Shown here piece after piece: positions 1 to 49,253 of a stretch of 49,253 nucleotides of DNA. Within the stretch, counting starts at the first letter, position 1; each line of letters starts with the position of its first letter. The stretch spans positions 1 through 49,253 of the forward strand of contig SVTO01000016.1 of the NCBI GenBank assembly GCA_015063745.1, in the 5' to 3' direction. Origin of the DNA: Oscillospiraceae bacterium (GTDB lineage: Bacteria > Bacillota > Clostridia > Oscillospirales > CAG-272). The translations under genes and the position numbers were made by a program. The notes beneath the pieces are model-generated. The model saw nothing but the letters and a program-made list of their open reading frames with translations. It searched no databases and had not been told where the DNA came from.

Positions 1-245
1 AAAAACAAACGACAGCACGACACAAAGAGTAGTAAAAAAATGCCCGTCCGCACAGGACACCAAAAACAAACGACAGCACGACACAAAGAGTAGTAAAAAA
101 ATGCCCGTCCGCACAGGACACCAAAAATAAACAGTTTGCACGACTCAAAGAGTAGTAAAAAAATGCCCGTCCGCACAGGACACCAAAAACAAACGATAGC
201 ACGACACAAAGAGTAGTAAAAGAATAACCGTCCGTGTAGGACAAA
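1..245 (+). repeat. Four direct copies of a ~61-bp intergenic repeat
   Basis: Four head-to-tail units start near 1, 62, 123 and 185. Units 1 and 2 are identical and units 3 and 4 have diverged. Each unit carries GAGTAGTAAAA and ends in a small palindrome GTCC-N5-GGAC (46-58, 107-119, 169-181, 230-242) with loop gcaca three times and gtgta once. Further copies lie in opposite orientation at 6950-7104 and in the same orientation at 7764-7850, so the family brackets the DUF4838 operon. There are no unique spacers, so this is not CRISPR. The repeats stop about 30 bp before the promoter of the first DUF4838 gene, and the array may extend left of the window. Confidence 0.9.
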
Positions 246-275
246 AAGAAGTCACATGAATTTTCACAATGCTTA

Positions 276-304
276 TTGCAATTTACCGATAGATATGGTA
301 TAAA
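276..304 (+). promoter_or_regulatory. Sigma-A promoter of the DUF4838 operon
   Basis: The -35 box TTGCAA (276-281) and the -10 box TATAAA (299-304) are separated by exactly 17 bp. They lie about 60 bp upstream of the first DUF4838 start codon, directly after the 61-bp repeat array. No other promoter-like pair was seen in the 42-49 bp gaps between the four genes. Confidence 0.6.
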
Positions 305-318
305 TAAAGTGTTATCCC

Positions 319-346
319 CCGGGGTGGTACGAAATTGCATCCCCGG
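319..346 (+). promoter_or_regulatory. Leader hairpin (CCGGGGTG / CATCCCCGG)
   Basis: The near-perfect inverted repeat CCGGGGTG (319-326) and CATCCCCGG (338-346) lies between the promoter and the ribosome binding site AAAGGAG. It has a one-base bulge and an 11-nt loop. Its position just after the expected transcription start would suit an operator or an mRNA-stabilising hairpin. Function is unknown. Confidence 0.35.
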
Positions 347-365
347 AAGAAAAAAGGAGAAAATC

Positions 366-1970
366 ATGCGTAAACTGATCGTAAAAGGGAAAATTGCAAA
401 CGCAGTACATGCCGTTCCCGGGATGGGAACCGCAGAAGTGCACGCTGCGGAAGAACTTGTGAAATATCTCGGCCTTATGGGGATTCCCGAAGGGGAAGGA
501 CTCACCGTAAAGATCGACATCGATGAATCCATCGGCCGGGACGGATACAGAATCCATATCGTGGATGAGGATACCCTGGAGATCGCCGGCGGTAACGGAC
601 GTGGGGTGAACTACGGTGTATACCGGTTTCTCGAACGATATGCCGGTGTGCGGTACTTCATGCCCGGACTGGAAACTCTTGGAGAGGGAGACATCGTTGT
701 GGAGGAAGATTATGCTTTTGCGCCGGTGTTTGAACTGCGTCAGTCCGACTGGAAATGCTGCCGTGACGTGGATTGGAGCGTGAAGAACGGTGTCAACGAT
801 ATGCTGTCCATTCCGGAAGAAAGAGGCGGATGTTTCCGTTACGCTAAAGGATATTGGGCACATACCATGTCAAAACTGGCGGGAACGGATAAACAGCCCT
901 GTGTAACGGATCCCGAAGTATTGAAAAAGACCATTGCCTCCGTGCGGGAGGTATTGAGGAGAGAGCCGAAGGAGGTCATCATATCGGTAACCCAGGATGA
1001 CGGTTCCTATCGTTGTACCTGTGACCGGTGTATGAAGATCGTGGAGGAAGAAGAAAGCTGGTCCGGATTGTATCTGCGGTTTGTGAATCAGGTAGCGGAA
1101 GCCGTGGAAGAGGAATTCCCGGATGCCGTGATCGATACCTTTGCCTACTACTATACGGAAAAAGCACCCAAGATCACCAGACCCCGCCACAATGTATGTA
1201 TACGTCTGTGTGCGTACTCCTCTTGTCACAGCCATACCGTGAGTGATAACGGCTGCCCGGGAAATATTAAGTTCAACAAGGTTGTGGAAGACTGGTTTGC
1301 CATCTGCGACCGTATCTATATCTGGGAATATACCCAGAACTATCACTACTATATCCCCCCCTATCCGGATTTCGGCATACTGCGGCAGAATATGCGGTAC
1401 TATGCGGAACACGGTGCGAAAGGGATATATCCGGAAGGAAACCACAACTCGCCCAGCTATGCCGGATTCGGAGAACTGCGGTGCTATCTGCTGGCCAGAC
1501 TGATGTGGGATCCCTACATGAGCAACCAGGATTACTACGGCCACATGGATGAATTCCTGGCAGCGTATTACGGCAAGGGCTGGCGGTACATCCGGGCGTA
1601 TCTGGACAATCTGATGGGCATGATACCGGCAAACTGTATGGGTGGTATCCACCCCTCGGAATATCTGCGCCGGGATATGTTGGAAGTACTGGCGGGCACC
1701 TTTGAAGAGTGGTGGAACAAAGCGGAAGAGCTGGCCGGAGACAGACTGGAATATGTCAAGCGCACCCGTCTGCAGTGGGAATACCTGCGGCTGGATCTCT
1801 ACCCCGACGAAGAGAAGGGCAGAGCCTTTGATAAAGCGATACGGGAAAACAACATATACTGGAGGGAAGATATAAGCGACCTGCTTCCCGAAAATCCGCC
1901 GGAACGATTTGCCCGTTCGCCCTACACCTGGTACTGGGACAAGTGCGATCCTTTCGGCACACCGGTATAA
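366..1970 (+). CDS. DUF4838 domain protein 1 (divergent paralogue)
   Basis: The 534-aa protein has no signal peptide and is expected in the cytoplasm. The start ATG at 366 follows AAAGGAGAAAATC; an upstream in-frame TTG at 276 is the -35 box. The N-terminal ~110 residues end in GRGVNYGVYRFLE followed by AGVRYF, the hallmark of DUF4838 proteins, whose N-terminal domain resembles that of GH67 alpha-glucuronidases and GH20 enzymes. A cluster C217-T-C219-D-R-C222 follows, then a Tyr/Trp-rich barrel-like C-terminal half. This copy is clearly more distant than the three downstream ones: it has TDKQPCVTDPEVL where they have QEKQPCLSDPEVL or QDKQPCLSDPEVL. It is first of four genes in one operon. The family is suspected to act on glycans but no reaction is established. 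The family call is firm; a catalytic role is inference. Confidence 0.85.
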   Translation: MRKLIVKGKIANAVHAVPGMGTAEVHAAEELVKYLGLMGIPEGEGLTVKIDIDESIGRDGYRIHIVDEDTLEIAGGNGRGVNYGVYRFLERYAGVRYFMPGLETLGEGDIVVEEDYAFAPVFELRQSDWKCCRDVDWSVKNGVNDMLSIPEERGGCFRYAKGYWAHTMSKLAGTDKQPCVTDPEVLKKTIASVREVLRREPKEVIISVTQDDGSYRCTCDRCMKIVEEEESWSGLYLRFVNQVAEAVEEEFPDAVIDTFAYYYTEKAPKITRPRHNVCIRLCAYSSCHSHTVSDNGCPGNIKFNKVVEDWFAICDRIYIWEYTQNYHYYIPPYPDFGILRQNMRYYAEHGAKGIYPEGNHNSPSYAGFGELRCYLLARLMWDPYMSNQDYYGHMDEFLAAYYGKGWRYIRAYLDNLMGMIPANCMGGIHPSEYLRRDMLEVLAGTFEEWWNKAEELAGDRLEYVKRTRLQWEYLRLDLYPDEEKGRAFDKAIRENNIYWREDISDLLPENPPERFARSPYTWYWDKCDPFGTPV

Positions 1971-2019
1971 GGAAGAAAAAAACAAACGATTGAAAATTAT
2001 ACCTGCAAAGGAGAAAAAT

Positions 2020-3600
2020 ATGCATAAACTGATCATTAAGGGAAAAGAATTTGAAGCGATCCGCGTACAGGTGGGCGAGGATATTGTAGCACAGAACGCC
2101 GCCGCGGAATTTGTGAAATACATGGGGAAAATGGGTATTCCCGAAGGGGACGGCCTGAATGTAAAGTTCTACCGGGACAATACCCTGGGTATTGACGGCT
2201 ACCGTATCTCCATCGTGGACGAAAACACCATCGAATTTGTGGGCGATTACTACTGCGGTATGATTTATTCCGTATACGATTTTCTGAAGCTGTACGCCGG
2301 CGCACGCTTCTTCACGCCCGAGATCGAGCATCTGGGCAAGGGCGACATCGTATTCGACGAGGATTACGCCTTCACCCCCGTTTTTGAAAAGCGCGAGTCC
2401 GACTTCAACAAGTACATAAACAATACCGACTGGGCGGTGAAGAACCATGTCAATCGCGGCGTACCCGCTCATGTGGGTAAGGCTGTGACGGGTTTCAGCT
2501 GCGGCGGTGTGCATACCTTTGAACAGTTCTCCGGCGTGCCCCAGGACAAGCAGCCCTGTCTGTCCGACCCCGAGGTGCTGAAGAAGGCCATTGCCTGGGT
2601 ACGCGAGATCATCGCCAAGAACCCCCAGTGCCGCAGTGTATCCGTGACCCAGAACGACAACCTGAAGGGCTACTGCACCTGTGAAAAATGTGCGGCTGTG
2701 GATGCGGAAGAAGGAAGCCAGGCAGGTACTCTGCTGCGTTTCGTGAACGCCATTGCGGAAGATGTATGCAAGGACTACCCGGATGTAATGATCGAAACCT
2801 TTGCGTACTACTACACCCAGAAGGCTCCGAAGATCACCAAGGCCCATCCGAACGTATACATCCGTCTCTGCTCCATCTGCAACTGCTTCAGCCATGCCAT
2901 CAACGACAGCTCCTGCCCGGAAAACCGTAAGTTCCATAAGGACATTGATGACTGGTACAATGTAGTGGGCGTTAAGAGAATGCATGTATGGGACTATGTA
3001 GCGAACTTTGCGGGCTATGTACACCCGAACCCGAACTTTGCGACCATGCGTGACAATATGCGTTACTATGCGGAGCATAACGTAAAGGTAATGTACCCCG
3101 AAGGACCCTATGACTCCCACAACTCCGCGGAATTCGGCGAACTGCGTACCTACCTGCTGGCACAGCTGATGTGGAATCCCTACATGGATGCGGAAGAATA
3201 CTACAGGCACATGGATGAATTCCTGGAAGCCTACTACGGCGAAGGCTGGCGATATATCCGTCTGTTCATCGACTGGACTGCCGGTGCGGTGACGCAGGGT
3301 CACATGACGCTGAACAAGGCGCCCTTTGACATCATTGCGAAGGACAAGTGGGCTGCCATGGAAGACACCTGTGACCTGTGGTGGAACAAGGCGCTGGAAA
3401 TGGCCGGGGACAAGGCGGAAAACGTGAAGATGTCCAAGCTGCAGTGGGATTTCATGAAGCTGCAGTTCCATCCCGACGCTGCCGAAGCGGAAAAGTACAT
3501 GGACACGATCGAAGCCAACCATATCACATGGAGTGAAGGCTATTTCAAGATCAGAAGAGACAGAGCCGGTCAGCCCCCGGAAGACTGGTTCAAGGAATAA
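2020..3600 (+). CDS. DUF4838 domain protein 2
   Basis: The 526-aa cytoplasmic protein starts at ATG 2020, 5 nt after AAAGGAGAA. The frame is open upstream into the previous gene but has no ribosome binding site there. Domain order matches its neighbours: an N-terminal alpha/beta domain ending in MIYSVYDFLKLYAGARFF, then SVTQND and the cysteine cluster C219-T-C221-E-K-C224, then FAYYYTQKAPKIT and a C-terminal helical part. It is close to copies 3 and 4, sharing blocks such as RMHVWDYVANFAG. Distinctive loop sequences occur around residues 125-165 and 420-450, where paralogues differ most. Those variable segments may carry substrate specificity, which is inference. No acid/base pair of a known glycosidase can be assigned with certainty. 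Confidence 0.85.
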   Translation: MHKLIIKGKEFEAIRVQVGEDIVAQNAAAEFVKYMGKMGIPEGDGLNVKFYRDNTLGIDGYRISIVDENTIEFVGDYYCGMIYSVYDFLKLYAGARFFTPEIEHLGKGDIVFDEDYAFTPVFEKRESDFNKYINNTDWAVKNHVNRGVPAHVGKAVTGFSCGGVHTFEQFSGVPQDKQPCLSDPEVLKKAIAWVREIIAKNPQCRSVSVTQNDNLKGYCTCEKCAAVDAEEGSQAGTLLRFVNAIAEDVCKDYPDVMIETFAYYYTQKAPKITKAHPNVYIRLCSICNCFSHAINDSSCPENRKFHKDIDDWYNVVGVKRMHVWDYVANFAGYVHPNPNFATMRDNMRYYAEHNVKVMYPEGPYDSHNSAEFGELRTYLLAQLMWNPYMDAEEYYRHMDEFLEAYYGEGWRYIRLFIDWTAGAVTQGHMTLNKAPFDIIAKDKWAAMEDTCDLWWNKALEMAGDKAENVKMSKLQWDFMKLQFHPDAAEAEKYMDTIEANHITWSEGYFKIRRDRAGQPPEDWFKE

Positions 3601-3642
3601 AACAGCATTACACGGCACAGGGACAGCCAAGGAGGAAAAACC

Positions 3643-5229
3643 ATGCGTAAGCTGATCGTAAAAGGAAAAGAATTTTCAGCGGTACAGGTACAGGTCGGAG
3701 ACGACATTGTAGCCAAGCACGCCGCATCGGAATTTGTGAAATACATGGGAAAAATGGGTATTCCGGAAGGGGAAGGCCTGACGGTGAAGTTGTACCGGGA
3801 TGAAAACATCGGTATTGACGGCTACCGTATCCACATTGCGGACGAAAACACTCTGGAACTGGTGGGCGACTACCACAGAGGTATGATGTACGCCGTATAC
3901 GATTTTCTCAAAATCTATGCCGGCGCCCGGTTCTTCACACCGACCATCGAAACCCTGGGAGAAGGGGACATTGTTGTAGATAAAGATACGGAATATGTCC
4001 CGGATTTTGAATGGCGTAGTGTCTTTTTCCAAAAATATACACAGGATAAGTATTGGAGCGCCAAAAACCATTTGTCCGTAAATATAACACCGGAGTTCGG
4101 AAAGGATATCGGTGTTTACAGCGCGGGCGGTATCCATACTTTTGAGAAATTTTCCGGTGTACCTCAGGAAAAGCAACCCTGTCTCAGCGATCCCGAAGTG
4201 TTGAAGAAGGCGATCGCATGGGTACGTGAGGTGATTGAAACCACGCCGAATGTCCGCAGTGTGTCCGTGTCACAGAACGACAACGTGAAAGGCTACTGTA
4301 CTTGTGAAAAATGTGCTGCTGTTGACGCGGAAGAAGGCAGCCATGCCGGTACTCTGATTCGTTTTTTGAACGCTATTGCGGAAGATGTATGCAAGGATTA
4401 TCCCGACGTTCTGATCGAAACTTTTGCGTACTACTATACCCAGAAGGCACCAAAGATCACCAAGGCACATCCCAATGTATATATCCGTATGTGCTCCATG
4501 TGCAACTGCTTCAGCCACTCCATTGACGACAGCTCCTGCCCGGCGAACAGACAGTTCCATCAGGATGTGGATGACTGGTACAAAGTGGTTGGTGTTAAGA
4601 GAATGCACGTATGGGATTACGTGGCAAACTTTGCAGGAGCCGGATATATTCATCCCAATCCGAACTTTACCACGATGCGGGATAATATGCGTTATTACGC
4701 AGAGCACGGTGTAAAGCATATGGGTCCGCAGGGTGCATGGGATTCTTACAATTCCGGGGAATTCGGCGAGCTGCGTACCTATCTGCTGGCACAGCTGATG
4801 TGGAATCCGTACATGGATGCGAATGAATATTACACACATATGGACGAATTCCTGGAAGCCTACTACGGAGCGGGCTGGCGGTACATCCGTGCCTTTATCA
4901 ACTGGACCACATCCGAGGCAAGACAGGGCCATATGACCATCAACAAAAAGCCTTTTGAGATCATTGCCAGAGACAAATGGGAAGCCATGGTGGAAACCTG
5001 TGATCTGTGGTGGAACAAGGCGCTGGAAATGGCGGGGGACAAAGCGGACAACGTGAAATTCTCCAAGCTGCAGTGGGATTTCATGAGACTGCAGTTCCAT
5101 CCCGACGCTGAAAAAGCGGAAAAGCTGATTGATACGGTGGAAGGAAACAAGATGTACTGGAGCGAAACCTGGGTACACGTCAGAAGAGACCGTATGGATC
5201 AGCCGCCGGATACATGGTTCGAATATTAA
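3643..5229 (+). CDS. DUF4838 domain protein 3
   Basis: The 528-aa cytoplasmic protein starts at ATG 3643 after AAGGAGG. It has the same architecture as copies 2 and 4: the MMYAVYDFLKIYAGARFF block near residue 90-105, the SVSQND-CTCEKC cluster, FAYYYTQKAP, and a C-terminal segment ending in RRDRMDQPPDTWF. A two-residue insertion (FAGAGYIHP against FAGYVHP) distinguishes it from its sisters. The 42-bp spacer before it and the 42-bp spacer before copy 4 have the same length and share GCATTACA near their start, which supports tandem duplication of gene plus spacer. Function is unknown beyond a probable glycan-related role. Confidence 0.85.
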   Translation: MRKLIVKGKEFSAVQVQVGDDIVAKHAASEFVKYMGKMGIPEGEGLTVKLYRDENIGIDGYRIHIADENTLELVGDYHRGMMYAVYDFLKIYAGARFFTPTIETLGEGDIVVDKDTEYVPDFEWRSVFFQKYTQDKYWSAKNHLSVNITPEFGKDIGVYSAGGIHTFEKFSGVPQEKQPCLSDPEVLKKAIAWVREVIETTPNVRSVSVSQNDNVKGYCTCEKCAAVDAEEGSHAGTLIRFLNAIAEDVCKDYPDVLIETFAYYYTQKAPKITKAHPNVYIRMCSMCNCFSHSIDDSSCPANRQFHQDVDDWYKVVGVKRMHVWDYVANFAGAGYIHPNPNFTTMRDNMRYYAEHGVKHMGPQGAWDSYNSGEFGELRTYLLAQLMWNPYMDANEYYTHMDEFLEAYYGAGWRYIRAFINWTTSEARQGHMTINKKPFEIIARDKWEAMVETCDLWWNKALEMAGDKADNVKFSKLQWDFMRLQFHPDAEKAEKLIDTVEGNKMYWSETWVHVRRDRMDQPPDTWFEY

Positions 5230-5271
5230 GACTGCATTACATGAGACAAAGTCAGACATGGAGGACAAAAC

Positions 5272-6852
5272 ATGCGTAAGCTGATCGTAAAAGGCAAAGA
5301 ATTTTCTGCGATTCAGGTGCAGGTTGGCGAAGATATTGTAGCACAGCATGCTGCCTCGGAATTCGTGAAATACATGGATAAAATGGGCATCCCGGAAGGG
5401 GAAGGCCTGACGGTGAAGCTGTACCGGGATGAAAACATCGGTATTGACGGCTACCGTATCCACATTGCGGATGAAAACACTCTGGAGCTGGTGGGTGACT
5501 ACCACAGAGGTATGATGTATGCCGTATATGATTTCCTGAGAAACTATGCCGGCGCCCGGTTCTTCACACCGACCATCGAAACCCTGGGAGAAGGGGACAT
5601 TGTGGTGGACGAGGATACGGAATATGCGCCGACCTTTGAAAGCCGCGGTATGTATTTCCCGAAATATGTAAACGATACGTACTGGGCTACCAAGAACCAT
5701 ATTTCCTGCGGTATCGGACCTGAATTCGGCATGGCCATCAGCGGTTACAGCGCCGGCGGTATCCATACTTTTGAAAAGTTTTCCGGTGTACCTCAGGAAA
5801 AGCAGCCTTGTCTGTCCGATCCGGAAGTACTGAAGAAGGCGATCACATGGGTACGCGACGTGATTGCCAAAAATCCGAATGCCCGCAGTGTATCCGTAAC
5901 GCAGAACGACAATGTCAAGGGCTACTGCACCTGTGAGAAATGTGCGGCTGTTGATGCGGAGGAGGGAAGCCATGCCGGTACGCTGATCCGCTTTGTCAAT
6001 GCCATTGCGGAAGACATCTGCAAGGATTATCCCGACATGCTGATCGAGACTTTTGCGTACTACTATACCCAGAAGGCTCCGAAGCTGACAAAGGCCCATC
6101 CCAACGTATACATCCGCATCTGTTCCATGTGCAACTGCTTCAGTCACTCTATCGATGACAGCTCCTGTCCGGCGAACAGACAGTTCCATCAGGATGTGGA
6201 CGACTGGTACAATGTAGTGGGCGTCAAGAGAATGCACGTATGGGATTATGTAGCAAACTTTGCGGGCTACGTACATCCGAACCCGAACTTTATCACGATC
6301 CGCGACAACATGCGCTACTATGCGGAGCACAATGTAAAGCAGATCGGTCCGCAGGGTGCATGGGACTCCCACAACTTTGCGGAATTCGGCGAGCTGCGGT
6401 TCTATCTGCTGGCACAGCTGATGTGGAATCCGTACATGGATGCATCGGAATACTACCGTCACATGGACGAATTCCTGGAAGCCTACTACGGAGCGGGCTG
6501 GCGGTACATCCGTTACTTCATTGACTGGATGTGTGCCGCATCTCTGCAGAACCATGTAACGCTGAATCTGCCGCCTTTTGAGATCATTGCGAGAGACAAG
6601 TGGGAAGGCATGCTGGAGACCTGTGAAATGTGGTGGACCAAGGCGCTTGAACTGGCCGGAGATAAGGCAGAAAACGTAAAGATTTCCATGCTGCAGTGGG
6701 AATTCATGAAGCTCCAGTTCCATCCGGACCCGGTAAAAGCGGAGGAATACATCAACACGGTTGAGGCGAATGACATTGCGTGGAGTGAAAACTATTTCCA
6801 CATCCGCCGCGACAGACTGGCGCAGCCGCCGGAAGACTGGTTTAAGGAATAA
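5272..6852 (+). CDS. DUF4838 domain protein 4
   Basis: The 526-aa cytoplasmic protein is the last gene of the operon and is followed 13 bp later by a strong terminator. ATG 5272 follows TGGAGGACAAAAC. The first ~110 residues are almost identical to copy 3. The region around residues 120-160 (FESRGMYFPKY onward) and 415-435 (WMCAASLQNHVTL) differ. The conserved cysteine cluster CTCEKC and FAYYYTQKAPKLT are present. High N-terminal similarity with divergent internal patches resembles recent duplication with selection on, or conversion around, the binding region. This is inference from reading the translations. Confidence 0.85.
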   Translation: MRKLIVKGKEFSAIQVQVGEDIVAQHAASEFVKYMDKMGIPEGEGLTVKLYRDENIGIDGYRIHIADENTLELVGDYHRGMMYAVYDFLRNYAGARFFTPTIETLGEGDIVVDEDTEYAPTFESRGMYFPKYVNDTYWATKNHISCGIGPEFGMAISGYSAGGIHTFEKFSGVPQEKQPCLSDPEVLKKAITWVRDVIAKNPNARSVSVTQNDNVKGYCTCEKCAAVDAEEGSHAGTLIRFVNAIAEDICKDYPDMLIETFAYYYTQKAPKLTKAHPNVYIRICSMCNCFSHSIDDSSCPANRQFHQDVDDWYNVVGVKRMHVWDYVANFAGYVHPNPNFITIRDNMRYYAEHNVKQIGPQGAWDSHNFAEFGELRFYLLAQLMWNPYMDASEYYRHMDEFLEAYYGAGWRYIRYFIDWMCAASLQNHVTLNLPPFEIIARDKWEGMLETCEMWWTKALELAGDKAENVKISMLQWEFMKLQFHPDPVKAEEYINTVEANDIAWSENYFHIRRDRLAQPPEDWFKE

Positions 6853-6865
6853 TATTTTGGATTTG

Positions 6866-6912
6866 GCCGCTGTACTGAGGAAAGATTTTCCTCGGTACAG
6901 CGGCTTTTGTGT
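6866..6912 (+). terminator. Rho-independent terminator after the DUF4838 operon
   Basis: The stem GCCGCTGTACTGAGG / CCTCGGTACAGCGGC (6866-6904) is almost perfect and is followed by TTTTGTGTTTTTC. It ends the four-gene transcript. Confidence 0.9.
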
Positions 6913-6949
6913 TTTTCTTTGGTTTTTCTACGGGTGGAATATCTAAATC

Positions 6950-7104
6950 GCTTATTCTTTTTTGTCCTTGGCGGACGGGTAGTTGTTTACTACTCTTTGT
7001 ATGGCTAAACTCATTATTCTTTTTTGTCCTACACGGACGGATATTCTTTTACTACTCATTGAATCGTGCAGAGCGATTCTTTTTTGTGTCCTGTGCGGAC
7101 GGCA
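6950..7104 (-). repeat. Three inverted copies of the ~61-bp repeat
   Basis: Read on the minus strand these are the same units as at 1-245. The GTCC-N5-GGAC palindromes lie at 6964-6976, 7026-7038 and 7088-7100, at a 62-bp period. On the minus strand their loops read gccaa, gtgta and gcaca. The last unit runs directly into the fold-back element. The opposite orientation relative to 1-245 means the DUF4838 operon sits inside a large inverted-repeat frame. Confidence 0.85.
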
Positions 7105-7770
7105 CTTAGAGGGACCTGCCAAAGCGAGGCCCCTCTAAGAACTCCCCCGCTTTATTAAGAGCTACGTTGGTCTGGTATTGGTTGTTGGATTGGTCAAAGT
7201 AGTGGAGGATGCAAATCAGCGCTGACCGCGGGAGGGGTGCATTAGTGGGGGCATACTGTTGGGATTAGGGAAGGTTTAGTAGTGTACAGTGATATGGTCT
7301 GGGTTCTATCTCATCCGTGCTAACCGCGCGAAGACTGAATGGCAGTCCTAAGACATGGCGGTCAGCTCAGATTTTTAATGCACCCAACTTTGTACTGTAG
7401 GCAGACCCACTCTTAGTCTGTACAACCTGTCAGCGGTCAAACTCCCCTATTCATCCCGCGGTCAGCGTAGTTAATCCATTACTCCACTACTGAACCCAAC
7501 AAACCCACACCAAACAACCTCCCCTCAAGCACCAAGCGGCAGCCAAATTCTTCCTGCACGGCACATTCTTCTGTGCACAAACCCACTTTTCCACAAAACG
7601 AACCGTCAACGGTATCTCTCCACTAATGCACCCCCCGGCGGTTAGCCATAATTGAAAAACGAGCCTGATAAACCCAAAGAATCGCCCGACCCGAATACCT
7701 CAACCCTTCCACCTAAGCGGGGGAGTTCTTAGAGGGGCCTCGCGCCTGCAGGCCTCTCTAAGTGCCGTCC
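7097..7770. other. Gene-free ~670-bp fold-back element with long inverted arms
   Basis: The left arm (7097-7153) and right arm (7715-7770) are near-perfect inverted repeats ending in AAGCGGGGGAGTTCTTAGAG. The neighbouring 61-bp repeat units extend the symmetry outward to roughly 125 bp per arm. Each arm is itself a hairpin (7105-7139 and 7728-7762). The interior is self-complementary in blocks: a perfect 15-bp pair GGGGTGCATTAGTGG (7234-7248) with its complement (7620-7634), and a perfect 14-bp pair CGCTGACCGCGGGA (7220-7233) with its complement (7454-7467). The left half is G-rich and the right half C-rich. No credible ORF or transposase is present. It could be a non-autonomous mobile element, a decayed insertion, or a gene for a large structured RNA. 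Confidence 0.6.
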
Positions 7771-7850
7771 GCACAGGACACCAAAAATAAACGATTTGCA
7801 CGACTCAATGAGTAGTAAAAGAATAAACGTCCGCCAAGGACAAAAAACAA
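7764..7850 (+). repeat. Two further copies of the ~61-bp repeat
   Basis: The palindromes GTCC-gcaca-GGAC (7767-7779) and GTCC-gccaa-GGAC (7829-7841) are 62 bp apart. The unit contains GAGTAGTAAAAGAATAA. Orientation is the same as at 1-245 and opposite to 6950-7104, so these units form the outer part of the right arm of the fold-back element. Confidence 0.85.
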
Positions 7851-7871
7851 AAGATTCAGACATCCGAACCG

Positions 7872-7915
7872 TAGAGAGAAAAAAGAAAAAGAAAAAGAAA
7901 AAGAAAAAAGAAAAA
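7872..7915 (+). repeat. Hexanucleotide-like (GAAAAA)n purine tract
   Basis: About 40 bp of GAAAAA/GAAAAAA units lie 15 bp upstream of the lacZ -35 box. An A-rich tract here could act as an UP-like element, and its length could vary by slippage. Confidence 0.7.
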
Positions 7916-7929
7916 CTCCCCTCATCCCG

Positions 7930-7958
7930 TTGACATCCCGAAGGGTTTGTGTCATAAT
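7930..7958 (+). promoter_or_regulatory. Sigma-A promoter of the lacZ operon
   Basis: The perfect -35 box TTGACA (7930-7935), a 17-bp spacer and the -10 box CATAAT (7953-7958) precede a short ~28-nt leader and the ribosome binding site GGAGGAG (7980-7986). Confidence 0.75.
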
Positions 7959-7968
7959 ATAGATATAA

Positions 7969-11049
<3,081 letters not shown>

Positions 11050-11089
11050 TACAGTCAAAAATAAATTCAAATAAAGGATGGATACCAAA

Positions 11090-11770
11090 ATGACCAAGAA
11101 GATTGCTCCCTCTATGATGTGCGCGGACTACAGAACCCTGCCCGCCCTGCTCGACACCTTTGCCGAAACCGGCATTGAATATCTGCACATTGATATTATG
11201 GACGGTGTGTTCGTAAAGAACTTCACCCTCGGCACCGACTACTGCAAGAGACTGCGCGCCATGACCGATATTCCGCTGGATATCCACATGATGGTTACCG
11301 AACCGGAAACCAAGATCGGCTGGTTTGAACCCAAGGAAGGCGAATATGTCTCCATTCACTACGAAGCAACCAACCACCTCCAGAGAGCGCTGGCCGAAAT
11401 CAAGAAGTACGGCGCCAAGCCCATGGTGGCTCTGAACCCCGCAACTCCCCTGTGCGTAATGGACTACATCCTGGACGACATCGACGCCGTTCTGCTGATG
11501 ACCGTTAACCCGGGCTTTGCAGGCCAGAAGATCGTTCCCAAGATGTTCGATAAGGTAAGAGACTGCCGCAAGTATCTGGACGAACGTGGATACAACCATG
11601 TGGAAATCGAAGTGGACGGCAACGTAAACTTCCCCAACACTGTTAAGCTGGCAGCAGCAGGCGCGGACATCTACGTAGCCGGCACCTCCAGCGTATTCAT
11701 GGGTGACGATATCACCGGCAACATCGCAAAAATGCGCCGTATCTTCAATGGAGAAGACATCGGTGAATAA
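11090..11770 (+). CDS. Ribulose-phosphate 3-epimerase family protein
   Basis: The 226-aa (beta/alpha)8 protein belongs to the Rpe family, which interconverts ribulose-5-phosphate and xylulose-5-phosphate; some members act on allulose-6-phosphate. Family motifs are all present: IAPSMMCADY at the start, LHIDIMDGVFVKN (metal-binding His and Asp), DIHMMV, TVNPGFAGQ and EVDGNVN. ATG 11090 is chosen over the in-frame ATG 11078 because the latter overlaps the ribosome binding site AAAGGATGG. It lies 40 bp after lacZ and overlaps the next gene by 8 bp. It diverges from housekeeping Rpe at several positions, for example FEPKEGEYVSIH in place of the usual GAD-ISVH-type loop, so a paralogue with a different sugar phosphate is possible. 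Confidence 0.85.
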   Translation: MTKKIAPSMMCADYRTLPALLDTFAETGIEYLHIDIMDGVFVKNFTLGTDYCKRLRAMTDIPLDIHMMVTEPETKIGWFEPKEGEYVSIHYEATNHLQRALAEIKKYGAKPMVALNPATPLCVMDYILDDIDAVLLMTVNPGFAGQKIVPKMFDKVRDCRKYLDERGYNHVEIEVDGNVNFPNTVKLAAAGADIYVAGTSSVFMGDDITGNIAKMRRIFNGEDIGE

Positions 11771-13103
11771 GACTTCTCTGACCGCTCTTCTGGCGCAGGA
11801 CGGGTTTTCCTGTACCTGCGGCCGGAAGCATTACGGTCTGCTGAAGGACTGTGCCATCGGCAGAAATGCCATCCCGGACAGTCTGATCCCGTTTCTGGAA
11901 AAATACAATATCCGTCATCCCTTTATCCTGTGCGACGGCAATACCTTCCGTGCGGCGGGAGAACAGGTCACGGCATTGTTGAACCGCGCGGGAATACCGT
12001 ATACCCTTCACTGTATCGGGAGAGAAAAGCCCGCCCCGGATGAGAAGATCGTCGGGGAAGCGGTGATGTTCTGCGATGCAGCCTGTGACGGTGTTCTGGC
12101 GGTGGGCGGCGGCGTGATCAACGATACAGGAAAGATTCTTGCCGGTATGGCGGGGATTCCCGATATTTACATCGCCACAGCGCCCTCCATGGACGGATTC
12201 GCATCGGCCACATCCTCCATGGAAAGAGCAGGACTGAAAGTCTCCCTGCCGTCCCGCTGTCCCGATGCCGTAATCGGTGACGCGGCGGTTCTGGCATCCG
12301 CTCCGACGGAAATGATCCGCTCCGGCGTGGGGGACATGATCGCCAAATACATAAGCCTTGCGGAATGGGAGATCGCCCATCTGCTGATCGGGGAATATTT
12401 CTGCCCCGTGGTGGCGGATATGGTACGGGAAGCACTGGACACCTGCGCCAGGGAAGCCGAAGCGGCGGTGAACGGGGATGAAAATGCCGTATGCCGTCTG
12501 ACAGAAGCGCTGGTGCTCTCCGGTATGGCCATGAACTACGCCGGTCTGTCCCGTCCCGCATCCGGTATGGAGCATTATATCTCCCATATCATCGATATGC
12601 AGGCATTGGAATTCGGCACCCCCTCCTCCTTCCACGGCATCCAGTGCGGCGTGGGTACTCTGCTGACCCTGCAGGCCTACGAAAAACTCCGCACAGTAAC
12701 ACCCGATAAAGAAAAAGCCCTTGCCCATGCGGCATCCTTCTCCCTGCGGGAACACGAAGCCCGCCTGCGGACACAGCTTGGCAAAGGTGCTGAGAGCATG
12801 ATCACCGGGGAAGCGAAGGAAGGCAAATACGACCCGGCAAAGCATGAAAAACGGCTTGACAAGATCCTTTCGGTATGGGATGAGATCCTGACGATTGCGG
12901 CAAAGCTTCCGTCCTCTGCGGAACTGACCGCATTTCTCGCAAAAATCGGCCATCCCACATCCGGCACCGCTTTCGGCATCACGGAAGACGCCATGCGGGA
13001 AGCCTTTGTGCTGGCGAAGGATATCAGAGACAAATACGTTCTGGGCAGACTGCTCTGGGACCTCGGTATTCTCGACGAAACAGCGGCAGAACTGCAGATG
13101 TGA
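11763..13103 (+). CDS. Glycerol-1-phosphate dehydrogenase-like (AraM/EgsA family)
   Basis: The 446-aa iron-type alcohol dehydrogenase family protein resembles bacterial AraM and archaeal EgsA, which reduce dihydroxyacetone phosphate to sn-glycerol-1-phosphate with NAD(P)H. The dinucleotide loop GVLAVGGGVINDTGK and the following ATAPSMDGFAS are typical of this subfamily. Likely metal ligands are Asp in SGVGDMIAKY, His in SGMEHYISH and His in SSFHGIQCGVG. A GTG start at 11763 is preferred: AATGGAGA precedes it by 9 nt inside the rpe-like gene, giving an 8-bp overlap. ATG 11748 has no ribosome binding site. The last ~100 residues contain a Lys/Glu-rich insert (EAKEGKYDPAKHEKR). Translational coupling suggests a shared pathway with the epimerase. 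Confidence 0.8.
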   Translation: MNKTSLTALLAQDGFSCTCGRKHYGLLKDCAIGRNAIPDSLIPFLEKYNIRHPFILCDGNTFRAAGEQVTALLNRAGIPYTLHCIGREKPAPDEKIVGEAVMFCDAACDGVLAVGGGVINDTGKILAGMAGIPDIYIATAPSMDGFASATSSMERAGLKVSLPSRCPDAVIGDAAVLASAPTEMIRSGVGDMIAKYISLAEWEIAHLLIGEYFCPVVADMVREALDTCAREAEAAVNGDENAVCRLTEALVLSGMAMNYAGLSRPASGMEHYISHIIDMQALEFGTPSSFHGIQCGVGTLLTLQAYEKLRTVTPDKEKALAHAASFSLREHEARLRTQLGKGAESMITGEAKEGKYDPAKHEKRLDKILSVWDEILTIAAKLPSSAELTAFLAKIGHPTSGTAFGITEDAMREAFVLAKDIRDKYVLGRLLWDLGILDETAAELQM

Positions 13104-13114
13104 AAGGAGAAACC

Positions 13115-13546
13115 ATGATGAGGAAACTGCAAGGTGCAAAATGGCTGCAGCCGATCTGGTGGCTGGCCGTCCTGTACATATGGTTCGGATCCCTATACCC
13201 CTTCCTGTTCGGCTCACACGATCTGGGACAGAGCATCATCCCCTCCCCCTGGCTGACGGTGGCATATGCCATACTGCTTGCGGCGGGTATCGTCCTTTTT
13301 GGCGATAAAACCCTGTTCCGGCGTATTTTCCTCGCCTGCCGCATCCTGCAGACCCTGGCCCTCCTCCTCCTGCTCCTCCTCACCCACATAAGCTTCTCGG
13401 GAGACCTGTACATAGCCTTAATCTCCGGCCTGCTCATTCTCCCCTATATCGGCATGTACACCCTGCACCGCCTGCCTCTGCAGCTCATATTAATCCTCTA
13501 CAGCCTCGCCTTAACCGTAATCACCTTCCTCAAAGGAAAAAAATAA
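13115..13546 (+). CDS. Small hydrophobic membrane protein, unknown function
   Basis: The 143-aa protein has about five predicted membrane helices (around residues 10-30, 48-65, 74-95, 103-120 and 123-138) with short loops and a basic end (LKGKK). I do not recognise the family. It starts at one of two adjacent ATGs (13115 or 13118) after AAAGGAGAAACC, 11 bp beyond the dehydrogenase stop, so it is likely the last gene of the lacZ operon. Long CTCCTCCTCCT tracts encode the poly-Leu helix around residues 83-89. Confidence 0.65.
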   Translation: MMRKLQGAKWLQPIWWLAVLYIWFGSLYPFLFGSHDLGQSIIPSPWLTVAYAILLAAGIVLFGDKTLFRRIFLACRILQTLALLLLLLLTHISFSGDLYIALISGLLILPYIGMYTLHRLPLQLILILYSLALTVITFLKGKK

Positions 13547-13574
13547 GCCGCCCAAAGGCAGCCCAACAAAAAAA

Positions 13575-13670
13575 CACCCTCCTTTCCAAGATTTTTTGAA
13601 AAGAAGAGGGGGTGCAGGGGGAGAAGAAAAACTTTTTCGCAAAAAGTTTCTCTTCTCCCCCTGCAAAACT
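13575..13670. repeat. Double-hairpin intergenic repeat, copy A
   Basis: A first imperfect hairpin (ACCCTC...GAGGGGGT) is followed by a long second stem GCAGGGGGAGAAGA / TCTTCTCCCCCTGC (13614-13664) with an ACTTTTTCGCAAAAAGT inner stem. A second, sequence-similar copy is at 31950-32050. It lies between convergent genes and can serve as a bidirectional terminator for both. Confidence 0.75.
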
Positions 13671-13673
13671 TTA

Positions 13674-14348
13674 TCACACTAAACACCCCGCGATCTTCTC
13701 TCCGATCAGGCGGTGGCCTTCCACGGTGGGGTGGATGCCGTCGGTGGAGAGGAGGCCGGAGTAGGAATGAGACATGAGGAAGAGGGAGCGGATGTCGATG
13801 AGGGGGCAGGAGAAGGCAGCGGCGATCTGTTCGGCCGTGCGGTTATAGTATTCCTGCCAGCGGTAGAGCATACTGGGGTCGCCGAGCCAGCGGAGGATGG
13901 CATCCTTGTCCAGGTTACGGGAGATCCACTCCATATACCGGGGGGCATCCAGGGGGACGAGGTTGCACAGGTATACCTTTGCGCCGAAGGAACGGGCGTA
14001 TTCGATGAGCTGGCCGTAGAAATTACGGAATTTCTCCATGGGGGTTTTCGGTTCATGGATGCTGTCGGGGGAAGCGGAGATTTCTTCCCAGCGGTAATCG
14101 CAGTCGTTGCCGCCGAATTCCAGCAGGATGACGGGGGAATTTTCGCCGGTGGGGATGGAAGCGCAGCGTTTCTGCAGAGCGGCAAGGCCGGCATCCACCG
14201 TTGCACCCATGAGAGAATGGTTATGGAGGCAGAATCCCGCTTCTTCCAGAGGAGCGTACTGTTCTCTGACCAGCTTGTGCTTGCCGCACTCGTCGCTGAA
14301 GTACACGCCTTTCAGAATGGAATCGCCGAAAATGAATAAGTCTCTCAT
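13674..14348 (-). CDS. SGNH/GDSL-family hydrolase
   Basis: The 224-aa cytoplasmic protein is a probable esterase or acyl hydrolase. Block I is FIFGDSILKG with the nucleophile Ser10. Block II has the oxyanion Gly in NHSLMGATVD. Block III is LEFGGNDCD with the oxyanion Asn. Block V is STDGIHPTVEGHRLIG with catalytic Asp and His near the C terminus. The minus-strand start at 14348 follows GAAAGGCAATATC. It stands alone between the lacZ operon, which converges on it, and the divergently transcribed XRE regulator. Carbohydrate-deacetylating activity is plausible in this glycan-rich setting but is inference; the substrate is unknown. Confidence 0.85.
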   Translation of the reverse strand: MRDLFIFGDSILKGVYFSDECGKHKLVREQYAPLEEAGFCLHNHSLMGATVDAGLAALQKRCASIPTGENSPVILLEFGGNDCDYRWEEISASPDSIHEPKTPMEKFRNFYGQLIEYARSFGAKVYLCNLVPLDAPRYMEWISRNLDKDAILRWLGDPSMLYRWQEYYNRTAEQIAAAFSCPLIDIRSLFLMSHSYSGLLSTDGIHPTVEGHRLIGEKIAGCLV

Positions 14349-14397
14349 GATATTGCCTTTCTATCGATAAGTTTTACTATCGTTCACAAAATTTTCA

Positions 14398-14426
14398 TTG
14401 CACCGCGGACGGAAATGTGCTATACT
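14398..14426 (+). promoter_or_regulatory. Promoter of the XRE regulator gene
   Basis: The -35 box TTGCAC (14398-14403), 17 bp, and the -10 box TATACT (14421-14426). The resulting leader is ~245 nt long and contains the repeated TAGAG/CTCTA sites described separately. The 330-bp gap between the two divergent genes holds nothing else that I can identify. Confidence 0.55.
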
Positions 14427-14514
14427 ATTCCTGTCCGGTATAAGTATTATACGCCGGAAATCCCCCGGAATCCATCCCGTATCCGGTTACACGGCTCTAT
14501 TGTTGGATGCCGGA

Positions 14515-14640
14515 ATACTCTACTCTCCGTCCCCCTCCATTTTCGCCTGCGGTGGAGAAAAATATGCACATTTATCCCGGGGGTAGAGAAAAACAGGCAA
14601 ATTCTACCGAAAAACCATCGATTCTACTGTGAGTAGAGCA
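14515..14640 (+). promoter_or_regulatory. Candidate operator cluster with TCTACTgtgAGTAGA
   Basis: A perfect 6+6 inverted repeat with a 3-bp spacer, TCTACTGTGAGTAGA, lies at 14623-14637. Related half-sites recur in the leader: TACTCTAC near 14519, GGTAGAGA near 14582 and TTCTACC near 14602. Such spacing is usual for XRE-family dimers, so autoregulation of the downstream gene is a reasonable guess. Confidence 0.4.
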
Positions 14641-14678
14641 GGATTTCGGGTCAATTTTCGATAAAGGAGGACCTCGTA

Positions 14679-15296
14679 ATGGCTGAGAAACAGGATATCG
14701 CATCCATTCTTGCCCACAATATTGCCGACCGGCGGAAGAAGTGCGGCATGACACAGGCGGAGCTGGCGGAAAAGCTGGGGTACTCCGACAAGAGTATTTC
14801 CAAATGGGAAAGAGGCGAGGGCATGCCGGATGTGCTGTGCCTGAAGCGCATGGCGGATCTCTTCGGCGTTCCCACGGATGCTCTGTTGACAGAAGACTGG
14901 TCGTCTGCCTGTGACGGTAGTATGACCGTGACGGAAGAGAAAAACGCACCTGCGTCGGACAGGCACAAAGCGGTGAACCATTGGGCGATTGCGGCCGTGA
15001 CCATCAGCGGTACATGGCTTCTGGCGTTTTTGCTGTATCTGATCGGGAAATTCTGCGCGATGGATTTTTCCGTTGCCCTTGCGGCGGCGATCCCCGTAAC
15101 GGGACTTCTGGCGATCATTTTCAACGCCCTGTGGGGCAAGCGGAAGCTGACCTTCTGGCTCTGCACGTTCTTTGTGACGGGCGTTCTGTTCGTGGTCTGC
15201 TGGCTGCTCCGGGAACACGGGATCTGGGGTCTGATGGCGCTGACGGTTCCGGCTGCCGGCGTGATCTGGTTCGGATGCAGGATCCGGAAGGAATGA
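14679..15296 (+). CDS. Membrane-anchored XRE/Cro-type transcriptional regulator
   Basis: The 205-aa protein has an N-terminal helix-turn-helix (about residues 12-70; MTQAELAEKLGYSDKSISKW is the HTH) joined by a polar linker to four predicted membrane helices (about 101-122, 131-151, 156-175 and 179-198) and a short basic tail. The HTH would bind DNA while the membrane part senses an unknown signal or acts as an anchor. ATG 14679 follows a full AAAGGAGG. It has its own promoter and a long leader with palindromic sites, suggesting autoregulation. No partner gene is obvious; the divergent SGNH hydrolase is the nearest candidate target. Confidence 0.85.
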   Translation: MAEKQDIASILAHNIADRRKKCGMTQAELAEKLGYSDKSISKWERGEGMPDVLCLKRMADLFGVPTDALLTEDWSSACDGSMTVTEEKNAPASDRHKAVNHWAIAAVTISGTWLLAFLLYLIGKFCAMDFSVALAAAIPVTGLLAIIFNALWGKRKLTFWLCTFFVTGVLFVVCWLLREHGIWGLMALTVPAAGVIWFGCRIRKE

Positions 15297-15515
15297 TGTA
15301 TTCTTGCGGGATACCGGAGAAAACAGGAAAGAAAGGGTCTGGCGCAAGGCCAAAAGTTTTGATCCAACTTTTTCAAAAGTTGGCAGGGATCGAAGGGACA
15401 GAGTCCCTCGTCGGGCTCCGCAGAGCTCGAAATACCCAGGACACAAGAAAAAGTTCCTTTTTTGCTTCTTTTTTCCTCGCTAAAGGAAAAAAGAAGAACT
15501 ATATCACAGCTCAAA
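15297..15515. repeat. Intergenic hairpin-rich sequence
   Basis: No gene. Consecutive hairpins include CCAACTTTTTCAAAAGTTGG (15364-15383), GGGACAGAGTCCC (15395-15407) and a perfect 13-bp stem CTTCTTTTTTCCT / AGGAAAAAAGAAG (15465-15496). The composition resembles dispersed intergenic elements of clostridial genomes; related pieces appear near 25060-25131. Confidence 0.5.
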
Positions 15516-15518
15516 ACA

Positions 15519-15571
15519 AAAAGGGCGTGTCGCAAATTACATTTTTCAACGTAAATGCGACACGCCCTTTT
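15519..15571. terminator. Bidirectional terminator
   Basis: The perfect stem AAAAGGGCGTGTCGCA / TGCGACACGCCCTTTT has T-rich flanks on both strands. It ends the minus-strand phosphatase gene and possibly read-through from the XRE gene. Confidence 0.85.
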
Positions 15572-15586
15572 GTTTTCTTTTTGGGG

Positions 15587-16576
15587 TTATTCCAGAAGGT
15601 TGCCGCGGATTTTCTCCATGGTTTCATCGCTGATGCCGATGGCGCGCAGGAATTTCACAGCCCCCTTGAGAATGTCACCGCCCTCGTCATAACCGGCAAG
15701 CTGCTTTTCGAAGCCCTCGAAATTGTCTCCGAAGCCGTAGCGCACACCGCACCAGCCAAGAGAGGTGAATTCGAATTCCAGCAGAATATCCTCGCGGGAC
15801 ATACCGAGAAGGGCGTTTAATATGTAGGCGATATTGCCGGTACGGTCCGCGCCGTGGTAGCAATGGAAGATGATGGGGTAGTTCTTTTCGTCCGCCAGCA
15901 GCTCAAAGACCACACGGGTCGCTTCCAGTTGTTCATCGGTGAAAAACTCGCTGTAGTTGGTGGAAAAGGGAAGGAGGCAGAACTTTACGTTTTCCCCCAG
16001 AGGACTTTGATCCATTTCGCCGAACATTTCCTTGCGCAGGTCGATATCGGTTTTGATGCCGATGGTATCTCTGAGGACGGAGATACCCTCTTCGGTGATT
16101 TCGTTCATATAGGAGCTGCGGTAGACAAGACCCTGACGGATTCTGCGGCCGTCTGCGGTTTTCCATCCGCCGATGTCACGGATATTGTACACGCCGTCGG
16201 CACGGATGATACGGGGAGGCCGATCCTCGGTGAAGAATAGGGAGGGGGTACAACCGTTGATACGCCAGAAATATTTGGCGGCGATTTTGAGGTTTTCCAC
16301 ATTGAGGGAGGATTCCGCAGTCGTGATGCGCAGGACGGGATCTGCGAAATCGGCATTCTCCGACAGCTCGAAAACGGAGGTGGGAGCATCGGTTTCCCAG
16401 AGAAAGGTGACGCCGCGTTTTTCGATGGAATAGTCGGGCAGGGCGGGTTCGCCGCGGTGAAGCCAACGGATGGTGTCGGGTCGGATATTCCGGTTGTATA
16501 AAGCAATAAATTCACGCTGTCTGTCAGTCAGAAGCAGCTGTGTGGAATTTTGGGCAGGACTGATCAGTTTGGTCAT
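15587..16576 (-). CDS. Tyrosine-phosphatase-like protein
   Basis: The 329-aa cytoplasmic protein has a cysteine phosphatase P-loop HCYHGADRTG (Cys239, Arg245), matching the HCx5R signature of the bacterial tyrosine/serine or phosphoinositide phosphatase family. NIRDIGGWKTADGRRI and GLVYRSS are the upstream family blocks. The N-terminal ~110 residues form an extra beta-rich domain (WETDAPTSVFELS, AKYFWRING) of fibronectin type. The start at 16576 is preferred over 16582 because the latter touches the ribosome binding site AAAGGAG. Its promoter at 16630-16658 is strong. The substrate is unknown. The protein lacks the signal peptide that many secreted relatives have. Confidence 0.85.
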   Translation of the reverse strand: MTKLISPAQNSTQLLLTDRQREFIALYNRNIRPDTIRWLHRGEPALPDYSIEKRGVTFLWETDAPTSVFELSENADFADPVLRITTAESSLNVENLKIAAKYFWRINGCTPSLFFTEDRPPRIIRADGVYNIRDIGGWKTADGRRIRQGLVYRSSYMNEITEEGISVLRDTIGIKTDIDLRKEMFGEMDQSPLGENVKFCLLPFSTNYSEFFTDEQLEATRVVFELLADEKNYPIIFHCYHGADRTGNIAYILNALLGMSREDILLEFEFTSLGWCGVRYGFGDNFEGFEKQLAGYDEGGDILKGAVKFLRAIGISDETMEKIRGNLLE

Positions 16577-16629
16577 GGGCATCTCCTTTGCGGGCCGGGA
16601 AATGGTATTGGTTCTGTGTGATTGCCTGT

Positions 16630-16658
16630 ATTATATCATCCCGTAAAGGTAAAGTCAA
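16630..16658 (-). promoter_or_regulatory. Promoter of the phosphatase gene
   Basis: On the minus strand, the -35 box TTGACT (16658-16653), 17 bp, and a perfect -10 box TATAAT (16635-16630). Confidence 0.7.
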
Positions 16659-16689
16659 GGAGGGGTGGCCAAGTTTTCCCCCGAAACCC

Positions 16690-16718
16690 TTGACATCCCG
16701 TAAAAGCTGTGCTATACT
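16690..16718 (+). promoter_or_regulatory. Promoter of the thiT transcript
   Basis: The -35 box TTGACA (16690-16695), 17 bp, and the -10 box TATACT (16713-16718). Transcription would start at the first bases of the TPP aptamer. Confidence 0.75.
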
Positions 16719-16725
16719 ATACCCG

Positions 16726-16810
16726 AACAAAACGGGGGTGCCGAATGGCTGAGACGGATTGCCGAACCCTTTAACCTGATCCGGGTAATACCGGCGTAGG
16801 GAGATTTGTT
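16726..16810 (+). promoter_or_regulatory. TPP (THI-box) riboswitch
   Basis: The aptamer contains the conserved pyrimidine-binding block GGCTGAGA (16747-16754) and the segment ACCCTTTAACCTGATCCGGG followed by GGCGTAGGGAG. Stem P1 is AACAAA (16726-16731) with TTTGTT (16805-16810). It binds thiamine pyrophosphate and normally represses. Downstream lie a hairpin GAAGTAT/ATACTTC (16813-16835) and AAAGGCTTC/GAAGCCTTT (16858-16887). The latter has only a weak T-tail, so I cannot decide between termination and translational control. Confidence 0.95.
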
Positions 16811-16938
16811 TTGAAGTATGGCGTACAAATACTTCAGATACGAAATTTCTAAGGTTAAAAGGCTTCTGTCTTCGGATGGAAGCCTTTGCTGTTTCTACAG
16901 CTCCTGACTGTTCAGAATACAATATGTTGAGGTGTCTT

Positions 16939-17577
16939 ATGAAAGATAGGAAAATGAATACCCATACCCTTACGGAATGTGCGATCATGATTGCTCTGGC
17001 TACGGTGCTGAGTCTGATCGAGATTTACAAAGCACCCTTCGGCGGTGCTGTGACGCTGCTTTCCATGGCGCCGATCATTATTTTGTCCATCCGCCACGGT
17101 GTGAAGACCGGTCTTGCGGGGGCGTTCGTGTATTCCGTGCTCCAGCTGATACTGGGTGTCAGCAATGTCGCCTGGGTACCCTCGGCCGGAGGCAAGCTGC
17201 TCTGCATCCTGTTCGACTACACCCTCGCATTCACCGTCCTCGGCTTCGCCGGCATTTTCCGGAAGGTGAAATTCGTAAAGAACGAAACCGCCAATTTGTT
17301 TATCACATCCATCATCGGTACACTGCTTGTGTGCCTTATCCGTTTCGCCTGCCATATCCTCTCCGGTGCCGTGATCTGGTACTCCCTTGACCTGGAATGG
17401 TACGCTGACGATCCTACCCATATCGTCCATAAATACGACGCATGGATGTTCTCCCTCGTTTATAACGGTACATTTATGATTCCCGAAATCGTTGAAACCG
17501 TTATCGGTGTTCCCCTGCTCACGAAAATCCTCTCCAAAGTACGTATAGGCAGAGTCCGCACGGGTAGGGTGGTTTGA
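16939..17577 (+). CDS. thiT: Thiamine ECF transporter S component ThiT
   Basis: The 212-aa integral membrane protein binds thiamine with high affinity and imports it when docked to an EcfA-EcfA'-EcfT module. About six membrane helices are visible. The family patterns MIALATVLSLI, APFGGAVTLLSMAPIIILS with RHGVKTGLAG, and KLLCILFDYTLAFTVLGFAG agree with ThiT/YuaJ. ATG 16939 follows GAGGTG; an ORF extending upstream would overlap the riboswitch hairpin and is not used. The TPP riboswitch directly upstream confirms substrate and regulation. The probable energising module is encoded at 26377-28958. Confidence 0.93.
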   Translation: MKDRKMNTHTLTECAIMIALATVLSLIEIYKAPFGGAVTLLSMAPIIILSIRHGVKTGLAGAFVYSVLQLILGVSNVAWVPSAGGKLLCILFDYTLAFTVLGFAGIFRKVKFVKNETANLFITSIIGTLLVCLIRFACHILSGAVIWYSLDLEWYADDPTHIVHKYDAWMFSLVYNGTFMIPEIVETVIGVPLLTKILSKVRIGRVRTGRVV

Positions 17578-17687
17578 GGGGCAGTTCCCGGATACGAATA
17601 CATTTCACCGGATAAAATTCTCCATCCCGTCCCGCATCATTTCTGCATAAAAAATTACATTTTCATCTGAAAAATCCATAAAAGCGG

Positions 17688-17716
17688 TTGTATTCGGCGG
17701 GGAAGTATGCTATAAT
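17688..17716 (+). promoter_or_regulatory. Promoter of the GH-like gene
   Basis: The -35 box TTGTAT (17688-17693), 17 bp, and a perfect -10 box TATAAT (17711-17716), ~50 nt before the ribosome binding site AAAGGAG (17761-17767). Confidence 0.7.
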
Positions 17717-17774
17717 GAAAAAAATCCGAATCAAAAGCGCAAGCTTTGTTATACACCCGAAAAGGAGATTCATT

Positions 17775-19769
17775 ATGAGCTGTAAAGTACCCGCACCGTG
17801 GACACCCGTGGAACTGACGGTAGAACCCGGCCGTGCTGTGGCAAAGGTCTGGGGGCGCACCTATACATGGGAAAATTCCCTGATGCCCACCTCCATCACC
17901 ACCGCCGGCAGAGAAATTCTGGCCGCTCCCGCAGAGCTGCACGCATTGTTTGACAGCAAGGAAGCGCCCTTTAAGTCCATTGTTTACATCCCCTTCGACT
18001 GTGAGGAAGACAAGGCGGTATTTACCGTGTGTGCGACGGCGGACAACATCAGCGTGAACATCCGTTACACCATCGAATACGACGGATTCCTCGAAATGGT
18101 GCTGATCGTCAATCCTTTCTGGTCCTTCTCCGGCACTGAAAACAACTCTCCCCGTCTGAACGGACTGTATTTCGAATTCCCGCTGAAGGCAGAAAGTGCA
18201 AACCTGTACCATTACTGGCCCAACGGCGAATCCAGCACCCGTATTGCGCAGATTATGGCGAGCGGGGAAGTGCCTGCGGAAGGTGTCAGAGCACCCTTCA
18301 AGCCCTATGTATGGGCGGGCTGGGAATTCGGCGGTCTGGGTATTGCTTCGGAAACCGACGAGCAGGTACAGCTTTCTCCCGGCACGGATTATCTGACCAT
18401 CGACGGAAGCGGGGACACGAGAGTTCTGCGGGTCAATCTGCTGAACAAGGTACCCCATCAGTGGGCCGGTCGTGTAGACCGTTGGACCAATGCGCTGGAG
18501 CCGGTGGAATATGTATACGGTATTCAGGCGACACCCGTGAAGAAGATACGGGAAGACCGCATGGATTACCACATTTACCATCATTTCTGTGACGATTACG
18601 ACGAGACAAACGTGATCCTGAACAAGGACGAAACCGGCAAGACCCTGCTGGACAAATGTGCGGAAAACGGTGTAAACTGGATTGTATTCCACGAAGGCTG
18701 GTCCTCCGTACAGAATTACGGCAAGGCAGTGAACGAAGAACAGTTCAAGACCTACGTGGAGGAATGTCACAAGCGGGGCATCAAGGTTCTGGTATATTTC
18801 GGCTACGAATTCCCGACCAACGCACCCACGTGGCATGAAAAGAAGGATGAATATCTGATCCGTACACCGGAAGGCGATCTGACCGGCGGCTGGCAAAGAA
18901 ACAACCCGTGGCAGAGAGCATATCAGGTATGCTACGCCGGCGGATACGGAGAAGTCATGCGGGAAAGAGTGCGTTACTGTATGGAGCACTACGATGTGGA
19001 CGGTATCTATACCGACGGTACCTTTATTCCGTGGGAATGTGCGAATGAAAAGCACGGCTGCGGATACGTCAACGACAAGGGCGAACGCAGACATACCTAT
19101 CCTGTTTTCTCTGTGCGCGAACATGTAAAGAAGTTATATGAAACAGTCCACGAAAAGAAAGACGGATTCATTGATACTCACCAGAGCTCCTGCCTGATCG
19201 CACCGACGTTAGGGTTTGCAGATTCCTTCTACAACGGCGAAAGCATCCAGCCGAGACTGCAGAATGAATTTATCAAGTTCCTGAACCTCCCGGCCTACCG
19301 TACGGAATACATGGGCAAGAATCTGGGCGTATTCCCGCAGACTCTGATCTACGGTGTACACGAAACCTCCAAGATGACGATTCAGAAGGCGGTATCCCTG
19401 TCCCTGATCCACGACGTACTGCCCCGTCCGGAGCATCCCGGCGCACTGCCGTTCATGAAGAAGGTATGGGACGAGCTCCACAATTTCGGCACAGGCACAG
19501 CCAAATGGCATCCGTACTGGATCGACGACGGTCTCGTGAAGGCGGAAACGGAGGATGTATTCTGTTCCGTATACGAAAAGGACGGTGCCTATCTGGCGGT
19601 TGTATCTTCCTTCAACGAAAAGACGGACGATGTGGTACTGACCTTTAAGGGGGATGTGAAGATCGAAAAGCTTGTACCCGGTGAAGCGGAAGCACTGGCC
19701 GATGCAAATCAGATGAAGTTGCACATCAAGGCATACAGACCGGAACTGATCCGGTTTACATTGGCGTAA
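17775..19769 (+). CDS. Glycoside-hydrolase-like protein (DUF6067/GH123-like)
   Basis: The 664-aa protein has no signal peptide and is expected in the cytoplasm. It has an N-terminal beta-sandwich (residues ~1-270), a TIM-barrel-like centre and a short C-terminal beta domain (from ~590; YLAVVSSFNEKTDDVVLTF). The barrel shows GVNWIVFHEGWSS, RGIKVLVYFGYE, HYDVDGIYTDGT with Asp409 and Asp414, and FIDTHQSS. These are the shape of a retaining or substrate-assisted glycosidase barrel, and Asp409/Asp414 are candidate catalytic residues. It resembles DUF6067-type proteins annotated as glycoside-hydrolase-domain proteins; the exact family is a judgement without a search. The start at 17775 is fixed by AAAGGAG. 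It has its own promoter and stands apart from the lyases. Confidence 0.75.
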   Translation: MSCKVPAPWTPVELTVEPGRAVAKVWGRTYTWENSLMPTSITTAGREILAAPAELHALFDSKEAPFKSIVYIPFDCEEDKAVFTVCATADNISVNIRYTIEYDGFLEMVLIVNPFWSFSGTENNSPRLNGLYFEFPLKAESANLYHYWPNGESSTRIAQIMASGEVPAEGVRAPFKPYVWAGWEFGGLGIASETDEQVQLSPGTDYLTIDGSGDTRVLRVNLLNKVPHQWAGRVDRWTNALEPVEYVYGIQATPVKKIREDRMDYHIYHHFCDDYDETNVILNKDETGKTLLDKCAENGVNWIVFHEGWSSVQNYGKAVNEEQFKTYVEECHKRGIKVLVYFGYEFPTNAPTWHEKKDEYLIRTPEGDLTGGWQRNNPWQRAYQVCYAGGYGEVMRERVRYCMEHYDVDGIYTDGTFIPWECANEKHGCGYVNDKGERRHTYPVFSVREHVKKLYETVHEKKDGFIDTHQSSCLIAPTLGFADSFYNGESIQPRLQNEFIKFLNLPAYRTEYMGKNLGVFPQTLIYGVHETSKMTIQKAVSLSLIHDVLPRPEHPGALPFMKKVWDELHNFGTGTAKWHPYWIDDGLVKAETEDVFCSVYEKDGAYLAVVSSFNEKTDDVVLTFKGDVKIEKLVPGEAEALADANQMKLHIKAYRPELIRFTLA

Positions 19770-20081
19770 GCAAGTAAATCAGGACAGGAACATACGGTTA
19801 CAGAGGTTTTGAGAATGCATTCTGCGGGAAGTTAAGGAATAATCGGTACTTCCCGGGAATCGGCAAGAGGGGTGGATTCATGTCTGTTGCCGACTGGTAA
19901 TCGCAAAGTTTCATATTTGAATACAGGGGATGGAGAAAACCGGTGAATTTTTCCATCCCCATATTTTTTTTCGGACATCTGTGAAAAAGATAAATTTCCC
20001 CCTGTATGACCATGTTTGATCATTTAAATAGGACAAATTTGACTTTTTATGGGGTGAAATTGTACAATACAGTTCAGCTTC
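19770..20081. other. Gene-free interval between GH-like gene and lyases
   Basis: No credible gene. It contains hairpins GGGAAGT...ACTTCCC near 19829-19857 and TCGGCAA...TTGCCGA near 19859-19895, then the terminator at 19926-19972. From about 20025 the sequence is the first copy of the leader block that is repeated upstream of the second lyase. Confidence 0.5.
19926..19972 (+). terminator. Rho-independent terminator
   Basis: The stem GGGGATGGA / TCCATCCCC is followed by ATATTTTTTTT. It lies downstream of the GH-like gene. Confidence 0.85.
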
Positions 20082-20110
20082 TTGTATCGTTTTGAAAGAT
20101 ATGATACAAT
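20082..20110 (+). promoter_or_regulatory. Promoter of pectate lyase gene 1
   Basis: The -35 box TTGTAT (20082-20087), 17 bp, and the -10 box TACAAT (20105-20110), conserved in the duplicate leader. Confidence 0.6.
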
Positions 20111-20122
20111 AACAATGTATAC

Positions 20123-20165
20123 TACTGTATTCCGAATATCCATTATGTGTGTTCGGAATACAGTA
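20123..20165 (+). promoter_or_regulatory. 14-bp inverted repeat in lyase-1 leader
   Basis: TACTGTATTCCGAA (20123-20136) pairs perfectly with TTCGGAATACAGTA (20152-20165) around a 15-nt loop. It starts 13 bp after the -10 box and ends 22 bp before the ribosome binding site. An identical stem with one loop change (tgtgtg/tgcgtg) precedes lyase 2. It could be an operator or an mRNA-end stabiliser; there is no T-tract, so it is not a simple terminator. Confidence 0.6.
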
Positions 20166-20201
20166 TTATGAGAAAGTTTTACATTATGGAGGATGAATCT
20201 C

Positions 20202-22139
20202 ATGAAGACAGCAACTACCAGACTGTTTGCGTGCCTGTTAGCCGTTGTCCTGCTGCTGAGCGGATGCAACAATACCGTAGTGGAAGAAACGGATGTTGAA
20301 ACAACCGCCCAGACCGAACCTGCGGAAACGGATCCCATCGAAACCGAGGCAGCGACCGAAGCAGAAACGGAACCGGAAGTACCCGTGATTGAAGAAGACG
20401 TAAATGCGGAAAGTATTTCCATCAAGAAAAAGCAGGGTCTGAATGAACAGATCTATATCCAGCTGGCAAAAACCGAAGCGATGAAAGCCGATCCGGAAAA
20501 GATGGATTTCAAGGTATCCTACCGTGCAATGGACAGAGCGAGATTCGTGGAACTGGATCGGGAACTGTACCTGGATGAAGGCAATTACATCGGCTGCTAC
20601 ATTCTCGGTCTTCCGGAAGGTAACTACTGTGTAAAGATCGAACAGGGAGAAGGGGAAACATATGCCCGTACAACCCTGCTGGATATACATGTTGAAAGAC
20701 AGGACAGAAGCGGATATGCATACTTCAAGAGAGAAGAAGGTATCGGCGGCTATAACAAAGACGGTTCTGTAAAAGAGGAAGCGGTAATTCTGTATCTGAA
20801 TAACGCCAACAAAAACACTTTGACCCTGGAAATCGACGGAAAAGTATACACCGGTCTTGTGGAAATTCTGCAGGCAAAGCAGTATATGGAAGAACCGCTG
20901 ATTATTCGTGTTACCGATAAGGTTACCACCAACCAGTGGACACCCAGGAATTTTGTACCGCGTTATACGGATAACTCCAACTTCGACGAAGAAGAATTCT
21001 GGAACAACAGTTTCTCCACCGAAGCCGGAGAAAACCTTGCGGGTCTGCCGGTAAATCTGTATGATGCCAAGGAAGGTAAGTCCTATAAGTATACCACAAC
21101 TCCGGAAGGCCTGACGGAATGTGTGGAAGGTCGTTATGCCAAGGAGACCAAAGTTCTTGGTGACAGCAATCGTCTGGACAGCGACGAACATATCGGCAAA
21201 GAAATATACGAAGATGATGACGGTCTGAATTACCTCAGCACCATAAATGTCAGCAACCTGACCATCGAAGGTGTAGGTACCACAGCAGAATTCTACCAGT
21301 TCGGTATCATATTCGATTATCCGAATTCCATTGAAGTGAGAAACATGACCTTCAGCAAGTATCCGCACGATGCCATTGGTTTCTATGCGGTAGATGATAA
21401 CCGTGATACCACCCTTTACGGTAACTGCTGGATCCACAACAACACATTCAATACCGGCTATACCGCATGGCATCTGAAGCCCAGCCAGTCCCAGCAGAAC
21501 GGTGATGGTTCTGTGGATATGTCTTTTGTGCACAATATGACTGTATCTTACAATAAGTTTGTCAAGTGTGACAAGACCATGCTGATCGGTTCGGAAGACT
21601 GGGCAGCATGCCAGGATATTACTCTGCATCACAATTACTTTGATACCTGCAGCTACAGACTGCCCCGCGTCAGAAACTCCAACGTACATTCCTACAACAA
21701 TTTTTATATAAATTGTTATGAACACGTAGCAACGGGCGGTACCACCAATTATTTCAGTGAATATAACTGGTACATGGGCGGAAGCGGTCAGTGGTATCTC
21801 AATCTGGAAGGACTTACCGTAAAGGCGTATAAAGATTCGTATGAATGGCTGGCGGAAGGTATTACAGATTGGGGCGTTATGATTGCAGCAGACCGTGAAC
21901 AGGCACTGGAAAACAATCAGTGTTCCCCCGACGGTGCAACGGACTATTCCAAGTTTGACACGGATCCGGAACTGTTCTACTATGATACGGAAAACAAGTG
22001 CTCCGATGTGGAATTCCTGTTGGATACATCAAACCGTGAGGGCTTCAGTGCGGTTCAGTTTGCGGAACGACAGATCAGAAAATACGTAGGTGCTGCGAAT
22101 TTCAACTGTCTGGACCTTCCTGACGAAACAGAAGAATAA
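20202..22139 (+). CDS. Pectate lyase family 1 lipoprotein, copy 1
   Basis: The 645-aa surface lipoprotein probably cleaves polygalacturonate by beta-elimination. The signal peptide ends in the lipobox LLLSGC (Cys22), followed by a Thr/Glu-rich linker (~26-60) and an N-terminal domain to ~250. The PL1 beta helix has characteristic blocks: GDGSVDMS with CDKTMLIGSEDW (substrate-contact Lys and Ca-type Asp), ITLHHNYFDTCSYRLPRVR with candidate catalytic Arg486 or Arg489, and VHSYNNFY. In classic PL1 enzymes the corresponding block is H-N-x-F...R-x-P-R. ATG 20202 lies 8 nt after GGAGGA; ATG 20193 overlaps that site and is rejected. It forms a 2,119-bp tandem duplication with the next gene. Substrate preference is inferred from family only. 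Confidence 0.88.
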   Translation: MKTATTRLFACLLAVVLLLSGCNNTVVEETDVETTAQTEPAETDPIETEAATEAETEPEVPVIEEDVNAESISIKKKQGLNEQIYIQLAKTEAMKADPEKMDFKVSYRAMDRARFVELDRELYLDEGNYIGCYILGLPEGNYCVKIEQGEGETYARTTLLDIHVERQDRSGYAYFKREEGIGGYNKDGSVKEEAVILYLNNANKNTLTLEIDGKVYTGLVEILQAKQYMEEPLIIRVTDKVTTNQWTPRNFVPRYTDNSNFDEEEFWNNSFSTEAGENLAGLPVNLYDAKEGKSYKYTTTPEGLTECVEGRYAKETKVLGDSNRLDSDEHIGKEIYEDDDGLNYLSTINVSNLTIEGVGTTAEFYQFGIIFDYPNSIEVRNMTFSKYPHDAIGFYAVDDNRDTTLYGNCWIHNNTFNTGYTAWHLKPSQSQQNGDGSVDMSFVHNMTVSYNKFVKCDKTMLIGSEDWAACQDITLHHNYFDTCSYRLPRVRNSNVHSYNNFYINCYEHVATGGTTNYFSEYNWYMGGSGQWYLNLEGLTVKAYKDSYEWLAEGITDWGVMIAADREQALENNQCSPDGATDYSKFDTDPELFYYDTENKCSDVEFLLDTSNREGFSAVQFAERQIRKYVGAANFNCLDLPDETEE

Positions 22140-22200
22140 ACGGTAAATAGGACAAATTTGATTTTTTATGGGGTGAAATTGTACTATACAGTTCAGATTC

Positions 22201-22229
22201 TTATATTGTTTTGAAAGATATGATACAAT
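22201..22229 (+). promoter_or_regulatory. Promoter of pectate lyase gene 2
   Basis: The -35 box TTATAT (22201-22206), 17 bp, and the -10 box TACAAT (22224-22229). The -35 box is one base weaker than in copy 1 (TTGTAT), which predicts lower expression of copy 2. Confidence 0.55.
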
Positions 22230-22241
22230 AACAATGTATAC

Positions 22242-22284
22242 TACTGTATTCCGAATATCCATTATGCGTGTTCGGAATACAGTA
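22242..22284 (+). promoter_or_regulatory. 14-bp inverted repeat in lyase-2 leader
   Basis: TACTGTATTCCGAA (22242-22255) and TTCGGAATACAGTA (22271-22284), an exact stem copy of the element before lyase 1. Confidence 0.6.
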
Positions 22285-22320
22285 TTATGAGAAAGTTTTA
22301 CATTATGGAGGATGAATCTC

Positions 22321-24258
22321 ATGAAGACAACAGCCACCAAACTGTTTGCGTGCCTGTTAGCCATTGTCCTGCTGCTGAGCGGATGCAACAATACCGTAGT
22401 GGAAGAAACGGATGTTGAAACAACCGCCCAGACCGAACCTGCGGAAACGGATCCCATCGAAACCGAGGCAGCGACCGAAGCAGAAACGGAACCGGAAGTA
22501 CCCGTGATTGAAGAAGACGTAAATGCGGAAAGTATTTCCATCAAGAAAAAGCAGGGTCTGAATGAACAGATCTATATCCAGCTGGCAAAAACCGAAGCGA
22601 TGAAAGCCGATCCGGAAAAGATGGATTTCAAGGTATCCTACCGTGCAATGGACAGAGCGAGATTCGTGGAACTGGATCGGGAACTGTACCTGGATGAAGG
22701 CGATTACATCGGCTGCTACATTCTCGGTCTTCCGGAAGGTAACTACTGTGTAAAGATTGAACAGGGCGAAGGGGAGAACTATGCCCGTACAACCCTGCTG
22801 GATATACATGTTGAAAGACAGGACAGAAGCGGATATGCATACTTCAAGAGAGAAGAAGGTATCGGCGGTTATAACAAAGACGGTTCTGTGAAAGAGGATG
22901 CGGTAATTCTGTATCTGAATAACGCCAACAAGAACACTTTGACCCTGGAAATCGACGGAAAAATATACACCGGTCTTGTAGAAATTCTGCAGGCAAAGCA
23001 GTATATGGAAGAACCCCTGATCATTCGTGTTACCGATAAGGTTACCACCAACCAATGGGTGCATAAAGACGTTGAGCCGAGATACACGGATAATTCCAAC
23101 TTCGACGAAGAAGAATTCTGGAACAACAGTTTCTCCACCGAAGCCGGAGAAAACCTTGCCGGTCTGCCGGTAAATCTGAATGACGCCAAAGCAGGCAAGT
23201 ACTACAGTTACACAACCACTCCCGAAGGTCTGTCGGAAGTAAGAACAGGCGGTTATCCTAAGGCAACCAAGATCATTGAGAGCGGCAACAAACGTGTTGA
23301 CGAGAAGCATGTCGGCAAGGAAGTGTATGAAGACGACGATGTACTCAACTACCTTGATACTGTACTGGTCAGCAACCTGACCATCGAAGGTGTAGGTACC
23401 ACAGCAGAATTCTACCAGTTCGGCATCAGATTCAATTATCCCAACTCCATTGAAGTGAGAAACATGACTTTCAGCAAGTATCCGCACGATGCCCTTGGTT
23501 TCTATGGGGCAGATGATAACCGTGATACCGAGCTCTACGGTAACTGCTGGATCCACAACAACACATTCAATACCGGCTATACCGCATGGCATTTGAAAAC
23601 CAGCCGTTCTCAGCTGAATGGTGACGGTTCTGTGGATATGTCTTCCGTACACAATATGACCATATCTTATAATAAATTTAATGAGTGTGACAAGACCATG
23701 CTGGTCGGTGCGGAAGACTGGGCAATTTGTCGTGATATCACATTGCATCATAATTATTTTAACACCTGCAGCTACAGACTGCCGCGTGTCAGAAACTCCA
23801 ATGTTCATTCCTATAATAATTTCTATATAAATTGTTATGAACACGTAGCAACGGGCGGTACTACCAATTATTTCAGTGAATATAACTGGTACACGGGCGG
23901 AAGCGGTCAGTGGTATCTTAATCTGGAAGGAATTACCGTAAAGGCGTATAAAGATACATATGAGTGGGTAAAGGAAGACATTACAGATTGGGGCGTTATG
24001 ATTGCAGCAGACCGTGAACAGGCACTGGAAAACAATCAGTGTTCCCCCGACGGTGCAACGGACTATTCCAAGTTTGATACCGATCCGGAACTGTTCTATT
24101 ACGATGTGGAAAACAAGTGCTCCGACGTGGAAAATCTGCTGGATACATCAAACCGTGATGGCTTCAGTGCGATTCAGTATGCGGAACGACAGATCAGAAG
24201 ATACGCAGGTGCTGCGAATTTCAACTGTCTGGACCTTCCTGACAAAACAGAAGAATAA
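22321..24258 (+). CDS. Pectate lyase family 1 lipoprotein, copy 2
   Basis: The 645-aa paralogue has the same length as copy 1. The signal peptide with LLLSGC, the Thr/Glu linker and the first ~245 residues are nearly identical to copy 1. Differences concentrate around residues 250-345 (WVHKDVEPRY against WTPRNFVPRY; the segment after TTPEGL) and on scattered beta-helix loops (DALGFYGADD, HLKTSRSQLN). The PL1 core ITLHHNYFNTCSYRLPRVR is intact, so it should be active. ATG 22321 follows GGAGGA. Each copy has its own promoter and no terminator lies between them. The pattern suggests duplication followed by change of binding specificity; this is inference. Confidence 0.88.
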   Translation: MKTTATKLFACLLAIVLLLSGCNNTVVEETDVETTAQTEPAETDPIETEAATEAETEPEVPVIEEDVNAESISIKKKQGLNEQIYIQLAKTEAMKADPEKMDFKVSYRAMDRARFVELDRELYLDEGDYIGCYILGLPEGNYCVKIEQGEGENYARTTLLDIHVERQDRSGYAYFKREEGIGGYNKDGSVKEDAVILYLNNANKNTLTLEIDGKIYTGLVEILQAKQYMEEPLIIRVTDKVTTNQWVHKDVEPRYTDNSNFDEEEFWNNSFSTEAGENLAGLPVNLNDAKAGKYYSYTTTPEGLSEVRTGGYPKATKIIESGNKRVDEKHVGKEVYEDDDVLNYLDTVLVSNLTIEGVGTTAEFYQFGIRFNYPNSIEVRNMTFSKYPHDALGFYGADDNRDTELYGNCWIHNNTFNTGYTAWHLKTSRSQLNGDGSVDMSSVHNMTISYNKFNECDKTMLVGAEDWAICRDITLHHNYFNTCSYRLPRVRNSNVHSYNNFYINCYEHVATGGTTNYFSEYNWYTGGSGQWYLNLEGITVKAYKDTYEWVKEDITDWGVMIAADREQALENNQCSPDGATDYSKFDTDPELFYYDVENKCSDVENLLDTSNRDGFSAIQYAERQIRRYAGAANFNCLDLPDKTEE

Positions 24259-24280
24259 ACGGTAAAACAAAACAATATAC

Positions 24281-24337
24281 AGGAGAGTGCGGTCTCTGAG
24301 AACGAAAGTTCTTTTGAGCAGTACTCTCCTTTGTTTT
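24281..24337 (+). terminator. Terminator after the pectate lyases
   Basis: AGGAGAGT (24281-24288) pairs with ACTCTCCT (24323-24330), with an inner AGAACgaaaGTTCT hairpin, followed by TTGTTTTA. Confidence 0.75.
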
Positions 24338-24451
24338 ATCAGATGTCGGTGTATGGCGGGGGAAACGGTTCCGTTTTTGGGGAGGTCGGCTTGATTTGAC
24401 GAAAAATATTGAAAAAATCTATCACGCATCGAAAAATTCACGTATTATTTT

Positions 24452-24480
24452 TTGACTTTCCTACTGGAATATGGTATAAT
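24452..24480 (+). promoter_or_regulatory. Promoter of ruvC
   Basis: The -35 box TTGACT (24452-24457), 17 bp, and a perfect -10 box TATAAT (24475-24480), 44 bp before the start codon. Confidence 0.75.
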
Positions 24481-24523
24481 ATACTATTCAAGATGGCATT
24501 TTAGCGGAAAGGCGGGAAAAGAG

Positions 24524-25051
24524 ATGCGGATACTGGGAATCGACCCCGGCATAGCGATTGTCGGCTGGGGTGTGGTGGACTATGACGGACGGAATCTGAA
24601 GCCTGTGGATTTCGGTGCGATCACCACCACACCGGACATGAAAACCGAAGACCGCATTGCCGCTGTATACCGTGAGTTATGTGCGATTATCGCAAAGTAC
24701 GCCCCCGACGCCATGGCCGTGGAAGAATTGTTCTTCAACACCAACCAGAAAACGGGTATCATTGTAGCGGAAGCAAGAGGTGTCATCCTCCTCGCCGCAA
24801 CACTGGCCAGAATCCCGATCCACGAATACACCCCCCTACAGATCAAACAGGCAGTAGTCGGCTACGGCAGAGCAGAGAAAAACCAGGTCATTGCCATGGT
24901 AACTTCCTTCCTTCACCTCCAAAAACCGCCCAGACCCGACGATACCGCCGATGCCCTCGCCGCCGCCATCTGCCACGCCCACTCCGGCACATCAGCACTT
25001 GCGGCACTGTACAACAAGCCTACGACGATGAGAGGGAAGATTGACGGGTGA
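24524..25051 (+). CDS. ruvC: Crossover junction endodeoxyribonuclease RuvC
   Basis: The 175-aa RNase H-fold nuclease resolves Holliday junctions as a dimer, normally with RuvAB. The acidic catalytic residues are in place: Asp7 in ILGIDPG, Glu67 in VEELFF, Asp140 and Asp143 in PDDTADALA. NQKTG and VKQ-type positive loops are also typical (PLQIKQAVVGYGRAEK). ATG 24524 is used; a longer frame would start in the -35 box. ruvA and ruvB do not follow: the next 370 bp is gene-free and the next gene is a methyltransferase. Length matches the family. Confidence 0.95.
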   Translation: MRILGIDPGIAIVGWGVVDYDGRNLKPVDFGAITTTPDMKTEDRIAAVYRELCAIIAKYAPDAMAVEELFFNTNQKTGIIVAEARGVILLAATLARIPIHEYTPLQIKQAVVGYGRAEKNQVIAMVTSFLHLQKPPRPDDTADALAAAICHAHSGTSALAALYNKPTTMRGKIDG

Positions 25052-25421
25052 GTTGGGGGAGACGGGACGCTTTTTGAAAAAAGCTTGGTGGAGTTTGTCG
25101 AGACAAACTCCTGAAGTTGCTTGACAACTTCGATGAACTTCACTGCCCAACGCCGGATTCTGTAGTGCGTGATATAGGAATCCTCGGGTGCAAGGGTGAC
25201 GGAATATCTGTTTGCTCAACGTCCCCCCAAAAAATCCGTAGGGGAGTAGCTTGCTGCTCCCGGAAACATACGATTTCACCGGACATCCCCGCTGTAATCT
25301 GTGGGGAACGGCTTGCTGCTCCCGGAAACATACGATTTCAACCTGACAAACCCGCTGTAAATCCAACTGACGGAAACAAATAGAGAACAACCGATAAACA
25401 TCAACGTAATGGAGAAAATAT
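25052..25421. repeat. Gene-free interval with hairpins and a two-copy 62-bp repeat
   Basis: No credible gene. Two adjacent hairpins, GGAGTTTGTC/GACAAACTCC (25090-25111) and GAAGTTG/CAACTTC (25113-25131), are followed by two copies of a 30-bp block (25249-25278 and 25311-25340, containing CTGCTCCCGGAAACATACG) at a 62-bp period. The sequence between the copies is also partly conserved (CCCGCTGTAA), so this is a degenerate tandem repeat rather than CRISPR. Confidence 0.6.
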
Positions 25422-26294
25422 ATGTGGAAAAGTGATCGCTGGACCGATTATGAACTGATAGATGCCGAAGGGGGCGAACGTCTGGAAAGATGGGGAAAAT
25501 ACATCCTCATCCGTCCCGATCCCCAGATCATCTGGAAAGGGGACAGAAAAAATCCTCTGTGGAGAAATGCCCATGGTGTGTACCGTCGGGCTGGCGGAGG
25601 CGGATCCTGGGTGGTGAACAAAATGCCCGAAGAATGGTGTGTGTCCTACGGGGATTACACCTTCAAACTCCGTCCCATGGGATTCAAGCATACGGGTCTT
25701 TTCCCGGAGCAGGCTGCCAACTGGGACTGGACGTCTTCTCTGATCCGCAAAGCGGTTACCGGCGGTCGTGAGATCAAGGTGCTGAATCTGTTTGCCTACA
25801 CGGGCGGTGCTACGGTTGCGGCATCCGTTGCCGGGGCGGCTGTGTGCCATGTGGATGCGTCCAAGGGTATGGTACAGGCGGCGAAGGAAAACATGAAGCT
25901 TTCCGGCCGTGAGGATGCATTCTGCCGTTATATTGTGGACGACTGCCGCAAGTTTGTGGAACGGGAGATCCGCCGGGGCAACAGGTACGACGGTATCATT
26001 ATGGACCCCCCCTCCTACGGCAGAGGTCCGAACGGGGAAATATGGAAGCTGGAGGACTGTGCGGACGAGCTGATTGCGCTGACGACGAAGGTACTCTCCG
26101 ACAATCCCCTGTTCTTCTTGGTGAACTCCTACACCACCGGTCTGTCTCCATCCACCATGGAATATCTGCTGCTGCGTTCTCTGCCGAAACATATCAGAGG
26201 ACGGGCGGAATCCGGGGAATTGGGACTGCCCGTAACGGAAAGCGGACTGGTACTCCCCTGCGGTGCCAGCGTAAGATGGTCGGCGGAAGGTTAA
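25422..26294 (+). CDS. Class I SAM-dependent methyltransferase (RlmI/RlmK-like)
   Basis: The 290-aa cytoplasmic protein resembles COG1092 methyltransferases of the RlmI/RlmKL group that methylate 23S rRNA cytosine or guanine. Motif I is VLNLFAYTGGATVAAS, the acidic SAM-ribose residue is in CHVDASKGM, a DDCRKF block follows, and the catalytic motif IV is IIMDPPSYGRG. The N-terminal PUA domain of RlmI is absent, and the first ~90 residues form a beta-rich extension (WGKYILIRPDPQIIW). ATG 25422 follows TGGAGAAAA. It lies 82 bp upstream of ecfA1, so a shared transcript is possible. The exact target nucleotide cannot be told from sequence. Confidence 0.85.
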   Translation: MWKSDRWTDYELIDAEGGERLERWGKYILIRPDPQIIWKGDRKNPLWRNAHGVYRRAGGGGSWVVNKMPEEWCVSYGDYTFKLRPMGFKHTGLFPEQAANWDWTSSLIRKAVTGGREIKVLNLFAYTGGATVAASVAGAAVCHVDASKGMVQAAKENMKLSGREDAFCRYIVDDCRKFVEREIRRGNRYDGIIMDPPSYGRGPNGEIWKLEDCADELIALTTKVLSDNPLFFLVNSYTTGLSPSTMEYLLLRSLPKHIRGRAESGELGLPVTESGLVLPCGASVRWSAEG

Positions 26295-26376
26295 GGCCGG
26301 CGGAGGCGGGAATATTCTTTTAAAAGAGCGGGACGTATGATAAAACGTGCCTGCGTCACAGGAAAGGCAAAAGAAC

Positions 26377-27252
26377 ATGAGTGAAGTTATCCGGGTGGAA
26401 AACCTGAGTTACAGTTATCCCGCAGACGAAGGTGTGCCTGCCGTGTCTGCGCTGAAGGATGTTTCGTTTTCCATCGAAGAAGGATCGTTTACGGCAATTC
26501 TCGGGCACAACGGCAGCGGAAAGAGTACCCTTGCCAAAGTGCTCTGCATGATATACCAGCCGGATTCCGGCAAGCTGTTTCTGCACGGGAAGGAAATGAC
26601 CGCAGAGGACATCACGGAAGGGGACATTATGGATGCCAGACGGGAAATCGGCATGGTATTCCAGAACCCCGACAACCAGATCGTGGCGACTGTGGTGGAG
26701 GAAGATGTGGCGTTCGGATGTGAAAATCTGGGCATTCCCTCCGCAGAGATCCGCCGCAGGGTGGACGAAGCGCTGGAGATTGTGGGCATGACCAAATACG
26801 CCAGACACCAGCCCCACAAGCTTTCCGGCGGTCAGAAGCAGCGCATTGCCATAGCCGGTACCATTGCCATGAAGCGCAAGGTCATCATTTTTGACGAAAG
26901 CACGGCGATGCTCGACCCTCTGGGACGGAAGGAAGTTATGGACACCATCATCCGTCTGAACCGGGAAGACGGGATCACGGTACTGATGATCACCCATTAC
27001 ATGAACGAAGCGGCCATGGCGGACAGAATCATCGTCATGAACCGGGGCAGTATTCTGAAGGACGGTTCCCCCAGTCAGGTGTTCGGCGATCCGGAAACCA
27101 TGTGGTCTGCCGGGCTGGACGTGCCCCAGACCACGGAGCTGCTGTACAGATGCAGACAGATGGGCTACAACGTGCCTCTGGATGTATTTGACCCGGACGA
27201 ATGTGCGCGGATCGTTGCGCAGGCTGTATTGAATCAGGAAGGCAGGGATTGA
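26377..27252 (+). CDS. ecfA1: ECF transporter ATPase EcfA1
   Basis: The 291-aa ABC ATPase is one of the two motor subunits of the energy-coupling-factor transporter. Walker A is GHNGSGKST (43-51), the Q-loop is VFQNPDNQIV, the signature is LSGGQKQR, and Walker B is KVIIFDEST with the catalytic Glu, followed by MLDPLGR. The C-terminal ~60 residues (VPQTTELLYRCRQMG) are the EcfA-specific dimerisation region. ATG 26377 follows GGAAAGG; an upstream in-frame ATG at 26347 lacks a binding site. It is separated by 2 bp from ecfA2. Together with ecfA2 and ecfT it forms the usual Firmicute module that serves several S components, here probably including ThiT. Confidence 0.93.
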   Translation: MSEVIRVENLSYSYPADEGVPAVSALKDVSFSIEEGSFTAILGHNGSGKSTLAKVLCMIYQPDSGKLFLHGKEMTAEDITEGDIMDARREIGMVFQNPDNQIVATVVEEDVAFGCENLGIPSAEIRRRVDEALEIVGMTKYARHQPHKLSGGQKQRIAIAGTIAMKRKVIIFDESTAMLDPLGRKEVMDTIIRLNREDGITVLMITHYMNEAAMADRIIVMNRGSILKDGSPSQVFGDPETMWSAGLDVPQTTELLYRCRQMGYNVPLDVFDPDECARIVAQAVLNQEGRD

Positions 27253-27254
27253 TC

Positions 27255-28115
27255 GTGGCATCCGTGGAACTGAAAAACGTAACCTATATCTACAACAAGG
27301 GCACACCCTACGAAACAAAGGCCCTTGACGATATTTCCCTCTCCATCCCCGGCACCGGCATAACCGGACTGATCGGCCACACGGGCAGCGGCAAGAGCAC
27401 CATGATGCAGCTGATCAACGGTCTGCTCAAGCCCGCCTCCGGAGAGGTCTGCATCGACGGCCGGAGCATCTGGGACGAACCGAAGAAGATCAGAGAGATC
27501 CGCTTCAAGGCAGGACTTGTGATGCAGTATCCGGAATACCAGCTGTTTGCGGAAACGGTGGAGGAAGACATTGCCTACGGACCGAAGAACATGGGCCTTG
27601 CCGGCGAAGAACTGCATAAGCGGGTACTGGATGCGGCGGTATTTTCCGGACTGGATGTATCCTTACTGAATAAATCCCCCTTTGAGCTTTCGGGCGGTCA
27701 GAAGCGCCGTGTGGCCTTGGCGGGCGTGATTGCCATGCAGCCGCAGATTCTGATTCTGGACGAGCCTGCGGCGGGACTGGATCCGGGCGGACGTCGGGAG
27801 ATCCTCGGCGGCGTCAAGCGGTACGCCAGAGAAAGCGGCACCAATGTCATTATCGTCAGCCACAGTATGGAGGATATGGCCCTGTACTGCGACGATCTGG
27901 TGGTCATGGCCGGCGGGAAGATCCTGATGCACGACACCTGCGCGGCGGTATTCTCCCGGGCGGAAGAAATGCTGGCCGTGGGACTGGACGTACCCCAGAT
28001 CACAAGCGTGGCTTTTGCGCTGGCGAAGCACGGCGTGGACATCGGCAGAGATGTATACACCGTGGACTGGGCGGCGGACAAAATCGCGGAATTCGGAAAG
28101 ACAATGAAGAACTGA
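27255..28115 (+). CDS. ecfA2: ECF transporter ATPase EcfA2
   Basis: The 286-aa ABC ATPase is the second motor subunit. It has Walker A GHTGSGKST, Q-loop VMQYPEYQLF, signature LSGGQKRR, and Walker B ILILDEPAAGLDP. No ATG is placed near the beginning of the homologous region; a GTG at 27255, directly after the ecfA1 stop, gives the expected N terminus ASVELKNVTYIYN. GTG 27264 is an alternative. The C terminus VPQITSVAFALAKHGVDI is the EcfA dimerisation part. EcfA1 and EcfA2 form a heterodimer with composite sites. Confidence 0.92.
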   Translation: MASVELKNVTYIYNKGTPYETKALDDISLSIPGTGITGLIGHTGSGKSTMMQLINGLLKPASGEVCIDGRSIWDEPKKIREIRFKAGLVMQYPEYQLFAETVEEDIAYGPKNMGLAGEELHKRVLDAAVFSGLDVSLLNKSPFELSGGQKRRVALAGVIAMQPQILILDEPAAGLDPGGRREILGGVKRYARESGTNVIIVSHSMEDMALYCDDLVVMAGGKILMHDTCAAVFSRAEEMLAVGLDVPQITSVAFALAKHGVDIGRDVYTVDWAADKIAEFGKTMKN

Positions 28116-28130
28116 GGAATAGTTGGATTT

Positions 28131-28958
28131 ATGAAAACGGATATTGCATTCGGGCAGTATTGCGAAGGGAATTCCGTCCTGCACAGAATGGATCCCAGAG
28201 CCAAAATACTGCTGGCGGTACTTTATATCGTCGTGATATTCATCGCCAAAAGTGCAACGGCCTTCGGACTGCTGCTGCTGTTTTCGGCGGGACTGGTGCT
28301 TGTCTCCGGTATCCCCGTACGGATCGTGCTGGGCAGTATGAAGCCGCTGACCTTTATCATCGTATTCACGGCGGTGATCAATATATTCTGGATGACCGGG
28401 GATACCCTGCTTTTCCAGATCGGTTTTGTGAAGGTCTATCTGGAGGGCATCATCAATGCCGTTCTGCTGGTGCTGCGGATCATGCTTCTGCTGCTGGGCA
28501 CCAGTCTGTTCCTGACCTACACCACCACACCCATCGCGCTGACGGACGGCCTTGAACAGCTTCTTTCCCCTTTGAAAAAGCTCCATGTGCCGGTCCATGA
28601 ATTTTCCATGATGATGACCATAGCCCTGCGCTTTATCCCGACGCTCATGGAGGAAACGGATAAGATCATGAACGCGCAGAAGGCAAGAGGTGCGGATTTT
28701 TCCCAGGGAAGCATCCTGCGCCGTGCCAAGGCTCTGATCCCGATTCTGGTCCCTCTGTTCGTATCCGCATTCCGCCGTGCCGATGAACTGGCAACCGCTA
28801 TGGAATGCCGATGCTATACCGGCGGGGAAGGACGTACCAGAATGAACGTGCTGAAATACCGTCCTGCGGATATTCTGTCCGTAGCCGCGGTGATTCTGCT
28901 GGGCGCGGCGGTATATCTGCTGAACCGGTATCTGCCGGGATATATATTGACACTGTAA
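28131..28958 (+). CDS. ecfT: ECF transporter transmembrane protein EcfT
   Basis: The 275-aa membrane scaffold couples ATP hydrolysis by EcfA1A2 to toppling of S components. About five to six membrane helices are visible, with long coupling helices carrying the two Ala/Cys-Arg-Gly/Cys-type motifs: QKARGADF and AMECRCYTGG. ATG 28131 lies 15 bp after ecfA2. The second motif reads E-C-R-C-Y where many EcfT proteins have E-A-R-G-Y or E-A-R-C-Y. The next gene, truA, starts 21 bp downstream, the classical order in Firmicutes although rplQ is missing upstream here. Confidence 0.92.
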   Translation: MKTDIAFGQYCEGNSVLHRMDPRAKILLAVLYIVVIFIAKSATAFGLLLLFSAGLVLVSGIPVRIVLGSMKPLTFIIVFTAVINIFWMTGDTLLFQIGFVKVYLEGIINAVLLVLRIMLLLLGTSLFLTYTTTPIALTDGLEQLLSPLKKLHVPVHEFSMMMTIALRFIPTLMEETDKIMNAQKARGADFSQGSILRRAKALIPILVPLFVSAFRRADELATAMECRCYTGGEGRTRMNVLKYRPADILSVAAVILLGAAVYLLNRYLPGYILTL

Positions 28959-28979
28959 AAAATGCGGGAGGGACTCGGC

Positions 28980-29771
28980 ATGAAACTGTTGTTACGGATT
29001 GCCTATAACGGCGCGGCATACTGCGGATTCCAGTCCCAGACCAACGGAAAATCCGTACAGGAAGTACTGACAGCTGCAGCGGGACGGGCACTCGGTTTTC
29101 CCTGCAGCGTAACCGGCTGTTCCCGTACCGATGCAGGCGTGCACGCAAAAGGCTTCTGCGCGGTCGTTGCCCCTCTGGACGGGGAAACGGAAATCACCAT
29201 ACCGGCAGGACGGGTGCACAGAGCCATGGCAAAGCACCTGCCGCCGGATATTGCGGTAACGGGCGCCTGCTATGTCCCCGATGACTTCCATCCCCGGTAC
29301 GGCGTGGTGTCCAAGGAATACGTATACCGTATGCGGGATGCCAGAGACAGGGATCCCTTTCAGGCAGGATTGGTATGGCAGCTGAAAAAGCCTCTGACGG
29401 ACGACGCCATCGAACGGATGAACCGCGGGGCAGAGCATCTGCTCGGCAAGCACGATTTTTCTTCCTTCATGGCCGCAGGGTCCAAAATAACCGATGCGGT
29501 GCGGACGGTGCATACACTGTACATCCGCCGGAACGGGGACGGAATCGTGGAACTGCACATAGCGGCGGACGGATTTTTGTACAACATGGTGCGGATCATC
29601 ACGGGTACTCTGACGGAGGTGGCTTACGGAGACCGCCTGCCCGAGGAAATGGCCGTGATCCTGGCCGGATGTGACAGAAGACTGGCCGGCAAAACAGCCC
29701 CGGCGGAAGGATTGTTTCTGGAAAAAGTTACATATCCTCCGGAATGGGGAATAGAATGGGAATGTGACTGA
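28980..29771 (+). CDS. truA: tRNA pseudouridine(38-40) synthase TruA
   Basis: The 263-aa enzyme isomerises uridines 38-40 of the tRNA anticodon arm. The catalytic aspartate lies in SRTDAGVHAKG; FHPRYGVVSKEYVYR and LYNMVRIITGTL are other family blocks. ATG 28980 is preferred over 28962 because GGGAGGGACTCGGC precedes it. Length and motif order are normal. It completes the ecf-truA operon and is followed by a terminator-like hairpin. Confidence 0.95.
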   Translation: MKLLLRIAYNGAAYCGFQSQTNGKSVQEVLTAAAGRALGFPCSVTGCSRTDAGVHAKGFCAVVAPLDGETEITIPAGRVHRAMAKHLPPDIAVTGACYVPDDFHPRYGVVSKEYVYRMRDARDRDPFQAGLVWQLKKPLTDDAIERMNRGAEHLLGKHDFSSFMAAGSKITDAVRTVHTLYIRRNGDGIVELHIAADGFLYNMVRIITGTLTEVAYGDRLPEEMAVILAGCDRRLAGKTAPAEGLFLEKVTYPPEWGIEWECD

Positions 29772-29782
29772 GGGATTTTCAC

Positions 29783-29828
29783 AGGCTGTTTTCCGAAGCT
29801 GATATCCGGCTTCGCGGCCTTTTGTTTT
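29783..29828 (+). terminator. Probable terminator after truA
   Basis: A compound stem AGGC...GCCT with inner GAAGC/GCTTC is followed by TTTTGTTTTCC. Confidence 0.55.
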
Positions 29829-29869
29829 CCCCTGAAAATATACTGATTTACAAAAAAGGAGGCGGATGT

Positions 29870-31105
29870 ATGGCACGGGAAAGAGTGCGGCAGGATGAGG
29901 CTGCGGACGGACAGGCTGTGCGGGTGGCAGGGAAGATAAAACCCCAGGTCAACCGGTATTACGGCCGGGTTGCGCTGCGGTACAGGATGCTCGGATGCGT
30001 ACTGGCGGTGGCCCTCGGGCTGTTTCTGGTGATGGTACTGGCTCTGTACGGTGAGTATATTACGTACGACAACCTGACGTATCTGGCAAGAGATTTTGAT
30101 CTGTCCGTACATTCCGACAGTTCCTCCTTTACAACCGTGACCTATGCAAGGCAGGAGAGCATTGCTTTTGTGCCTTTCAAGAACGGCATGGCGGTCAGCG
30201 GCGGTGACGTGATGCGCATTTATGACTCTGCGGGAATCATTCTGGCGGAGGAAAAGCTCAATTACGAGGAACCGGTGCTGGTTGCCTCCGAAAAATATGT
30301 GCTGGCTTACGACCTTGGCAGCCGGAAGTATTCTCTGTACAATACGCTCACCAGAGTCATCGACAGGGAAACGGATTTCCGGATCACCTGTGCGGATGTG
30401 GCCGATACGGGCGCCTTTCTGCTGGTGACGCGCTCCAACGAAACCAGATATGTGGTGGAGCTGTACAATACGGCACTCAATAAAACCATGTCCATCTATA
30501 AGGACCATTACGTCCTGGATGCCGCCCTGCGCGACGACGGAAAACGGCTGGTCATCTGCTCCGCCATCCCCTCGGGTACCGACTTTACCTGCGAAATTTC
30601 CCTGTGTGAAGACGGAAAAGCCGAACCCATCGTGACCAAAACCTTTTCCGGTACCATGCCCCTGCGTACCACCTTCGCACCCAACGGATCCTTTGCCGTG
30701 CTGTGCGACAATGAAGTGCTGTTCTTTGATAAGGACGGCAATGAAACCGGACGGTACGCCTTCTCCGGTATGACCCTGGTCAGCGCCCATATGGATAACG
30801 GCAGAGCGGCTCTGGTCGGCGCGGAAAATGCGCTGGGCAGCGAAAACCGTGTCGTCGTGCTGGATTTCACCGGAAATGTCCTCTTTTCCCAGAGCTATAA
30901 GGAAAGAATCACCGATGTCTGCGTACCCGGTAAGAATACCGATTATCTCTGCGCCGTCCTGACCCCCGGTTCCGTCATCAAGCTGAACGAACAGGGGATT
31001 ACCGAACGGGCGGATCTGGCGGATGACGATACCCTCGCCGTGGAATGTGCGGAACAGGGTATCATGATCTGTACGAAAGACAGTATGTATTACGCATTCA
31101 AATGA
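29870..31105 (+). CDS. DUF5711-like single-pass membrane protein
   Basis: The 411-aa protein has a basic cytoplasmic N terminus (1-38), one membrane helix (~39-61, LGCVLAVALGLFLVMVLALY) and a large outer beta-rich domain that looks like a beta propeller (repeated strands such as KYVLAYDLGSRKYSLYN, NGRAALVGAENAL and NRVVVLDFTGNVLFSQ). This matches DUF5711 proteins of Clostridia, whose function is unknown. ATG 29870 lies 7 nt after AAAGGAGG. The CvpA-like gene follows 40 bp later, probably co-transcribed. There are no catalytic residues that I recognise. Confidence 0.7.
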   Translation: MARERVRQDEAADGQAVRVAGKIKPQVNRYYGRVALRYRMLGCVLAVALGLFLVMVLALYGEYITYDNLTYLARDFDLSVHSDSSSFTTVTYARQESIAFVPFKNGMAVSGGDVMRIYDSAGIILAEEKLNYEEPVLVASEKYVLAYDLGSRKYSLYNTLTRVIDRETDFRITCADVADTGAFLLVTRSNETRYVVELYNTALNKTMSIYKDHYVLDAALRDDGKRLVICSAIPSGTDFTCEISLCEDGKAEPIVTKTFSGTMPLRTTFAPNGSFAVLCDNEVLFFDKDGNETGRYAFSGMTLVSAHMDNGRAALVGAENALGSENRVVVLDFTGNVLFSQSYKERITDVCVPGKNTDYLCAVLTPGSVIKLNEQGITERADLADDDTLAVECAEQGIMICTKDSMYYAFK

Positions 31106-31145
31106 AAAATTGTACCGATGAGAAAATCAGAATGGGAGGCAAACT

Positions 31146-31880
31146 ATGAGTCTGCTGCTTGACGGCATTTTGCTGGCGATAATGGCCATCTGCATCATCT
31201 CGGGTATCCGCAACGGCTTTATCAAATCCTTTATGGGACTGATCAAGGGCGCGGTGTCCCTGCTTGTGGCGTATGCCTATACACCCGTACTCAGGGAAGC
31301 CATCAAGGATAACTATATCATCAAGGGAATCGCCGACGGTATCGCGGAAACCTTAAAATCTCTGGCCCTCAATCTGGAGAGTCAGACCCCGTCCTACGAC
31401 CTGTCCAAGGTAGCCGAGGATCTGCCGGAAGCATATGTGAATATTCTGGACAGATACCATATCAATCTGGAAGAATTTACCGCAAAGATCGCCGGTATCA
31501 CAGCGGCCGATGAATCCGTGATCGCGGACTTCTCCGCCCAGATCGCCGAGCCCTGTGCCGCAGCCGTATCCTCCGCAGCCGCCTTTATTATACTGTTTCT
31601 GGGCGCATTCATCGTCCTGTCCCTGGTGACATGGATCCTTGACGCCCTGTTCCGCCTGCCCGTGCTGTCCGCCACCAACCGTTTCTTCGGTTTCCTGTTC
31701 GGCACACTGGAAGGTGTACTGCTGGCATGGGTAATCGCTGTTGCGGGCTCTGCCCTGATGTCCGCCCTGGGATCACTGGACACCGACCTCTTCGGCCCCC
31801 ACGTAGTGGACAAAACCGTAATCTGCAAATTCTTTGTGGACCACAACATCCTGACCAAAGTCATGGAAGTCCTGCAATAA
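31146..31880 (+). CDS. CvpA family membrane protein
   Basis: The 244-aa protein has two N-terminal membrane helices (~5-20, 28-46), a soluble loop (~50-135) and two more helices (~142-165, 178-205). The N-terminal LLDGILLAIMAICIISGIRNGFIKSF is the CvpA/colicin V production signature. In other bacteria CvpA affects envelope homeostasis; a direct activity is not known. The soluble loop is longer than in short CvpA proteins. ATG 31146 follows GGGAGGCAAACT. The double-hairpin repeat downstream probably ends the transcript. Confidence 0.8.
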   Translation: MSLLLDGILLAIMAICIISGIRNGFIKSFMGLIKGAVSLLVAYAYTPVLREAIKDNYIIKGIADGIAETLKSLALNLESQTPSYDLSKVAEDLPEAYVNILDRYHINLEEFTAKIAGITAADESVIADFSAQIAEPCAAAVSSAAAFIILFLGAFIVLSLVTWILDALFRLPVLSATNRFFGFLFGTLEGVLLAWVIAVAGSALMSALGSLDTDLFGPHVVDKTVICKFFVDHNILTKVMEVLQ

Positions 31881-31949
31881 CCTCAAAACCACAACCGTGA
31901 AAACACCCGACAGCCCTAACCCTGTCGAACCCATAGAAAACCAATCCCC

Positions 31950-32050
31950 ACCCCCTCTTATTGAAAGCTTTTTGAAGAGAAGATAGGGGGTGCGGGGGGA
32001 AGAGGAGAGACTTTTTCCCGAAAAAGTTTCTCCTCTTCCCCCCGCGAAAA
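31950..32050. repeat. Double-hairpin intergenic repeat, copy B
   Basis: CCCCCTCTTATTGAAAGC... (first hairpin) is followed by a long stem GCGGGGGGAAGAGGAGA / TCTCCTCTTCCCCCCGC (31992-32045). It has the same plan and inner ACTTTTTCnnGAAAAAGT stem as copy A at 13575-13670, with compensating changes in the outer stem (GCAGGGGG against GCGGGGGG). It ends 27 bp before the ClpE-like gene and may act as a terminator for the CvpA gene or as a 5' structure of the next mRNA. Confidence 0.75.
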
Positions 32051-32076
32051 AATTCCAAAGAAAAGAGACAAAAAAC

Positions 32077-34377
32077 ATGATGATGTGTGCGCGCTGCCGG
32101 AAGAGGGTGGCTGTAGTATTTTTGACGAAGCTTGAAAATGGTGAGAGCAAGCAGGAGGGGCTTTGTCTGAAGTGTGCGAAGGAGCTTGGGATCAAGCCGA
32201 TTGACGACATTATTGCGCAGACCGGGCTGGACGATGAGACGATCGAGCAGCTGAACGGAGAGATGGATGCGCTGATGGAGACGGCGATGACGGAAACGGA
32301 GGAGGGAGACGAATCCCAGACCAGAACGCCTTTCCTGAATTTTGCGAAGCTGATGAACGAAGGGAAGAACAAGCAGAACCCTGCCAATCCCGCGAAGAAC
32401 AAGAAGGACGGCGAGAAGGACGGGGACAAGAAGAAGGAACTGAAATTCTTAACCCAGTACACCACCGATCTGACGGAAAAGGCGAGACGTGGGGATGTGG
32501 ACAGAGTGATCGGCCGGGACAGAGAGCTTGCCAGAGTGGTACAGATCCTGTGCAGACGGCAGAAGAACAATCCCTGTCTGATCGGCGAACCCGGCGTGGG
32601 CAAAACCGCGATTGCGGAAGCGCTGGCTCTGCGTGTGGCTGAAGGAAACGTACCCTACCGCCTGCGGAATACCTCCATTCATCTGGTGGATCTGACCGCG
32701 CTTGTGGCCGGAACCCAGTTCAGAGGTCAGTTTGAATCCAGAGTACTGGGCCTGCTCAATGATGTAAAAGCCAAGGGGAATGTCATCCTTGTCATCGACG
32801 AAGTCCATAACTTAGTGGGCGTGGGTGATGCGGAAGGCAGTATGAATGCCGCCAATATCCTGAAGCCCGCCCTTTCCCGAGGCGAAATTCAGGTCATCGG
32901 CGCCACTACCCTCAACGAATACCGCAAGTATATCGAAAAAGACTCCGCTCTGGAAAGAAGATTCCAGCCTGTTACCGTAAACGAGCCCTCCATTGCCGAT
33001 ACGGTGGAGATCCTGAAGGGGGTCAAGGGGTACTACGAGAACTTCCACGGCGTGAAAATTCCCGAAGCCATTCTGGAATCCGCCGCCGTACTCAGCGAAC
33101 GGTATATCACCGACCGCTACCTGCCCGATAAGGCGATCGATCTGCTGGACGAAGCCGCATCCCATATCGCAGTACACAGTGCGGCGTTGGCGGAAAGACA
33201 TATGCTGGCCGACCGGAAGGTGGCTGTGGAAGCCGAACGGAACGAACTGGAAGCCAAGGGTGTGGGTTCCGATGCGGATGAAAAGGCTATGGAAGAGCAC
33301 TACCGCCGCCTGGCCGATCTGAAAGCGGAAGAACTGCGCATCGGCGGCAGACTGGCGGAGCTGGAAGAGGAATGTGAATCCATCCGTATGACCGAAGCCG
33401 ATCTGGCGGACGTGATCGAGATCTGGACGGGCGTTCCCGCTTCCACCATTTCCGAAAGCGAATATACCCGCCTTGCCGAACTGGAAGAACGGCTGTCCAA
33501 GCGCATCGTCGGCCAGAATGAAGCCGTGTGTGCCGTTTCCCGTGCCGTACGCCGGAACAGAGCAGGGGTGTCCTATAAAAAGAAACCCGTGTCCTTTATT
33601 TTCGCAGGTCCCACCGGGGTCGGCAAAACGGAGCTGGTCAAGGTACTGGCGGAAGACCTGTTCTCCACACCGGATGCCCTGATCCGTATCGACATGAGTG
33701 AATTCATGGAAAAATACTCCGTCTCCCGCCTGACCGGTTCCGCACCGGGGTATGTGGGCTACGACGAAGCGGGCCAGCTGACGGAAAAGATCCGCCGCAG
33801 ACCCTATTCCGTGGTTCTCTTCGACGAAATCGAAAAAGCACATCCCGATGTGATGAATATCCTTCTGCAGATCCTGGACGACGGTATCATCACCGATTCC
33901 CACGGCAGACAGGTGGACTTCTCCAATACGGTGATTGTCATGACCACCAATGCGGGCTCCACCAACTTCACCGCCGCCGCAGGATTTACAACGGATACCC
34001 AGATGCGCAATACGGAAAAAACGAATAAGGCACTGGCGGAATTCCTGCGTCCCGAATTCCTGAACCGTGTGGACGAGGTCATCACCTTCCGTCAGCTGGA
34101 ACCGGATGACTTTGCGAAAATTGCCCGGATCATGCTGGGCGATCTGGCGAAGGTTCTGGAAAAGAAGGGCATTGACATCACATTCACAGACGAAGCCGTA
34201 AAGTATATCGCGGAAAAATCCTATTCCGTCAAGTACGGTGCCAGAAATATGCGCCGGTTTATCCAGATGGAGCTGGAGGATAAGATTGCCGGTGAAATGA
34301 TCGACCGCAAGGGCAATGTACGTGCCGTATCCGTTTCTGTGAAGGACGGCGAGGGGCTTGTTCTGGCAGTGATCTGA
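32077..34377 (+). CDS. ClpE-like AAA+ protein unfoldase
   Basis: The 766-aa Hsp100 ATPase probably unfolds substrates for ClpP. The N terminus is a zinc finger (Cys4, Cys7, Cys30, Cys33), as in ClpE, not the double Clp_N domain of ClpC. A charged linker (~90-130, KNKKDGEKDGDKKKE) follows. D1 has Walker A GEPGVGKTA and Walker B VILVIDEVHNL. A coiled middle domain (~385-455) precedes D2, with GPTGVGKTE and VVLFDEIEKAH. After sensor 1 (MTTNAGS) the segment AAGFTTD offers a Gly-Phe loop like the IGF/VGF ClpP-docking loop. The start is one of three adjacent ATGs (32077-32083); the ribosome binding site is weak (AAAGAGA). It lies 16 bp from the dead P-type ATPase gene. Confidence 0.88.
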   Translation: MMMCARCRKRVAVVFLTKLENGESKQEGLCLKCAKELGIKPIDDIIAQTGLDDETIEQLNGEMDALMETAMTETEEGDESQTRTPFLNFAKLMNEGKNKQNPANPAKNKKDGEKDGDKKKELKFLTQYTTDLTEKARRGDVDRVIGRDRELARVVQILCRRQKNNPCLIGEPGVGKTAIAEALALRVAEGNVPYRLRNTSIHLVDLTALVAGTQFRGQFESRVLGLLNDVKAKGNVILVIDEVHNLVGVGDAEGSMNAANILKPALSRGEIQVIGATTLNEYRKYIEKDSALERRFQPVTVNEPSIADTVEILKGVKGYYENFHGVKIPEAILESAAVLSERYITDRYLPDKAIDLLDEAASHIAVHSAALAERHMLADRKVAVEAERNELEAKGVGSDADEKAMEEHYRRLADLKAEELRIGGRLAELEEECESIRMTEADLADVIEIWTGVPASTISESEYTRLAELEERLSKRIVGQNEAVCAVSRAVRRNRAGVSYKKKPVSFIFAGPTGVGKTELVKVLAEDLFSTPDALIRIDMSEFMEKYSVSRLTGSAPGYVGYDEAGQLTEKIRRRPYSVVLFDEIEKAHPDVMNILLQILDDGIITDSHGRQVDFSNTVIVMTTNAGSTNFTAAAGFTTDTQMRNTEKTNKALAEFLRPEFLNRVDEVITFRQLEPDDFAKIARIMLGDLAKVLEKKGIDITFTDEAVKYIAEKSYSVKYGARNMRRFIQMELEDKIAGEMIDRKGNVRAVSVSVKDGEGLVLAVI

Positions 34378-34393
34378 ACAAACTGAGGTGGAT

Positions 34394-37225
34394 ATGGAAA
34401 GAAACGATTGGCACCTGCGGGAGTCGAAAGCCGTACTGCATTCCCTGAAAACCGATATGTATAAAGGGCTCGACCGTTCCGAAGCGCGGAAAAGAAGCCG
34501 CAGACACGGTGTCAATCGGGTCTGGTATGTGGGACGGACGTCGGCGAAGGAATATGCCCTTGCCTGCCTGAGCGATCTGGCCACCGTCCTTCTGGTGATC
34601 ACCGCCGTTTTTGCCGCTATTTTTGAGGAAAGTACGGCGGCTGCGTATATCTGTGCCCTGCTGGCCATCGGTGCGGTGCTCCGTATCGGGGCGTATGTGA
34701 AGGCCAGACGGGTGCTGGAAAAGGCGGCGGAAGAGTCCATGCCGGTCTGCAGCGTGCTCCGGGACGGAAAACTGCAGCTGCTCCGGGCGGAGGCGGTTAC
34801 GGTGGGCGATATTGTCTTTCTGGAAGGCGGCGATGTGGTGCCGGGTGACGGACGCATCGTTTCCGGAGAAGAGATCGCCGTATCGGAACGGGGGATCACA
34901 AACAACAAAAAAACCGTACATAAATTCGATACCGTGATCCGCACCGACGAAAAGGGAAGTGAAGTACCGGCGGAATACCGGTCCAATATCCTGTATGCCG
35001 GTTCCACGGTGCTGTGGGGTCAGGGACGTATGGTGATCACCGCCGTGGGGGAGGAAACCCTCATCGTACGCAAACAGGGCGGTATCCGCATCGGTTCCAT
35101 GGAAACGCTGCCCCTGACGGAACGGCTGAACCGCTGGTGTAAGGGAAGCAGTCTGTTCATGCTGGCCGCGGTCATGGTGATCACGGGTCTGGCATTGTTT
35201 ACCGCCCGCAGCTTTACGCAGGTGTTCCTTGTGACCATGGCCATGGCTGTGGCATCCATGAGCGAATACCTGACCACCATTGCCTATATTCTGGTGGCGG
35301 TGGCTGTGCGGGATGCGGGACTCAAAAAGAATAAAAAAGACGAAAGCGAAACCAGAGTCCATGCCAAAGCGGCGGTGATCACGGATTCTGCCGTGCTTGA
35401 AAAATTAGCCGGAACGGATGCGCTGATCCTGTCCGATATGGAATTGTTCAAATCGGGGGAAATGTCCCTCCACGCCTACAATATCGGCGCAGAGAACAAG
35501 CATTGGAACAAGGACGGCGAGGATGAATATCTGCCCGTTATCCTGCGCCTGCTGCTGTCCACCGTATCCGGTCAGCAGATGCATCAGAGCCTGGCGGGAA
35601 CGGCGATTACGGCCATGTCCGACAAGTACAGACAGATCCAGCAGGCCGCGGATCAGTGGACAAGATGTACGGGCAAAACCATCGAATACGACTTCCGCTC
35701 CCTCGACCATGTATCCGGCAAAACCGGCATTTCCGGCGGGCTGGATACGGTACTGGTACAGGACAGAGAGGATGTCTGGGCGGTGGTGTCCGGCGGCATC
35801 AAGGAGGTCATGTACTGCTGTACGGAATATGCTCTGGAGGACGGGGAAGGGGGATTTCGCTCCCTGCCCATGACCGATGAGGTGCGGCGCAGGATCTTTA
35901 CCTCTGCGGCGGAGCTTGCCTATATGGGTGCCTCCGTTATCGCCTGTGCCCGGAAGAAATCGCCCTATACCACGCTGAACCGGCTGTCTGTGCTCCAGAG
36001 CGGCATGTGCTTCATGGGATTTGCGGCCATTGCGGAATCCCCGGCCACCGATGCGGTGGAAATGGTGCGGCGGATCACGGAAGCGAATTTTGCCGTGGCG
36101 GTGCTGTCCGAGGATACGGAGCATGATCTGTACTACGGACACGACATCGGCCTGTTTGACAAAAATACGAAAATTTTGCCCTTCGGCAGCGGAGAGGGTC
36201 TGTCCCTTACCCCCGGCAGCCGTACCATCGTGCAGATGCCGTCGGTGTATTCTCCCTCCCTGGGCAGCAACGTGAACCGGTCGGATATCCGGTATAAATG
36301 CCTGAAATCGGTTCTCCAAAGCGGCAATGCGGACAAGGCCGGAAAGACCGCGGTGGTCTGCCGGAATGTGCTGGATGCACGGCTGCTGACGCTCGGAGAC
36401 GTGAAGATCGTGGCGGGCAGTGCCACCCGTCCTCTGCCCCAGCCTCTGAAAGCCCGGGCGGATGTGGTGATCTACCCCAAAAACCGGCACGGCGGCTTTG
36501 CGGAAGCGGTGGAAGCCGTTTCGGAGGCCAGACGAGCGTTATCGAATCTGTGGAATGCGGCGGTGTATCTGACCATATCCCAGATTTCGCGTCTGGTGAT
36601 GCTGCTGTGCGGTATTCTGCCCGGCGGTCTGATCCCGTCCCCGTCAGCGGTATTGCTCTGGGGTCTGATATTGGATTTCGCGGCGGTATTGGCCATGTCC
36701 TTTGTCAAGGCACCGGCGGATATTCTGACCTTTCCCGACAACCGGATGGGTTTGCCGGGCGGGAAACGGACGATCGTGAAAGCCCTTGCGGCAGGCGGTA
36801 TCTGGGGACTTCTCTGCGGCCTTCTGCCCGTGGGAATCTCCCTTCTGCCCATTGACGGCACGGACACAACGGGTATCTTTCTCGCAGCCATGTTCCTGTC
36901 CCAGACGGTCATGGCGTGCAGCGTGGGACAGTACGGCAGCCTCTTCAGACACCGGTATTTCCACACAACCTACGCCCTGTTCGTGCTGGCGGAAATCTGC
37001 TGTGCCTGGGCATCCCTGCTGATGTATCCGACGGTGTGGTATACCTGCTTCTTCGCCCTGATCCCGTCTGCGATTCTGCTTCTGCTGATGGAAATCGGCA
37101 AGGCAGCGGAAAGCCGGAAAAAGACGGCCGGAGAAGAAGAAAATCCCTTCCGGGCGGACGATCTGCAGACGGAGGAAGCTCTGGAAAACACAGAAGAAAA
37201 TGCGGAAGAAGATCCGGAAGAATAA
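34394..37225 (+). CDS. Catalytically dead P-type ATPase homologue
   Basis: The 943-aa protein has the full plan of P2-type cation ATPases: an N-terminal cation-ATPase domain (DWHLRESKAVLHSL, GLDRSEARKRSRRHGVN), an actuator domain (VGDIVFLEGGDVVPGDGRI), about eight to ten membrane helices and a cytoplasmic headpiece. Every catalytic motif is altered. TGES is T169-N-N-K. The phosphorylation loop DKTGT reads D348-M-E-L-F, with the aspartate kept but the rest lost. The MITGD-type block is VLSED. The hinge TGDGVND is missing at TLGDVKIVAGSATRPLP. The reading frame is intact, so this is a maintained pseudoenzyme rather than a decayed gene. The C terminus is a long acidic tail (ENTEENAEEDPEE). ATG 34394 follows GAGGTGG. 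It is co-transcribed with the ClpE-like gene. Function is unknown. Confidence 0.75.
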   Translation: MERNDWHLRESKAVLHSLKTDMYKGLDRSEARKRSRRHGVNRVWYVGRTSAKEYALACLSDLATVLLVITAVFAAIFEESTAAAYICALLAIGAVLRIGAYVKARRVLEKAAEESMPVCSVLRDGKLQLLRAEAVTVGDIVFLEGGDVVPGDGRIVSGEEIAVSERGITNNKKTVHKFDTVIRTDEKGSEVPAEYRSNILYAGSTVLWGQGRMVITAVGEETLIVRKQGGIRIGSMETLPLTERLNRWCKGSSLFMLAAVMVITGLALFTARSFTQVFLVTMAMAVASMSEYLTTIAYILVAVAVRDAGLKKNKKDESETRVHAKAAVITDSAVLEKLAGTDALILSDMELFKSGEMSLHAYNIGAENKHWNKDGEDEYLPVILRLLLSTVSGQQMHQSLAGTAITAMSDKYRQIQQAADQWTRCTGKTIEYDFRSLDHVSGKTGISGGLDTVLVQDREDVWAVVSGGIKEVMYCCTEYALEDGEGGFRSLPMTDEVRRRIFTSAAELAYMGASVIACARKKSPYTTLNRLSVLQSGMCFMGFAAIAESPATDAVEMVRRITEANFAVAVLSEDTEHDLYYGHDIGLFDKNTKILPFGSGEGLSLTPGSRTIVQMPSVYSPSLGSNVNRSDIRYKCLKSVLQSGNADKAGKTAVVCRNVLDARLLTLGDVKIVAGSATRPLPQPLKARADVVIYPKNRHGGFAEAVEAVSEARRALSNLWNAAVYLTISQISRLVMLLCGILPGGLIPSPSAVLLWGLILDFAAVLAMSFVKAPADILTFPDNRMGLPGGKRTIVKALAAGGIWGLLCGLLPVGISLLPIDGTDTTGIFLAAMFLSQTVMACSVGQYGSLFRHRYFHTTYALFVLAEICCAWASLLMYPTVWYTCFFALIPSAILLLLMEIGKAAESRKKTAGEEENPFRADDLQTEEALENTEENAEEDPEE

Positions 37226-37237
37226 AGCATATCAAAG

Positions 37238-37282
37238 GACCGGCAGCTCTGTTTTCGGGCAGGGAACAGCCGGTCTTTTTTT
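37238..37282 (+). terminator. Terminator after the pseudo-ATPase gene
   Basis: GACCGGC (37238-37244) pairs with GCCGGTC (37269-37275) and is followed by TTTTTTT. Confidence 0.85.
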
Positions 37283-37394
37283 CGTCCCGCGGGGGAAATA
37301 TCCCACGTTTTCCGACAAAGCCCACGGCGGTAAAAATTTTCCCCTTCCGGAAGAAGAAAGATTGAAAAGTATGCAAGGAAAATCGCAGAAACAC

Positions 37395-37423
37395 TTGTAA
37401 TTTTCGGGCGTTTGGTATATAAT
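37395..37423 (+). promoter_or_regulatory. Promoter of the mrp-hydrogenase region
   Basis: The -35 box TTGTAA (37395-37400), 17 bp, and a perfect -10 box TATAAT (37418-37423), 50 bp before the Mrp start codon. No clear terminator or second strong promoter separates mrp from hydC. Confidence 0.7.
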
Positions 37424-37472
37424 AAAGTAGAATGTAATATTTATATCTATCAGAAAGGAACTTTAGCAAAGA

Positions 37473-38306
37473 ATGGCAGATAATACAAATTGCACGCATG
37501 ACTGTTCTACCTGCGGGGCGGATTGCGCTTCCCGAAAGCCTACTTTCGAAGCACCCCACAAGGATAGCCATATCAAACATGTTATCGGCATCGTATCCGG
37601 TAAAGGCGGCGTCGGCAAGTCCATCGTGACTTCCATGCTGGCAACCGCAATGAGCCGTAAAGAATATGCCGTAGGTATTATGGACGCAGACATCACCGGT
37701 CCTTCTATTCCCAAGGCATTCGGCGCCAAAGGGGACATCCTCTCCACCGGCGACGGACTGCTGCCCCTGGAAACCAAGACCGGCATCAAGATGATCTCCG
37801 TCAATCTTCTCCTGGAAGAAGAAACCCGCCCGGTAGTATGGCGCGGACCCGTGATCGCCGGAACCGTAAAGCAGTTCTGGACCGATGTTGTATGGGGGGA
37901 CCTTGAATATCTCTTCATCGATATGCCTCCGGGAACGGGCGATGTTCCGCTGACTGTGTTCCAGTCCATCAAGCTGGACGGCATCGTGATCGTTACCACC
38001 CCCCAGGATCTGGTTTCCATGATCGTCAAGAAGGCTGTCAACATGGCGGCACTGATGAACATTCCGGTAATCGGTCTGGTGGAAAATATGTCTTACGTGG
38101 AATGCCCCGACTGCGGCAGACACATCAATGTGTTCGGCGAGTCCAAGGCGGAAGCGGTTGCTGCGGAATGTGACATTCCCTTCCTCGGCAGACTGCCCAT
38201 CGACCCCAAGCTGGCGGCACTTTGCGACAAGGGCATCATCGAACTGATGGAAAACGACTACATGGAACCCATCTGCGGTGCCGTGGAAGCATTCTGTCAG
38301 GAATAA
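37473..38306 (+). CDS. Mrp/NBP35-type Fe-S cluster carrier ATPase
   Basis: The 277-aa cytoplasmic P-loop protein is thought to load or transfer [4Fe-4S] clusters. It has an N-terminal four-cysteine set in CTHDCSTCGADC, as in NBP35, then the deviant Walker A SGKGGVGKS, switch DADITGPS, the Walker B-like FIDMPPGTGD, and the bridging CPDC motif in VECPDCGRH. ATG 37473 lies after AGAAAGGAA. Gene order (next to hydC) suggests it serves the many clusters of the hydrogenase subunits; this is inference. Bacterial relatives often lack the N-terminal cysteines, so this copy resembles the eukaryotic/archaeal NBP35 layout more closely. Confidence 0.88.
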   Translation: MADNTNCTHDCSTCGADCASRKPTFEAPHKDSHIKHVIGIVSGKGGVGKSIVTSMLATAMSRKEYAVGIMDADITGPSIPKAFGAKGDILSTGDGLLPLETKTGIKMISVNLLLEEETRPVVWRGPVIAGTVKQFWTDVVWGDLEYLFIDMPPGTGDVPLTVFQSIKLDGIVIVTTPQDLVSMIVKKAVNMAALMNIPVIGLVENMSYVECPDCGRHINVFGESKAEAVAAECDIPFLGRLPIDPKLAALCDKGIIELMENDYMEPICGAVEAFCQE

Positions 38307-38382
38307 TCATTCATCCCATGCCATGCGTGGGACATACATCATTCGTTATCTCTAATATACCTATATAGGAGGAAATCCAAGC

Positions 38383-38877
38383 ATGAAAAAAAAGATGACA
38401 ACAGTACCCTTCAAAGGTACTCCCGAGCAGAAGGCTGCCCTGAATGAACTGATTGCAGCTTACAAGGGAAAAGACGGCGCTCTGATGCCCGTTCTGCAGA
38501 AGGCACAGGATATTTACGGTTATCTGCCGGAAGAAGTACAGCGCGACATCGCTCTCGGTCTGGAAATTCCTTTCACCGAAGTATTCGGCGTTGTTACCTT
38601 CTACGCACAGTTCCTTCTGAACCCCAAGGGAGAATTTCCGGTTGCAGTATGTCTCGGTACCGCCTGCTACGTTAAGGGATCCGGCATCCTGATGGAAAAG
38701 CTGGAAGGCCTGCTGGGTATCAAGGGCGGCGAAATCACCGAAGACCTGAAGTTCAGCCTGGAAGCAACCCGCTGCATCGGCGCCTGCGGTCTGGCACCCG
38801 TTCTGACCATCGGCGAAGACGTATACGGCAGACTGGAACCCAGTCAGCTGGAAGGTATTCTGGCAAAGTATAAGTAA
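38383..38877 (+). CDS. hydC: NAD-linked [FeFe]-hydrogenase subunit HydC (NuoE-like)
   Basis: The 164-aa thioredoxin-fold protein binds one [2Fe-2S] cluster through CLGTAC and CIGAC (C-x4-C and C-x3-C), as in NuoE. It is the small electron-transfer subunit of the trimeric HydABC hydrogenase. The N-terminal helical part LMPVLQKAQDIYGYLPEEV and VFGVVTFYAQF are standard. ATG 38383 follows AGGAGGAAATC. Unlike simple hydCBA operons, six regulatory or sensory genes and a ferredoxin-like gene lie between it and hydB. Confidence 0.92.
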   Translation: MKKKMTTVPFKGTPEQKAALNELIAAYKGKDGALMPVLQKAQDIYGYLPEEVQRDIALGLEIPFTEVFGVVTFYAQFLLNPKGEFPVAVCLGTACYVKGSGILMEKLEGLLGIKGGEITEDLKFSLEATRCIGACGLAPVLTIGEDVYGRLEPSQLEGILAKYK

Positions 38878-38964
38878 TAGCCCGCCGAACCGGAATCCCA
38901 CCGGATTCAACGGCCAAGCAGGTTCAAAAATCACTCCTCACAGAGTTTTTGAAAGGTTGCCTCT

Positions 38965-39333
38965 ATGAAGATAGGAGAAATCGGGAAATTTTGCAATGCT
39001 GAAGTGCTTTGCGGAGAAGAATATCTGAGCGGCGATGTGTATTCCGCCTGCTGCAGCGATATGATGAGCGATGTACTGGCATTTGTAAAAGATCAGGGAG
39101 TTCTGATTACGGGCCTTGTGAACACACAGGTGATCCGTACAGCCGCCATGATGGATATGGTATGCATAGTGTTCGTGCGCAACAAGCTTCCCACAGAGGA
39201 AATGCTTGCGCTGGCGGACGAATGCGGTATCGTCGTCATGCGTTCGGCATTGCGTGCTTATGAAGCATGCGGCATCTTATATTCCCGCGGACTAATCGGA
39301 AACAAGGGGGATTCCTTATGCACGAACCCGTAA
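38965..39333 (+). CDS. DRTGG-domain protein 1
   Basis: The 122-aa soluble protein resembles DRTGG domains, small alpha/beta modules found with CBS domains and HPr-kinase-like proteins. Visible pattern: CGEEYLSGDVYSACCSDMMSDVLAF, GLVNTQVIRTAAMMDMVCIVFVRNK and ADECGIVVMRSALRAYEACGILY. Such genes are commonly found beside sensory [FeFe]-hydrogenases in Clostridia and Thermotogae. Ligand and function are unknown. ATG 38965 follows GAAAGGTTGCCTCT. Its 3' end overlaps the next gene by 16 bp. The second DRTGG gene of this locus is at 41171. Confidence 0.75.
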   Translation: MKIGEIGKFCNAEVLCGEEYLSGDVYSACCSDMMSDVLAFVKDQGVLITGLVNTQVIRTAAMMDMVCIVFVRNKLPTEEMLALADECGIVVMRSALRAYEACGILYSRGLIGNKGDSLCTNP

Positions 39334-39746
39334 AATTTCACTTTGACGTAGACGGTGAGAATTTCTCCTCCGCAGGCGAGGCGTCTGTGATCGTCAAGAA
39401 AAAGCTGCGGCAGCTGGGCTTTTCACCGGATATCATGCGGCGTGTTTCCATCGCCATGTACGAAGGCGAGATCAACATGGTCATTCACGCAAACGGCGGT
39501 ACGGCCGACGTGACCGTGATGGATGAATACATAGAGATCGTGCTGGCGGACCGTGGCCCCGGTATTCCGGACGTGGAACTCGCGATGAAGGAAGGTTTTT
39601 CCACCGCCAGAGAAAATATTCGGGCTTTGGGCTTTGGTGCCGGTATGGGTCTTCCCAATATGAAGAAGTATACCGACTACCTGCATATCGATACGGAAGT
39701 CGGCGTGGGTACCACGATCACCATGCGTGTGAATACCACCGGCTGA
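39318..39746 (+). CDS. Anti-sigma-factor-like HATPase (SpoIIAB/RsbW type)
   Basis: The 142-aa GHKL-fold protein has an N-box AMYEGEINMVIHANGG, G1 DRGPGIPD and the glycine-rich FGAGMGLPNMKKY lid. It is a free-standing ATPase domain without histidine phospho-acceptor, like SpoIIAB/RsbW serine kinases. ATG 39318 lies within the end of the DRTGG gene, after AAGGGGG. It probably relays a signal from the hydrogenase sensor; the partner (sigma factor or anti-anti-sigma protein) is not encoded in this window. Confidence 0.82.
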   Translation: MHEPVKFHFDVDGENFSSAGEASVIVKKKLRQLGFSPDIMRRVSIAMYEGEINMVIHANGGTADVTVMDEYIEIVLADRGPGIPDVELAMKEGFSTARENIRALGFGAGMGLPNMKKYTDYLHIDTEVGVGTTITMRVNTTG

Positions 39747-39809
39747 TGTGACTTGTTTCCACCTTATTGCGGACGGGATGCCAGACCATTTCAGCGTACG
39801 AGGTGAAGC

Positions 39810-41174
39810 ATGAAAAATTACCAGCATTCCGTTTCACTGGATGTGGCAAAATGCAAAGGCTGCACCACCTGCCTCAGACGCTGTCCTACCGAAGCGATCC
39901 GAATCCGGGATGGCCATGCGGTCATTCATTCGGAACGCTGCATCGACTGCGGTGAATGTATCAGGCAGTGTTCCTATAAAGCGAAAAAAGCCACCCACGA
40001 CGGACTTGAAAAATTAAACGAATTCCGCTACAGAATTGCCCTGCCGGCTCCCGCGCTGTACGGCCAGTTCGATAATATGGACAATATCGGTTATATTATC
40101 GCCGGACTGCACGCCATGGGATTTGACAAGGTATACGAAGTAGCCAGAGCGGCAGAAATGGTTTCCGCCTATACGAGAATGTATCTCCGGCGGAAGGATA
40201 TCAAAAAACCCGTGATCAGCTCTGCCTGCCCTGTAATCTCCAGAATGATCAGTATGAACTTCCCCTACCTCTGCGACAACGTCATTCCCCTGCTGCCTCC
40301 CATCGAAGTAGCGGCGGATCTGGCCCGCAAGGAGGCACTGGCGGAAAACCCGGATCTGAAATCCGAGGACATCGGCGTATTCTTCATCTCTCCCTGTCCG
40401 GCAAAGGTCAGTTACGTCAAGAACGGCTTTGCGGGGGAAAGAAACAATGTGGACTACGTACTCTCCGTCAGAGATGTGTACTTTGTGCTGATCGAAAAAA
40501 TGAAGCAGATCGACGAACCCGCGGACTCCACGGAAGCCGGCATGATCGGCATCGGCTGGGCATCCTGCGGCGGTGAAGCATCTGCTGTGTTCAACGAACA
40601 TTATCTGGCTGCGGACGGCATCGAAAACTGCATCCGCGTGCTGGAACAGATTGACAACGAAGATATTCCCACGCTGGATTACGTGGAGCTGAATGCCTGC
40701 AGCGGCGGATGTGTGGGCGGTGTAATGACCGTCGCCAATCCCTATATCGCACAGGCAAGATTGCAGTCTCTGAAGCGTTATCTGCCCGTATCTCCCAACA
40801 GCCCCATGACGGATACCATTCCCGAAAGCGCTTTTGCGGAAGATGTGGTGCAGTACAATCCGTACAACCTCCTGTCCGATGACCGGCTGGAAGCCATGCG
40901 CATGATGGCAGACATCGAAAACATCTGCACGGAGCTGCCCGGACTGGACTGCGGTTCCTGCGGCGCACCCACCTGTATGGCCTTTGCGGAGGACATTGTA
41001 AAAGGGGAAACGAACGCGGACGAATGTGTCGTGAATATGCGTATGCTGTTCCATGATTTCTTAGAAAGACGCCGCGGCGGAAATGCCGGTGACGACTTTC
41101 CCCTGGAAAAATGGATCCGGATGCACGGCGGCGACGGAAAAACCGCAGAGAAGACCGACGGAGGGAATGTATGA
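39810..41174 (+). CDS. Putative sensory [FeFe]-hydrogenase (HydS-like)
   Basis: The 454-aa protein has two N-terminal [4Fe-4S] sites (Cys15/18/21/25 and Cys44/47/50/54), an H-cluster domain and a C-terminal Cys-rich module (DCGSCGAPTCMAFAEDI), as in RnfB/Fes proteins. H-cluster loops are modified: L1 reads S-S-A139-C140-P instead of TSCCP; L2 reads SPCPAK; L3 reads VELNACSGGCVGG where M in ExMxC is replaced by Asn. The four cysteines expected to hold the [4Fe-4S] part remain. This fits group D/HydS proteins, thought to sense H2 or redox state with low turnover. ATG 39810 follows GAGGTGAAGC. It overlaps the next gene by 4 bp (ATGA). Confidence 0.85.
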   Translation: MKNYQHSVSLDVAKCKGCTTCLRRCPTEAIRIRDGHAVIHSERCIDCGECIRQCSYKAKKATHDGLEKLNEFRYRIALPAPALYGQFDNMDNIGYIIAGLHAMGFDKVYEVARAAEMVSAYTRMYLRRKDIKKPVISSACPVISRMISMNFPYLCDNVIPLLPPIEVAADLARKEALAENPDLKSEDIGVFFISPCPAKVSYVKNGFAGERNNVDYVLSVRDVYFVLIEKMKQIDEPADSTEAGMIGIGWASCGGEASAVFNEHYLAADGIENCIRVLEQIDNEDIPTLDYVELNACSGGCVGGVMTVANPYIAQARLQSLKRYLPVSPNSPMTDTIPESAFAEDVVQYNPYNLLSDDRLEAMRMMADIENICTELPGLDCGSCGAPTCMAFAEDIVKGETNADECVVNMRMLFHDFLERRRGGNAGDDFPLEKWIRMHGGDGKTAEKTDGGNV

Positions 41175-41494
41175 AAGAGCTGAAACCCATTCTGGATGCA
41201 CTGGGCATCCGGGTGATCTGCGGTGAGGCGGACGCCTTTGACGGCGTCTATGCCGGGGATCTGCTGAGCCGGGCTATGAGCCATGTGGAAGCGGATAATC
41301 TGTGGATCACCATTATGAATAATGTAAATGTGATTGCTGTGGCAAGTCTTGCGGACGCGGCGGCGGTGCTTCTGGCCGAGGGTGTGACCCTGACCCCGGA
41401 TGCACAGGCGGCAGCGGAAGAAAAAGGCATCTGCGTACTGTCCGCCGATCAGTCGGTGTATGACCTGTGCGTGGGTATTGCCGGGCTGATCTGA
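41171..41494 (+). CDS. DRTGG-domain protein 2
   Basis: The 107-aa soluble protein is a second, divergent DRTGG-like domain (CGEADAFDGVYAGDLLSRAMSHVEADNLWIT, then VIAVASLADAAAVLLAEG and EEKGICVLSADQSVYDL). The start codon overlaps the HydS-like stop in ATGA, implying translational coupling. Together with the first copy it may form a heterodimeric ligand-binding unit; this is speculation. Confidence 0.72.
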   Translation: MKELKPILDALGIRVICGEADAFDGVYAGDLLSRAMSHVEADNLWITIMNNVNVIAVASLADAAAVLLAEGVTLTPDAQAAAEEKGICVLSADQSVYDLCVGIAGLI

Positions 41495-41521
41495 TCTTGC
41501 GAATGTTGGGAGGGGATGCGC

Positions 41522-42274
41522 ATGAGCGAATTTTATTATGACCTGCACGTGCATTCCTGCCTGTCTCCCTGCGGGGACGATGACATGACGCCGGGCAATA
41601 TCGCCGGTATGGCGGTGGTGAACGGCCTGCAGATCGTAGCCCTGACGGACCACAACACGACAAAAAACTGTCCTGCCTTTTATGCGCAGGCACGGAAAAA
41701 CGGCATTATCCCCATCGCCGGTATGGAACTGACGACCAGTGAAGATGTACACATGATCTGCCTGTTTCCCACACTGGAGGACGCCATGTCCTTCGGGGAA
41801 TATGTGGACACCAGACGGATCCGGGTGAAGAACAAGCCCGCCATCTTCGGCCACCAGCACATCCGGGATGAAAACGACGAGATCGTGGGAGAAGAGGAGT
41901 ACCTGCTGATCAACGCAACGGATATATCCATCGAAGAAGCGGTGGATATATGCAGAGAGCGCGGCGGCGTGTGCTACCCGGCTCACATCGACCGTCCGTC
42001 CAACGGGATGGTGGCTGTACTGGGTACCTTTCCGGAGGATGTGGCGTTCTCGGCCTACGAGCTGAACGACGGCGCGTCCATGACGGAATATGCGTCAAGA
42101 TTCCCCGTGATCGAAAATCTGGCGCACGTGGTCAGCTCCGACGCCCATTATCTGTGGGATATGGCGGAAGCGGAACACACGCTGGATTTGCCGGACGATG
42201 ATATACGGATGGGCCTGATGCGGTATCTCAGAGGACAAACTGCCCACGGCAGGGAAGGAGTCACACATGGATGA
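41522..42274 (+). CDS. PHP-domain phosphoesterase-like protein
   Basis: The 250-aa protein has a complete PHP metal site set: DLHVHSCLSPCG (H-x-H), ALTDHNTT, a GMELTTSED Glu, PAHIDRPSNG, and SSDAHYL near the C terminus. PHP domains hydrolyse phosphoesters; relatives include RNase AM/TrpH and histidinol phosphatase. In hydrogenase-sensor clusters its substrate is unknown. ATG 41522 is preferred over 41516 because GGGAGGGG abuts the latter. It overlaps the downstream HATPase gene by 8 bp. Confidence 0.85.
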   Translation: MSEFYYDLHVHSCLSPCGDDDMTPGNIAGMAVVNGLQIVALTDHNTTKNCPAFYAQARKNGIIPIAGMELTTSEDVHMICLFPTLEDAMSFGEYVDTRRIRVKNKPAIFGHQHIRDENDEIVGEEEYLLINATDISIEEAVDICRERGGVCYPAHIDRPSNGMVAVLGTFPEDVAFSAYELNDGASMTEYASRFPVIENLAHVVSSDAHYLWDMAEAEHTLDLPDDDIRMGLMRYLRGQTAHGREGVTHG

Positions 42275-42842
42275 ATTTTCTCTCTACGTACTGGATATCA
42301 CCATGAATTCCGTGCGCGCCGGTGCCGAAGACATTGACGTAAGCCTGAAGGAAGACGGCGAATGGCTGACGTTCACCGTTACGGACAATGGCTGCGGGAT
42401 GTCGGCGGAGCAGGTCAGAAAACTGAGCGACCCCTTCTTCACAACCCGGAAAACCAGAAAAGTAGGACTCGGCATTCCGTTTCTCACCATGCTGGCGGAA
42501 ATGACGGGCGGATACGTAAAGATCCGTTCCACACCGGCAGTCAATGAAGAAACCGGCGAGGCGGATCCTGCCCACGGTACGGTGGTGGAGAGTGTATTCG
42601 GCAGAAATCACATCGACTTTATTCCCCTGGGCGACATGGTGGAAACGGTGAAAACACTGATTCAGGGCTCTCCCGACGTGAACTTCACCTACACCCACGA
42701 AATGCCCGGCGGAAAGGTTGAATTGTCCTGCGCACAGCTGAAAGCGCTGTTAGGTGATGAGATCCCCCTGTCCAGTCCGGAAATTCTCGCCTGGATCGAC
42801 GGATATCTCAGAGAACAGTACGCCGAAGCCGAAGGAAACTGA
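42267..42842 (+). CDS. Histidine-kinase-like HATPase protein
   Basis: The 191-aa GHKL ATPase domain has an N-box LDITMNSVRAGAEDI, G1 VTDNGCGMS, an F-box DPFFTTR and G2 KVGLGIPFL. It has no dimerisation/phosphoacceptor helix and no sensor domain, so it is not a full histidine kinase. Residues ~140-190 form an extra C-terminal part (HEMPGGKVELSCAQLKALL). It starts inside the PHP gene after AAGGAG. Its place in a HydS locus suggests an ATP-dependent signalling step. Confidence 0.82.
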   Translation: MDEFSLYVLDITMNSVRAGAEDIDVSLKEDGEWLTFTVTDNGCGMSAEQVRKLSDPFFTTRKTRKVGLGIPFLTMLAEMTGGYVKIRSTPAVNEETGEADPAHGTVVESVFGRNHIDFIPLGDMVETVKTLIQGSPDVNFTYTHEMPGGKVELSCAQLKALLGDEIPLSSPEILAWIDGYLREQYAEAEGN

Positions 42843-42901
42843 GCGCGGGTACATGAACAAAGTTTACATTTTAATTTATATACCAGAAAGGAAACAAAAG
42901 T

Positions 42902-43276
42902 ATGAAATCTTTTGAAGAACTGATGGCGATCAAAGCCAAGATGCAGGACAAAGTAGCCGTGCGTCAGGCTGCTGACAACACCATCCGTGTAGTAGTAGGT
43001 ATGGCAACCTGCGGTATCGCAGCCGGTGCAAGACCTGTTCTGAACGCTTTCGTGGAAGGCGTAAACGAAGCAGGTCTGTCTGAAACCGTTACCGTAACCC
43101 AGACCGGTTGTATCGGCATCTGCCAGTATGAACCCGTTGTGGAAGTATTCGAAAAGGATAAGGAAAAGACCACTTACGTTAAGATGACCGCTGAAAAAGC
43201 ACAGGAAGTTATCGAAAAGCACATCAAGGGCGGCAAGCCGGTTACCGAATACACCATCGGCGCAGCCAAGCTGTAA
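42902..43276 (+). CDS. (2Fe-2S) ferredoxin-like protein, hydrogenase-associated
   Basis: The 124-aa thioredoxin-like ferredoxin is related to the N-terminal domain of NuoF/HydB and to NuoE. Cysteines lie in GMATCGIAAGAR and QTGCIGICQYEP. It sits 32 bp upstream of hydB and shares its codon style. It may be an additional electron-transfer subunit of the complex. ATG 42902 follows GAAAGGAAAC. The spacing between the first cysteine and its partner is non-standard (C-x-I-A-A-G-A in place of C-x4-C), so cluster ligation by four cysteines is uncertain. Confidence 0.82.
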   Translation: MKSFEELMAIKAKMQDKVAVRQAADNTIRVVVGMATCGIAAGARPVLNAFVEGVNEAGLSETVTVTQTGCIGICQYEPVVEVFEKDKEKTTYVKMTAEKAQEVIEKHIKGGKPVTEYTIGAAKL

Positions 43277-43308
43277 TCGATATAACTTTTAGGGAGGAAT
43301 AAACTAAT

Positions 43309-45105
43309 ATGATTCGTTCTCATGTATTGATCTGCGGCGGTACCGGTTGTACTTCTTCCGGAAGTGCAGCTCTGGCAAGCAAGCTGGCAGAAGAACTCAA
43401 GGCTAAGGGTCTTGAAGAAGAAATTAAAATCGTTATGACCGGTTGTTTCGGTCTCTGCGCTCTGGGTCCGATCATGATCGTATACCCGGAAGGCACTTTC
43501 TACAGCATGGTTACCGAAGATGATATTCCCGAAATCGTGGAAGAACATCTGCTGAAGGGCCGTATCGTAGACCGTCTGGTTTACAAGGATGGCGTTGAAC
43601 ACGAAGATCCCAATGCGGCAGCTTCTCTGTCCGACACCAACTTCTACAAGAAGCAGAAGAGAGTTGCACTGCGTAACTGCGGTGTAATCAACCCCGAATC
43701 CATCGACGAATACATCGCAATGGACGGTTACTTCGCTCTGGCTAAGGTACTGAAGGAAATGACTCCCGATGACGTTATCAAGACCATTCTTGATTCCGGT
43801 CTGCGCGGTCGCGGCGGCGGCGGTTTCCCCACCGGTCGTAAGTGGCAGTTCGCAAAGGCTTCCGTTTCCGATAAGAAGTACGTTATCTGTAACGCCGACG
43901 AAGGTGACCCGGGTGCGTTCATGGACCGTTCTGTTCTGGAGGGTGACCCCCATGCAGTAATCGAAGCTATGGCCATCGCCGGCTACGCTATCGGTGCTGA
44001 CGAAGGTTGGGTATACGTTCGTGCAGAATACCCCATCGCCGTTAAGAGACTGCAGATCGCTCTGGACCAGGCTCGTGAATACGGTCTGCTGGGCAAGAAC
44101 ATCTTCGGTTCCGACTTCAGCTTCGACATCAACATCCGTCTGGGTGCAGGTGCATTCGTATGCGGCGAAGAAACCGCTCTGATCACCTCCATCGAAGGTA
44201 ACCGCGGTGAACCCCGTCCCCGTCCTCCGTTCCCGGCAGTTAAGGGTCTGTGGGGTCAGCCTACCATCGTAAACAACGTAGAAACCTACGCGAACATCGC
44301 TCAGATCATCCTGAACGGTTCCGACTGGTTCAAGTCCTTCGGTACTGCCGGTTCTCCCGGTACCAAGGTATTCGCTCTCGGCGGTAAGATCAAGAACACC
44401 GGTCTGGTAGAAATCCCCATGGGTACCACTCTGCGTGAAGTTATCGAAGAAATCGGCGGCGGCGTTCCGAACGGCAAGAAGTTCAAGGCTGCTCAGACCG
44501 GTGGTCCTTCCGGTGGTTGTCTGCCCGCAGAACTGATCGATACCCCCATCGACTTCGACACTCTGGTCAAGGCCGGTTCCATGATGGGTTCCGGTGGTCT
44601 GATCATCATGGACGAAGACACCTGTATGGTTGACATCGCGAAGTTCTTCCTGGAATTCACCGTTGATGAATCCTGCGGTAAGTGTTCTCCCTGCCGTATC
44701 GGTACCGTAAGACTGCTCGAAATCCTGAACAAGATTACCGACGGTAACGGCGAAATGGAAGACCTGGACAAGCTGGAAGAGCTGGCTAACTACATCAAGT
44801 CCGCTTCTCTCTGCGCACTGGGTCAGACCGCACCGAACCCGATTCTGTCCACTCTGAAGTTCTTCCGTGACGAATATATCGCACACATCGTGGACAAGAA
44901 GTGTCCCGCCGGCGTCTGCAAGTCCCTGCTCAGCTACGTTATCGACGCTGACAAGTGTAAGGGTTGTACTCTCTGCTCCAGAGTCTGCCCGGCAGGAGCT
45001 ATCTCCGGTAAGGTTAAGGAAGCACACGTTATCGATACTTCCAAGTGCGTAAAGTGCGGCGCTTGTATCGAAAAGTGTAAGTTCGGTGCTATCTCTAAAA
45101 AATAA
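43309..45105 (+). CDS. hydB: NAD-linked [FeFe]-hydrogenase subunit HydB (NuoF-like)
   Basis: The 598-aa flavoprotein subunit exchanges electrons with NAD(H). It has an N-terminal [2Fe-2S] thioredoxin-like domain (CGGTGCTSSG, MTGCFGLCALGP), the NAD/FMN domain with GRGGGGFPTGRKWQF and NADEGDPGAFMDR, the SLBB region, the [4Fe-4S] site ESCGKCSPCRIGT, and a C-terminal double [4Fe-4S] ferredoxin (CKGCTLCSRVCP, CVKCGACIEKC). This is the standard HydB of electron-bifurcating HydABC enzymes that use NADH and reduced ferredoxin together. ATG 43309 follows GGGAGGAATAA. Codon choice (GGT, GCT, CGT, GTT) is markedly different from genes before 42900, as in highly expressed genes. Confidence 0.95.
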   Translation: MIRSHVLICGGTGCTSSGSAALASKLAEELKAKGLEEEIKIVMTGCFGLCALGPIMIVYPEGTFYSMVTEDDIPEIVEEHLLKGRIVDRLVYKDGVEHEDPNAAASLSDTNFYKKQKRVALRNCGVINPESIDEYIAMDGYFALAKVLKEMTPDDVIKTILDSGLRGRGGGGFPTGRKWQFAKASVSDKKYVICNADEGDPGAFMDRSVLEGDPHAVIEAMAIAGYAIGADEGWVYVRAEYPIAVKRLQIALDQAREYGLLGKNIFGSDFSFDINIRLGAGAFVCGEETALITSIEGNRGEPRPRPPFPAVKGLWGQPTIVNNVETYANIAQIILNGSDWFKSFGTAGSPGTKVFALGGKIKNTGLVEIPMGTTLREVIEEIGGGVPNGKKFKAAQTGGPSGGCLPAELIDTPIDFDTLVKAGSMMGSGGLIIMDEDTCMVDIAKFFLEFTVDESCGKCSPCRIGTVRLLEILNKITDGNGEMEDLDKLEELANYIKSASLCALGQTAPNPILSTLKFFRDEYIAHIVDKKCPAGVCKSLLSYVIDADKCKGCTLCSRVCPAGAISGKVKEAHVIDTSKCVKCGACIEKCKFGAISKK

Positions 45106-45127
45106 TTGAAAGGGTCGGAAATTACTT

Positions 45128-46873
45128 ATGGATATGGTAAATGTAAAAATAAACGGTGCTGATTATTCCGTACCTGCCGGCATTACCGTTCTCGAAGCCT
45201 GCAAATACGCGAATATCGACATCCCCACACTCTGCTATCTGAAGGATATCAACGCCATCGGCGCATGCCGTCTCTGCCTGGTTGAAGTAAAGGGCGCAAG
45301 AGGCCTGGTTGCTGCTTGTATCTATCCTGTAAACGATGGTATGGAAATCCAGACCAACACTCCTCAGATCAGAGCCGTACGCAAGACTAACCTCGAGCTG
45401 GTTCTCTCCGCTCACGAAAAGAAATGTCTGTCCTGCCCCCGTTCCACCAGCTGTGAACTGCAGAAACTCGCACAGGAATATCACTGTGACGAAGACAAGT
45501 TCTGCTACGGTACCGACAAGGGTAAGGTAACTCTGGACACTTCTTCTCCCTCCATCATCCGCGACAACAACAAGTGTATCCTCTGCCGTCGCTGCATCGC
45601 TGCCTGCGATAAGCTGCAGGGTATCGGTGCGATCGGCATGATGAACCGTGGTTTCGATTCCACCGTTGCTCCTTTCTTCGGCAAGGAACTGGCTGATTCT
45701 TCCTGTATCAACTGCGGTCAGTGCATTGTTGCATGTCCCGTTGGTGCTCTGTACGAAAAGGACGACACCCAGAAGATCCTGGATGCCATCGCAGATCCCA
45801 CCAAGCACGTTGCTATCTGCTGCGCTCCTTCCGTACGTACCGCTATCGGCGAATGCTTCGGCTACGAACCCGGTACCGACGCACAGGGTAAGATGGTTGC
45901 TGCTCTGAAGGCTCTGGGCTTCGACGGTGTATACGACATGAACTTCACCGCTGACCTGACCATCATGGAAGAAGCTACCGAATTCCTGGGCAGAGTAAAG
46001 AACGGCGGCAAGCTGCCTCTGATCACCTCCTGCTCTCCCGGATGGGTTAAGTACTGCGAACACTACTTCCCCGAAATGACCGAAAACCTGTCCACCTGCA
46101 AGTCTCCTCAGCAGATGTTCGGCGCAATGTACAAGTCCTACTTCGCTGAAAAGCTGGGTCTGGATCCCAAGGATATCGTATTCGTGTCCGCTATTCCCTG
46201 TACCGCAAAGAAGTTCGAAGTGGGCAGAGACGGTCAGTCCAACGACGGTCTGGCGAATGTAGATATCGCTGTTACCACCAGAGAACTGGGCAGAATGATC
46301 GAACAGGCCGGCATCGACTTCAAGTCTCTGGAAGATGCTGACTTCGATATGCCCATCGAAATCGGTTCCGGTGCAGGTGCGATCTTCGGCGCTACCGGTG
46401 GTGTTATGGAAGCTGCTCTCCGTACCGCTGCGGAAGTTCTGGAAGGCAAGTCCTTCGAAAAGGTTGACTACGAAGAAGTTCGTGGTACCGAAGGCATCAA
46501 GTTTGCTGCATACAAGCTGGGCGGCATGGAAGTTAAGGTTGCTGTTGCATCCGGTACTGCCAACGCTGCTAAGCTGCTGAAGGGTGTTCAGGACGGTACT
46601 TATGATGTACAGTTCATCGAAATCATGGCTTGTCCCGGCGGTTGTGTAAACGGCGGCGGTCAGCCCATCCAGCCCGCAGTTGTACGCAACAACATCGACC
46701 TGCGTGCCGTACGTGCATCCGTTCTGTACAATGCCGACGCTAAGCTGCTGACTTACCGTAAGTCTCACGAAAACCCGATCGTTAAGAAGGTTTACGAAGA
46801 ATTCCTCGGTGAACCCAACAGCCACAAGGCTCACGAACTGCTGCATACTCACTACGTAAAGCGCGGTCTGTAA
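45128..46873 (+). CDS. hydA: [FeFe]-hydrogenase catalytic subunit HydA
   Basis: The 581-aa subunit produces or oxidises H2. Domain order: [2Fe-2S] (CYLKDINAIGACRLC), His-Cys [4Fe-4S] (HEKKCLSCPRSTSC), two [4Fe-4S] (CILCRRCIAAC, CINCGQCIVACP), H-cluster domain, and a C-terminal small-subunit segment. L1 is T300-S-C302-S303-P-G-W, so the second cysteine of the usual TSCCP is serine; L2 is AIPCTAKKFE; L3 is EIMACPGGCVNGGG. The short length (no extra C-terminal [2Fe-2S]) and NuoF/NuoE-like partners place it with trimeric NAD-linked enzymes. ATG 45128 follows AAAGGGTCGG. Codon bias suggests high expression. Maturases HydEFG are not in the window. Confidence 0.95.
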   Translation: MDMVNVKINGADYSVPAGITVLEACKYANIDIPTLCYLKDINAIGACRLCLVEVKGARGLVAACIYPVNDGMEIQTNTPQIRAVRKTNLELVLSAHEKKCLSCPRSTSCELQKLAQEYHCDEDKFCYGTDKGKVTLDTSSPSIIRDNNKCILCRRCIAACDKLQGIGAIGMMNRGFDSTVAPFFGKELADSSCINCGQCIVACPVGALYEKDDTQKILDAIADPTKHVAICCAPSVRTAIGECFGYEPGTDAQGKMVAALKALGFDGVYDMNFTADLTIMEEATEFLGRVKNGGKLPLITSCSPGWVKYCEHYFPEMTENLSTCKSPQQMFGAMYKSYFAEKLGLDPKDIVFVSAIPCTAKKFEVGRDGQSNDGLANVDIAVTTRELGRMIEQAGIDFKSLEDADFDMPIEIGSGAGAIFGATGGVMEAALRTAAEVLEGKSFEKVDYEEVRGTEGIKFAAYKLGGMEVKVAVASGTANAAKLLKGVQDGTYDVQFIEIMACPGGCVNGGGQPIQPAVVRNNIDLRAVRASVLYNADAKLLTYRKSHENPIVKKVYEEFLGEPNSHKAHELLHTHYVKRGL

Positions 46874-46893
46874 TTCTGTAATTCTCCTGCCGT

Positions 46894-46936
46894 AAAGAGG
46901 ATGTGCGCCATATATTTCCAGTGCATCCTCTTTATG
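46894..46936 (+). terminator. Hairpin after hydA
   Basis: TAAAGAGGATG pairs with CATCCTCTTTA around a ~20-nt loop; the T-tail is short (TTTAT). It probably ends the hydrogenase transcript. Confidence 0.6.
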
Positions 46937-47000
46937 GAAGAAATTGCGGTGAAAAAGCACGAAACCGAATTTTCTCCATACGATATTCAAGTTTTGACCA

Positions 47001-47029
47001 TTTACATTTTGGAGAATTTTTGCTATAGT
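47001..47029 (+). promoter_or_regulatory. Promoter of the TEAA-repeat protein gene
   Basis: The -35 box TTTACA (47001-47006), 17 bp, and the -10 box TATAGT (47024-47029). It starts a ~245-nt leader. Confidence 0.55.
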
Positions 47030-47035
47030 ATTATA

Positions 47036-47267
47036 GGGTAAGGAATGTACCGGCATATACGGAAAAACGTGGTATGCCGGTGCAGGACTTCCGATTCCGG
47101 CTCTGCGAGTGCACGTAGAGACGGGATGTATTGGTTTGTCATCATTATTATTTTGTTGAAGGATACTATGCTGCGTGTTTTAGTATCCTCACCCCATACA
47201 GGTGGGGAAGGCATTCCCTCGTGCCGGAACCTTTCCCAAAACCCGTGTGGGATACTTGTACGATTTG
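47036..47267 (+). other. Long structured leader of the TEAA-repeat gene
   Basis: No gene. Hairpins ACCGGCATA/TATGCCGGT (47049-47081) and GGATACT/AGTATCC (47161-47187) flank a 26-bp segment (47135-47160, TTTGTCATCATTATTA...) that recurs exactly at 48855-48880. A CCCCA/TGGGG hairpin follows near 47193. The length and structure of this leader suggest post-transcriptional control, which is unproven. Confidence 0.45.
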
Positions 47268-47282
47268 AAAGGAATATTCAAA

Positions 47283-48440
47283 ATGAAGAAACTTCTCACA
47301 GTTCTGCTGTGCGCATCTCTGGTTGTTTCCGCTATGTGCATGACAGTATCCGCTGCATTCCTGAAGTCTGATACAGCTCAGGTTTACAAGATCGACAATC
47401 TGACCGGTGATGAAGATCCCTATCTGACCGGTGACGCTGCTATGGACGCCGGCATGTCCTGGATGACCTACGGCTACGGCTGGATGACCATGCTGGACGG
47501 CTACCCCGCATACATGACCTCTCCCGTTGGTAACATCTTCGAAGGTGTTTTCTGGGATTATGACTACGCTATCCCCACCACTCACGGCTTTATGAAGCTG
47601 CGCGCTAAATCCTACATGGATCTGGGCACCGACATCTGGACCGTTTACTGGAACTCCGGTAACACCCAGTCCTTCGGTTTCAACTTCCCCGCTAACGGCG
47701 AATGGCAGGAAATCATCATCGACCTGAACGCTCAGGAAAACTTTGACTGGGCTGGTTACGTTGACCAGGGTACCGATGACGATTCCCGTCCCTTTGCTAC
47801 CAAGGCAGGCGACAAGGCATTCCGTTCCTTCCGTCTGGACTTTATGCACATGGAAGAAACTCCCATTCTGATCGACTACCTTGGTTTCTTTACCACTTAT
47901 GAAGAAGCTGCTGCATTCAACGGCACTCTCGGTGAATCCGCTGGCGAAGCTGCAACCGAAGCTGCAACCGAAGCTGCAACCGAAGCTGCTACCGAAGCCG
48001 CTACCGAAGCTGCAACCGAAGCTGCTACCGAAGCTGCTACCGAAGCCGCAACCGAAGCTGCAACTGAAGCTGCTACCGAAGCTGCAACCGAAGCTGCTAC
48101 CGAAGCTGCAACCGAAGCTGCAACTGAAGCTGCTACCGAAGCTGCAACCGAAGCTGCTACCGAAGCTGCTACCGAAGCTGCTACCGAAGCTGCTACCGAA
48201 GCTGCAACCGAAGCTGCAACCGAAGCTGCTACCGAAGCTGCTACCGAAGCCGCTACCGAAGCTGCTACCGAAGCTGCAACTGAAGCTGCTACCGAAGCTG
48301 CTACTGAAGCTGCTACCGAAGCTGTAACCGAAACTGTTACTCCTTCTGCTCCTCAGACCTTCGACGCTGGCATTATCGCTGCTGCAACCGCAATCATCTC
48401 TGCTGCTGCATTCGCAGTATCCAAGAAGCGTTCTAAGTAA
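47283..48440 (+). CDS. Secreted surface protein with TEAA repeats and C-terminal anchor
   Basis: The 385-aa protein has a signal peptide (KKLLTVLLCASLVVSAMCMTVSA, cleavage near 25), a compact beta-rich domain (~27-215; ends in ILIDYLGFFTTYEEAAAF, like carbohydrate-binding or lectin-like modules of gut Clostridia), about 31 perfect Thr-Glu-Ala-Ala repeats (~222-346), and a C-terminal SAPQTFD + hydrophobic helix + KKRSK. That end has the shape of a sortase sorting signal with PQTFD in place of LPXTG. The repeat would form an extended acidic stalk across the wall. ATG 47283 follows AAAGGAATATTCAAA. A paralogue converges on it from the right edge. The length of the 12-bp repeat could vary by slippage. 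Confidence 0.8.
   Translation: MKKLLTVLLCASLVVSAMCMTVSAAFLKSDTAQVYKIDNLTGDEDPYLTGDAAMDAGMSWMTYGYGWMTMLDGYPAYMTSPVGNIFEGVFWDYDYAIPTTHGFMKLRAKSYMDLGTDIWTVYWNSGNTQSFGFNFPANGEWQEIIIDLNAQENFDWAGYVDQGTDDDSRPFATKAGDKAFRSFRLDFMHMEETPILIDYLGFFTTYEEAAAFNGTLGESAGEAATEAATEAATEAATEAATEAATEAATEAATEAATEAATEAATEAATEAATEAATEAATEAATEAATEAATEAATEAATEAATEAATEAATEAATEAATEAATEAATEAATEAATEAATEAATEAVTETVTPSAPQTFDAGIIAAATAIISAAAFAVSKKRSK
47946..48330 (+). repeat. 12-bp coding tandem repeat (GAAGCTGCAACC type), ~31 copies
   Basis: The unit GAAGCTGC[A/T]ACC encodes Glu-Ala-Ala-Thr. Most variation is at synonymous third positions. The same repeat lies in reverse orientation in the partial gene at 48984-49253, so the two tracts form a large inverted repeat about 1 kb across. 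Confidence 0.95.
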
Positions 48441-48535
48441 TCCATACTGTTTGGCAGAGGTTCATCTGTTGAACCTCTGCCAAACATAAATCAGATTGCA
48501 GTCAAAAAAGTGAAAATAAGTTTTCATACATTTTT

Positions 48536-48565
48536 ACAGGAAGGCGAAAAACCTTCCTGTTTTTT
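48536..48565 (+). terminator. Rho-independent terminator of the TEAA-repeat gene
   Basis: ACAGGAAGG/CCTTCCTGT with loop CGAAAAA, followed by TTTTTTAG. Confidence 0.88.
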
Positions 48566-48824
48566 AGTTTTCATATATGAGGCAATGGTGTACGATCATT
48601 TATGGTTATCCGGATGCGGGAACGGGAACAGGCTGGATTACCCACGTGCTCACCGGATTATCGGCGTAAGTGTGTGGGATTATGGGACTGTAGGACCAAC
48701 AAAACTCTTATACCATGATCCCCCTCCTCCGGGGAATGCTTGCTTATCGTCAAGGGTGCGTTTATCCTACAGGACCACACATCAACCTATACAATACAAT
48801 CCACTCCACGATTCAGAGCATAAG

Positions 48825-48857
48825 AAAACCGCCGTACTTGTACATACGGCGGTTTTT
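48825..48857. terminator. Bidirectional terminator
   Basis: AAAACCGCCGTA / TACGGCGGTTTTT with an 8-nt loop; T-tail on the plus strand and matching A-tract upstream, so it can serve both convergent genes. Confidence 0.8.
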
Positions 48858-48983
48858 GTCATCATTATTATTTTGTTGAAAGTCCATGCTGCATACGCGA
48901 ATTATGGATTCTTTACGGAAACCCCATCAGATGGGATTCCCGTAAAGTCGTACCATGTATTGAATTACTTGAAGTAATTCAAA

Positions 48984-49253
48984 TTATTTTCTGTTCTTTC
49001 TGTTCTTCAGAACCAGAGCACCGGAGGTTGCACCGATAGCCATCAGAACGAGAGCGATGTCAGCGGTCTGAGGAGCTTCGGGAGTAACGGTTTCGGTAAC
49101 AGCTTCGGTAGCAGCTTCGGTAGCAGCTTCAGTTGCAGCTTCGGTAGCAGCTTCGGTAGCAGCTTCGGTAGCGGCTTCGGTAGCAGCTTCGGTTGCAGCT
49201 TCGGTAGCAGCTTCAGTTGCAGCTTCGGTTGCGGCTTCGGTTGCAGCTTCGGT
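48984..49253 (-). CDS. TEAA-repeat surface protein, C-terminal part (cut by window edge)
   Basis: The last 89 codons of a minus-strand gene whose 5' end lies beyond the window. It continues in frame to base 49253. About 12 Thr-Glu-Ala-Ala repeats are followed by EAVTETVTPEAPQTADIA, a hydrophobic helix and KNRKNRK. The arrangement and the EAVTETVTP-x-APQT-x-D element match the gene at 47283 closely, though the membrane helix differs. It is therefore a convergent paralogue with the same non-LPXTG sorting-like end. No start codon is visible; the signal peptide and N-terminal domain cannot be judged. Confidence 0.8.
   Translation of the reverse strand, partial: TEAATEAATEAATEAATEAATEAATEAATEAATEAATEAATEAATEAATEAVTETVTPEAPQTADIALVLMAIGATSGALVLKNRKNRK

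Follow-up and report, generated by a model that had tools for sequence, protein, structure and literature searches.

Among kinases and proteases, pseudoenzymes are a familiar phenomenon. Among ion pumps, the sole case met in the open-licence literature is the debated human protein TMEM94 (ERMA), which by its description can be likened to a P-type plan devoid of TGES. ATPase activity was not found for this human ER protein (Li et al., 2025; PMC12134183), which a 2026 paper presents as the ER Mg2+ ATPase (PMC13322241). Unlike the protein described here, an AAA+ neighbour gene is not part of its description (PMC12134183). A bacterial P-type ATPase pseudoenzyme was not found in the open-licence literature, which is weak evidence and holds for that scope.

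P5A-ATPases (Spf1/ATP13A1) act as dislocases, and we know of no AAA+ partner gene for them. They are an example of a P-type fold serving protein quality control at a membrane (PMC11541931). In contrast to the protein described here, P5A-ATPases are active ATPases of the eukaryotic ER. On the side of the unfoldases, ClpE proteins carry a zinc motif. It has been reported that ClpE from Enterococcus faecalis docks ClpP via VGF and works without adaptors; the same 2026 paper describes clpE genes as monocistronic and leaves room for adaptors that would act on special substrates (PMC13125188). The last group comprises the P2A Ca2+-ATPases LMCA1 (lmo0841) and SPCA1, which are the best sequence and fold matches of the protein described below and share its A domain and membrane plan.

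The window analysed here is the whole stretch of 49,253 nucleotides from an Oscillospiraceae bacterium. It encodes such a P-type-like protein directly behind a ClpE-like unfoldase, in the following arrangement:

26347..28958, + strand, upstream portion of the block, with CbiQ-like and ECF transporter ATPase genes (profile matches cover 27201-28958; ecfA1 at 26347-27252 is named from its position alone)
28962..29771, + strand, truA, in the same conserved block
29822..31105, + strand, DUF5711 protein, same block
31146..31880, + strand, cvpA-like membrane protein, same block
32077..34377, + strand, clpE-like Hsp100 unfoldase of 766 aa (ATG at 32077 the likely start; N-terminal CxxC pairs, Walker A motif present twice, GF loop for docking to ClpP)
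34394..37225, + strand, P-type-ATPase-fold pseudoenzyme of 943 aa (ATG at 34394, stop at 37223-37225)
37249..37278, + strand, terminator-like hairpin directly 3' of the pseudoenzyme gene; such sites occur at chance level regionally

As the original prediction had read from the letters, the frame 34394-37225 is open throughout (943 aa, zero internal stops) and begins 16 bases past the clpE stop codon (34375-34377). The P2-ATPase plan that it had also recognised is borne out by phmmer, Pfam, AlphaFold and Foldseek. The top phmmer match is Listeria LMCA1 (E 2.6e-35), which aligns over residues 22-306 and again over 463-808, and Pfam recognises Cation_ATPase_N and E1-E2_ATPase at E<=0.001. At the same threshold, the HAD hydrolase domain (PF00702) was found neither in the 943-aa protein, which sets it apart from LMCA1 and SPCA1, nor in eight relatives scanned; it is present in a canonical pump (L129) scanned alongside. 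An AlphaFold model, computed from a single alignment (A2) of 31 rows (the protein and 30 relatives), reached a mean pLDDT of 83.4 and a pTM of 0.81 and predicts the fold of a whole P2-type ATPase, with SPCA1 and LMCA1 as the nearest solved structures. It aligns with both across most of its length: against the PDB, the best Foldseek E-value was obtained for 7yai (SPCA1, 3.3e-36), with TM-scores of 0.70/0.73 for 8iwp (hSPCA1, CaE1) and 0.67/0.73 for 9evc (LMCA1, E1-Ca), and the first 50 matches include SPCA1, LMCA1, SERCA, Na,K-ATPase, H,K-ATPase and MgtA. The A, P and N domains and ten helices are present in the model, the domain limits being drawn and the helices counted by eye. Given the LMCA1 alignment, the SPCA1/LMCA1 fold match and the existence of same-genus relatives, the likeness to P-type ATPases is not due to chance.

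In contrast to LMCA1 and SPCA1, the protein has lost TGES, DKTGT, KGA and TGDGVND. The stretches which stand in place of the catalytic motifs are:

34898..34909, + strand, TNNK (residues 169-172) replacing TGES
35432..35449, + strand, SDMELF (347-352) replacing the DKTGT region, with Ser347 in the phospho-Asp alignment column and a register ambiguous by one
35789..35797, + strand, SGG (466-468) replacing KGA
36101..36115, + strand, VLSED (570-574) replacing MITGD
36356..36376, + strand, VCRNVLD (655-661) replacing TGDGVND

The predicted change of TGES to TNNK was verified at 169-172, and those of DKTGT to DMELF and of MITGD to VLSED could be located at 348-352 and 570-574, respectively. TGDGVND had been equated with TLGDVKIV, a stretch that in fact follows the aligned counterpart, VCRNVLD. 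The replacement of KGA by SGG and the loss of the Pro of the M4 PEG motif were absent from the predicted list. The statement that Asp348 is kept as the catalytic residue stands only for one way of aligning the region: by-eye anchoring on ILSD/ICSD matches Asp348, whereas the family alignment puts the phospho-Asp in column 347, with Asp in 50 of 50 canonical rows that have a letter there and Ser in the 943-aa protein. The register is thus ambiguous. Column 348 of this alignment corresponds to the canonical Lys and holds Asp in 14/96 rows from f1, the source organism's own family. Because the canonical Asp falls one column earlier in the family alignment, Asp348 as a phospho-Asp was treated as unsafe. 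Whichever register is adopted, neither D-K nor DxTG occurs in the DKTGT stretch of any of the 96 f1 rows. The Glu position of TGES holds Glu in 52/52 canonical versus 7/89 f1 rows, and the first Asp of TGDGVND, present in 47/47 canonical rows, is Arg657 in the 943-aa protein.

The membrane cation site is altered as well:

35258..35269, + strand, MSEY (289-292) in M4, at the PEG cation-site motif, with Glu kept and Pro lost
36590..36592, + strand, Arg733 in M5, Arg/Lys in 87/90 f1 rows, canonical rows having mostly Glu (34/47)
36662..36676, + strand, GLILD (757-761) in M6, with the cation-site Asn replaced by Gly and Asp761 kept (87/88 f1 rows)

As in LMCA1 and SPCA1, the M4 Glu and the M6 Asp are mostly kept within f1 (the former in 82/95 rows), but the M5 Glu position has become Arg/Lys, and the M6 Asn position is Gly in 83/90 f1 rows. 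An Arg/Lys beside two kept carboxylates would likely act as a built-in salt bridge or counter-ion in the f1 proteins. A comparable arrangement exists in the P3A H+-ATPase AHA2, in which an M5 Arg is paired with an M6 Asp (Arg655/Asp684); Arg655 presumably lies about one residue off Arg733. In AHA2, TM5 Arg655 is described as controlling TM6 Asp684 (PMC10654040). Unlike the present protein, AHA2 is an active pump. Among ten relatives from f17 and f20, two other families of the same order, none has the M5 Arg/Lys and none the M6 Asp. Since the protein has lost the phospho-Asp motif, the TGES Glu and the KGA Lys, and an Arg/Lys occupies the f1 cation site, it probably cannot pump ions. Transport in another form, be it channel-like, facilitated or by pumping with a different drive, could be imagined from the ten-helix plan of the model and from the two cation-site carboxylates that f1 proteins mostly retain; it is improbable given that the M4 Pro is lost, that M6 Asn and M5 Glu have mostly given way to Gly and Arg/Lys in f1, and that the energy-coupling motifs have disappeared.

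The protein is far from isolated. All 24 same-genus genomes searched hold a relative lacking the catalytic motifs; in some genomes it lies on a fragment of a contig. A contig scan whose best 80 of 86 matches (L033-L110) represent 78 distinct loci yielded 34 loci (L033-L065, L093) that are motif-less as far as they reach, clpE lying directly upstream in 33 of them (L043 is cut too close), and 44 canonical loci (fragments among them, and a few that depart in a single motif), none of which has clpE beside it. In most contigs the order, as far as reached, is ecfA1-ecfA2-ecfT-truA-DUF5711-cvpA-clpE-pseudoenzyme; at L093, clpE is the only block gene visible. In a survey of 295 f1 genomes, alignment A2 matched both pseudoenzymes and canonical pumps, with match strength falling off gradually, and the flanks fetched for 60 places showed a pseudoenzyme in 51 and a canonical pump alone in nine. 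Flanks of clpE were retrieved from f1 genera that had looked negative or were uncovered (32 loci, corresponding to 31 places as L195 and L221 are identical); in 18 of them, clpE is followed by a pseudoenzyme or what remains of one. The other 14 loci, spread over 11 genera, have clpE but no relative that could be recognised, although one such genus, g52, carries the gene in a different species. A single-genome oddity is ruled out by the same-genus relatives, the wider scan and the family survey.

Altogether, 106 distinct relatives of the pseudoenzyme kind were collected, 79 via pump similarity and 27 (17 f1, 10 f17/f20) through clpE, a set which includes contig-end fragments and L215, a remnant scoring 61 bits with no Pfam hit. 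DKTGT occurs in none of these 106 (the 943-aa protein itself excluded) and in 53 of 59 distinct canonical frames, "pseudo" and "canonical" being assigned by weighing the scores of two profiles against each other, both profiles having been trained on these very sets; one further canonical frame has DKTAT (L088), and the five with neither motif are fragments (L083, L107 three times, L109). Departures in some other motif are seen in a small number of canonical rows, for example NGEN in L102 and TGDAVND in L096. For the 79 relatives found via pump similarity, clpE is directly upstream in 74, the contig ends in three (L043, L155, L182), and clpE is absent from the visible upstream DNA of L151 and L181, that is, from 2/76 with upstream DNA visible. 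The adjacency in the remaining 27/27 is by design, as they were fetched through clpE. Beside canonical frames, clpE was found in 0/59 (54 with visible DNA, five at contig edges). The pseudoenzyme is held by 53 f1 genera beyond the source genus (clpE visible in 51) and by nine genera of f17/f20, in surveyed genomes of about 51-100% completeness. The distance from the clpE stop to the assigned pseudoenzyme start has a median of 32 bases (range -20 to 482; 32 loci), and the adjacency persists to about 25% identity, across three families. The pairing of the two genes that the original prediction proposed to look for is hence conserved far beyond the genus.

Two explanations which do not involve ClpE have to be considered in the light of these data. 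The protein could, as a dead subunit, regulate an active P2 pump that the cell also makes, as canonical P-type pumps exist in the source genome too and in many relatives and as, in one genome (G031), a canonical pump adjoins the pseudoenzyme in convergent orientation (L129). This case is the sole one among 51 pseudoenzyme loci of the f1 flank set, which makes a dead subunit decidedly improbable. Alternatively, the protein could be a membrane sensor or regulator responding to an ion, a lipid or envelope stress, acting alone or via another partner, and a block-mate of clpE merely through shared conditions. The block also carries the unrelated truA, ECF transporter, cvpA and DUF5711 genes, so that block neighbours need not touch, and with the M4 Glu and M6 Asp mostly kept in f1, a ligand could still bind. 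Set against this are the persistence of the clpE adjacency at such low identity in three families and the conserved f1 Arg/Lys, which would neutralise the cation site; we consider a sensor possible but somewhat unlikely.

Beyond f1, an order-level search matched clpE (E<=1e-220) in 128/147 genomes, nine of them from f1. The flanks of 35 non-f1 clpE loci from 20 families showed a P-ATPase-like gene directly behind clpE in ten, all in f17 and f20, and clpE without the pseudoenzyme in 25, one of them from f20 (at L228, only 0.8 kb after clpE are visible). DUF5711 and/or cvpA lie upstream in 34 of the 35 loci, the exception, L241, beginning inside clpE. The ten f17/f20 relatives are devoid of DKTGT, TGES and TGDGVND, and KGA is retained in two f20 members. 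Similarity searches undercount such proteins, since at the strict threshold of E<=1e-125 f1 alone was matched in the order survey (14/394 genomes) and the divergent f17/f20 members, revealed by the clpE flanks, were missed. In a class-wide survey, all 29 non-source loci returned were canonical, with DKTGT and TGES; the profile used (alignment A3) was too general and most matches were left unread, so that this survey sets no bound on the spread outside the order.

Phylogenetic analysis without the motif columns separated 34 f1 pseudoenzymes (a selection) from 17 canonical pumps with a support of 100/100, and a second tree split 32 rows (22 f1 and 10 f17/f20) from 16 canonical pumps by a single branch, again at 100/100, these trees being unrooted, with long branches and built on subsets of the relatives. 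The motif lesion is old, and a single origin would be the simplest reading of the trees. The pseudoenzyme gene is under purifying selection: NG86 dN/dS ranges from 0.08 to 0.19 over eight pairs (0.17 for the gene of the 943-aa protein against L033), with dS saturated in the pair L063/L065 and a second method, YN00, giving no value in 3/8 pairs. For the same source/L033 pair, values of 0.06, 0.15 and 0.13 were obtained for clpE, cvpA and DUF5711, and within the pseudoenzyme 0.10 for the A and late P regions, 0.28 for M5-M10 and 0.67 for the acidic tail. This tail was considered as a ClpE docking site and rejected, as it is unconserved among relatives and modelled with low confidence.

Some lineages have shortened the protein: of 138 N-domain positions, L194 keeps three, L214 keeps 18, and L212 and L219 keep 39 each, and these forms devoid of most of the N domain still stand directly behind clpE. 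Together with the lineages that have no such gene and with the in-frame stops contained in some matches, this could suggest a decaying pump gene en route to loss. Such a decay is scarcely credible in view of the dN/dS values, of residues conserved in pseudoenzymes only, and of long open frames in many of the 53 further genera. A pseudogene or a sequencing error is likewise ruled out by the dN/dS, the relatives and the lesion common to both trees. The view of a maintained pseudoenzyme in the original prediction thus holds, on the grounds of DKTGT loss, dN/dS and conserved clpE pairing, while the scaffold, sensor and adaptor roles that it offered are candidates. The outcomes that would speak against it, pair homologues with an intact DKTGT or an unconserved pair under relaxed selection, were sought and not found.

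Regarding the neighbour, the ClpE-like unfoldase looks competent from its motifs. It has the zinc motif expected at the N terminus of a ClpE and two AAA+ modules. The N-terminal CxxC pairs and the two Walker A motifs are present in the 16 rows inspected, and the ClpP loop has Gly in 110/110 and Phe in 109/110 rows; ClpP itself is encoded elsewhere in the same genome (G000:C47, PF00574, 284 bits). It thereby resembles the Hsp100 unfoldase of E. faecalis ClpE-ClpP, which likewise docks ClpP by a loop of the GF type. The enterococcal system is described as adaptor-independent and clpE genes as monocistronic (PMC13125188), whereas here clpE belongs to a conserved block with a membrane pseudoenzyme.

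There is about an even chance that a P2A-type (SPCA/LMCA1-like) fold has been fixed as a non-catalytic membrane partner of the ClpE-like unfoldase encoded upstream. The conserved adjacency would fit a common task with ClpE. The pseudoenzyme could bring ClpE-ClpP to the membrane or regulate it there, and it may present membrane or secreted substrates to the protease; on present evidence, anchor, adaptor and regulator are indistinguishable. In favour of such a partnership is an asymmetry, clpE often occurring without the pseudoenzyme and the pseudoenzyme rarely away from clpE. As 18 of the 20 non-f1 families sampled have clpE without it, the pseudoenzyme may also have simply joined an existing block. 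Other observations count against a partnership: the characterised E. faecalis ClpE needs no adaptor (PMC13125188), L151 and L181 have no visible clpE, the M5 Arg/Lys is missing in f17/f20, and ClpE columns tracking the presence of the pseudoenzyme gave no clear separation (14 rows without versus 96 with). By analogy with P5A-ATPases, one might further imagine that the P-type fold, its phosphorylation cycle abandoned, catches clients such as membrane segments or mislocalised proteins with its membrane groove and A domain and hands them to ClpE-ClpP for ATP-driven extraction and degradation, a rather doubtful elaboration of the partner reading.

For genome annotation, automated pipelines may label these pseudoenzyme genes as cation pumps, which would be misleading. 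For ClpE biology, the pseudoenzyme is a concrete candidate partner, a point left open in the enterococcal study (PMC13125188). The natural series of full-length proteins, proteins with the N domain mostly deleted and genomes without the gene tells the required parts of the fold from the dispensable ones. Collectively, these proteins form an old bacterial family, pump-shaped without the pump cycle, which dozens of genera retain and whose place next to an AAA+ unfoldase has become fixed.

Upstream of the pseudoenzyme in the window, two 648-aa pectate-lyase-like proteins are encoded in tandem (20193-22139 and 22312-24258), which share 89% identity and diverge mainly beyond residue 240; a family scan of the first copy alone returned a Pectate_lyase_4 domain match. 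Three further features were located:

16724-16819, TPP riboswitch, 5' of the thiamine transporter gene
16876-17577, thiamine transporter gene (Thia_YuaJ)
37473-38306, Mrp-type gene, upstream of the [FeFe]-hydrogenase cluster

This last cluster (38383-46873) groups [FeFe]-hydrogenase and NADH-dehydrogenase-like genes and also encodes two DRTGG-like proteins, one of them slightly below the cut-off, along with a PHP protein and two small HATPase proteins.

Among the relatives, in L129 (genome G031), a canonical P-type pump adjoins the pseudoenzyme in convergent orientation (genes at 1991-4837 and 4992-7823). The pseudoenzyme frames of L157, L186, L143 and L187 carry C-terminal extensions, reaching total lengths of 1052-1269 aa. 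Genome G035 contains two clpE-pseudoenzyme pairs, L184 (G035:C75) and L185 (G035:C123). Only two pseudoenzymes, L151 and L181, had no clpE found in their visible upstream DNA (2.0 and 6.0 kb). Of the genomes concerned, G258 has a clpE match somewhere in its sequence, and G146 has none at E<=1e-220.

Outside the window's own family, DUF5711 and/or cvpA precede clpE in 34 of the 35 loci collected from other families of the order (L222-L256). This arrangement is at odds with a published passage in which clpE genes are described as monocistronic (PMC13125188).
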